This document shows, one piece after another, positions 1-27,806 of a stretch of 27,806 bases of DNA. Under the pieces are notes generated by a model. That model ran no database searches. It saw only the letters and a program-made list of their open reading frames with translations, and was not told where the DNA came from. How positions within the stretch are numbered: the stretch's first letter is position 1; each line of letters starts with the position of its first letter. The stretch spans positions 1 through 27,806 of IMG/VR virus record IMGVR_UViG_3300031977_000925; one strand, 5' to 3'. The DNA comes from a virus. A program made the position numbers and the translations under genes.

Positions 1-1
1 A

Positions 2-1033
2 GAGGGTGGCGCAGACTGTACGGGTGGTAATGTTTTACTTTGTAGAGACACAGGGTCGGTCGGCATAGGCACATCAAGTCCAATAGATAAAGTACACGCA
101 GCAGGAGGATTTACAAGTACAGGATTAGCAGCTCCAAGCAATACATCTATAGGTTCTGTTCAATTAGGTTATGATGGCACTAATGGTGTTTTAAGAACTT
201 GGAATAGCTCTCCAATTCAGTTATCAAGTTATGCTCATATTCAGTTTGATACAAGCGGAAGCGAACGTATGCGCATCGACTCGAGTGGGAATTTGGGCTT
301 GGGCACGTCGAGCCCTTCAAGACCTTTGACAGTTTATTCAGATGTAGGTTCTACTAACATTTTAGGTGTATTTGATAATAGTGGTACAACCGCAGCAAAT
401 TGTGTTATTGCATTCAGCGACCCAAATTCTACTGCGGGGCAATTTAGCACAAGATTAGGTAGTGTTGGCGATGCGTTAGCATTTTATACCAATGGTGCTA
501 ACGAACGTATGCGCATAGACTCAAGTGGTAGATTGCTTGTTAGTACGACAACAGACCCTACTGTTACAAATAATGGAGGTGTTAGCATAACTCCCGCGAA
601 TAATGCAAGGGCTATTTTAAGATGTGCTACTACAGGGACAACAAGTTTAAACTTAGTTGATTTTATTAATGGAAATGGTATTGTTGGGCAAATAGTGACT
701 AATGGAACTGAAACTGCTTACAACACCTCATCTGACTATCGCTTAAAAGAAAACGTAGTAGATATGACAGGTGCTTTGGATAGGGTTGACCAACTTGAAC
801 CAAAACGCTTTAACTTTATTGCAGACGAAGACACTACTGTTGACGGATTCTTAGCGCACGAAGTACAAGACATCGTACCCGAAGCGGTAACAGGAGATAA
901 AGACGCAGTAGACGAAGACGGAAACGACATCTATCAAGGCATAGACCAAAGTAAACTCGTACCGCTATTGGTAGGAGCTATAAAAGAGCTAAGAGCAGAG
1001 GTAAACTCACTCAAGGCACAAATTAATAATTAA
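2..1033 (+). CDS. Tail fibre, C-terminal part with S74 chaperone domain (5' end cut by contig end)
   Basis: The frame is open from base 2, so the protein enters from outside the window; 343 residues are visible. The body has GTSSP and ERMRIDSSG repeats typical of fibre shafts. The last ~100 residues match the intramolecular chaperone/peptidase S74 family: SSDYRLKENV near 728-757, then LEPKRFNF, a GFLAHEV motif and a C-terminal coiled coil (LVGAIKELRAEVNSLKAQ). In this family the domain drives trimerisation and cuts itself off before the Ser of the SDxRLK motif (here the codon at 731). The N-terminal part is probably the open frame starting at 26498. Function is well supported; receptor specificity cannot be read. 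Confidence 0.88.
   Translation, partial: EGGADCTGGNVLLCRDTGSVGIGTSSPIDKVHAAGGFTSTGLAAPSNTSIGSVQLGYDGTNGVLRTWNSSPIQLSSYAHIQFDTSGSERMRIDSSGNLGLGTSSPSRPLTVYSDVGSTNILGVFDNSGTTAANCVIAFSDPNSTAGQFSTRLGSVGDALAFYTNGANERMRIDSSGRLLVSTTTDPTVTNNGGVSITPANNARAILRCATTGTTSLNLVDFINGNGIVGQIVTNGTETAYNTSSDYRLKENVVDMTGALDRVDQLEPKRFNFIADEDTTVDGFLAHEVQDIVPEAVTGDKDAVDEDGNDIYQGIDQSKLVPLLVGAIKELRAEVNSLKAQINN
263..527 (+). repeat. Duplicated fibre segment encoding ERMRIDSSG (263-287 and 503-527)
   Basis: Two copies 240 bases apart begin with the same 14 bases (GAACGTATGCGCAT) and encode ERMRIDSSG. They then diverge mostly at third positions (GACTCGAGTGGG versus GACTCAAGTGGT). This is an internal repeat of the fibre shaft. 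The first copy continues into a locally G/C-rich stretch (about 256-320). Confidence 0.7.
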
Positions 1034-1047
1034 TAAATTTTAACACA

Positions 1048-1242
1048 ATGGGAAAAAAAGAAAAGACACCTATTATTATTGACGAACAAGAGTATTTTTA
1101 CGAAGAGCTTACAGACGAGCAAAAAGCGTATGTAAACCACATCGCAGACTTAGACCGCAAAATCGGTAGCTCACAGTTTAACTTAGAGCAACTGCAATTC
1201 GGTAAACAAGCGTTTGTAAAAGCTCTTAAAGAAATTTTGTAA
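1048..1242 (+). CDS. Small DUF6447-like phage protein
   Basis: 64 residues: a short beta-like start (PIIIDEQEYFYEEL), then LTDEQKAYVNHIADLDRKI and a C-terminal helix ending FVKALKEIL. This layout (I-x-I-D-G/E-x-E-Y, then sxexK, then a helical tail) resembles the small phage family DUF6447, whose role is unknown. It follows the fibre by 14 bases and its stop shares one base with the next start, so it is in the same transcript. The family assignment is from memory of the pattern and is tentative. Confidence 0.72.
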   Translation: MGKKEKTPIIIDEQEYFYEELTDEQKAYVNHIADLDRKIGSSQFNLEQLQFGKQAFVKALKEIL

Positions 1243-1514
1243 TGGCATACCTTTGGAAAAAGTATGAGTTTGAAAGTGAGGAACAGGCGGATAGTAAAAT
1301 ATCCGCTTTACCACACGATACAGATGAAGATGGTAACACTACACCCACTCACGATCATGTATTAGTAAAACTCGGTGCGCTTAAAAAAACAAAGTATTCT
1401 GTCGATGCCTTATGGAAGGATTTGGACGAAAGCCCTTATGGTTGGAAGTCTTATGAGATAACAGTAAAAGGTAATGGTGTACACACCTTTGCCAATTATG
1501 AATATAAAAGTTAA
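1242..1514 (+). CDS. Hypothetical protein
   Basis: 90 residues, soluble and acidic, starting MAYLWKKYEF and containing a central DTDEDGNTTPTHDHVLVKLG. A short repeated pattern of aromatic residues follows (YGWKSYEI, YEYKS end). There are no membrane segments or recognisable catalytic motifs. The start codon overlaps the preceding TAA by one base. Its place between the fibre and the lysis genes suggests a fibre-associated or accessory virion protein, but that is inference from position only. Confidence 0.7.
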   Translation: MAYLWKKYEFESEEQADSKISALPHDTDEDGNTTPTHDHVLVKLGALKKTKYSVDALWKDLDESPYGWKSYEITVKGNGVHTFANYEYKS

Positions 1515-1518
1515 TAAA

Positions 1519-1677
1519 ATGGATGCTACAAGTTTTAAAGTATATGTAATGAACTTGTCAACAATGACGATAACAGCAATAGACCAAATAGAAACAGCGT
1601 TGAAAATACTTTTACTTGTGGTGTCGATTGGGTACACTATACAAAAATGGTGGGAGATAAGAAAGCGAAATGACTAA
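1519..1677 (+). CDS. Small single-membrane-span protein, candidate lysis accessory
   Basis: 52 residues from the ATG at 1519, five bases after the preceding stop. A longer reading from 1474 in the same frame would overlap the upstream gene heavily and is less likely. Residues ~24-42 (ALKILLLVVSIGYTIQ) form one hydrophobic helix followed by a basic tail (KWWEIRKRND). It overlaps the next gene by 8 bases. Size, topology and placement beside endolysin and holin fit a small holin, pinholin or antiholin, but no family signature is visible. Confidence 0.62.
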   Translation: MDATSFKVYVMNLSTMTITAIDQIETALKILLLVVSIGYTIQKWWEIRKRND

Positions 1678-2026
1678 AGATAAAGAGCTTAGGGGTTATA
1701 TAGGTGCAGGTGTTATATTTTTTCTTGTAATGGCTCTGCTTTTATTTTTAGCTTTTTACGAGATACCTGAAACAAATAACGATATTTTTAAAGTGATTGT
1801 AGGTATGTTAGTAGGTTCTCTGTCGGTTGTGATCTATACATTCATAGGTAAGAACCCTGAGGAAGTTGCAGAGCTACAAGCAAAAAGCCAAAGTCTTGAA
1901 ACAAAGGTAAAGCAGCTCGTAGAGGAAAAGAATAACATAGAAGCACTACTGAGAAACTTACAAAGCGATGTGATAGAGAAGCTATCTGTTACAGGTCAAA
2001 ACTTTAAATACAAAGATTGCGAATGA
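1670..2026 (+). CDS. Two-span membrane protein with coiled-coil tail, lysis-associated candidate
   Basis: 118 residues. Two hydrophobic segments lie at about 9-30 (YIGAGVIFFLVMALLLFLAF) and 41-59 (VIVGMLVGSLSVVIYTFIG). A charged heptad-rich region at about 62-105 is probably a coiled coil. The gene overlaps its upstream neighbour by 8 bases and the endolysin start by 4 (ATGA). A two-span protein directly before an endolysin is a reasonable class II holin or spanin-like candidate. A better holin match lies at 2508-2957, so the division of labour is uncertain. Confidence 0.68.
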   Translation: MTKDKELRGYIGAGVIFFLVMALLLFLAFYEIPETNNDIFKVIVGMLVGSLSVVIYTFIGKNPEEVAELQAKSQSLETKVKQLVEEKNNIEALLRNLQSDVIEKLSVTGQNFKYKDCE

Positions 2027-2379
2027 AGTATTTTACTTATACAGAGTTTGATAGCCCTGATGAAGTGGGAAGCGGTAAGAAAATGCATCCTGATATCTTA
2101 GAGATGTTAGACCAAGCAAGAGATAAGTTTGACAAGCCCATAAAAATTAACTCAGGGTATCGCACAGAAAAACACAATGCTAAAGTGGGTGGAACGCCTA
2201 ACAGTAGTCATCTTAGGGGTTTAGCTGTTGATATAGCGTGTTCAAGCTCTGTTGATAGATACCATTTAATTAACTGCTTGTTAGACGTAGGTTTTAAGCG
2301 TATAGGGATAGCAAACAGTTTTATTCACGTAGATATAGACCCTGAAAAGGCAAATGAAGTAATATGGACTTATGCGTAG
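2023..2379 (+). CDS. Endolysin, peptidase M15 (L,D- or D,D-peptidase type)
   Basis: 118 residues from the ATG at 2023, which overlaps the preceding stop as ATGA; an upstream TTG at 2017 is possible but weaker. The fold signature of zinc peptidase M15 is clear: INSGYRT (42-48), then SSHLRGLAVDIA with H63 and D70, and FIHVDID with H102, giving the H-D-H zinc triad. These enzymes cut peptide cross-links or stems in peptidoglycan at lysis. No signal peptide is present, so it needs a holin, and one follows two genes later. The length is normal for the compact phage form of the family. Confidence 0.93.
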   Translation: MKYFTYTEFDSPDEVGSGKKMHPDILEMLDQARDKFDKPIKINSGYRTEKHNAKVGGTPNSSHLRGLAVDIACSSSVDRYHLINCLLDVGFKRIGIANSFIHVDIDPEKANEVIWTYA

Positions 2380-2515
2380 TTTTTCAATTATACTATTATT
2401 CCCTACCTCGTTTATAGCAGGTATATCTTATTACCCCGCAACAGGTAGGTACAAATTCAATGAGCTGAATATATATCTATTTATCTTTCAATTACAATTT
2501 AGAAAATATGAGTAA
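2372..2515 (+). CDS. 47-residue secreted-like or membrane micro-protein between endolysin and holin
   Basis: An ORF of 47 residues that tiles exactly between its neighbours, overlapping the endolysin end by 8 bases and the holin start by 8. The N-terminus (MRSFSIILLFPTSFIAG) is hydrophobic with one basic residue, like a signal sequence or short anchor. The rest (ISYYPATGRYKFNELN, then alternating aromatic and hydrophobic residues) looks like beta strands. Position suggests a lysis accessory such as a small outer-membrane spanin, but there is no lipobox cysteine. Function is unknown. Confidence 0.58.
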   Translation: MRSFSIILLFPTSFIAGISYYPATGRYKFNELNIYLFIFQLQFRKYE

Positions 2516-2957
2516 AAAGAAATTTAAGGACACGAAAGTAGGTAGATTCTTAGCATCTGTGGGCTCTACGCTTGGCGATGGAATGGGTGATATATTGCCC
2601 GACAATGGATTTTTAGGGGTGTTTAAGCGACTTATAGCAAAAGATGATACCCTTACCCCACAGGATAAAGAAACTGCCTTAAAACTGCTTGAAATGGACG
2701 CACAAGAGATTCAGGAAGTAAGTAAGCGTTGGCAATCAGATATGACTTCCGATAGTTTTTTAAGTAAGAATGTAAGACCGATAACGCTTATATACCTTAC
2801 CCTTGCGACTACAATCTACATTGTTCTTGATAGTTTAAACATAGCTTTTGAGATAGATGAAGCGTGGATAGAGTTGCTTAAAACTTTACTCGTAACAATC
2901 TATGTGGCGTACTTTGGTAGTAGAGGTTTTGAAAAATTTAAAAAAATCACTAAGTAG
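2508..2957 (+). CDS. Holin-like protein, 3TM gene-transfer/phage holin family
   Basis: 149 residues. The N-terminal half is soluble and charged (GRFLASVGSTLGDGMGDILPD, then LTPQDKETALKLLEMD). A WQSDMTSDSFLSKNVRPITL motif precedes hydrophobic segments at about 91-108 and 120-136, and the end is basic (GFEKFKKITK). The W-x-x-D...S-x-NxRPxTL signature is characteristic of the 3TM holin family first described in gene-transfer agents. It would form the inner-membrane hole that releases the endolysin encoded just upstream. Confidence 0.82.
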   Translation: MSKKKFKDTKVGRFLASVGSTLGDGMGDILPDNGFLGVFKRLIAKDDTLTPQDKETALKLLEMDAQEIQEVSKRWQSDMTSDSFLSKNVRPITLIYLTLATTIYIVLDSLNIAFEIDEAWIELLKTLLVTIYVAYFGSRGFEKFKKITK

Positions 2958-3061
2958 TATATATATATAATAATATACTTAAAAGTATAATATAATAATA
3001 TAATAATATAATATAAAAAAAATAATTAGTATATTTATATATATATATATAAAGCAAAAAA
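2958..3061 (+). repeat. About 100 bp of nearly pure A/T with TATA and TAATA repeats
   Basis: Between the holin stop and the next ATG the sequence is almost entirely A and T, with runs of TA dinucleotides, repeated ATAATAT units and small inverted repeats such as TATACTT/AAAGTATA. It is the longest such tract in the window. It could be a DNA-unwinding element, a protein-binding spacer or a promoter region, but I see no clear promoter boxes in it. Function is inference only. Confidence 0.75.
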
Positions 3062-3062
3062 A

Positions 3063-3233
3063 ATGAAATTTGATTTAAAAATAGACTACTTAGGTAAAAA
3101 AGAACTTAAAGGGGATACAGAGAAAGATATGTATCACTTAACATTTAAAACGTATAACGCTTCTATTGAGGGTAAGTTTGAGAAGTCAGAGATACGCCAT
3201 ATAATTCAAATCTTAGATAACGCTGTTGTGTAA
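3063..3233 (+). CDS. Hypothetical 56-residue protein
   Basis: Reads MKFDLKIDYLGKKEL to IIQILDNAVV. It is soluble, with alternating beta-like residues and a C-terminal helix (SEIRHIIQILDNA). The stop overlaps the NinG start (TAATG), which argues that the two are co-translated. The start lies immediately after the A/T tract, preceded by a poly-A leader as is usual for Bacteroidetes genes. No family is recognised; a role alongside NinG is only suggested by the coupling. Confidence 0.65.
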   Translation: MKFDLKIDYLGKKELKGDTEKDMYHLTFKTYNASIEGKFEKSEIRHIIQILDNAVV

Positions 3234-3631
3234 TGCCTAAGAAGGTATCACGCAAAAATCTTGTAAAGCGTTTAGATAATATCTTTAGTCAGTACATACG
3301 ACTTAGAAACGCAAATGCTCAGGGGATAGCTGAGTGCTACACCTGTGGTAAAACAGAACATTGGAAGCGATTACAAAACGGGCACTTTCAAAGCAGAAAG
3401 CACTACGGAACAAGATGGGATGAAACAAACTGCCAAGTACAATGCTCTGCGTGTAATGTGTTTAGATATGGCGAACAATACAAGTTTGGTGTAAGGTTAG
3501 ATGAAGATTATGGTTATGGCACAGCAGAGAACTTACACGCTAAAGCCATGCAAATCACTAAATACTCAAACAATGACCTGCAAGGGTTAATAACTAAATA
3601 CACAGCTCTTGTCAAAAAGAAAATGAAGTAG
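3233..3631 (+). CDS. ninG: NinG/Rap-like recombination endonuclease
   Basis: 132 residues. A metal-binding core is visible: CYTCG (C35, C38), QNGHFQSRKH around 48-57, RWDETNCQVQCSACN (C67, C71, C74), then a FGVRLDEDYGYG segment. This arrangement of Cys pairs around NGHF-x-SR and R-x-D-x-x-N is the NinG family, to which the lambda Rap Holliday-junction endonuclease belongs. It would resolve or cut branched DNA during phage recombination. It is the last gene before a strong terminator, and other recombination genes (exonuclease, ssDNA-binding-like proteins) are encoded elsewhere in the window. Confidence 0.88.
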   Translation: MPKKVSRKNLVKRLDNIFSQYIRLRNANAQGIAECYTCGKTEHWKRLQNGHFQSRKHYGTRWDETNCQVQCSACNVFRYGEQYKFGVRLDEDYGYGTAENLHAKAMQITKYSNNDLQGLITKYTALVKKKMK

Positions 3632-3676
3632 TACTTTTGTACTGTTCATCCGAACACGTTTTAATGTTATGCTTTT

Positions 3677-3707
3677 GGGGGGTGCTTTGCCCCCCTTTTG
3701 TTTTTTT
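3677..3707 (+). terminator. Rho-independent terminator after ninG
   Basis: A perfect six-pair stem GGGGGG/CCCCCC with a 7-base loop (TGCTTTG), followed by TTTTGTTTTTTT. It closes the unit carrying fibre, lysis genes and ninG. Its T tract also supplies the upstream box of the next promoter. Confidence 0.92.
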
Positions 3708-3742
3708 AAAAAAAGTTTATATATTTACACCAACATTAAAAC
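3697..3742 (+). promoter_or_regulatory. Host-type (Bacteroidetes) early promoter P1 with conserved leader
   Basis: TTTG at 3697-3700, 19 bases, then TATATTTA at 3720-3727, close to the Bacteroidetes consensus TTTG / TAnnTTTG. A leader AACATTAAAAC at 3732-3742 ends six bases before the ATG. The same boxes, the same 19-base spacing and the same leader recur at 7929-7972, which strengthens both calls. Confidence 0.75.
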
Positions 3743-3748
3743 ATTATT

Positions 3749-3931
3749 ATGAATTTCAAATTAAATACCGAACAGCAAGATGCAATACTCTACGCTGTTA
3801 CTTACACACTCGCCAATCAGGGCGATATGTCTAATCAAACCCTGAACGACTTATACGATATACTCGATACGTTTAAAGAGGAAGAAAATAAGCGATACGG
3901 ATTATACAGTGGAACTCATGAAGGACTTTGA
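3749..3931 (+). CDS. First gene after early promoter P1; hypothetical
   Basis: 60 residues: NFKLNTEQQDAILYAVTYTL, then GDMSNQTLNDLYDILDTFKEEEN. It is small, acidic and helical, with no catalytic motif. The ATG lies 17 bases from the start of the AACATTAAAAC leader, the same distance as in the other early unit. Being the promoter-proximal early gene it may act on the host early in infection, but that is inference. It overlaps the next ORF by 14 bases. Confidence 0.72.
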   Translation: MNFKLNTEQQDAILYAVTYTLANQGDMSNQTLNDLYDILDTFKEEENKRYGLYSGTHEGL

Positions 3932-4028
3932 TAAGGCACGATTAGAAACTATGGGTAATAGAATAGAAGAGTTAGAAGCCCATATAGAAATTTTAGAAAA
4001 ACAATTAGAATTATATTATGCAGAGTAA
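3918..4028 (+). CDS. 36-residue coiled-coil micro-protein
   Basis: Reads MKDFDKARLETMGNRIEELE and continues as a heptad-like helix ending KQLELYYAE. It overlaps the preceding gene by 14 bases and the next by 11, in the tiling style of this region. The long amphipathic helix suggests a dimerising coiled coil, but nothing indicates a specific role. A short ORF can arise by chance; overlap tiling and plausible composition are the only support. Confidence 0.5.
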   Translation: MKDFDKARLETMGNRIEELEAHIEILEKQLELYYAE

Positions 4029-4377
4029 AATCACTCAAATAGAACCGAAAGGTACTTATACAAACGCATCAGGTACTTTTAATAAGTATCAGGTGTATCT
4101 CGCAAATGGTAACAACTATCAGTTTTTAGCTAAAGGCGAATTTAAAAAGCAGGTGGGCGAAACCATCGACTTTGAAGTAACGAATGAGCAATACAACACA
4201 GCGAAGCTCATTTATAAACCCATACAAGCAGCACCGACTGCAAACAGAGAACAGATTATTGTTCGTCAAAGTATGGTAAAAGCTGCTGCCGACTTTCACG
4301 CATCAAGACCGAACGCAGATATACAAACAGTAATAGCAGATGCGCAATTATTAATCAACTTTGTGAACAATGGGTAG
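4018..4377 (+). CDS. Predicted OB-fold, ssDNA-binding-like protein
   Basis: 119 residues. The N-terminal 65 are beta-rich (KITQIEPKGTY, NKYQVYLANGNNYQFLAKGEF, VGETIDFEVTN), as in an OB fold. The C-terminal half is helical with IIVRQSMVKAAADFH, a pattern I associate with phage single-stranded-DNA-binding or recombination accessory proteins. It overlaps the next gene, another OB-fold protein, by 8 bases. Together they would coat or process ssDNA during replication and recombination. The fold is inferred from sequence pattern only. Confidence 0.72.
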   Translation: MQSKITQIEPKGTYTNASGTFNKYQVYLANGNNYQFLAKGEFKKQVGETIDFEVTNEQYNTAKLIYKPIQAAPTANREQIIVRQSMVKAAADFHASRPNADIQTVIADAQLLINFVNNG

Positions 4378-4696
4378 TATTATTGGAACTGTCAAACGAG
4401 TAGGCGAAACTACTACAAAAGGGAATTATCAATTTAGAGAACTTGTATTAAACACTAAAGAGCAATATCCTCAGATATTAAGCGTTATGTTTTCAAATGA
4501 CAAATGCACGACTTTAGACCAATACAACGAAGGCGATCATGTAGAGGTTCAGTATAATCTTAGAGGTCGTGAGTGGACTAATCCACAGGGGGAAGTCAAA
4601 GTATTTAACACAATACAAGCGTGGAAAATCCACAAACAAGCAGAGGGTGTCGAAGCTAAAGAACACGCACCTGATAGAGCAGATTTACCATTTTAA
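4370..4696 (+). CDS. DUF3127-type OB-fold protein with SSB-like C-terminal tip
   Basis: 108 residues. GTVKRVGETTTKGNYQFRE, LVLNTKEQYPQILSVMF, YNEGDHVEVQYNLRGREW and FNTIQAWKI match the order of strands in DUF3127, a Bacteroidetes OB-fold family related to single-strand-binding proteins. The last residues (DRADLPF) resemble the acidic-hydrophobic tip by which bacterial SSB recruits partner enzymes. A strong terminator follows directly. The adjacent helicase ends in the same DLPF motif. It is likely the phage SSB. Confidence 0.82.
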   Translation: MGSIIGTVKRVGETTTKGNYQFRELVLNTKEQYPQILSVMFSNDKCTTLDQYNEGDHVEVQYNLRGREWTNPQGEVKVFNTIQAWKIHKQAEGVEAKEHAPDRADLPF

Positions 4697-4701
4697 TTAA
4701 C

Positions 4702-4728
4702 AGGGGGCTAACCACCCCCTTTTTTTTT
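4702..4728 (+). terminator. Rho-independent terminator after the SSB-like gene
   Basis: A six-pair stem AGGGGG/CCCCCT around the loop CTAACCA, followed by a run of T to 4728. The helicase gene starts 25 bases later with no convincing promoter of its own, so partial readthrough is probable. Confidence 0.9.
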
Positions 4729-4752
4729 GACTTTTTTATATAACTTTACCAA

Positions 4753-5661
4753 ATGCTAATAAACTTTGACAAACATCTCAAGAAACTTAATGACATACGA
4801 GCAGGAAAAGTAAACGAGGGTTTACGCTTAGGGGTTGATAGATTAGATAATCACTTTAGACTTGTATATGGGAATCTTAATTTTATTTTAGGACACGCAA
4901 ACACAGGCAAAACACACTTAGTATTTTATTTGATGTTTCTATATTCTCTAAAGCATAACGTCCGATGGCTTGTGTTTAGCAGTGAGAACGAACCCTATGC
5001 GCTCATCCGTAAACTTATAGAGTTTGCAGAGGGCAAACCAATCAACCAAATAGAGAAAGAGGACTTTGAAAAGCAATACGATTGGGTATATAAACATTTT
5101 AAGTTTGTAGATAGCGAGAAAGCATACACATACAAAGACCTTTTAGAACTTGCAACTGCTGTAAAAAAGGCGTGGGATTATCAGGGGTTTTTGATTGACC
5201 CTCTAAATAGCTTAAAAAAGGATATCCCTAAGAACTCAAACAGCTACGAGTACAGTTATGAAAGTCTTACCGATATACGAATCTTCTGCAAACAGCATAA
5301 CATTACTACGTGGATATGTGTACACGCTGTAACAGAAGCTCTAAGGAAAAGACACCCACAAGGGCATTATTACTCAGGGCATCCTATACCACCAATGGCA
5401 AGTGACTCTGAAATGGGTGGGCAATCTGTGAACCGAGCTGATGATTACTTAATTATACATAGATACATTTACCACGAAACGGATTGGATATACTCAAATC
5501 TATATTCAGCTAAAGTTAAAAACCAAGAATTGGGCTATAAGCCAACACCAATAGACGATCCCGTAAAGTTTAGAAGTATTTTAAATAACGTAGGTTTTGA
5601 AATAGATGGAAAAAATTTAGTAACTTACAATACCAAAGAACAAACAGATTTACCATTTTGA
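4753..5661 (+). CDS. RecA-fold ATPase, DnaB-type replicative helicase domain
   Basis: 302 residues. Walker A is GHANTGKT at 47-54, preceded by GLRLGVDRLDNHF as in DnaB and KaiC-like proteins. Walker B is in GFLIDPLNSL around 145-155. Later come TTWICVHAVTEALRK and RADDYLIIHR, corresponding to helicase motifs H3/H4. It lacks the DnaB N-terminal domain and any primase part, so it is the minimal ATPase/helicase core. It probably unwinds the phage fork. It ends EQTDLPF, copying the tip of the SSB-like protein. TGA overlaps the TTG start of the sigma gene. Confidence 0.84.
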   Translation: MLINFDKHLKKLNDIRAGKVNEGLRLGVDRLDNHFRLVYGNLNFILGHANTGKTHLVFYLMFLYSLKHNVRWLVFSSENEPYALIRKLIEFAEGKPINQIEKEDFEKQYDWVYKHFKFVDSEKAYTYKDLLELATAVKKAWDYQGFLIDPLNSLKKDIPKNSNSYEYSYESLTDIRIFCKQHNITTWICVHAVTEALRKRHPQGHYYSGHPIPPMASDSEMGGQSVNRADDYLIIHRYIYHETDWIYSNLYSAKVKNQELGYKPTPIDDPVKFRSILNNVGFEIDGKNLVTYNTKEQTDLPF

Positions 5662-6155
5662 AAACAACACTTGAGAAGATTGCAGAGAAGCACGATGATT
5701 GGCACAGAATCGTGTTATCGTTTGGCTGCAAAGAATCAATAGCAGAAGATATAGTACAAGAGATGTACATTCGTATTCACACTTACATTACAAAGGGTGT
5801 AGATATATCGTTTGAAGATGATATTAACCACATGTACATCTACCGAACTCTTAGGGCTTTGTTTATAGATCTGCACCGAAAAGAGAAAAAAATCATAAAA
5901 ACTAACATTGAGAATCTTGCTGACTATATAGATGAGCAGGGGGAATCAAAACAGATAGATGTTTGTGGTGCTATGCAACAAATGGATAATCTGCTTGACA
6001 AAACCTTTTGGTATGATCGTACTGTGTTTGAGATAATTAGTGATGGTATGCCTATTGCAGAGTTGGCACGTAAGACAAACATATCTTATTATTCTCTGTA
6101 CTTTACATACAAAAGAGTTAAGGATTTAATCAAAAATAATATAGAATGGGATTAG
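5658..6155 (+). CDS. Phage-encoded sigma-70-family RNA polymerase sigma factor
   Basis: 165 residues from a TTG at 5658 overlapping the preceding stop (TTGA). The next in-frame ATG (5763) would delete half of region 2, so TTG is preferred. Region 2 is visible at about 10-75: KESIAEDIVQEMYIRIHTYI, then IYRTLRALFIDLHRKEKK. Region 4-like helices lie at about 115-160: WYDRTVFEIISDGMPIAELA, then TNISYYSLYFTYKRVKDLI as the HTH. The size suits a compact group-4-like factor. It would redirect host RNA polymerase, and the repeated TACGTTATATAA sites before the late genes are its natural candidate targets. No promoter of its own is visible; it rides with the helicase. Confidence 0.8.
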   Translation: MKTTLEKIAEKHDDWHRIVLSFGCKESIAEDIVQEMYIRIHTYITKGVDISFEDDINHMYIYRTLRALFIDLHRKEKKIIKTNIENLADYIDEQGESKQIDVCGAMQQMDNLLDKTFWYDRTVFEIISDGMPIAELARKTNISYYSLYFTYKRVKDLIKNNIEWD

Positions 6156-6283
6156 GGGATTTAGTATTTTACTTCACAAAATACACAGGAATACGTTATA
6201 TAGTAAAGAAGATATCCAAACTTATGGGTAGAGATTGTGGATGCGATGAGCGCAGAAACAAATGGAATAACATAAAATTTTAG
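6146..6283 (+). CDS. Conserved 45-residue phage protein with CGCDER motif
   Basis: Reads MGLGDLVFYFTKYTGIRYIV, a basic helix, then GRDCGCDERRNKWNNIKF. The layout (amphipathic helix with TGI, then D-CGCDER-x-x-x-x-N) is one I recognise from many Bacteroidetes-phage small proteins of unknown function. Its two closely spaced Cys with acidic neighbours may bind metal. It overlaps the sigma gene by 10 bases and ends one base before the next ATG. A TACGTTATATA site lies inside its codons. Confidence 0.72.
   Translation: MGLGDLVFYFTKYTGIRYIVKKISKLMGRDCGCDERRNKWNNIKF
6175..6203 (+). promoter_or_regulatory. Possible late-type promoter inside the CGCDER gene
   Basis: CACAAAAT at 6175-6182, nine bases, then TACGTTATATAG at 6192-6203. 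Both halves match the intergenic late sites, but the gap is one base shorter. It lies within codons, where GIRYI could produce the core by chance. Downstream is the gene at 6285. Confidence 0.35.
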
Positions 6284-6284
6284 G

Positions 6285-6494
6285 ATGCCAAAAGGACAAA
6301 TGACCGATGAGCAAAGACAAAGGTGGAAGCCCTATGCTGAGCTTTTAAGTGGTAATATGACCGAGAAGCATTACAAGCTGATATGCGAATTACACGCTGA
6401 CCTATATGCTCATAAGTACCACGAACCTTGTACCTGTTCGCCTAAGCGTATTAAGGAATGGATATACCAAATAAACAAAATATATGCCTTATAA
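6285..6494 (+). CDS. Hypothetical 69-residue protein with CTCS motif
   Basis: Starts MPKGQMTDEQRQRWKPYAEL and has a helical middle (KHYKLICELHADLYAHKYH). EPCTCSPKRIKEWIYQINKIY follows near the end. The paired Cys after His-rich helices hint at a metal site, and the last 20 residues resemble a small DNA-binding helix. No family assigned. It starts one base after the preceding stop and overlaps the MjaI-like gene by 11 bases, so it could be a control or accessory element for that module, though this is speculation. Confidence 0.68.
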   Translation: MPKGQMTDEQRQRWKPYAELLSGNMTEKHYKLICELHADLYAHKYHEPCTCSPKRIKEWIYQINKIYAL

Positions 6495-7122
6495 GTATAA
6501 GCAACCATTAAGCGATGAGCTGTACCGAAAGCTAAACAAAGACAAGAGTGTCAATCATTTTTTTCAGACTAAGTATGTAGGTAAGTGCATGAAGCTCATA
6601 AGCGACTTTCATAAATACCACGAAAGCAAAACGCATAAGGATTGGGAACACTCGTATAAATGCTCAGTAGGGTACAAACAACTATCTTATGTAAGCCAAA
6701 GAATACACCTAAAGAATCAGTGGATACCATTAGAGCAGGTAAAGCAATATGTTTTCTATCGTGTGATAGGACAGACTTGGAACGGATACCAACAAGAGCT
6801 TAGCATAATAGACGAACTCAAAGCAGAGTTTACAAACATAGATATAGTTAAAACAGACTTTGAGAAAGACCACACCTATTGCATAGATGCTGAGATAATA
6901 AAAGACGAATACATTGTCTTAGGGATACAAATCAAACCTATCTCATACAAGATGATGAATACAGCTTACCAAAACAGAGCGAAGGCAAACCACAAAGAAA
7001 AGAACGATAACTACGCACGTAAGTATGCCCCCTACGTTTATGTTTACTACGATGATAACGGAATTGTAGATAAGCAGGAAACGATAAACAAGATAAATAC
7101 AATAATGCATTTAAATATATGA
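6484..7122 (+). CDS. MjaI-like type II restriction endonuclease, PD-(D/E)XK fold
   Basis: 212 residues. The diagnostic stretch is FYRVIGQTWNGYQQELSIID, then VKTDFEKDHTYCIDAEI, then YIVLGIQIKPISYK. The spacing of D in YCIDAE and the QIK motif is a PD-(D/E)XK nuclease centre with Q in place of D/E. The order GY..E, T..D..Y.ID.E, GIQIKP.SY resembles MjaI-family restriction enzymes; MjaI itself cuts CTAG. It overlaps the C5 methyltransferase by 4 bases (ATGA), the tight linkage expected of a restriction-modification pair. I found no CTAG in the phage sequence. The family call is from memory and the specificity is inference. Confidence 0.6.
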   Translation: MPYKYKQPLSDELYRKLNKDKSVNHFFQTKYVGKCMKLISDFHKYHESKTHKDWEHSYKCSVGYKQLSYVSQRIHLKNQWIPLEQVKQYVFYRVIGQTWNGYQQELSIIDELKAEFTNIDIVKTDFEKDHTYCIDAEIIKDEYIVLGIQIKPISYKMMNTAYQNRAKANHKEKNDNYARKYAPYVYVYYDDNGIVDKQETINKINTIMHLNI

Positions 7123-7781
7123 ATGTCTTAGAATTGTTTGCAGGTAGTAGATCAGTAGGCAAAGCAGCAGAATCTTTGGGCTACAATGTGTTCAGTAGTG
7201 ATATAAACGAGTTTGAGGGTATAGACTATGCAGTAGATATTTTAGAGTTTGATATTAACAAAGTACCATTCACGCCTGATATTATATGGGCTTCGCCCCC
7301 CTGTACTACTTATAGCATAGCAGCTATATCTCATCATAGACCACACAATAAACCATTATCTGATTTTGCAATAAAGAGTGATAATATGGTAAAAGAAACT
7401 TTATCTATAATAGAACACTATTGTAATTTGAATCCACGTTTGATTTTTTATATAGAAAACCCAAGAGGACTATTAAGAAAACAAAAGTTTATGATGGGTT
7501 TGCCACGCACGACTGTATGGTATTGTAAGTATGGCGATACACGAGCAAAACCAACTGATATATGGACTAACAATCTTTATAGCTTACTTAACTCTAAAGG
7601 ATGGAATCCAAGACCTGAATGTTTTAATGGTAACGAAAAATGCCATCACGATAAACAACCAAGAGGATACGCAGCTAAAAAAGCAGCAGGTGCTTTAGGT
7701 AAAGGAACTCAGGGGCTAAGAAACAATTATGAGAGAAGTAAGATACCTCACGAATTATGTATAGAAATTTTAAATAGTTAA
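7119..7781 (+). CDS. DNA C5-cytosine methyltransferase
   Basis: 220 residues, short for the family (usually 300-400), so the target-recognition region is reduced. Motif I is LELFAGSRSVGKAAESLG (4-21) with a motif II-like acidic end SSDIN. Motif IV is WASPPCTTYS with catalytic Cys62. The motif VI position reads ENPRG rather than the usual ENV. Motif X-like IPHELCIEIL lies near the end. It transfers methyl from S-adenosylmethionine to C5 of cytosine. It is translationally coupled to the MjaI-like nuclease, so it may protect the phage from it or from host enzymes. Target sequence unknown. Confidence 0.86.
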   Translation: MNVLELFAGSRSVGKAAESLGYNVFSSDINEFEGIDYAVDILEFDINKVPFTPDIIWASPPCTTYSIAAISHHRPHNKPLSDFAIKSDNMVKETLSIIEHYCNLNPRLIFYIENPRGLLRKQKFMMGLPRTTVWYCKYGDTRAKPTDIWTNNLYSLLNSKGWNPRPECFNGNEKCHHDKQPRGYAAKKAAGALGKGTQGLRNNYERSKIPHELCIEILNS

Positions 7782-7783
7782 TT

Positions 7784-7924
7784 ATGCCATTACCAACACC
7801 AAAACCACGAGAGGACAGAAAGGACTTTATGGCTCGTTGTATGGGTAATCCTACAATGATAAAAGAGTATCCTAACACAGACCAAAGACTTGCTGTGTGT
7901 GCTGTTCAGTATAGAAAAAAGTAA
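7784..7924 (+). CDS. 46-residue phage protein with RCM..NP..EYP..QR.AVC pattern
   Basis: Reads MPLPTPKPREDRKDFMARCM, then GNPTMIKEYPNTDQRLAVCA and VQYRKK. This motif (P-rich start, F-x-x-RCM-x-NP-x-M, EYP-x-x-x-QR-x-AVC) is familiar as a free-standing or fused domain in many phages, often next to portal or protease genes. Its function is not known to me. Two conserved Cys are kept. It begins two bases after the methyltransferase stop and precedes the second host-type promoter. Confidence 0.72.
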   Translation: MPLPTPKPREDRKDFMARCMGNPTMIKEYPNTDQRLAVCAVQYRKK

Positions 7925-7928
7925 AAAC

Positions 7929-7972
7929 TTGTTTATTAACATTTTTTTATTATATTTGTATAACATTAAAAC
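7929..7972 (+). promoter_or_regulatory. Host-type (Bacteroidetes) early promoter P2 with conserved leader
   Basis: TTG at 7929-7931, 19 bases, then TATATTTG at 7951-7958, an exact match to the Bacteroidetes TAnnTTTG box. The leader AACATTAAAAC (7962-7972) begins 17 bases before the ATG, as in P1. It would drive the micro-genes and the recombination/replication block to about 11954. Confidence 0.82.
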
Positions 7973-7978
7973 GATTAT

Positions 7979-8113
7979 ATGAGAAAATTATTCAACTACT
8001 TTAATGACATAGAGGGTACAATGTACATCGCATTGATTACTCTATGCTTTTGGATTGCGATTTTAGATATCTTATTGTTAACTTATATTCTAAGAGCATG
8101 GTTTTTAAAATAA
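7979..8113 (+). CDS. 44-residue single-span membrane protein, first gene of P2 unit
   Basis: Reads MRKLFNYFNDIEGTMYIALI and continues through a hydrophobic stretch (about 15-40: MYIALITLCFWIAILDILLL) to RAWFLK. One transmembrane helix with a basic C-terminus is predicted. It is the first gene after the P2 leader, in the position typical of early host-takeover or superinfection-exclusion peptides, but that role is inferred from position. It overlaps the next gene by 16 bases. Confidence 0.65.
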   Translation: MRKLFNYFNDIEGTMYIALITLCFWIAILDILLLTYILRAWFLK

Positions 8114-8238
8114 CACCCACAGGATTATACATCGTCAACAAAGGCGAAAGGATAGAAGTAATGACTCAGACAGAGTTTAACTTATACTACACTCAGAATG
8201 TGTGGTGGTCTAAAGCCAAAAAGTTTTTAGGATTATGA
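8098..8238 (+). CDS. Hypothetical 46-residue protein
   Basis: The ATG at 8098 is chosen over an in-frame ATG at 8044, which would bury the start in the preceding gene. It reads MVFKITPTGLYIVNKGERIE and ends NVWWSKAKKFLGL. The N-terminal half is beta-like, resembling a small SH3-like or wedge fold, and the C-terminus is amphipathic and aromatic. No family recognised. Its neighbours are all micro-genes in overlapping frames. Confidence 0.58.
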   Translation: MVFKITPTGLYIVNKGERIEVMTQTEFNLYYTQNVWWSKAKKFLGL

Positions 8239-8315
8239 AGATAGACTACGCACAGATAGGATTTGTAGGAATGATTATATGTTTGATATGGATTTTGGTC
8301 AGTTGCAATATATGA
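8235..8315 (+). CDS. 26-residue membrane micro-peptide
   Basis: MKIDYAQIGFVGMIICLIWI followed by LVSCNI. Almost the whole peptide is one hydrophobic helix. The LVSC near the end resembles a lipobox, but no mature protein would follow it. It overlaps the upstream gene by 4 bases (ATGA) and the downstream start by 4 (ATGA). Very short, so it could be chance; the double ATGA coupling is the main support. Confidence 0.42.
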   Translation: MKIDYAQIGFVGMIICLIWILVSCNI

Positions 8316-8560
8316 TTGACTCTGCTGAGATTTTAGAAACCATCAGCAAGTGGCAAAAGAAATCAGACAATGAGGAACTGCAAAAGATATCAGAAGCAGC
8401 ATTACGACTCGTGTTCTATATCAATCAATTAGAGTTAGAACGATATAGCTTTAAGCGTATCTTACGAGAGGAACGTCAATCAGTTATCAGAGCTGTGGAA
8501 CGTGCAAGACGAGTAGAGAAAGAGTTAGAGAATTTAAAAGAGAATAAATATGGAATATAG
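8312..8560 (+). CDS. Hypothetical helical protein
   Basis: The start at 8312 forms ATGA with the upstream stop; an alternative in-frame ATG is at 8279. From 8312 there are 82 residues, nearly all helical: SAEILETISKWQKKSDNEEL, then LRLVFYINQLELERYSFKRI and a strongly charged coiled-coil end (VIRAVERARRVEKELENLKE). It resembles small phage regulators or structural coiled coils with no assigned function. It overlaps the zinc-ribbon gene by 11 bases. Confidence 0.65.
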   Translation: MIDSAEILETISKWQKKSDNEELQKISEAALRLVFYINQLELERYSFKRILREERQSVIRAVERARRVEKELENLKENKYGI

Positions 8561-8672
8561 CGATTGGCTAAAGTATAACGAAGAGTCAAACCAATGCTCA
8601 ATGTGTGGTACACCCATACGAGAAAGCGAATTATATTGTAGTGGAACTTGTTTTGAAGCAGACCAAAGATGA
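8550..8672 (+). CDS. 40-residue zinc-ribbon micro-protein
   Basis: Reads MEYSDWLKYNEESNQCSMCG, then TPIRESELYCSGTCFEADQR. Two Cys pairs, CSMC and CSGTC, separated by ~10 residues form a four-Cys zinc knuckle. Small zinc proteins in phages often bind nucleic acid or RNA polymerase. It overlaps the exonuclease start by 4 bases (ATGA). The pattern of spaced Cys pairs makes a chance ORF unlikely. Confidence 0.65.
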   Translation: MEYSDWLKYNEESNQCSMCGTPIRESELYCSGTCFEADQR

Positions 8673-9445
8673 GTGAGATAACACTACTAAATGGGGAACG
8701 CTTTAAGAAAGACACCCTCATAGATTTATTAAGAGAAGATGAGTTTTACTATGGGTATATGGCTAAGGCAGCATTAAGCTCATCATCAATCAAGATGCTA
8801 CACCAAAGCCCAAAGAAGTATAAGTTTGTTACAGACTATGGTTCGCCTGATAGTCAAGCCCTGCGTGATGGGTGGTTGTTTCATACTGCCATCCTCGAAT
8901 CCTCAGTATTTAACGACCAAATCTTTGTAGATGTGCAAAGCAAGAACACAAAGAAGTATAAGGAAGCATTAGCAGAGCATGGTAAAGTATTTACGATGAA
9001 AGAGAAACGAGATGCTGAAAGGTTAGCTGATGCGTTCCTAAGAAACGAACAGGCATTAAGACTATTAGACAACAGCGAGTTTGAAGTACCTGCCTGTGGT
9101 ATGATAGGTGGTTATCCCTTTAGAGCAAAAGCAGATGTATTAGGTAAAAACAAAATCGTTGACCTAAAGACCACAACTGATGTTAAAAATGGTTTTCGCC
9201 ATTCAGCTCGAAAGTACGGATACGATATACAAGTGTATATTTATTGTGAATTATTTAACGTACCTTACACAGACTTTAAGTTTGGTGTAATGGACAAGGG
9301 AACTCTTGACATAGCGATATACGATGTATCAGAAGAGTTTTACAATGAGGGTAAAAGAAAAACACATGAAGCCATAGAAGTTTTTGAAACCTTTTTTATA
9401 CATGGCGCAGATTTAGATAATTATTGTTTAACAGGAACATTATAA
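8669..9445 (+). CDS. PD-(D/E)XK exonuclease (RecE/lambda-Exo-like, phage exodeoxyribonuclease VIII type)
   Basis: 258 residues. Residues 34-50 (AALSSSSIKMLHQSPKKYK) and GWLFHTAILE (68-77) match the N-terminal helices of this family. The active site is FRAKADVLGKNKIVDLKTT, with D156 and the D165-x-K167 pair, followed by Y184-IQ-YIY, the usual QxxxY motif. It would resect double-stranded DNA 5' ends to give single strands for the nearby OB-fold proteins. No annealase is recognisable, so pairing may use the OB-fold proteins or host RecA. ATGA overlap with the zinc-ribbon gene. Confidence 0.86.
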   Translation: MSEITLLNGERFKKDTLIDLLREDEFYYGYMAKAALSSSSIKMLHQSPKKYKFVTDYGSPDSQALRDGWLFHTAILESSVFNDQIFVDVQSKNTKKYKEALAEHGKVFTMKEKRDAERLADAFLRNEQALRLLDNSEFEVPACGMIGGYPFRAKADVLGKNKIVDLKTTTDVKNGFRHSARKYGYDIQVYIYCELFNVPYTDFKFGVMDKGTLDIAIYDVSEEFYNEGKRKTHEAIEVFETFFIHGADLDNYCLTGTL

Positions 9446-9446
9446 C

Positions 9447-10286
9447 ATGAGAACGGAAATAAGAACATTCAAAGCAGGGGATTTAAAAAATCAAATAACG
9501 ATCCCCCTACATCAAAGATGGAAAGAGAAACATCACATAAGCAACTTAAACAACTCAATCAAAGCGAATGGGTTTTTAACAGCAGTAACATTATACGAAA
9601 TACGCAAAGGGTTATACTCGGTAGAGGATGGATACCAAAGGTTAAGCTCTGTAATTGAGAAGATGCCTGAGCAAGAGATACACGCTGTTGTAGTGCCAAA
9701 CGATACAAAGGTAAAACCTGAGGATGTTTTTCTATCACTTAACAATATACGAAAGCCATTACAGATACAGGATTATATAAGATTTCACGCCACTAAGCGA
9801 AGTGTGAACCCTTTTGATAATGATAACTTCTATACGTTTGTTTGGAATAAGATATACAACAGCCCTGAAACACCTAAGCAACTTGATGAAGCTATGGGTG
9901 TCAATGGTGTATTCTCACACGCATCTATCAGGATGCTATTTACTCAATCATTAAATGATTCTTTTAGAACAGGGAACGCAAAAATACAAAGCAACTCATC
10001 AACACGATTGAGGTTGTATTATCTATTGCAATCGTCCTACACAGATGAGATTAACAAACACATTGAATGGGATAAAATGACACATAAGTTGACTAAGTGC
10101 GCTTTAGCAGTTATCATTAATAAGGTAATTCGTAAAACAAACAATGTAGATAAGATGTTTAAAGAGTTGGTTAAGTTTGCTCTGTATCTCAATAGAACTA
10201 TGCCGCCATACTTAAACACCACAAAGGATAACGTAGTTACATACTACAATCAATTTGTTAAAAATAAATTAAGCACGATTAGATGA
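9447..10286 (+). CDS. ParB/Srx-fold nuclease-domain protein
   Basis: 279 residues. The N-terminal ~100 show the ParB-like core: HHISNLNNSIKANGFLTAV, then YSVEDGYQRLSSV with the D-G-x-x-R box (61-65), and VVPNDTKVKPEDVFLSLNN. The rest is helical and basic. Phage ParB-fold proteins act in partition, as DNA-binding regulators or as nucleases; no ParA is encoded here, so partition is unlikely. Its stop overlaps the DnaA-like gene (ATGA), which suggests that the two work together in replication control. Confidence 0.75.
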   Translation: MRTEIRTFKAGDLKNQITIPLHQRWKEKHHISNLNNSIKANGFLTAVTLYEIRKGLYSVEDGYQRLSSVIEKMPEQEIHAVVVPNDTKVKPEDVFLSLNNIRKPLQIQDYIRFHATKRSVNPFDNDNFYTFVWNKIYNSPETPKQLDEAMGVNGVFSHASIRMLFTQSLNDSFRTGNAKIQSNSSTRLRLYYLLQSSYTDEINKHIEWDKMTHKLTKCALAVIINKVIRKTNNVDKMFKELVKFALYLNRTMPPYLNTTKDNVVTYYNQFVKNKLSTIR

Positions 10287-10756
10287 CATACACAAAAGAT
10301 ATCAAGACACGATTAGAGAAGATCATCAAAGAACACTTAGGTATAGATATAACTGAGAACAATCGTAAGCACAAAGTAGTAAAGGGTAGGATGATGGCTT
10401 ATAGAATAATGCGTGAGCAGGAAGTGATCAAAAGGCATATCTCAGAATCGTTTAAGCAAAACCATGCAACTGTTCTCTATCACTTAGATCGGTTTACCCA
10501 TTACTACAAACACGATAAAGAATTTAAGACAGACTTTGACAAAGTGTATAACATATTTTACAATATAAAGGACGAGCCAATAGAGATGATTGAGAAGCGT
10601 ATAGAGAACCCTTTGTACTCACTCATAGACCAAGTACCTGAGGAACGCAGAAACGATGTTAAAATACGCTTAGAAGCTATGTTAGTAGGGTTTAATATAC
10701 AACCGAGAAACCAACAAGCGACCATATACGATGCAAACGCAATTACAGTAGAATGA
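10283..10756 (+). CDS. DnaA domain-IV-like DNA-binding protein
   Basis: 157 residues. KVVKGRMMAYRIMREQEVIK (31-50) and NHATVLYHLDRF (60-71) follow the DnaA C-terminal duplex-binding domain, where R-x-x-A-x-x-L/M-x-R-E precedes the I-G-x-x-F...(H/D)-x-TVL signature helix. The DnaA AAA+ domain is absent, so it binds DNA without the ATPase motor. Likely roles are origin recognition or repression of host initiation. It sits between the ParB-fold gene and a methyltransferase, with ATGA overlaps on both sides. Confidence 0.7.
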   Translation: MTYTKDIKTRLEKIIKEHLGIDITENNRKHKVVKGRMMAYRIMREQEVIKRHISESFKQNHATVLYHLDRFTHYYKHDKEFKTDFDKVYNIFYNIKDEPIEMIEKRIENPLYSLIDQVPEERRNDVKIRLEAMLVGFNIQPRNQQATIYDANAITVE

Positions 10757-11373
10757 TAACAAACGAGGACTGTATGGATTTAATGGCAAGGTATGAGGAT
10801 AACTACTTCGACCTTGCTATCGTTGATCCCCCTTATGGGATTGATGTAACAAAAATGACACTTGGGAATGGTAAGAAAAAAATAAATAGGGGTACAACAG
10901 ATTGGGATAGCAATATACCTGATGCTAATTATTTTAATGAGTTGTATAGGGTTAGTAAAAATCAAATAGTTTGGGGTGCTAATTATATGACTACATATTT
11001 ACCCCCAAGCATGGGTTGGGTGTTTTGGGATAAAGGCACAGGTTCAAATGATTTTAGCGATGGCGAACTTGCATACACAAGTTTTAAAAGAGCTTTGAGA
11101 AAATACAAAGTATCTTGGGTTGGTGCAAACGCTAACAATGGTACACCACGAATACACCCAACAGAGAAACCCATTCAACTTTACGAATGGTTGCTTATGA
11201 ATTACGCAAAAGAAAACGATAAGATACTCGATACTCATTTAGGTAGTGGCTCAATAGCAATAGCTTGTTATAATTTAGGATATGAGCTAACAGGGTGCGA
11301 ACTCGATAAAGACTACTACGAAGCTGCCATGAAGCGAATAGAACAACATAAACAACAACAAAGACTATTCTGA
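10753..11373 (+). CDS. N6-adenine/N4-cytosine DNA methyltransferase (beta class)
   Basis: 206 residues. The catalytic DPPY is at 25-28 (LAIVDPPYGID). The SAM-binding half comes later: HPTEKPIQLYEWLL, then KILDTHLGSGSIAIACYNLG and TGCELDKDYYEAA. Catalytic motif first and SAM motif last is the beta class of PF01555-type enzymes. The DPPY form favours N6-adenine. It is the phage's second methyltransferase and may shield DNA from host restriction. ATGA overlap with the preceding gene, and the stop overlaps the next ATG by one base. Confidence 0.88.
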   Translation: MITNEDCMDLMARYEDNYFDLAIVDPPYGIDVTKMTLGNGKKKINRGTTDWDSNIPDANYFNELYRVSKNQIVWGANYMTTYLPPSMGWVFWDKGTGSNDFSDGELAYTSFKRALRKYKVSWVGANANNGTPRIHPTEKPIQLYEWLLMNYAKENDKILDTHLGSGSIAIACYNLGYELTGCELDKDYYEAAMKRIEQHKQQQRLF

Positions 11374-11507
11374 TGATACACATGATACGTTATTACAATC
11401 ATTGGAAAACAACAACTGATGATCCTAAGATATTAAAGTATTGTGATAGAATGATAGAACACTTTAGTAATGAAGATAGACCTGACCTTAGATACAAACG
11501 ATTATGA
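11373..11507 (+). CDS. 44-residue micro-protein
   Basis: Reads MIHMIRYYNHWKTTTDDPKI, then a helix ending RPDLRYKRL. Basic and soluble. A second ATG three codons in is an equally good start. It overlaps the methyltransferase stop by one base and the next gene by 4 (ATGA). No family recognised. It opens a chain of five overlapping micro-genes before the terminase. Confidence 0.55.
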   Translation: MIHMIRYYNHWKTTTDDPKILKYCDRMIEHFSNEDRPDLRYKRL

Positions 11508-11608
11508 TACTATATATGGACTTTAGTGGGTTCTTAACAACAATGGTACTATGTGCTTTCTGTTGGTTTATAGGATACCTAAAAGGATATGAAGATGGAA
11601 AAAAATAA
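11504..11608 (+). CDS. 34-residue membrane micro-protein
   Basis: MILYMDFSGFLTTMVLCAFC followed by WFIGYLKGYEDGKK: one hydrophobic helix and a charged tail. ATGA overlap with the previous stop and 14-base overlap with the next gene. The YxKGYxDGxx end is seen in other small phage membrane peptides. The role is unknown; a lysis-timing or exclusion peptide is possible. Confidence 0.5.
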   Translation: MILYMDFSGFLTTMVLCAFCWFIGYLKGYEDGKK

Positions 11609-11726
11609 CTTTATATGCCTTGATGATGAATTTAGCTACTCACGATGCGTGTTTCAATGTAACGACTGCGCACTATACGAAAAACAATTAGATGAAACGA
11701 AAAAAGACAAGAGCAGAGATAGATAA
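11595..11726 (+). CDS. 43-residue four-Cys micro-protein
   Basis: Reads MEKNNFICLDDEFSYSRCVF, then QCNDCALYEKQLDETKKDKS. Cys at positions 8, 18, 22 and 25 could form a zinc knuckle. The charged C-terminus is helical. It overlaps the previous gene by 14 bases and the next by 35, both in other frames. The clustered Cys support a real small metal-binding protein. Confidence 0.52.
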   Translation: MEKNNFICLDDEFSYSRCVFQCNDCALYEKQLDETKKDKSRDR

Positions 11727-11826
11727 GGATATTAAGTTTATCCCTATGCCTGAATGGCAGAATACTTATCAATATCACAGAACAAACAAAAGAGCGTTAT
11801 ACGTTGACCAAAATAAGAAACGATGA
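11692..11826 (+). CDS. 44-residue basic micro-protein
   Basis: MKRKKTRAEIDKDIKFIPMP, then EWQNTYQYHRTNKRALYVDQ and NKKR. Strongly basic at both ends, consistent with nucleic-acid binding. The 35-base overlap with the previous ORF lowers confidence, but the 4-base ATGA coupling to the next gene supports it. No family recognised. Confidence 0.48.
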   Translation: MKRKKTRAEIDKDIKFIPMPEWQNTYQYHRTNKRALYVDQNKKR

Positions 11827-11954
11827 AAACAAAAAAGTGGACTCAAGCACAAAAGATTGAGCAGATAGAAAGAGCTACAACAAAACTCTACCTTATGGTT
11901 AATCAATTAGCTAAAGAGGTGCGGGAATTAAAGGGTACACAAAATCCTGAATAA
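11823..11954 (+). CDS. 43-residue helical micro-protein before the terminase
   Basis: MKTKKWTQAQKIEQIERATT, then KLYLMVNQLAKEVRELKGTQ. Predicted almost entirely as an amphipathic, probably coiled-coil helix. Its last codons overlap the upstream half (CACAAAAT) of the putative late promoter, so the early unit ends exactly where the late unit begins. Confidence 0.55.
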   Translation: MKTKKWTQAQKIEQIERATTKLYLMVNQLAKEVRELKGTQNPE

Positions 11955-11967
11955 TTACGTTATATAA
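11938..11967 (+). promoter_or_regulatory. Putative late promoter L1, before terminase
   Basis: CACAAAAT (11938-11945), 10 bases, then TACGTTATATAA (11956-11967). The terS ATG follows 24 bases later, giving a short leader. It is the only member of the set with a clear untranslated leader. Spacing and both boxes match the sites at 13459, 19991, 21485 and 23694. Confidence 0.7.
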
Positions 11968-11991
11968 TTGATTAAACAATCTTTTTCAATT

Positions 11992-12261
11992 ATGGATGGT
12001 AGAGCTTCAAATGGTGGTGCAAGACAAGGGGCGGGTAGAAAACCTAAAGCAGACGAAGCTAAATTAGTAGAACGCTTAGATGCGATCATAGACAGCAACG
12101 AAGCATTAACACAATTAGGTAAGCTCGTAGCAAAAGGCGATATGAGAGCAATACAACTATATCTCAGCTATCGTTATGGTAAGCCAAAAGAGAGTATGGA
12201 TATCAATTCATCAGAGGGGCTAAATATAAACTTTAAGGACTTAATTAAGTTTGTCGATTAA
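11992..12261 (+). CDS. terS: Terminase small subunit-like DNA-binding protein
   Basis: 89 residues from the ATG at 11992; an in-frame TTG at 11968 lies inside the late promoter and is rejected. It begins MDGRASNGGARQGAGRKPKA, the GARxGAGRKPK start common in small terminase subunits, followed by helices (LVERLDAIIDSNEALTQL, then AIQLYLSYRYGKPKE). It is shorter than most TerS. It overlaps the large subunit by 11 bases. It should recognise packaging sites and regulate TerL. Confidence 0.75.
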   Translation: MDGRASNGGARQGAGRKPKADEAKLVERLDAIIDSNEALTQLGKLVAKGDMRAIQLYLSYRYGKPKESMDINSSEGLNINFKDLIKFVD

Positions 12262-13462
12262 CATACATAAAAAATACCTGCCAATATCCACAGACGATAG
12301 TAGATACTTTGTGGTTACAGGTGGTAGGGGTTCAGGTAAGTCTTTCTCAATAAATGCTCTGCTTGTTATACTTACCTATGAGCGTGGGCATACAATCCTA
12401 TTCACACGATATACTTTAACATCTGCACGTATCTCAATCATCCCTGAGTTTATTGAGAAGTTAGAACTGATGGACTGTATTGCAGACTTCCACGTAACAA
12501 AGGACGAGATAATAAATAAGAAATCAGGAAGCAAGATAATCTTTAGGGGTATCAAGACAAGCTCAGGCGATCAGACAGCGAGTTTAAAATCACTCACAGG
12601 CATTACGACTTGGGTAGTAGATGAAGCAGAGGAACTAACAGACGAGCAGAAGTTTGATACCATTGACCTATCAGTAAGACAACAAGGCAATCAAAACAGA
12701 GTTATACTGATACTCAACCCTACAACAAAAGAACATTTTGTCTATACACGATTCTTTGAAGATAAGGGTGTACAGGAAGGTAGCAATACGAGTAAGGATA
12801 ACACCACATACATTCACACCACATACTTAGACAACTTAGACAATCTATCTACAAGCTACATAGAGCAGATAGAACAAATGAAACAGCGCAGACCTGAGAA
12901 ATACAAACAGCAGATGTTAGGTTCGTGGATGAGTAAAGCAGAGGGTGTGATATTCACTAATTGGACTATTGGGGAATTTAAAAAGAAAGGTGTTAGCGTA
13001 TGGGGGCAGGATTATGGTTTTGCAGCAGACCCCTCAACCCTTGTAGAAACAAACATAGATACAGATAACAAAATAATCTATTTAAGGGAATGTTTTTACC
13101 TGCCACGTCTTACAACCTCACAGATAGCTCAACTCAATCTTAAACACGCTAAGGATGGTCTTATTGTAGGGGATAGTGCAGAACCAAGACTTATACACGA
13201 ACTCAAAGCAAAGGGGTGTAGTGTAAAGCCATCCATAAAAGGACAGGGAAGTGTTACCTATGGCATCTCTTTATTACAAGACTACGACTTAGTGGTAAGC
13301 CCTGATAGTACAAACCTGATTAAAGAGCTGAACAATTACAGATGGTTAGAGCGCAAATCAAACACGCCTGTTGATGCTTATTGCCACCTTATTGATGCGA
13401 TTAGATACAGCGTAGGCTATCAACTACAAAACCCAAACAGAGGTCAGTACGCTATTAGCTAA
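12251..13462 (+). CDS. terL: Terminase large subunit (packaging ATPase/nuclease)
   Basis: 403 residues from a TTG at 12251 (no ATG is suitably placed). Walker A is GGRGSGKS at 24-31 and Walker B is TTWVVDEAEEL at about 119-129. A coupling-motif-like stretch ILNPTTKEHF follows. The RNase H-like nuclease half has acidic residues in WGQDYGFAADPS, GLIVGDSAEPRLI and HLIDAIRYSV. The arrangement is that of the PBSX-like (Terminase_3) group. The protein translocates DNA into proheads and cuts concatemers. Portal and capsid genes lie more than 8 kb away, which is unusual. Confidence 0.95.
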   Translation: MSINIHKKYLPISTDDSRYFVVTGGRGSGKSFSINALLVILTYERGHTILFTRYTLTSARISIIPEFIEKLELMDCIADFHVTKDEIINKKSGSKIIFRGIKTSSGDQTASLKSLTGITTWVVDEAEELTDEQKFDTIDLSVRQQGNQNRVILILNPTTKEHFVYTRFFEDKGVQEGSNTSKDNTTYIHTTYLDNLDNLSTSYIEQIEQMKQRRPEKYKQQMLGSWMSKAEGVIFTNWTIGEFKKKGVSVWGQDYGFAADPSTLVETNIDTDNKIIYLRECFYLPRLTTSQIAQLNLKHAKDGLIVGDSAEPRLIHELKAKGCSVKPSIKGQGSVTYGISLLQDYDLVVSPDSTNLIKELNNYRWLERKSNTPVDAYCHLIDAIRYSVGYQLQNPNRGQYAIS

Positions 13463-13487
13463 AATCATTTTTTTTTACGTTATATAA
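13459..13487 (+). promoter_or_regulatory. Putative late promoter L2, before tail chaperone
   Basis: CTAAAAT (13459-13465), 10 bases rich in T, then TACGTTATATAA (13476-13487). Only two bases separate it from the ATG at 13490. If this is a promoter, the transcript would be leaderless or nearly so. Confidence 0.68.
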
Positions 13488-13489
13488 GT

Positions 13490-14137
13490 ATGAAAGTAGA
13501 TATAGAAATCCCTGAATCGCTTAATGAGATAACCTTAGACCAATATCAGAGATATCTAAAGATACAAGATAACAACGAGGACGAGAAGTTTTTAGCTGTT
13601 AAGATGATAGAGATATTTTGTGGGATACGTGGCGACCACGTCCTGCTTATGAGGGCTACTGACATTAACAGCATAGTGCAGATATTAACTGAGATGCTAA
13701 ACCATACACCCAAGTTGCAAACTATGTTCAAGATGAAAGGTACGCAATATGGGTTTATACCTAAGTTAGATGATATGAGCTTTGGCGAATACATAGACTT
13801 AGATACGTTTATAGGCGATTGGGAAAATATGCACAGGGCTATGAATGTTCTATACAGACCTATTGTGAATCAATATGGCGATAAGTACAACGTAGAGGAT
13901 TATAGCGTAGATAACGCAGAAAAGATGAAAGATATGCCCATGAGTGCAGTCTTAGGTTCTATTGTTTTTTTTTACAATTTAGGGATGGACTTATCGAAAG
14001 CTATGCTGAACTATTTGGGGAACGAGGAGATGAACTTAGCGCTGCATCTAATTTCGGACGAAAATGGGGGTGGTATCAATCACTTTACGCACTCGCTCAG
14101 GGGGATATTGGACGATTTGAAGATATCACTAAACTAA
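13490..14137 (+). CDS. Tail assembly chaperone, short (G-like) form
   Basis: 215 residues. The N-terminus (DIEIPESLNEITLDQYQRYL, then FLAVKMIEIFCGI and a PKLDDMSFGEYIDLDTFIGD segment) is of a type common in Bacteroidetes phages at the tail-chaperone position. It ends GGGINHFTHSLRGILDDLKI. It lies between terminase and the tail-tube-side genes, ahead of the tape measure. A run of nine T at 13965-13973 lies inside it, and a second protein-like frame (-1) runs on past its stop, as in lambda G/GT. The identification rests on position, size and the frameshift arrangement. Confidence 0.78.
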   Translation: MKVDIEIPESLNEITLDQYQRYLKIQDNNEDEKFLAVKMIEIFCGIRGDHVLLMRATDINSIVQILTEMLNHTPKLQTMFKMKGTQYGFIPKLDDMSFGEYIDLDTFIGDWENMHRAMNVLYRPIVNQYGDKYNVEDYSVDNAEKMKDMPMSAVLGSIVFFYNLGMDLSKAMLNYLGNEEMNLALHLISDENGGGINHFTHSLRGILDDLKISLN

Positions 14138-14226
14138 ACGCTCATCAATGTTTATATGCCCTAAGTTTTATGAAAGACAAAGCAGAGTTAGAAGCAAGAC
14201 AAATAAAAAGTAAATTTAATGGCTAA
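13966..14226 (+). CDS. -1 frameshift extension of the tail chaperone (GT-like), no start codon of its own
   Basis: The frame one base behind the chaperone frame is open through the slippery run to the TAA at 14224-14226. It has no ATG, GTG or TTG between 13966 and the middle of the segment. It encodes convincing protein: FGRKWGWYQSLYALAQGDIG, then RFEDITKLNAHQCLYALSFM and KDKAELEARQIKSKFNG. Slippage at T-TTT-TTT (13966-13972) would give about 245 residues; a site closer to GAAAATGGGGGT (14060) is an alternative. It overlaps the next gene's ATG (14219). In the related lambda system the fusion is made at a few percent and is needed for tail assembly. Confidence 0.68.
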   Translation, partial: FFLQFRDGLIESYAELFGERGDELSAASNFGRKWGWYQSLYALAQGDIGRFEDITKLNAHQCLYALSFMKDKAELEARQIKSKFNG

Positions 14227-14692
14227 TCAAGGTGTAATAGGTTTTTACCAAATAACCAAAACAATCAAAGACCAACTGTTAGACGATGTAAACGTCAACA
14301 CAGTAACAACAGGGGATATCACAGACATTGACTTAGCCAAGCAGACAATGTACCCTTTATCTCACTTTATAGTAAACAACGTAACATTAGAGGAAAACAT
14401 ATATAGGTTTAATATCTCTGTGTTGGCTATGGATATTGTTGACCAAAGCAAAGAAGCAACCACAGACATCTTTAAAGGTAACAACAACGAACAGGATGTG
14501 CTTAACACTCAGCTTGTAGTTTTAAACAAACTTATACAAGTACTTAGAATGGGTACGTTGTATCAAAACAAATACCAATTAGATGGCGACCCTACTTGCG
14601 AACCCTTTTATGATAGATTTGAGAATCAAGTAGCAGGATGGGCTTGTACGTTTGATGTATTAATACAAAACGATATTAATATATGCAGCTAA
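14219..14692 (+). CDS. Putative tail terminator or tail-completion protein
   Basis: 157 residues with an alpha/beta layout: N-terminal helix (GVIGFYQITKTIKDQLLDD), then TVTTGDITDIDLAKQTMYPL, NNVTLEENIYRFNISVLAMD, and GWACTFDVLIQNDINICS at the end. The layout (helix, then strands, with a mid-protein helix of DVLNTQLVVLNKLIQ) resembles small tail terminator proteins. Position next to the chaperone and the HK97-gp10-like gene fits. It overlaps that next gene by 10 bases. No catalytic motif. Confidence 0.6.
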   Translation: MANQGVIGFYQITKTIKDQLLDDVNVNTVTTGDITDIDLAKQTMYPLSHFIVNNVTLEENIYRFNISVLAMDIVDQSKEATTDIFKGNNNEQDVLNTQLVVLNKLIQVLRMGTLYQNKYQLDGDPTCEPFYDRFENQVAGWACTFDVLIQNDINICS

Positions 14693-15189
14693 AAGAAACA
14701 CAGGCAGCTCTAAGGGCTTTTGGTAAGTATGTAGTGCAACAATCACGCACAAACCTTACTAAAGGCAAAAAGAACGTAAATAAAAAATTGTACGATTCTA
14801 TTGGATACACCATAGAGGAAGTAAGTCAAGGTTTTAGACTTTACTTTGAGATGGAAGATTATGGTATGTTTCAAGACAGGGGTGTTAAGGGTGTTAAAGG
14901 TGGTAAGTCTTTAAGTAATTTTAGTTACAAGCAATCATCAAACCTCGTAGGGTTAGAAAGTAAAACAGGTACGTTTGGTAAGTGGGCATCTGCAAAGAGA
15001 ATACAGTTTAGAGACAAAAAGGGTAGGTTTTTAAGTTATAAGCAGACAGGGTTTGCGCTTGCTACGATTGTAAAGAACTATGGTATAAAGCCTTCTCTGT
15101 TTTTTACTAAGCCCTTTGAGAAAGCATTTACTAACCTACCTAAAGAATTACAAGAGCAATTTGCTATCGATTTAGAAAACTCAATATAA
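14683..15189 (+). CDS. Neck/tail completion protein, HK97 gp10-like
   Basis: 168 residues, basic. The YGMFQDRGVKGVKGGK stretch corresponds to the Y-x-x-x-x-E/D-x-G turn of HK97-gp10-like proteins, with helices before (LRAFGKYVVQQSRTNLTKG) and after (KPFEKAFTNLPKELQEQF). These proteins join the head-tail interface. It is rich in Lys and Gly, with a possible flexible loop at 65-90. It overlaps its neighbours by 10 bases and 1 base. Family assignment is moderate; structural role is likely. Confidence 0.62.
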   Translation: MQLKETQAALRAFGKYVVQQSRTNLTKGKKNVNKKLYDSIGYTIEEVSQGFRLYFEMEDYGMFQDRGVKGVKGGKSLSNFSYKQSSNLVGLESKTGTFGKWASAKRIQFRDKKGRFLSYKQTGFALATIVKNYGIKPSLFFTKPFEKAFTNLPKELQEQFAIDLENSI

Positions 15190-16259
15190 TGGCAACAAAG
15201 ATAAACGTAAGAAGTCCTTTTTATGTAAAAGCAAGTAATGGCGGTTTAGCTTCTGCTACAATGCGGTTATATATTTACACAGGTGTATTAACAACAGACA
15301 AGCCTTCTACTGCACAATATACCATAACGAAAAACGAAATAGACTCAAATAACTATGTGGTGTTTGAGATTAGCGAACTTGTGCGTGATTATTTAGAAGT
15401 AGAGTTTAACGGAACGCATACAAGTTATTCTGTTTGGGTAGAGTCTGATATCACTATTTATAGTGGTGTTGATGGTGGTGGTACAAGTTTAGGTACAAGC
15501 AACACAGACTATATTGCTTTGGATGGCTATGGTTATTTTACTGATAGTATTAATCCTGAGCTACAAAGAGATGCATTACAATCAAACCTTATAATCTACA
15601 AAGACGAAAACGAGGATGTAATACTGCCTGTATTTGCAGAGGACACGAATACAGTTAAATACTATCAAGATGCAACGGAAAGACATACAGTTACCATAAC
15701 CGATAATGGAAACACAAACCAAAAAATACAATACATAAGTAGTAGTGTAGTTACAGGTACATTCAATAAGATTGTGGTTAATTATGGCGCAGGTGCAGGT
15801 ACTGACAAAACATTTACAGTAGAGGAATTACAATGCAGTAAATACACACCAATTAAAGCTACGTTTGTAAATAAGTTTGGTGCGTTGCAAGATATGTACT
15901 TAGACCGCAAAAATACTGAGTCTATAAACACACAATCTGAAACATACAAATCAGCTAACATCAACCTGTCTACTTTGACCTATGATGTCAACGAACACCA
16001 AAAGCGAACATTTGATAAAATGGGTAATGAAACAATAGTAGCTAACACAGGGTACATAAGCGACACTCATAACGAAGTGATCAAGCAACTTATGTTAAGC
16101 GAACAAGTTTGGTTAGAAAAATTAGATGGCACAAACAGCATCTATCCTGTTAATGTTACAACTCAGTCATTACAATACAAAACAAGCGTAAACGATAAGC
16201 TCGTACAATACACGCTTAACTTTGAATACGCATTTGATAAAATAAACAACGTAAGATAG
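15189..16259 (+). CDS. Tail structural protein, beta-rich
   Basis: 356 residues, almost all beta-strand patterns. It begins KINVRSPFYVKASNGGLASA, has ISELVRDYLEVEFNGTHTSY near 60-80, and ends SLQYKTSVNDKLVQYTLNFE. It is a type commonly found before the large tail-tip protein in Bacteroidetes phages. No enzyme motif is present. The SPFYV opening and the repeated Thr/Ser-rich strands fit a distal tail or baseplate component. Its stop overlaps the GTG of the next gene by one base. Confidence 0.6.
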   Translation: MATKINVRSPFYVKASNGGLASATMRLYIYTGVLTTDKPSTAQYTITKNEIDSNNYVVFEISELVRDYLEVEFNGTHTSYSVWVESDITIYSGVDGGGTSLGTSNTDYIALDGYGYFTDSINPELQRDALQSNLIIYKDENEDVILPVFAEDTNTVKYYQDATERHTVTITDNGNTNQKIQYISSSVVTGTFNKIVVNYGAGAGTDKTFTVEELQCSKYTPIKATFVNKFGALQDMYLDRKNTESINTQSETYKSANINLSTLTYDVNEHQKRTFDKMGNETIVANTGYISDTHNEVIKQLMLSEQVWLEKLDGTNSIYPVNVTTQSLQYKTSVNDKLVQYTLNFEYAFDKINNVR

Positions 16260-18328
16260 TGCAAAGCATACAGCTATATATCGAAGGTCAACGTATAGAT
16301 ATGTTTAAAGATGAAAGCGTATCTATCACTCAGTCTATCCAAAACGTAAAGGACATAGCTAAAGTGTTCACAGAGTTTACAAAGACGTTTACCCTGCCTG
16401 CTTCTAAAACTAACAACAAGATATTCAAGCACTATTATAACTTTGATATCACAGGGGGCTTTGATGCGAGAACAAAGAAAGACGCTACACTTGAATTAAA
16501 CTACCTACCATTTAAAAAAGGTAAGATAAAGTTAGAAGGTGTAGATTTACAAAACAGAAAACCTAAGTCTTATCGCATCACATTCTTTGGTAACACTGTA
16601 ACACTTAAAGACTTATTAGGCGAAGATAAGCTAAGTGCACTTACAAGTCTTAATAGCTTAAACGAAACCTTTTCATCTTCTGAAATAAAGTCAGCTTTGC
16701 AGAGAAACCCTGCATCAAACGATGTAGTAGTACCTATTATCACTCACACAAAAAGACTTTACTACGATAGTGGGGATAACACACACAACACAGGGAATCT
16801 ATACTATCAAAGTGGTAATAAGCATGGTCTTGCTTGGAACGAGTTAAAATACGCACTAAGGGTACATAAGATTATAGAAGCTATTGAGGATGCTTATGGT
16901 ATAACTTTTAGTACAGATTTCTTAAACACCACAAACGATGCTTACTATGATTTGTTTATGTGGTTACACAGAAAAAAAGGTATAGTATCAAGTGGCAAAC
17001 AAATAGACACCTTTACTAATCAAATAGATGGTTGGACAGCAGGGGCAGGTACTACTACACCACCAACTGCTTCGCCTTTATCACAAATGACTAACACCTC
17101 AGCACTACAAGTTACAGCTACACCACCTATTTTAAATTTTACTTTAAACTTACAAAGGACAACAACCCAACCATACGATATTAATATATTTAGGAATGGT
17201 ATAGAGGTTTATTCAGAAAGCAACATAACAAGCACAAATAAAATAATCTATTTAACCTCTGTTTATAGCCCTTTATCTTATTATACTGTATCTGTTGAGT
17301 ATTCAGCTGCATTTACATTTACAGATATTATATGGACTACTCAAAAGCTTGCTTTCACAACAACAGTTACTACAACTCACAGTACAGGTAATTATGTTTT
17401 AACTACTGATTTTGATTTTGTTATTACAGGTCAAATACCTGAAATAAAAGTAATTGATTTTTTGACAGGATTGTTCAAGATGTTTAACCTCACAACTTTT
17501 GTAGAGGATGATGGTACGATATACGTTGATACCTTAGATAACTTTTATGCAAATAAAAAATCAATAAGCACAGCATACGATATAAGCGAGTTTGTAGATG
17601 TAAACAGTAGTCAGGTTAATGTAGCTTTGCCATATAGAGAAGTATCGTTTAGTTATGAAGATACAGATACATTTTTAGCTGCTACACACAATCAGCTGTT
17701 TAATCAAGAATGGGCAAAGACAGATTATAGCCAAACAGATGATGATGGCAATATAGTAGATGGTTCTCTTTATAGCGTAGTAGCCCCATTTGGACACCCT
17801 AAATACGAAAGACTTGTTAATTTAGATACAGAAAGCCAAACAGATATACAATGGGGTTGGTCGGTAGATGATAACCAAGAAAGCTATATAGGAAAACCAT
17901 TACTATTTTATCCTGTATATACAAACCCCTCAGAAACAATTAGCTTTATAGATGTAGTCAATGCAGATGGCACTTATAACACACACTCTGCTGTATCAGG
18001 AAGCGTTAATATGCCATCTAACAGCGTTTCTTTTAGCTCAGGTACATCTACTGCCAATATCAATTTTAAGTTAGAGAAAAACGAATATACAGGCGATAGT
18101 AGTTTTACAGGTACGTTGTTTCAAAACTATTATAGCACTTATATTACAAATGTGTTCAATACAAAGAACAGAATCACAAAAGTAAAGGCATACTTACCCC
18201 TTAGAATCCTTTTAAACTTTACACTTGCTGATAGGTTCGATATCAATGGCAAAAGGTATAAGATCAACAGCATAGAAACGAACTTAGCGACAGGCGAATC
18301 AAACATAGAACTATTAAACGAATTATGA
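16259..18328 (+). CDS. Large tail-tip/baseplate hub-like protein
   Basis: 689 residues from a GTG at 16259 (TAGTG overlap with the upstream stop). The first ~130 residues are IQLYIEGQRIDMFKDESVSI, FTEFTKTFTLPASKTNNKIF, then GFDARTKKDATLELNYLPF and RKPKSYRITFFG. This resembles the N-terminal barrel of hub-type proteins. A middle region at about 250-380 is Thr-rich, fibronectin-like and probably an insertion. The end has LRILLNFTLADRFDINGKRY. It is likely the tail-tip protein that contacts the cell. Assignment is by size and position between tail and tape-measure genes. Confidence 0.62.
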   Translation: MQSIQLYIEGQRIDMFKDESVSITQSIQNVKDIAKVFTEFTKTFTLPASKTNNKIFKHYYNFDITGGFDARTKKDATLELNYLPFKKGKIKLEGVDLQNRKPKSYRITFFGNTVTLKDLLGEDKLSALTSLNSLNETFSSSEIKSALQRNPASNDVVVPIITHTKRLYYDSGDNTHNTGNLYYQSGNKHGLAWNELKYALRVHKIIEAIEDAYGITFSTDFLNTTNDAYYDLFMWLHRKKGIVSSGKQIDTFTNQIDGWTAGAGTTTPPTASPLSQMTNTSALQVTATPPILNFTLNLQRTTTQPYDINIFRNGIEVYSESNITSTNKIIYLTSVYSPLSYYTVSVEYSAAFTFTDIIWTTQKLAFTTTVTTTHSTGNYVLTTDFDFVITGQIPEIKVIDFLTGLFKMFNLTTFVEDDGTIYVDTLDNFYANKKSISTAYDISEFVDVNSSQVNVALPYREVSFSYEDTDTFLAATHNQLFNQEWAKTDYSQTDDDGNIVDGSLYSVVAPFGHPKYERLVNLDTESQTDIQWGWSVDDNQESYIGKPLLFYPVYTNPSETISFIDVVNADGTYNTHSAVSGSVNMPSNSVSFSSGTSTANINFKLEKNEYTGDSSFTGTLFQNYYSTYITNVFNTKNRITKVKAYLPLRILLNFTLADRFDINGKRYKINSIETNLATGESNIELLNEL

Positions 18329-18480
18329 TACAGAATATCTTAGAGTTACTACCCTATGTAAAAGATGGCTCGGAAAACATCCGAATAGCTAAAGGACAGA
18401 ACTATCTACCTAAGAACTTAAAACAAGCATTTACCCAAGTTAAAAACGAAATAAAATGGCAGTCAAAAAAACAATCATAA
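18325..18480 (+). CDS. Hypothetical 51-residue protein
   Basis: Reads MIQNILELLPYVKDGSENIR, then IAKGQNYLPKNLKQAFTQVK and NEIKWQSKKQS. Soluble and basic at the C-terminus. ATGA overlap with the tail-tip gene, and its last 25 bases overlap the tape-measure start in another frame. The tight tiling supports it; the function is not recognised. Confidence 0.58.
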   Translation: MIQNILELLPYVKDGSENIRIAKGQNYLPKNLKQAFTQVKNEIKWQSKKQS

Positions 18481-18962
18481 TTGATGCACAGACCGATGGG
18501 GCTGAAAAAAGCATTGATAATCTTAAAAAGAGTACTGATAATCTAAATGAAAGCACAGAAGATTTAACAGGTAGCTTAGATAATCTTACAGGTGGTGCTA
18601 TTAGTGGGTTTAAGGGTGTTAGCCAAAGTGTTAAAAAAGCAGTTAGTGGATTTAAGAGTCTTAGGGTGGCGATTATTGCCACAGGTATAGGTGCATTAGT
18701 GTTAGGTGTTATATCTCTACAAAAGGCATTTACAGCATCAGAAGAGGGGCAAAATAGGTTTGCCAAGTTAATGACTCAGATAGGTGTTGTTACAGGTAAT
18801 GTAGTAGATATCTTGGCTAACTTAGGGGAATCCATATTTGCAGCAGGTAAGGCATTATTCAAACTTGCTAAAGGCGATTTAAAAGGCGCATCCGCAGCAT
18901 GGGGCGAACTCAAAGAAAATGTATCTGAGGTTGTAGATGGTGTTAAGAACTTTGGCGAATAA
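18456..18962 (+). CDS. Tape measure protein, N-terminal part ending at an in-frame TAA
   Basis: 168 residues up to a TAA at 18960. After a short strand (KKTIIIDAQTDGAEKSIDNL) come coiled-coil repeats of the K-S-T-D-N-L type. A hydrophobic helix follows at about 70-90 (VAIIATGIGALVLGVISL), then Gly/Ala-rich helices (FAAGKALFKLAKGDLKGASA). This matches the start of Bacteroidetes-phage tape measure proteins. The reading frame continues past the TAA in the same frame, with perfectly sensible protein. It is probably one gene with a nonsense change or a sequencing error, not a natural end. Confidence 0.8.
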   Translation: MAVKKTIIIDAQTDGAEKSIDNLKKSTDNLNESTEDLTGSLDNLTGGAISGFKGVSQSVKKAVSGFKSLRVAIIATGIGALVLGVISLQKAFTASEEGQNRFAKLMTQIGVVTGNVVDILANLGESIFAAGKALFKLAKGDLKGASAAWGELKENVSEVVDGVKNFGE

Positions 18963-19988
18963 ACAAAAAACGAAATAAAGTTAGCAGGTCAGTTAGCAGA
19001 TGCAAGAGCTAAAGCAGACAAGGTAGAAAGAAGATTGCTTGTTGATAGAGCAGAAGCAGATAGAAAACGAGCAGAGCTTTTAGAGAAAGCAGTAGATAGA
19101 GAGCAGTTTTCAACAGAGCAAAGGATTGAGTTTTTAAAAGAAGCAGGTAGGATAGACCAAGAGATAACTCAACAAGAGATACAGGCATCTCAATTAAGAT
19201 TAGAAGCCAAACAATTAGAGAACTCTTTAGGCAAGTCAACAAAAGAAGATTTAGACGAGGAAGCACAACTTAAAGCCAACTTAATACAATTAGAAACTGC
19301 AAGACTATCTAAGCAAAAAGAGGTTACATCTCAAACCATTGCTCTATTAAACGAACAAAGAGCAGCAGAGAAAGCGATAGCCGATGAAAAGGCGGCAGAG
19401 GAAAAAGCAGCAGCAGACGCAGAAGCTCAAAGACAAAAAGAAGCTGAGGAAAAAAGAAAGCAATTAGCGGAAGCAGCTAAACAAGATGCTCTAAAGCAAG
19501 CTGAGTTAGATAAACAACTTGCAATCCAAAAACAACAAGATATCACAAACGCACTTGGTAACATAGCAAGTATTGTAGGGCAAAATTCTAAGTTTGGTAA
19601 AGCTATTGCAATTGTACAAGCGATTAGAGATACTTATGCAGGTGCGAACAAAGCTCTTGCTCAGGGTGGTATTTTTGGGTTTATAGGGGCTGCTGCTGTT
19701 GTAGCAGGTGGACTTGCTAACGTCAAAGCCATAACGTCTGCACAAGAACCTGCTGCACCAAGTTTTGCTCAAGGTGGTGGAAGAGGTGCGCCAACTGTAT
19801 CTGTGCCAACTGCAACGCCCCCTACACCCCCTGCATTTAACATAGTAGGTGCATCAGATACGAACCAATTAGCAGAAGCAATAGGTGGACAAGCGCAGCA
19901 ACCTGTAAAGGCATACGTGGTATCAAACGATGTAAGCACAGCACAGGAATTAGACCGAAACATCGTAGAGGGTGCATCGATAGGATAA
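18963..19988 (+). pseudogene. Tape measure protein, C-terminal part after the TAA (same frame, no start codon)
   Basis: The frame is open from directly after the TAA to 19988, giving 341 residues that continue the same protein: ELAGQL-type coiled coil (IKLAGQLADARAKADKVERR), a long Ala/Glu/Lys helix (AAEKAIADEKAAEEKAAADA), and the typical C-terminal membrane-like part (FGKAIAIVQAIRDTYAGANK, then GFIGAAAVVAGGLANVKAIT). There is not one Met codon in the part from 19035 to the end, and the first candidate start is a TTG at 19035. It therefore cannot readily be made on its own. The whole 18456-19988 gene would be about 510 residues. Confidence 0.75.
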
Positions 19989-19990
19989 AA

Positions 19991-20020
19991 TACAAAAACC
20001 AAACTAAATACGTTATATAA
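19991..20020 (+). promoter_or_regulatory. Putative late promoter L3, before the prohead protease
   Basis: TACAAAAA (19991-19998), 10 bases, then TACGTTATATAA (20009-20020), two bases before the ATG. Same box-to-ATG distance (14 bases from TACG) as at 13476 and 21503. Confidence 0.7.
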
Positions 20021-20022
20021 AT

Positions 20023-21210
20023 ATGCGAATCGTAGAACTAATCTTAGATGACCAAGAGATAACAGGGATAGAAGCGATATCTGTCGTAGAGAACCCTGCC
20101 ATTGAAGAGGATTTTATTGCACTTAAAAACGAAGAGATAAAACTTGCTGAGGTATCAGGCGAGAAGCGTATCCTACTTGGTGCATTACTTATCCCAAACA
20201 AACCTATATACAGACGTAAGGGCGATGATGAGTATTATATATACTTTTCAAAAGATACAGTAGAAAAGGCATCGCAGCTATACTTACAGAATGGCAATCA
20301 AAACAAAGCCACATTAGAACATCAACACAGCATTAACGGATTAACACTTGTAGAAAGTTGGATAGTAGAGGACGAAACACACGACAAATCAAGAAAGTAC
20401 GGGCTAAATGTACCTGTGGGAACTTGGATGGGGGCTGTAAAAGTCAACAACGAAGAGATATGGGAATCGTATGTGCGCACAAAAAAAATTAAAGGATTCA
20501 GTATTGAGGGGTATTTCGCTGACAAGATGGAACGCCCTAAAGAACCTATCAATGACTTTGATGAGGACGAAGCTCAGGATATGCTGAAACACATCCGTAG
20601 AATCGTTAAAAAGGATGGTAGATACAAAGATGGTAAAAAAGAGGAATTAGAATCCTACTCTGATTACCCAAGTGGTGTAAAAAACAACGCAAAGCGTGGT
20701 ATTGAACTCAACGAGAAAGTAAATAACAAATGTGCTACTGATGTAGGTAAGATACGAGCGCAACAATTAGCACAGGGTAAACCTATCTCAAAAGAAACTA
20801 TCAAACGTATGTACTCATATCTAAGCAGAGCAGAAGAGTACTACGATGAAAGCGACACTAAGGCGTGTGGCACTATCTCTTATCTTCTATGGGGTGGTAA
20901 AGCAGGTAAGCGATGGGCTGAAAGCAAGTTAAAAGAATTAGGCGAATTAGATTTAGCTTCTCAGGTTATTAATGACGAGATGGCGATTATAGATGATAGA
21001 CTTGCGTTTGCTACAAAAGAATTAGCAATAGCAGCAGCAAAAGATATTGGTTGCGAATCTTACCACGAACACGAGTACGAGGGTAAGGTATGGTATATGC
21101 CTTGCGAACAGCACAACCTTAAAAAGCCATGCCAAGATGGATACGTCCAATATGGCATGAAAATGAAAAACGGAAAAAAAGTACCTAATTGCATACCGAT
21201 AGATGGCTAA
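20023..21210 (+). CDS. Prohead protease, XkdF-like, with two extra C-terminal domains
   Basis: 395 residues. Residues ~48-165 match the XkdF-type serine protease: LGALLIPNKPIYRRKGDDEY, KATLEHQHSINGLTLVESWI with the candidate His (100 or 102), and IKGFSIEGYF with candidate Ser160. Residues ~215-300 form a separate domain (YPSGVKNNAKRGIELNEKVN, then CGTISYLLWGGKAGKRWAES) often seen fused to phage head proteins. The C-terminus has CESYHEHEYEGKVWYMPCEQ and a Y-x-QYGMK-x-K-x-G-x-x-VPNC motif. The protease trims scaffold and capsid during maturation. The roles of the other two domains are unknown. Scaffold and capsid genes follow. Confidence 0.8.
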   Translation: MRIVELILDDQEITGIEAISVVENPAIEEDFIALKNEEIKLAEVSGEKRILLGALLIPNKPIYRRKGDDEYYIYFSKDTVEKASQLYLQNGNQNKATLEHQHSINGLTLVESWIVEDETHDKSRKYGLNVPVGTWMGAVKVNNEEIWESYVRTKKIKGFSIEGYFADKMERPKEPINDFDEDEAQDMLKHIRRIVKKDGRYKDGKKEELESYSDYPSGVKNNAKRGIELNEKVNNKCATDVGKIRAQQLAQGKPISKETIKRMYSYLSRAEEYYDESDTKACGTISYLLWGGKAGKRWAESKLKELGELDLASQVINDEMAIIDDRLAFATKELAIAAAKDIGCESYHEHEYEGKVWYMPCEQHNLKKPCQDGYVQYGMKMKNGKKVPNCIPIDG

Positions 21211-21337
21211 ACGAATAGACTACATAAAAGTATTAAAGCCAAAGGTACGCAGAAAAGGTGTACACGCTAAAACCAAAATGAGTAGCATTAAAGGTTCAAA
21301 GCTATATAAGAAAAAATACAGAGGTCAAGGAAAATGA
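21203..21337 (+). CDS. 44-residue basic phage protein (KTKxSxxKxSKxYKKxYRGQGK type)
   Basis: MAKRIDYIKVLKPKVRRKGV, then HAKTKMSSIKGSKLYKKKYR and GQGK. The HAKTK...SK-x-YKK-x-YRGQG ending is one I recognise in many phages at this head-gene position. Highly basic, so nucleic-acid binding is plausible, but its function is unknown. It overlaps the protease by 8 bases and the next gene by 4 (ATGA). Confidence 0.72.
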   Translation: MAKRIDYIKVLKPKVRRKGVHAKTKMSSIKGSKLYKKKYRGQGK

Positions 21338-21477
21338 TTAAACGACTTAAACGATTTATCACACCATCGAGAACAAGCCCTAAGGGATCAAGACGTGCGT
21401 GTTTATGTGAGGATAACACGTATTCTATAAAGTGTTGTGACGGCTCGTTAAGAGCGCAAGGTATTGGGAAGGTATAG
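21334..21477 (+). CDS. 47-residue Cys-containing phage protein (CLC..NTYSI.CCDGS.RAQGIG type)
   Basis: MIKRLKRFITPSRTSPKGSR, then RACLCEDNTYSIKCCDGSLR and AQGIGKV. The four-Cys CxC...CC core followed by DGSLxAQGIG is a pattern that recurs in Bacteroidetes phages near the head genes. It may bind metal or form disulphides in the virion. It ends 40 bases before the scaffold gene, with late promoter L4 between. Confidence 0.72.
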   Translation: MIKRLKRFITPSRTSPKGSRRACLCEDNTYSIKCCDGSLRAQGIGKV

Positions 21478-21484
21478 CCCAAAA

Positions 21485-21514
21485 TACAAATTAATTTTTA
21501 AATACGTTATACTA
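21485..21514 (+). promoter_or_regulatory. Putative late promoter L4, before scaffold
   Basis: TACAAATT (21485-21492), 10 bases, then TACGTTATACTA (21503-21514), two bases before the ATG. The downstream half differs from the others at two positions, which breaks the TTATATAA palindrome seen elsewhere. Confidence 0.65.
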
Positions 21515-21516
21515 TT

Positions 21517-22104
21517 ATGAAAGCGACAGAAATTCTAAGTAAAATCAAAACCTATCTTGGGGAAGATACTGCTGATATTGTAGAAAATATCGAGCAATCC
21601 CAAGTAGTAGAGTTAGCACAAGCGAAACTCGAAAATGGAACTGTCCTTGAAGCAGAAGCGTTTGAATCAGGCAAAGAAGTCTTTATCCTTACAGACGATG
21701 AGAAAGTAGCCGTACCCGTTGGCGAATACCAAATGGAAGATGGTCAAATCCTTGTTGTAAGCGAAGAGGGTATCATTGGCGAAATCAAATCTGCTGAACA
21801 GGAAGAGGAAGAAGTAGAAGCATCTGAGGAAGTTGAAGAACTTGAGGAAGTGGAAGCTGAATATGCTACTAAAGAAGAGTTAGCAGAAGTGAGATCATTG
21901 GTTGAGGAAATCAAGCAGATGATTGAAAAGAAAGAGGAAATGAGCGAAGTTGAAGAGCAAGTGAAAGAGGAACTATCCGAAACACCTGCCACAGAAGCGA
22001 TCACTCATAACCCTGAACCCAAACAAAAAGTAAGTCTTAAGTATGCGCAAAACAGAAAGCAAAGTACTTTCGACAAAGTAATGTCTAAAATTGTTAACAA
22101 TTAA
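21517..22104 (+). CDS. Head scaffolding protein candidate
   Basis: 195 residues, very acidic, with runs of Glu (about 92-115: EQEEEEVEASEEVEELEEVE) and coiled-coil helices (LAEVRSLVEEIKQMIEKKEE). A small beta part at 40-90 (KLENGTVLEAEAFESGKEVF) precedes them. A basic C-terminus (KVSLKYAQNRKQSTFDKVMS) would contact the capsid protein. Acidic coiled-coil composition, place between protease and capsid, and a separate late promoter all fit scaffold. It would be cut by the protease during maturation. Confidence 0.8.
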   Translation: MKATEILSKIKTYLGEDTADIVENIEQSQVVELAQAKLENGTVLEAEAFESGKEVFILTDDEKVAVPVGEYQMEDGQILVVSEEGIIGEIKSAEQEEEEVEASEEVEELEEVEAEYATKEELAEVRSLVEEIKQMIEKKEEMSEVEEQVKEELSETPATEAITHNPEPKQKVSLKYAQNRKQSTFDKVMSKIVNN

Positions 22105-22114
22105 ATTTATATAA
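22085..22114 (+). promoter_or_regulatory. Variant late promoter L4b, before the major capsid gene
   Basis: CTAAAAT (22085-22091), 10 bases, then TAAATTTATATAA (22102-22114), one base before the ATG. Compared with TACGTTATATAA it has AA for CG and one extra base, but the upstream box and the spacing are exact. It overlaps the end of the scaffold gene. Confidence 0.42.
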
Positions 22115-22115
22115 A

Positions 22116-23012
22116 ATGCCAAATCCAACTATTACAGGAAGTAGCTATGCAGGGGAATTTGCAGGAAAATATCTCGGTGCAGCCCTTCTAAGTGCTGATA
22201 CACTTGACAAAGGTGCTATCACAATTTTACCAAATGTAAAGTACAAAGCTGCTATGAAAGTAGGTGCGTTCTCAAATCTTGTGCGCTCTGCTGATTGCGA
22301 CTTTGACTCTACTACATCAACACTAACTCTAACTGAGAAAGTGATTACACCAACTGAGTTGCAAGTTAACTTACAAATCTGTAAGAAAGAACTTCACGCT
22401 GATTGGGAAGCTGCTCAAATGGGATTCTCTGCTTTTGACGAGCTACCCCCATTGTTCTCAGACTTCGTTATCGCTCGTGTAGCTGCTGAGGTTGCTAAAG
22501 CAACTGAAACTTCTATATGGTCAGGTAGCGCAGGGGAAGGCAACTTTGATGGTTTTGAAACTCTACTTACTGCTGATGCAGACGTAGTAGATGTTACTGC
22601 TGTTACTGTTACTACTTCAAACGTAATTGCTCAATTACAGGCGATTGTAGATGCTATCCCAAGTGGTGTATATGGTAAAGAAGATTTAACTATCTATATC
22701 TCTCAAAACATCGCTAAAGCGTATGTAGGCGCACAAGCTGCTTTGGGTTATAGAGATTTGTATCACGTAGGACAGACTGAGATGAACTTTCAGGGAATCC
22801 CATTGTTTGCCACAGGTGGTCTTGCTGATAACACAGCAGTAGCTGCTCAGAAAAGCAACCTTTTCTTTGCGACAGGTTTGCTAAATGATAGAAATGAGGT
22901 GCGCGTGATAGACACCGCTGATTTTTTAGGCGACGACAATGTTCGTGTAGTTATGCGCTATACAGCAGGTGTGCAGCATGGTATTGGTTCTGATATCGTT
23001 CTCTACTCGTAA
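22116..23012 (+). CDS. Major capsid protein (HK97-fold type)
   Basis: 298 residues. It opens PNPTITGSSYAGEFAGKYLG, with Gly/Ala-rich turns. An E-loop-like segment follows (VKYKAAMKVGAFSNLVRSAD), then ELQVNLQICKKELHADWEAA, a spine-helix-like FSDFVIARVAAEVAKATETS, and late strands DNVRVVMRYTAGVQHGIGSD. Length, order and composition match capsid proteins of Bacteroidetes siphoviruses. A strong terminator follows. It is expected to be the most abundant virion protein. Confidence 0.86.
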   Translation: MPNPTITGSSYAGEFAGKYLGAALLSADTLDKGAITILPNVKYKAAMKVGAFSNLVRSADCDFDSTTSTLTLTEKVITPTELQVNLQICKKELHADWEAAQMGFSAFDELPPLFSDFVIARVAAEVAKATETSIWSGSAGEGNFDGFETLLTADADVVDVTAVTVTTSNVIAQLQAIVDAIPSGVYGKEDLTIYISQNIAKAYVGAQAALGYRDLYHVGQTEMNFQGIPLFATGGLADNTAVAAQKSNLFFATGLLNDRNEVRVIDTADFLGDDNVRVVMRYTAGVQHGIGSDIVLYS

Positions 23013-23030
23013 TCAATAATTCTCTAACTT

Positions 23031-23070
23031 AAAAGGGGTGGGTAAGCCGAGTGCCTACCTACCCTTTTTT
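23031..23070 (+). terminator. Rho-independent terminator after the capsid gene
   Basis: A nine-pair stem GGGTGGGTA/TACCTACCC with one G-U pair and an 11-base loop. AAAA lies before it and TTTTTT after it, so the stem can extend. No late promoter box is seen between it and the tail-tube-like gene, which suggests deliberate partial readthrough. Confidence 0.88.
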
Positions 23071-23087
23071 ATTAAAATAAAATTAAT

Positions 23088-23609
23088 ATGGCTTGTGCAG
23101 TATCAAACGGAAGAGCGTTACCATGTAAAAGTGGTGTAGGTGGGCTGAAAAACATTTACTTTGGACCATACACATCTACCACAGCAGCATTGACTGACAG
23201 TAGTGGTACAATCACTTTAGATGATAGCGTATCTTTCTACAAATATGAAATCAAGGGCAACTCGTCATTAGAAACTGCTATTAACTCGTCAAGAGAAAAT
23301 GGCACTACTTTTTATGAGTCAACCCTTAATGTTACATTTACGTTTTTAGATGTAGCTACTCAAGAGCAGATTAAGCTCTTAGCACATGGTCGACCTCAAA
23401 TCGTTGTTGAGGATTATAATGGCAACGGATTTTTAGTAGGTAAAGATCATGGTTCAGAAGTTACAGGGGGTACAGTTGTTACAGGTGCAGCTATGGGGGA
23501 TTTAAGTGGATTTACGCTTACCCTTACTGCTCAGGAAACAGCACCACCTTTCTTTGTAGCATCATTACCAACTGATGACTCATCATCACCAATTAACCCA
23601 ACACCATAA
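23088..23609 (+). CDS. Major tail tube protein candidate
   Basis: 173 residues. It begins ACAVSNGRALPCKSGVGGLK, a conserved start (C-x-x-x-x-GRxxPCK-x-x-GG) I associate with Bacteroidetes-phage tail tube proteins. A beta-rich body follows (FYKYEIKGNSSLETAINSSR, then STLNVTFTFLDVATQEQIKL) and a Pro/Ser-rich end. Position after the capsid and before the neck genes is consistent. It follows the capsid terminator by 17 bases, so its dose would be set by readthrough. Confidence 0.72.
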   Translation: MACAVSNGRALPCKSGVGGLKNIYFGPYTSTTAALTDSSGTITLDDSVSFYKYEIKGNSSLETAINSSRENGTTFYESTLNVTFTFLDVATQEQIKLLAHGRPQIVVEDYNGNGFLVGKDHGSEVTGGTVVTGAAMGDLSGFTLTLTAQETAPPFFVASLPTDDSSSPINPTP

Positions 23610-23664
23610 ATTTTTTGTATATTAGCAAAGAGTTTATTTCATTAAGTTTGGTTTAATAATAATT

Positions 23665-23690
23665 AGGGGGTTTAAAAGCCCCCTTTTTTA
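23665..23690 (+). terminator. Rho-independent terminator after the tail-tube-like gene
   Basis: A five-to-six-pair stem AGGGGG/CCCCCT with the loop TTTAAAAG, then TTTTTA. It lies three bases before late promoter L5, so one unit ends and the next starts here. Confidence 0.88.
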
Positions 23691-23693
23691 TTA

Positions 23694-23723
23694 CACAAAA
23701 TTTACAATCTATACGTTATATAT
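23694..23723 (+). promoter_or_regulatory. Putative late promoter L5, before neck/portal genes
   Basis: CACAAAAT (23694-23701), 10 bases, then TACGTTATATAT (23712-23723), five bases before the ATG at 23729. It stands directly behind a terminator, the arrangement expected of a real promoter. It would drive neck, portal, adaptor and fibre genes. Confidence 0.74.
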
Positions 23724-23728
23724 GTAGT

Positions 23729-24148
23729 ATGATAATCTTAACTACATCCACATCTGATCAAACTTTTAAAGTTATACCACGTAGAACCATTGTGGGGGGC
23801 TTGATTTTGACGATAAGAAACGAATCAACAAACGATGTTACTACATATACAGGGGACTTTATTTGGAGTATATATAACACAACCTATAATCTATCTTCTA
23901 TTGAGTGGCAAGGGTCAGACTTATCAGGTAGTCAAGGCGAAACGTATTTAGAAATTACAAATAAGTTTGACTTAACGGAGTCTAACTATTATACATTTAC
24001 AATATCAGACTCAGTAGGAGAATTGTACAAAGGTGTTATATTCTGTACAGACCAAACAGTAGATCAAGATACGAACTCTTATTATACTGTAAATGAGGGC
24101 GAATATGTATCAAGCACTACATTTGATAATGATTATATTATATTATGA
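23729..24148 (+). CDS. Virion-associated protein (neck or head-tail), hypothetical
   Basis: 139 residues, beta-rich: MIILTTSTSDQTFKVIPRRT, then GGLILTIRNESTNDVTTYTG and LEITNKFDLTESNYYTFTIS. The L-x-T-x-x-S-x-x-x-F-K-x-x-PR-R opening is common among small proteins near portal genes in marine Bacteroidetes phages. No enzyme motif. It overlaps the portal start by 4 bases (ATGA). Exact structural role unknown. Confidence 0.6.
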   Translation: MIILTTSTSDQTFKVIPRRTIVGGLILTIRNESTNDVTTYTGDFIWSIYNTTYNLSSIEWQGSDLSGSQGETYLEITNKFDLTESNYYTFTISDSVGELYKGVIFCTDQTVDQDTNSYYTVNEGEYVSSTTFDNDYIIL

Positions 24149-25902
24149 AAAACGATTTAAGAATAGTTAACCTAAGCACCTACACAAGTCCTACTGTAAA
24201 AGAAGTACGGAATCAAGAGTTTGTGAGCTATGGCGAAGATAACAACTACTTTCAGTATCTCATAGACAGATACAATGGTAGCCCTACTAATAACGCTATC
24301 ATAAACGGAATTAGTGAGATGATTTATGGTAAGGGGTTAGATGCTACTGATAGTAATAAGAAACCTGACCAATACGCACAGATGGTGTCTTTGTTTAATG
24401 CTGATTGTGTTCGTAAGGTAGTGTACGATTTAAAATTGATGGGTCAATGTGCTATTCAGATAATCTACTCTAAGGATAGAACTAAAATTGTAAAACTTGA
24501 GCATATCCCTGTTGAAACACTACGAGCTGAGAAGTGTAATGATAAAGGCGAAATTGAAGCGTACTTTTATCACTACGATTGGGCTAAGTACAAAAAGAGC
24601 GATGAGATAAAACGTATCCCTGCCTTTGGAACTTCAAAAGAGGGCTTAGAGATTATGTACATCAAACCTTATAGAGCAGGATTTAAGTATTATTCGCCTG
24701 TTGATTATCAAGGGGGTACACAATACGCAGAATTAGAGGAAGAGATAAGCAACTATCACTTAAACAATATAATGAATGGTTTAGCACCATCTATGCTTAT
24801 CAACTTTAATAACGGAACACCTGACCCTGAGCAAAGGGAACTAATCGAAAGACGTATTTATGAGAAGTTTAGTGGTAGTAGCAATGCAGGTAAGTTTATT
24901 TTGGCTTTTAATGATAACGCAGAAACTGCTGCCGATATACAACCTATTCAACTTTCTGATGCTCACAATCAATATCAGTTTTTAAGTGATGAGAGCGCTC
25001 GTAAGATACTCGTTTCACACAGGGTAGTATCGCCTATGCTTTTAGGAATTAAAGACAATACAGGGCTTGGAAACAACGCAGACGAGCTTAAAACAGCTAC
25101 TATTCTTATGGATAACACAGTTATTCGTCCGTTTCAAAGATTGTTGATTGAGAGCTTTGACCAAATCCTTGCGTATAATAACATTTCACTTAACCTTTAC
25201 TTTAAAACCTTACAACCTTTAGAGTTTACCGACCTTGACAATGTTGCTGATATGGAAACACGAGAAGAGGAAACAGGGGTTAAAATGAGCAAAGAGGACT
25301 TGACTGATGAAGAGTTTGATATCATCCTTGACGAGCTAAGGGGCGAAACAATGTCAAACCGATGGGAAGCGGTTGATGTAAGAGAACACAGCGAGGATAA
25401 CGAAAGTATAGAGGATTGGGCTGTAAAGCACATTGAAAGCAAAGAAGAGAAATTAGAAAAAAGATCAATAGATTCTAAAAAGAGTGGGTTTAGTTATTTA
25501 GACAAATCCCTATATAAAGTAAGATATCGATACGCTGAAAAATACAGCTCAGGCAAATCAAGACAGTTTTGTCGTATTATGATGAGCAGAAGCGGTAGAG
25601 GTGTAGTATATAGAATAGAAGATATTGACAAGGCATCAAACGCAGGTGTAAATAAGTCTTTTGGACATCAGGGCAAAGCATACGATTTGTTTAGATTCAA
25701 AGGTGGGGTTAATTGTGGGCATAGATGGGAAGAGGTCTTATACAGACTAAAATCTAAGACTATGAAAAAAGTTATCCAAAACTACGATGAAGTAGATAAG
25801 ATACCTAAGTCTTATGCGCCTACTCCAAGAGGATATAAGGATGCAGCCAAAGCACCAAAAGACATGAAAGACCAAGGACACCACCCAAATTATAAAGGAT
25901 AA
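24145..25902 (+). CDS. Portal protein with extra C-terminal domain
   Basis: 585 residues. Residues 1-360 follow the PBSX/HK97-type portal: FVSYGEDNNYFQYLIDRYNG, GSPTNNAIINGISEMIYGKG, QIIYSKDRTKIVKLEHIPVE, ISNYHLNNIMNGLAPSMLIN, then ILVSHRVVSPMLLGIKDNTG. Residues ~470-560 are a separate domain (KVRYRYAEKYSSGKSRQFCR, then SNAGVNKSFGHQGKAYDLFR and GGVNCGHRWEEVLYRLKSK) with Cys and His suggestive of metal binding. The same domain is known fused or near portals in other phages, function unknown. The portal forms the head vertex ring for packaging. It lies far from terL. Confidence 0.88.
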   Translation: MKNDLRIVNLSTYTSPTVKEVRNQEFVSYGEDNNYFQYLIDRYNGSPTNNAIINGISEMIYGKGLDATDSNKKPDQYAQMVSLFNADCVRKVVYDLKLMGQCAIQIIYSKDRTKIVKLEHIPVETLRAEKCNDKGEIEAYFYHYDWAKYKKSDEIKRIPAFGTSKEGLEIMYIKPYRAGFKYYSPVDYQGGTQYAELEEEISNYHLNNIMNGLAPSMLINFNNGTPDPEQRELIERRIYEKFSGSSNAGKFILAFNDNAETAADIQPIQLSDAHNQYQFLSDESARKILVSHRVVSPMLLGIKDNTGLGNNADELKTATILMDNTVIRPFQRLLIESFDQILAYNNISLNLYFKTLQPLEFTDLDNVADMETREEETGVKMSKEDLTDEEFDIILDELRGETMSNRWEAVDVREHSEDNESIEDWAVKHIESKEEKLEKRSIDSKKSGFSYLDKSLYKVRYRYAEKYSSGKSRQFCRIMMSRSGRGVVYRIEDIDKASNAGVNKSFGHQGKAYDLFRFKGGVNCGHRWEEVLYRLKSKTMKKVIQNYDEVDKIPKSYAPTPRGYKDAAKAPKDMKDQGHHPNYKG

Positions 25903-26402
25903 TGGCAACAGCACTATTTATTTCAAGAACGGACTTAGTTAAGAACAGTATTATCGATGGTAATGTTGATACTGACAAGTTTATACAGTTTATCAAGATT
26001 GCACAACAAATTCAGGTTCAGAACTATTTAGGTACAGACCTTTACAACAAGATTAGTGCGGATATTATTGCAGGTACGCTTACAGGCGATTATCTTAACC
26101 TTGTAAATGATTATATACAACCCATGCTTATATGGTGGGCGCAGGTTGAGTATCTACCTTATGCAGCTTATCAGATTAAAAATGGCGGTGTATTTAAGCA
26201 CACCTCAGAGAATAGCGAAAGCGTAAATAAAAACGAAGTAGATTATTTAGTAGGAAAGGCACGAGATACAGCAGAGTATTACACACGTAGATTTATTGAC
26301 TATATGAGTTTTAATAGCTCTACGTTCCCTGAGTACAATAGCAACTCAGACTCTGATGTATATCCTGATACAGACTCACTATTTAATGGGTGGGTATTAT
26401 GA
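25902..26402 (+). CDS. Head-tail adaptor-like protein, DUF6712-like
   Basis: 166 residues, mostly helical. ALFISRTDLVKNSIIDGNVD, then FIKIAQQIQVQNYLGTDLYN and ISADIIAGTLTGDYLNLVND resemble the adaptor-like DUF6712 family (ALFI-x-x-x-D-L...GNVD...AQ...YLGTDLY). Such helical proteins dock under the portal. It starts on the last base of the portal gene (TAATG) and overlaps the next by 4 (ATGA). Confidence 0.72.
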   Translation: MATALFISRTDLVKNSIIDGNVDTDKFIQFIKIAQQIQVQNYLGTDLYNKISADIIAGTLTGDYLNLVNDYIQPMLIWWAQVEYLPYAAYQIKNGGVFKHTSENSESVNKNEVDYLVGKARDTAEYYTRRFIDYMSFNSSTFPEYNSNSDSDVYPDTDSLFNGWVL

Positions 26403-26497
26403 GATATAAACCAAAAGACAAAAATATAGTTAAGCTAAAAAAATACTTAACCAAAGAATTGAAACCAAATTTTAAAGACTTATTAAAAACGACATAG
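26399..26497 (+). CDS. 32-residue basic micro-protein
   Basis: MRYKPKDKNIVKLKKYLTKE, then LKPNFKDLLKTT. About a third of residues are Lys. ATGA overlap with the adaptor gene, and its TAG ends directly before the fibre ATG. Codon-level tiling supports a real gene; no function recognised. Confidence 0.5.
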   Translation: MRYKPKDKNIVKLKKYLTKELKPNFKDLLKTT

Positions 26498-27793
26498 ATG
26501 GCAAGTTTAGAAAATAAAAAAATAAAAGATACTTATCAGGGGCTGCTTAAAACCGATGACAATGCAGCTATTGATGGTGCTGTTGAAATCACAGATGGCG
26601 CAGGTAATGGCACAGGTGTTACTATCAGCAACGATGGGCAAGTTACTGCCACAGGTACTGTTTCGTTTGGGTCTTTAAAAGATACAGGCGAGGATATCAC
26701 AGTTACTAAGTTTGTTGACGAAGCAGATGGGATTGGTAATAACGATAACGACACTTCTGTCCCAACAAGTGCTGCTGTTAAGGACTACGTTGATACAAAT
26801 GTTACAGCTCAAGACTTAGACTTTCAAGGCGATACAGGTACAGGTGCAGTTGACTTAGATAGCCAATCTTTAGATATTGCAGGTGGTACAGGTATTGACA
26901 CAAGCGCAGTAGACCAAACACTAACTGTAAACATCGATAGTACAGTAGCTACCCTTACAGGCACTCAAACGCTTACTAATAAGTCTATTGACCTCACAGA
27001 TAATACTCTAAGTGGTACAACTGCTGAATTTAACACAGCTTTAAGTGATGATGACTTTGCCACGCTTGCAGGAACTGAAACACTTACTAACAAAACAGTA
27101 GACGCAGACAATAACACAGTCTCAAACTTAGAAGTAGACAACCTTAAAAGCGGTGTGTTAGACACTGACCTTACAAGCGTTTCTGCAAGTGATGACACCC
27201 TCGCATCTGCAAAGGCGATAAAAACCTATGTCGATTCCAACATTACCGCACAAGACTTAGACATTACAGACGGCACTACAACTTCTGCTGTCGACTTAGA
27301 CTCGCAGACATTAACTATTCAAGGTACTACAAACGAGGTCGAAGTAAGTCTTACAGACCAAACCTTTACAGTAGGTCTACCGACTTCTATAACTACAAAC
27401 GTAACAGGAAACTTGACAGGCAATGTAACGGGGAATGTAACAGGCGACGTAACAGGAAACGCAGACACAGCAAGTGCTTTAGAAACAGCTCGCACAATAT
27501 CACTAAGCGGGGACGTAGCGGGTTCGGTATCTTTTGATGGTACTGCAAATGCAGACATTACAGCTACAATACAAGCTAACTCTGTCGCTTTAGGTACAGA
27601 CACCACAGGAGACTATGTAGAGAATTTAGGCGTAGGTACAGGGGTTACAATAGGTAGTAACACAGGCGAAGGGTCAAGTCCTACAATTAGCGTAGACTAT
27701 GGCTCAACTGCAAACACCGCAGTACAAGGTAACACTTCGTTAACTATTCAGGGTACAGCAAATGAAATTGAAGTTACAGGTGGTGGTGTTACT
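26498..27793 (+). CDS. Tail fibre, N-terminal part (cut by contig end)
   Basis: 432 codons are readable before the adapter sequence. It begins MASLENKKIKDTYQGLLKTD, the short virion-attachment start usual for such fibres. Repeated modules follow: two copies of a VDxNxTAQDLD...VDLDSQ block (about 26790 and 27230), LTGTQTLTNKSID and LAGTETLTNKTVD repeats, and an NVTG repeat. No stop is reached. The frame and composition agree with the C-terminal piece at 2-1033, so I infer one gene of at least about 775 residues split by the assembly, with an unknown gap between the parts. Confidence 0.85.
27398..27460 (+). repeat. 12-bp tandem repeat encoding NVTG in the tail fibre
   Basis: Five consecutive 12-base units of the form AAYGTAACAGGN (second unit TTG for GTA; fifth GAC), encoding NVTG-NLTG-NVTG-NVTG-DVTG. 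Copies differ mainly at third positions. Such repeats build extended fibre shafts and change number easily. Confidence 0.75.
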
Positions 27794-27806
27794 AGATCGG
27801 AAGAGC
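27794..27806 (+). other. Illumina adapter stem at the contig end (artefact)
   Basis: The final 13 bases are AGATCGGAAGAGC, identical to the common start of Illumina TruSeq-type adapters. The phage reading frame makes sense up to 27793 and turns to charged nonsense in the adapter. These bases should be trimmed. Confidence 0.95.

Follow-up and report, generated by a model that had tools for sequence, protein, structure and literature searches.

A solitary MjaI-family nuclease gene in a group of aquatic phages is associated with the near-complete absence of CTAG and CCAG/CTGG from phages carrying it

The presence of a gene for a predicted restriction-type nuclease in an AT-rich phage whose DNA appeared devoid of the corresponding recognition site raises the question of whether the phage lacks these sites because of its own enzyme or because of restriction by its host. 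The locus lies in IMG/VR record IMGVR_UViG_3300031977_000925, of which positions 1 to 27,806 (hereafter, the window) were analyzed. The original prediction, made from the sequence alone, was that the product of an open reading frame at positions 6484-7122 resembles MjaI, which cuts CTAG, and that the phage is immune through absence of CTAG, with avoidance forced by host restriction as the named alternative. An exact count confirmed a single CTAG instance, at 27792-27795, where phage sequence meets AGATCGGAAGAGC, which appears to be an Illumina adapter and leaves the remnant CTAGATCGGAAGAGC at the record end (27792-27806). Dinucleotide shuffles yielded an expectation of 108 +/- 10 instances, and with the last 16 bases removed the count is 0 against about 110 expected. 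A scan of all tetranucleotides further revealed that CCAG and CTGG (about 115 expected together), CCGG (20 expected) and GGCC (31 expected) are also absent, which the original prediction had missed. The phage portion of the window (1-27790) hence contains no instance of CYAG on either strand (CTAG, CCAG or CTGG), against about 224 expected under a first-order Markov model.

To establish the identity of the protein, the 212-aa product of the plus-strand open reading frame at 6484-7122 was searched against Pfam, matching the RE_MjaI family (PF09568) with an E-value of 2e-8 and 34.7 bits, above the cut-off of 22.7. In a control search the same model matched Methanocaldococcus jannaschii and no other of the 14 control genomes, and the distant relative L036 (one of the contigs analyzed below) scored 35.0 bits. 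An AlphaFold2 model was obtained with high confidence (pLDDT 93.8, pTM 0.87), and the top structural matches of its C-terminal half (about residues 97-212) are mostly PD-(D/E)XK nucleases, including I-Bth0305I, Vsr, BsaWI and Hjc, although with modest Z values (7.8-8.4). No solved structure was matched by sequence, and Foldseek returned no match with an E-value below 0.001. Residues D135, Q149 and K151, encoded within 6886-6936 (plus strand; YCIDAE...GIQIKP), are invariant in 40 phage homologs and are shared by two plasmid homologs at 25-26% identity, and they lie on or beside predicted strands 136-140 and 143-152. These residues are thus inferred to constitute the active site (D135...Q149-x-K151). 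Homologs were detected in dozens of IMG/VR contigs, but protein searches with this nuclease and with the nuclease of plasmid pSC2 (see below) against GenBank phages returned no match. The only scan of genome contigs identified three distant bacterial homologs, in which CTAG is low where testable but CCAG/CTGG is not comparably depleted.

To determine whether site absence is associated with the gene, we scanned IMG/VR for relatives and assembled, together with two GenBank phages, a set of 284 non-redundant contigs (designated here by L numbers). In relatives, the nuclease gene lies between a sigma-like gene and a recombination exonuclease gene, and contigs spanning these flanks without the nuclease could hence be scored as lacking it at this locus. 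In 81 carrier contigs (897 kb, G+C about 28-48%) the observed/expected counts are 4/2963 for CTAG and 14/4208 for CCAG+CTGG, whereas in 74 non-carrier contigs (951 kb) they are 1020/3131 and 2592/4221. Other words do not follow the gene, with ratios in carriers and non-carriers, respectively, of 0.154 and 0.120 for CATG, 0.084 and 0.074 for CGCG, 0.44 and 0.475 for TCGA, 0.59 and 0.46 for GATC, and 0.28 and 0.40 for GGCC. Although the window taken alone would suggest CYRG as the motif, CCGG is rare in both sets (0.07 with and 0.02 without the gene) and is kept by several carriers, such as L323, L310, L312 and L298, and it was therefore excluded. Among all 136 tetranucleotide classes, only CTAG (log2 -8.2, about 300-fold) and CCAG/CTGG (log2 -7.5, about 180-fold) differ strongly between both sets, the next class being at -0.51 (1.4-fold). 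Furthermore, all pentamers holding the motif are at -6.7 or lower, a depletion of about 100-fold or more relative to non-carriers, while no pentamer without it is below -1.26. The word associated with the gene is therefore CYAG read on either strand, suggesting a specificity broader than that of MjaI itself.

INDEPENDENCE. Non-carriers whose proteins have a median identity of 94-98% to carriers often have 20-60% of the expected sites while the carrier has none. Among close pairs, L290 has 57 sites against 0 in L142 (87.6% nucleotide identity), and L292 has 39 against 0 in L138 (90.5%). Site density in non-carriers falls with closeness to the nearest carrier (rho = -0.66, n = 73), as expected if sites return after gene loss. 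On trees of three flanking genes, the nuclease gene was inferred to change state at least 20-24 times, and supported independent contrasts favored the association by 14.2 to 0 (helicase, p = 1e-4), 8.6 to 0 (exonuclease) and 8.4 to 0 (sigma). The controls tested, CATG, GATC and GGCC on the exonuclease tree, TCGA on the helicase tree and CCGG on the helicase and sigma trees, were not significant. Whole contigs presented the same pattern, with seven of eight carriers of 28-32 kb having 0 of about 210-290 expected sites and the eighth having five, all within about 700 bases of one end. These contigs are metagenomic, and the small clusters of CYAG sites seen in a few otherwise site-free carriers (L155:5156-5906, L145:3691-3914 and the first 700 bases of the parent contig of L027) were read as possible recent imports or assembly chimeras, although this is not proven.

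Eight of the 74 non-carriers have less than 10% of the expected sites. Two of these, L095 and L084, have a median protein identity of 97-99% to the carrier L037, in which a 16-bp direct repeat, AGATAAACAAGATATA, flanks the gene. Both keep one repeat and lack the gene, which is the product expected of a recent precise deletion, though the direction of the change is not proven. No copy of the gene was found elsewhere in the whole records searched, whereas the same search detected it in eight carriers. L261, L255 and L238 carry other small ORFs in the position of the nuclease and a few sites, which fits recent replacement, whereas L259 and L260, which are short, are unexplained and only presumed to fit. 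The 5' edge of this slot is marked by a small gene (6285-6494, plus strand, 69 aa) that overlaps the nuclease start and is conserved in relatives upstream of the nuclease or of other nuclease-like ORFs (138-142 aa, 155 aa and others), suggesting a swappable cassette site. Carriers of a 107-aa ORF (L092, L206, L212, L255, L259 and L261; e.g. L261:7211-7531), which in L255, L259 and L261 sits in the nuclease slot, have CTAG at 3/294 while CCAG/CTGG is normal in three of them. In addition, the seven carriers of a 132-aa ORF with apparent PD-(D/E)XK-like spacing (L200:2063-2458, and L074, L076, L185, L211, L215 and L262) have 0 of 132 expected GATC sites, including L262, where CTAG and CATG are not purged, pointing to a possible second nuclease of this kind. 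Conversely, no shared gene was found to explain seven contigs (L203, L214, L219, L221, L223, L224 and L231) with CCAG/CTGG at or near zero but normal CTAG.

Independent evidence was provided by the only plasmid matches to the family, in two Bacillota megaplasmids, pSC2 of Paenibacillus polymyxa (plus an identical-length second record) and one of Brevibacillus halotolerans, each with an MjaI-family gene and no neighboring methyltransferase annotated. In 105 kb and 100 kb sampled from them, CTAG is at 0/215 and 0/213, respectively, while CCAG/CTGG is normal. Related megaplasmids of P. thiaminolyticus and Aneurinibacillus, which gave no hit to the nuclease, have CTAG at 64/96 and 42/84 in 42 kb. 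The segment from Aneurinibacillus (445699-487657) also presents GATC at 0/151 and CCGG at 0/60, with normal CATG and CCAG/CTGG. The family members predicted to keep the classic CTAG specificity hence sit on replicons that have purged CTAG, whereas the phage branch has purged CYAG.

Taken together, these results strongly support the interpretation that the gene encodes a solitary restriction endonuclease of the MjaI family that cuts unmodified CYAG (CTAG and CCAG/CTGG, not CCGG), and that the phage is immune because selection by its own enzyme has removed every CYAG site from its roughly 31-kb genome, although cleavage activity and the direction of causation are inferred. Under this account, any site in the genome of the phage is a liability, the gene cannot easily enter a genome that has sites, and sites drift back when the gene is lost. 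The original prediction is thus supported, given that there are no genuine CTAG sites and that relatives lacking the gene are not equally depleted, but the avoided word is broader than the CTAG it proposed, and its suggestion that host or rival DNA is attacked is still an inference. Breakage of the host chromosome would stop host functions and free nucleotides, whereas co-infecting phages that still carry sites would be vulnerable. It is possible, but no more than that, that the purpose is exclusion of competing phages rather than breakdown of the host chromosome. Gene-less sister phages mostly keep tens to over a hundred sites in 28-32 kb contigs, and interference by a phage endonuclease is known for gp210 of PhiPA3 (PMC11620839), but chlorovirus restriction enzymes degrade host DNA and were found not responsible for mutual exclusion (PMC7019647).

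Avoidance forced by host restriction, with a nuclease unrelated to the missing sites, is an unlikely alternative. Phages do avoid host sites, and this may explain the depletion of GGCC, CGCG, CATG and CCGG, which does not follow the gene; in the window GGCC is at 0/31 and CGCG at 2/22, depletions shared by many relatives whatever their nuclease, and L095 and L084 lack both sites and gene. However, CYAG absence follows the phage gene through at least 20 inferred changes on trees, including between near-identical phages, and the association would also have to hold by coincidence for the megaplasmids, in which the missing word is CTAG, the MjaI site. CTAG rarity alone would have been weak evidence, since this word is under-represented in about half of prokaryotic genomes (PMC4687349), and the case therefore rests on CCAG/CTGG and on the megaplasmids. 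Similarly doubtful is the possibility that the nuclease is one half of a restriction-modification pair in which avoidance only backs up leaky methylation. A C5-cytosine methyltransferase gene (7119-7781, plus strand; PF00145/phrog_757) overlaps the nuclease stop, and an N6/N4 (beta-type) methyltransferase gene (PF01555) is encoded at 10753-11373 (plus strand); M.MjaI is a beta-type 4mC enzyme (PMC5867850). Although the specificity of both methyltransferases is unknown, tblastn searches detected a homolog of the former in only a minority of nuclease-bearing contigs, the latter varies between relatives and occurs with and without the nuclease, and working methylation would remove the need for total site loss. 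In a close relative, a Mom-family DNA modification protein was also identified (L033:4506-5201), between the ParB-like gene and the 10283-family gene.

Restriction enzymes are normally kept safe by a methyltransferase, and here the genome itself appears to act as the antidote. The protein belongs to a known family, and the new elements are the inferred CYAG specificity, read from comparative genomics alone, the absence of an antidote and protection by complete purging of sites, no description of which was found in an incomplete search of open-access papers. The pattern also provides a molecular trace of gene loss as sites return and a one-way barrier to gene exchange between carriers and non-carriers, and it indicates that missing words in a phage can reflect its own weapons and not only the defenses of its host. 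More tentatively, solitary restriction enzymes kept without a methyltransferase, made safe by erasing their site from the whole genome and held in a swappable genomic slot, could represent a general phage weapon strategy.

With the MjaI family the phage protein shares the profile match and, with plasmid MjaI-family proteins, a conserved RVxGxTWNG...D-x-E...QIKP core, and CTAG is among the purged words, but its predicted specificity is wider, it is phage-borne and no companion CTAG methyltransferase was identified. Contrary to an orthodox Type II restriction-modification system, no methyltransferase is consistently linked to the gene in carriers. Chlorovirus restriction endonucleases such as CviAII and CviJI (PMC7019647) are likewise virus-encoded and site-specific with short sites, and are used to degrade host DNA, but they always lie next to a companion methyltransferase, whereas here protection is by absence of sites. 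The homing endonuclease gp210 of PhiPA3 (PMC11620839) harms a co-infecting phage lacking protection, but it targets one specific sequence and belongs to an intron, while the site inferred here is a 4-mer purged genome-wide. Lastly, phage avoidance of host restriction sites (cited in PMC4687349) also involves under-representation of short recognition words in phage DNA, but in this case the avoided word follows a gene in the phage itself, and avoidance is essentially total.

Follow-up and report, generated by a model that had tools for sequence, protein, structure and literature searches.

Five intergenic sites in the genome of a marine Bacteroidota phage are, with high probability, late promoters read by the host core RNA polymerase together with an ECF-type sigma factor that the phage itself encodes. 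The original prediction, made on the window (the whole stretch of DNA that was analysed, 27,806 nucleotides), had proposed a switch to phage-specific late promoters through the phage's own sigma factor. Co-occurrence and covariation of the sigma gene and the promoter motif across related genomes support this reading well at the sequence level.

Five bipartite sites precede the late genes

The 9-mer TACGTTATA occurs six times in the whole window, always on the + strand (6192, 11956, 13476, 20009, 21503 and 23712). The number expected by chance on both strands is 0.56, in keeping with the earlier estimate of less than one, and in 200 dinucleotide shuffles the count never exceeded 3. Five of the six copies are intergenic, one each in front of terS, gene 13490, the protease gene, gene 21517 and gene 23729, and in every case a C/T-AAAA box sits 18 bp farther upstream. 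The composite pattern YACAAAWT-N10-TACGTTATA, with its fixed 10-nt gap, is matched with 0–1 mismatch at 11938, 19991, 21485 and 23694. The site at 13458 keeps the same gap and carries the box GCTAAAAT, with 3 mismatches to the pattern; the box and 10-base gap proposed for all five sites were confirmed with this one deviation. A promoter matrix built solely from genomes with a sigma protein less than 58% identical to that of the window ranked the five intergenic sites as its top five (scores 17.6–26.7) and gave no comparable further + strand site in the window. The lowest of the five scores was equalled in one of 40 shuffles, the other four never.

Table 1 Features of the window referred to in the text; the late promoters, their starts and the late timing are predicted
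Feature	Position	Strand	Details
DnaB-like helicase gene, early/middle unit	4753..5661	+	PHROG 18375, E=4e-33; overlaps the sigma gene downstream
ECF-type sigma factor of the phage (165 aa)	5658..6155	+	TTG start overlaps the helicase stop
Late promoter before terS	11938..11964	+	CACAAAAT-N10-TACGTTATA; predicted leader ~24 nt to ATG 11994
Late unit 1: terS, terL	11994..13462	+	Terminase_3, E=2.7e-32 for 12251-13462
Late promoter before gene 13490	13458..13484	+	GCTAAAAT-N10-TACGTTATA; predicted +1 is the A of ATG 13490
Late unit 2: gene 13490 (PHROG 32199), then presumed tail genes	13490..19988	+	
Late promoter before the protease gene	19991..20017	+	TACAAAAA-N10-TACGTTATA; predicted +1 is the A of ATG 20023
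Late unit 3: head maturation protease	20023..21210	+	Peptidase_S78_2, E=4.3e-14
Late promoter before gene 21517 (scaffold/capsid unit)	21485..21511	+	TACAAATT-N10-TACGTTATA; predicted +1 is the A of ATG 21517
Late unit 4: scaffold-position gene, major capsid candidate, gene 23088	21517..23609	+	
Intrinsic terminator-like hairpin, T tail	23665..23684	+	ends 9 nt upstream of the 23694 promoter
Late promoter before gene 23729 and portal	23694..23720	+	CACAAAAT-N10-TACGTTATA; predicted leader ~3 nt
Late unit 5: gene 23729, portal, gene 25902	23729..26402	+	portal: PHROG 33693, E=4.2e-110

Two further sites had been proposed as members of the set, and neither was retained. The site at 6175-6203, which holds the sixth copy of TACGTTATA (6192..6200, +), falls within a conserved small ORF (6145-6285); its gap is wrong, and the distant-relative matrix does not match it. 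At four loci of close relatives (L017, L018, L020 and L021) the peptide TGIRYI is kept, with ATT CGC replacing ATA CGT. Because these synonymous changes destroy TACGTTATA, we regard this copy as a coding coincidence and not as part of the promoter set. The variant before the capsid gene (22085-22114) is likewise unsupported; the same matrix does not match it, and no capsid-type variant was seen upstream of the capsid genes of relatives.

The same motif is found upstream of orthologous late genes throughout the phage family, often directly after terminators. In nine genomes all 41 matrix matches scoring at least 14 fall on the late-gene strand, and 31 of them place the ATG at an identical offset. 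Of 270 sites compared, 238 carry the directional box on the coding strand, at a fixed and promoter-like distance from the start codon. One distance to the ATG at most sites would also suit a translation-initiation element, as would the fact that Bacteroidota do without Shine-Dalgarno sequences (PMC6847099). We consider this highly improbable, since the ATG of G003, G014 and the terS units is considerably farther downstream, yet the spacing of the two boxes is unchanged. Furthermore, the upstream box is ~30 nt from the ATG, sites follow directly on terminators, and the partner with which the motif covaries is a sigma factor.

The window encodes a compact, predicted ECF-type sigma factor

The ORF at 5658-6155 is, on its predicted structure, an ECF-type sigma factor composed of region 2 (approximately residues 1-83) and region 4 (approximately residues 100-165), as the original prediction of a compact sigma factor had it. 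Pfam Sigma70_r2 matches the window protein at E=2e-4 with 21.5 bits against a curated cut-off of 24, and 22 of the 38 sigma proteins of relatives at E ≤ 0.01 (best 3.9e-6). PHROG 1740 (sigma factor) matches the window protein at E=1.8e-5, and a sequence search of solved structures gave weak ECF matches only, at E 0.039 and up. An AF2 model (pLDDT 83) has helices at 4-77 and 102-161, connected by a stretch modelled with low confidence; regions 1.1 and 3 are absent, and the top Foldseek/VIA matches are ECF sigma factors. In VIA, the region 4 model matched 2h27, the complex of sigma E with -35 DNA (Z 10.1, rmsd 2.1 over 66), and the region 2 model matched both 5uxx, NepR-bound RpoE (Z 9.8, rmsd 2.7 over 79), and SigR, 1h3l (Z 8.9, rmsd 2.3 over 70). 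The two predicted folds, the short linker between them and a two-box promoter with fixed spacing are features of ECF-type (group IV) sigma factors.

A tblastn search of annotated phages with the window sigma gave no match, and relatives were then found through the portal. No sigma relatives were present in bacterial genomes sampled at one per species, which leaves no host or provirus link. All 12 near-full-length contigs (25 kb or longer) that were selected through the protease gene carry the sigma gene. No relative with the motif and without the sigma gene was found, except among contigs below 23 kb; the one such contig examined (G048) begins beyond the sigma locus.

Sigma residues and promoter bases change together

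The original prediction had called for motif and sigma gene to covary across relatives as well as to co-occur, and both held. Among 61–62 non-redundant genomes, the base at -9 is T in all 142 sites. Lysine or arginine at sigma residue 39 goes with T at -10 (41/41 genomes) and any other residue with A or G (21/21), so that this residue sorts -10 perfectly; aspartate at residue 71 goes with G at -11 (48/48) and asparagine or alanine with T or A (14/14). In a column scan for -10, residue 39 alone was errorless and residue 67 alone had a single error. G003 and G044, which combine G67 with T at -10, speak against a simple rule for residue 67. Residue 70 as the sole -10 determinant was rejected, as L281 has I70 with CGAT, which residues 39 and 67 fit. 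At -11, sorting is as perfect by residues 39 and 128 as by residue 71, because the change at this base lies almost wholly within one clade. A proposed dependence of a C to T change in the -35 box on region-4 residue 145 (tyrosine to arginine in G058 and G061) was dropped, since the C/T base varies by gene and not by sigma.

Four matched sigma/promoter changes fall on a sigma tree built without the covarying columns; an independent-pairs test yielded only 2–4 pairs, too few to reach significance. In later scans 21 of 21 further loci fitted the covariation. The terS promoter core of G006 is that of the window except that T at -10 is replaced by A, and its L39/G67 sigma fits this change. Five N71-type phages with TerL 83–84% identical carry the N71-type element at the terS promoter. 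Residues 67, 70 and 71 of the window sigma align, in a low-confidence alignment, with N80, K83 and N84 of sigma E, which correspond to N88, I91 and N92 of sigma H, the readers of -10 and -11 (PMC6411747).

The covariation also bears on whether the sites are read by the host. TACGTTATA has TAnnTT in common with the host -7 element TAnnTTTG, and ECF promoters of Flavobacterium psychrophilum have a CGT box at -10 (PMC9723704), and a host sigma factor, either the primary one of Bacteroidota or one of ECF type, was considered as the reader of the sites. We judge it improbable. The F. johnsoniae -7 element (revised TAHHTTTG) almost never has G at its two middle positions (PMC6847099), and here these positions are CG; TACGTTATA has G at the second of them and lacks TTTG. 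Nor would a host sigma explain why residues of the phage sigma track the -10 base across genomes. Bipartite sites conserved upstream of genes could also be operators for a repressor or an activator acting on the host holoenzyme, and binding by a repressor was already named in the original prediction. This we hold to be very unlikely in view of the orientation and start-codon spacing of the sites, their -35/-10 layout, the invariant T at -9 and the covariation with residues of the DNA-reading helices of sigma.

Host-type promoters had been assigned to the early units, and this is only partly supported. One perfect TAnnTTTG lies near a start (7951, 20 nt upstream of an ATG), and the weaker forms TAACTTTA and TATATTTA are also present in the window. 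Of spaced pairs (TTTG-N15-23-TAnnTTTG) the window contains two, and neither is upstream of an early gene start. A two-hexamer sigma-70 scan gave no excess over shuffles.

A predicted switch to leaderless late transcripts

If the sites are late promoters read by the phage sigma, region 4 would bind the C/T-AAAA box, and region 2 would read and melt CGTTATA, with G at -11, T at -10 and the invariant T at -9 flipped out. The sigma gene follows the helicase in the early/middle region, so that the protein made from it would redirect transcription to the late units, presumably turning on packaging, tail, protease, head and portal genes. If the A of the ATG is taken as +1, the -10 element falls at the GTT position of sigma H (-11 to -9), and this placement predicts that most late mRNAs are leaderless or nearly so. 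Such a prediction is a clear one in hosts where only ~5% of mRNAs are leaderless (PMC9723704).

More broadly, the chances seem about even that the phage family holds a natural sigma-promoter code of at least four -12 to -9 classes (CGTT, CGAT, TTAT and CTAT). These would be set by a few region-2 residues (39/67 for -10; 71/74 for -11/-12) and have evolved repeatedly, all late promoters of a genome changing in step and the late mRNAs being mostly leaderless in hosts where such mRNAs are rare. With one sigma family and its promoters traceable through dozens of genomes, natural variation shows how promoter specificity changes, including which residue pairs with which base and how several promoters shift jointly. 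The question of sigma-promoter co-evolution is turned into specific swap experiments in which the match is directly testable, and a late-promoter predictor becomes available for a common group of marine phages.

Comparison with known systems

Late-gene phage sigmas are already known in a few model systems; in the open-access literature searched, none was described for Bacteroidota phages. T4 gp55 and SPO1 gp28 and gp33-34 are phage late sigmas that redirect the host polymerase to late genes. T4 gp55 works with one -10-like element and with a sliding clamp as co-activator; the window system has both sigma domains and a second box. In phiEco32-type phages and Salmonella phage 7-11, a phage sigma reads a 9-bp element (TAATGTATA) upstream of structural genes, and here too the sigma gene is accompanied by phage-specific promoters in front of structural genes. 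The promoters of phage 7-11 were likewise inferred from sequence (PMC4331800). The phiEco32-type phages belong to another phage family with hosts of another phylum, and the window phage differs in having a distinct conserved upstream box at fixed spacing.

Cellular ECF sigmas (sigma E, M. tuberculosis sigma H and sigma L) share the region 2 and region 4 fold and a two-box promoter with rigid spacing, and M. tuberculosis sigma H also has G-T-T at -11 to -9. In contrast to these, the window sigma is phage-encoded and placed to control virion genes, and its sequence similarity to ECF proteins of solved structure is barely detectable (best E 0.039). Our searches for literature on the Nonlabens (Persicivirga) phages P12024S/L (Inhavirus), or on late promoters of Flavobacterium phages, returned nothing useful, and the P12024 record annotates the sigma gene only as 'hypothetical protein, containing Sigma-70 region 2'. 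This protein, gp33, is a homologous sigma (26% identity, E=1e-10) whose gene has an equivalent position in the genome. A AAAACAAA...CGTTA-type motif precedes seven gene starts in these phages, of which P12024S is an isolate, and its -10 element is CGTTAATA or CGTTACTA and not CGTTATA.

Two-box sites in the window

Six exact copies of TACGTTATA had been claimed and all six were found, on the plus strand, at 6192, 11956, 13476, 20009, 21503 and 23712; 0.56 copies are expected on both strands together, and the maximum in 200 dinucleotide shuffles was three. The original prediction also placed a YACAAAAT-like box 10 bases upstream of the five intergenic copies and took these sites to be late promoters read by a phage sigma factor encoded at 5658-6155. 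This holds as YACAAAWT-N10-TACGTTATA (at most one mismatch) at four of them, while the box at 13458 is GCTAAAAT. To avoid circularity, a 29-position matrix was trained on distant relatives only (26 genomes with a sigma factor <58% identical to the window's, which contributed 40 sites). Scanning the window with it ranked the five intergenic sites top, with scores of 26.7, 24.0, 20.0, 19.5 and 17.6; the fifth score was equalled in 1/40 shuffles and the other four in 0/40. Across nine genomes, matches scoring at least 14 were all on the late-gene strand (41/41, 0 opposite).

The sixth copy, at 6192, had been proposed as a promoter of the same set, but it has no matrix match and lies inside a small ORF. 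In four related loci (L017, L018, L020 and L021) the encoded TGIRYI is preserved, yet ATA CGT has become ATT CGC, abolishing the 9-mer; this copy is a coding coincidence. A proposed variant before the capsid gene was unsupported. The small ORF is itself conserved, and its homologue follows sigma in very many relatives.

Features of the window discussed in the text
Feature	Position	Observation
Tail-fibre-type region	1-1033	Repeated motifs (e.g. ERMRIDSSG)
Predicted sigma factor ORF	5658-6155	165 aa; regions 2 and 4
Small ORF	6145-6285	~46 codons; sequence MGLGDLVFYFTKYTGIRYIVKK..., GDLVFYFTKYTGIRYIVKK...CGCDERR; overlaps sigma gene 3' end
Probable DNA methyltransferase gene	7119-7781	
Two-box site	11938	terS
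Probable DNA methyltransferase gene	10753-11373	DPPYG motif
Two-box site	13458	Gene 13490
Two-box site	19991	Protease
Two-box site	21485	Gene 21517
Terminator-like hairpin	23036-23066	Between capsid gene and gene 23088; kept in relatives; not followed by a late promoter
Terminator-like hairpin	23665-23684	Two-box element directly 3'
Two-box site	23694	Gene 23729
Tail-fibre-type region	26500-27793	Looks like one gene region with 1-1033, repeated motifs included
Record end	27794-27806	AGATCGGAAGAGC

The hairpin behind the capsid gene perhaps causes partial termination, setting the ratio of capsid to gene 23088 product. That the two ends look like parts of one tail-fibre-type gene region suggests a circularly permuted genome, cut within it. 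The sequence at the record end is the start of a common Illumina adapter and so probably arose in sequencing as an artefact.

The predicted sigma factor and its relatives

ORF 5658-6155 has a weak match to Sigma-70 region 2 (E=2e-4, under the curated cut-off) and one to a PHROG sigma family at E=1.8e-5. At least 594 stretches encoding it were found in IMG/VR, of which the best 80 were retained; among one-per-species bacterial genomes no relative of it was found. A 38-sequence alignment has an invariant E-D-x-V-Q-E motif (E30, D31, V33, Q34, E35) and an ISYYSLYNTY-like helix close to the C-terminus. The AlphaFold2 model (pLDDT 83) has two helical domains, and its best Foldseek and VIA matches are ECF sigma factors. 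Region 4 superposes on the sigma E/-35 DNA complex 2h27 (Z 10.1, rmsd 2.1, 66 residues) and region 2 on 5uxx (Z 9.8, rmsd 2.7, 79 residues), with SigR also matched. Whole-chain superpositions gave rmsd >10, as expected of two flexibly joined domains; it is the per-domain matches that point to an ECF-type fold in this model.

Late gene order is common to the 38 related contigs spanning that region. The two-box element recurs 5' of orthologues of 13490, the protease, 21517 and 23729, often directly 3' of a terminator, and its -10 spelling varies by clade. Searching with the portal led to Nonlabens phages P12024S/L as the nearest isolates found. Their gp33, annotated merely as 'containing Sigma-70 region 2', is a sigma homologue (26% identity, BLASTP 1e-10); seven of their gene starts have a box similar to AAAACAAA and an element similar to CGTTAATA upstream. 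Solely from this relationship and base composition, we infer a Bacteroidota host. That such a host's primary sigma factor itself reads the sites is unlikely: in F. johnsoniae G is almost absent between TA and TTTG (PMC6847099), whereas the window motif has CG there.

Co-occurrence of motif and sigma gene was borne out in contigs selected by protease rather than sigma: a search of them using the sigma alignment found sigma in every one of the 12 that reach 25 kb. In G049, a sigma-carrying contig, the gene is partly X, that is, N in the DNA. Those without sigma are all <23 kb, and the one examined (G048) starts downstream of the sigma locus. Separately, an early gene start in the G008/G010/G011 clade (L027:2270-2310; also L029 and L030) has TAATACGTAACTATAATACGTTATATA upstream, a direct repeat of the TACGT type that lacks the upstream A box and that the late-promoter model leaves unexplained.

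Covariation of sigma residues and promoter bases

Sigma proteins and promoters of relatives were aligned and near-duplicates (sigma identity >=93%) dropped. T occupies -9 in 142/142 sites. The anticipated covariation appeared at -10, where 41/41 T genomes have K or R at residue 39 and 21/21 A/G genomes have L, I, Q or Y there; for -11, residue 71 is D in 48/48 G genomes and N or A in 14/14 T/A genomes. Over all alignment columns, only residue 39 sorted -10 without error and only residue 67 with a single one, G003 (and its near-duplicate G044) combining G67 with T-10. The change at -11 occurs almost entirely within one clade, so that several columns sort it well and the -11 covariation is weaker. 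A low-confidence, DVVQE-anchored profile alignment equates residues 67, 70 and 71 with E. coli sigma E N80, K83 and N84, which by the sigma E-to-sigma H offset are presumably sigma H N88, I91 and N92. These sigma H residues read -10 and the -11 pair in a crystal structure (PMC6411747). On a tree with these columns masked, -10 class and residue-39 class change four times each, in step; with two (on supported branches) to four independent pairs, a sign test could not reach significance.

The residue rule was recorded before two further scans, in which residue 71 fits in 21/21 new loci with a readable site and residue 39 in 20/20 where it was readable, a partly independent check in that many of these loci come from clades already sampled. 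They include a fourth class, CTATATA (Y39, G67, A/S/Q71), with one earlier case. The terS promoter is the best case for the rule: the window has CAAAATCCTGAATAATTACGTTATATAATTGA and G006, a relative with 84% identical TerL and L39 and G67 in its sigma, has CAAAATCCTGAATAATTACGATATATAATTGA, the single difference over the stretch compared being at -10. Five phages of the N71 type (TerL 83-84% identical) have TTTATATATTA at this position, and the leader behind it is still almost the window's in G048 and G059, G048 being typed from its relatives and promoters, with its sigma gene outside the contig.

That the sites are instead bound by a repressor or serve as a translation element is unlikely, given the two-box layout, the varying distance to ATG at some sites, the positions behind terminators and the covariation with sigma.

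Predicted start points

At 238/270 sites, near-duplicates included, the distance from the C of CGTTA to the A of the ATG behind it is exactly 12 nt, and sigma H numbering (G-11 T-10 T-9) would place +1 on this A. The fit is exact for three of the five predicted window promoters; leaders of ~3 nt at 23694 and ~24 nt at 11938 would be expected. Only 5.5% of Flavobacterium mRNAs are leaderless (PMC9723704), so the prediction of leaderless late mRNAs is a distinctive one.

Comparison with known systems

Late promoters for the phage sigma factor at the window sites are a well-supported prediction, with few independent evolutionary changes behind it. The naturally varied sigma-promoter code is the part likely to interest specialists. 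Phage sigma factors for late genes are already known, and the window's is, within the open-access literature searched, a new family of that kind. Nearest in kind are phiEco32/7-11, where a phage sigma factor directs late genes and the element is the 9-bp TAATGTATA (PMC4331800); in contrast, the window family belongs to Bacteroidota phages and has a two-box promoter.
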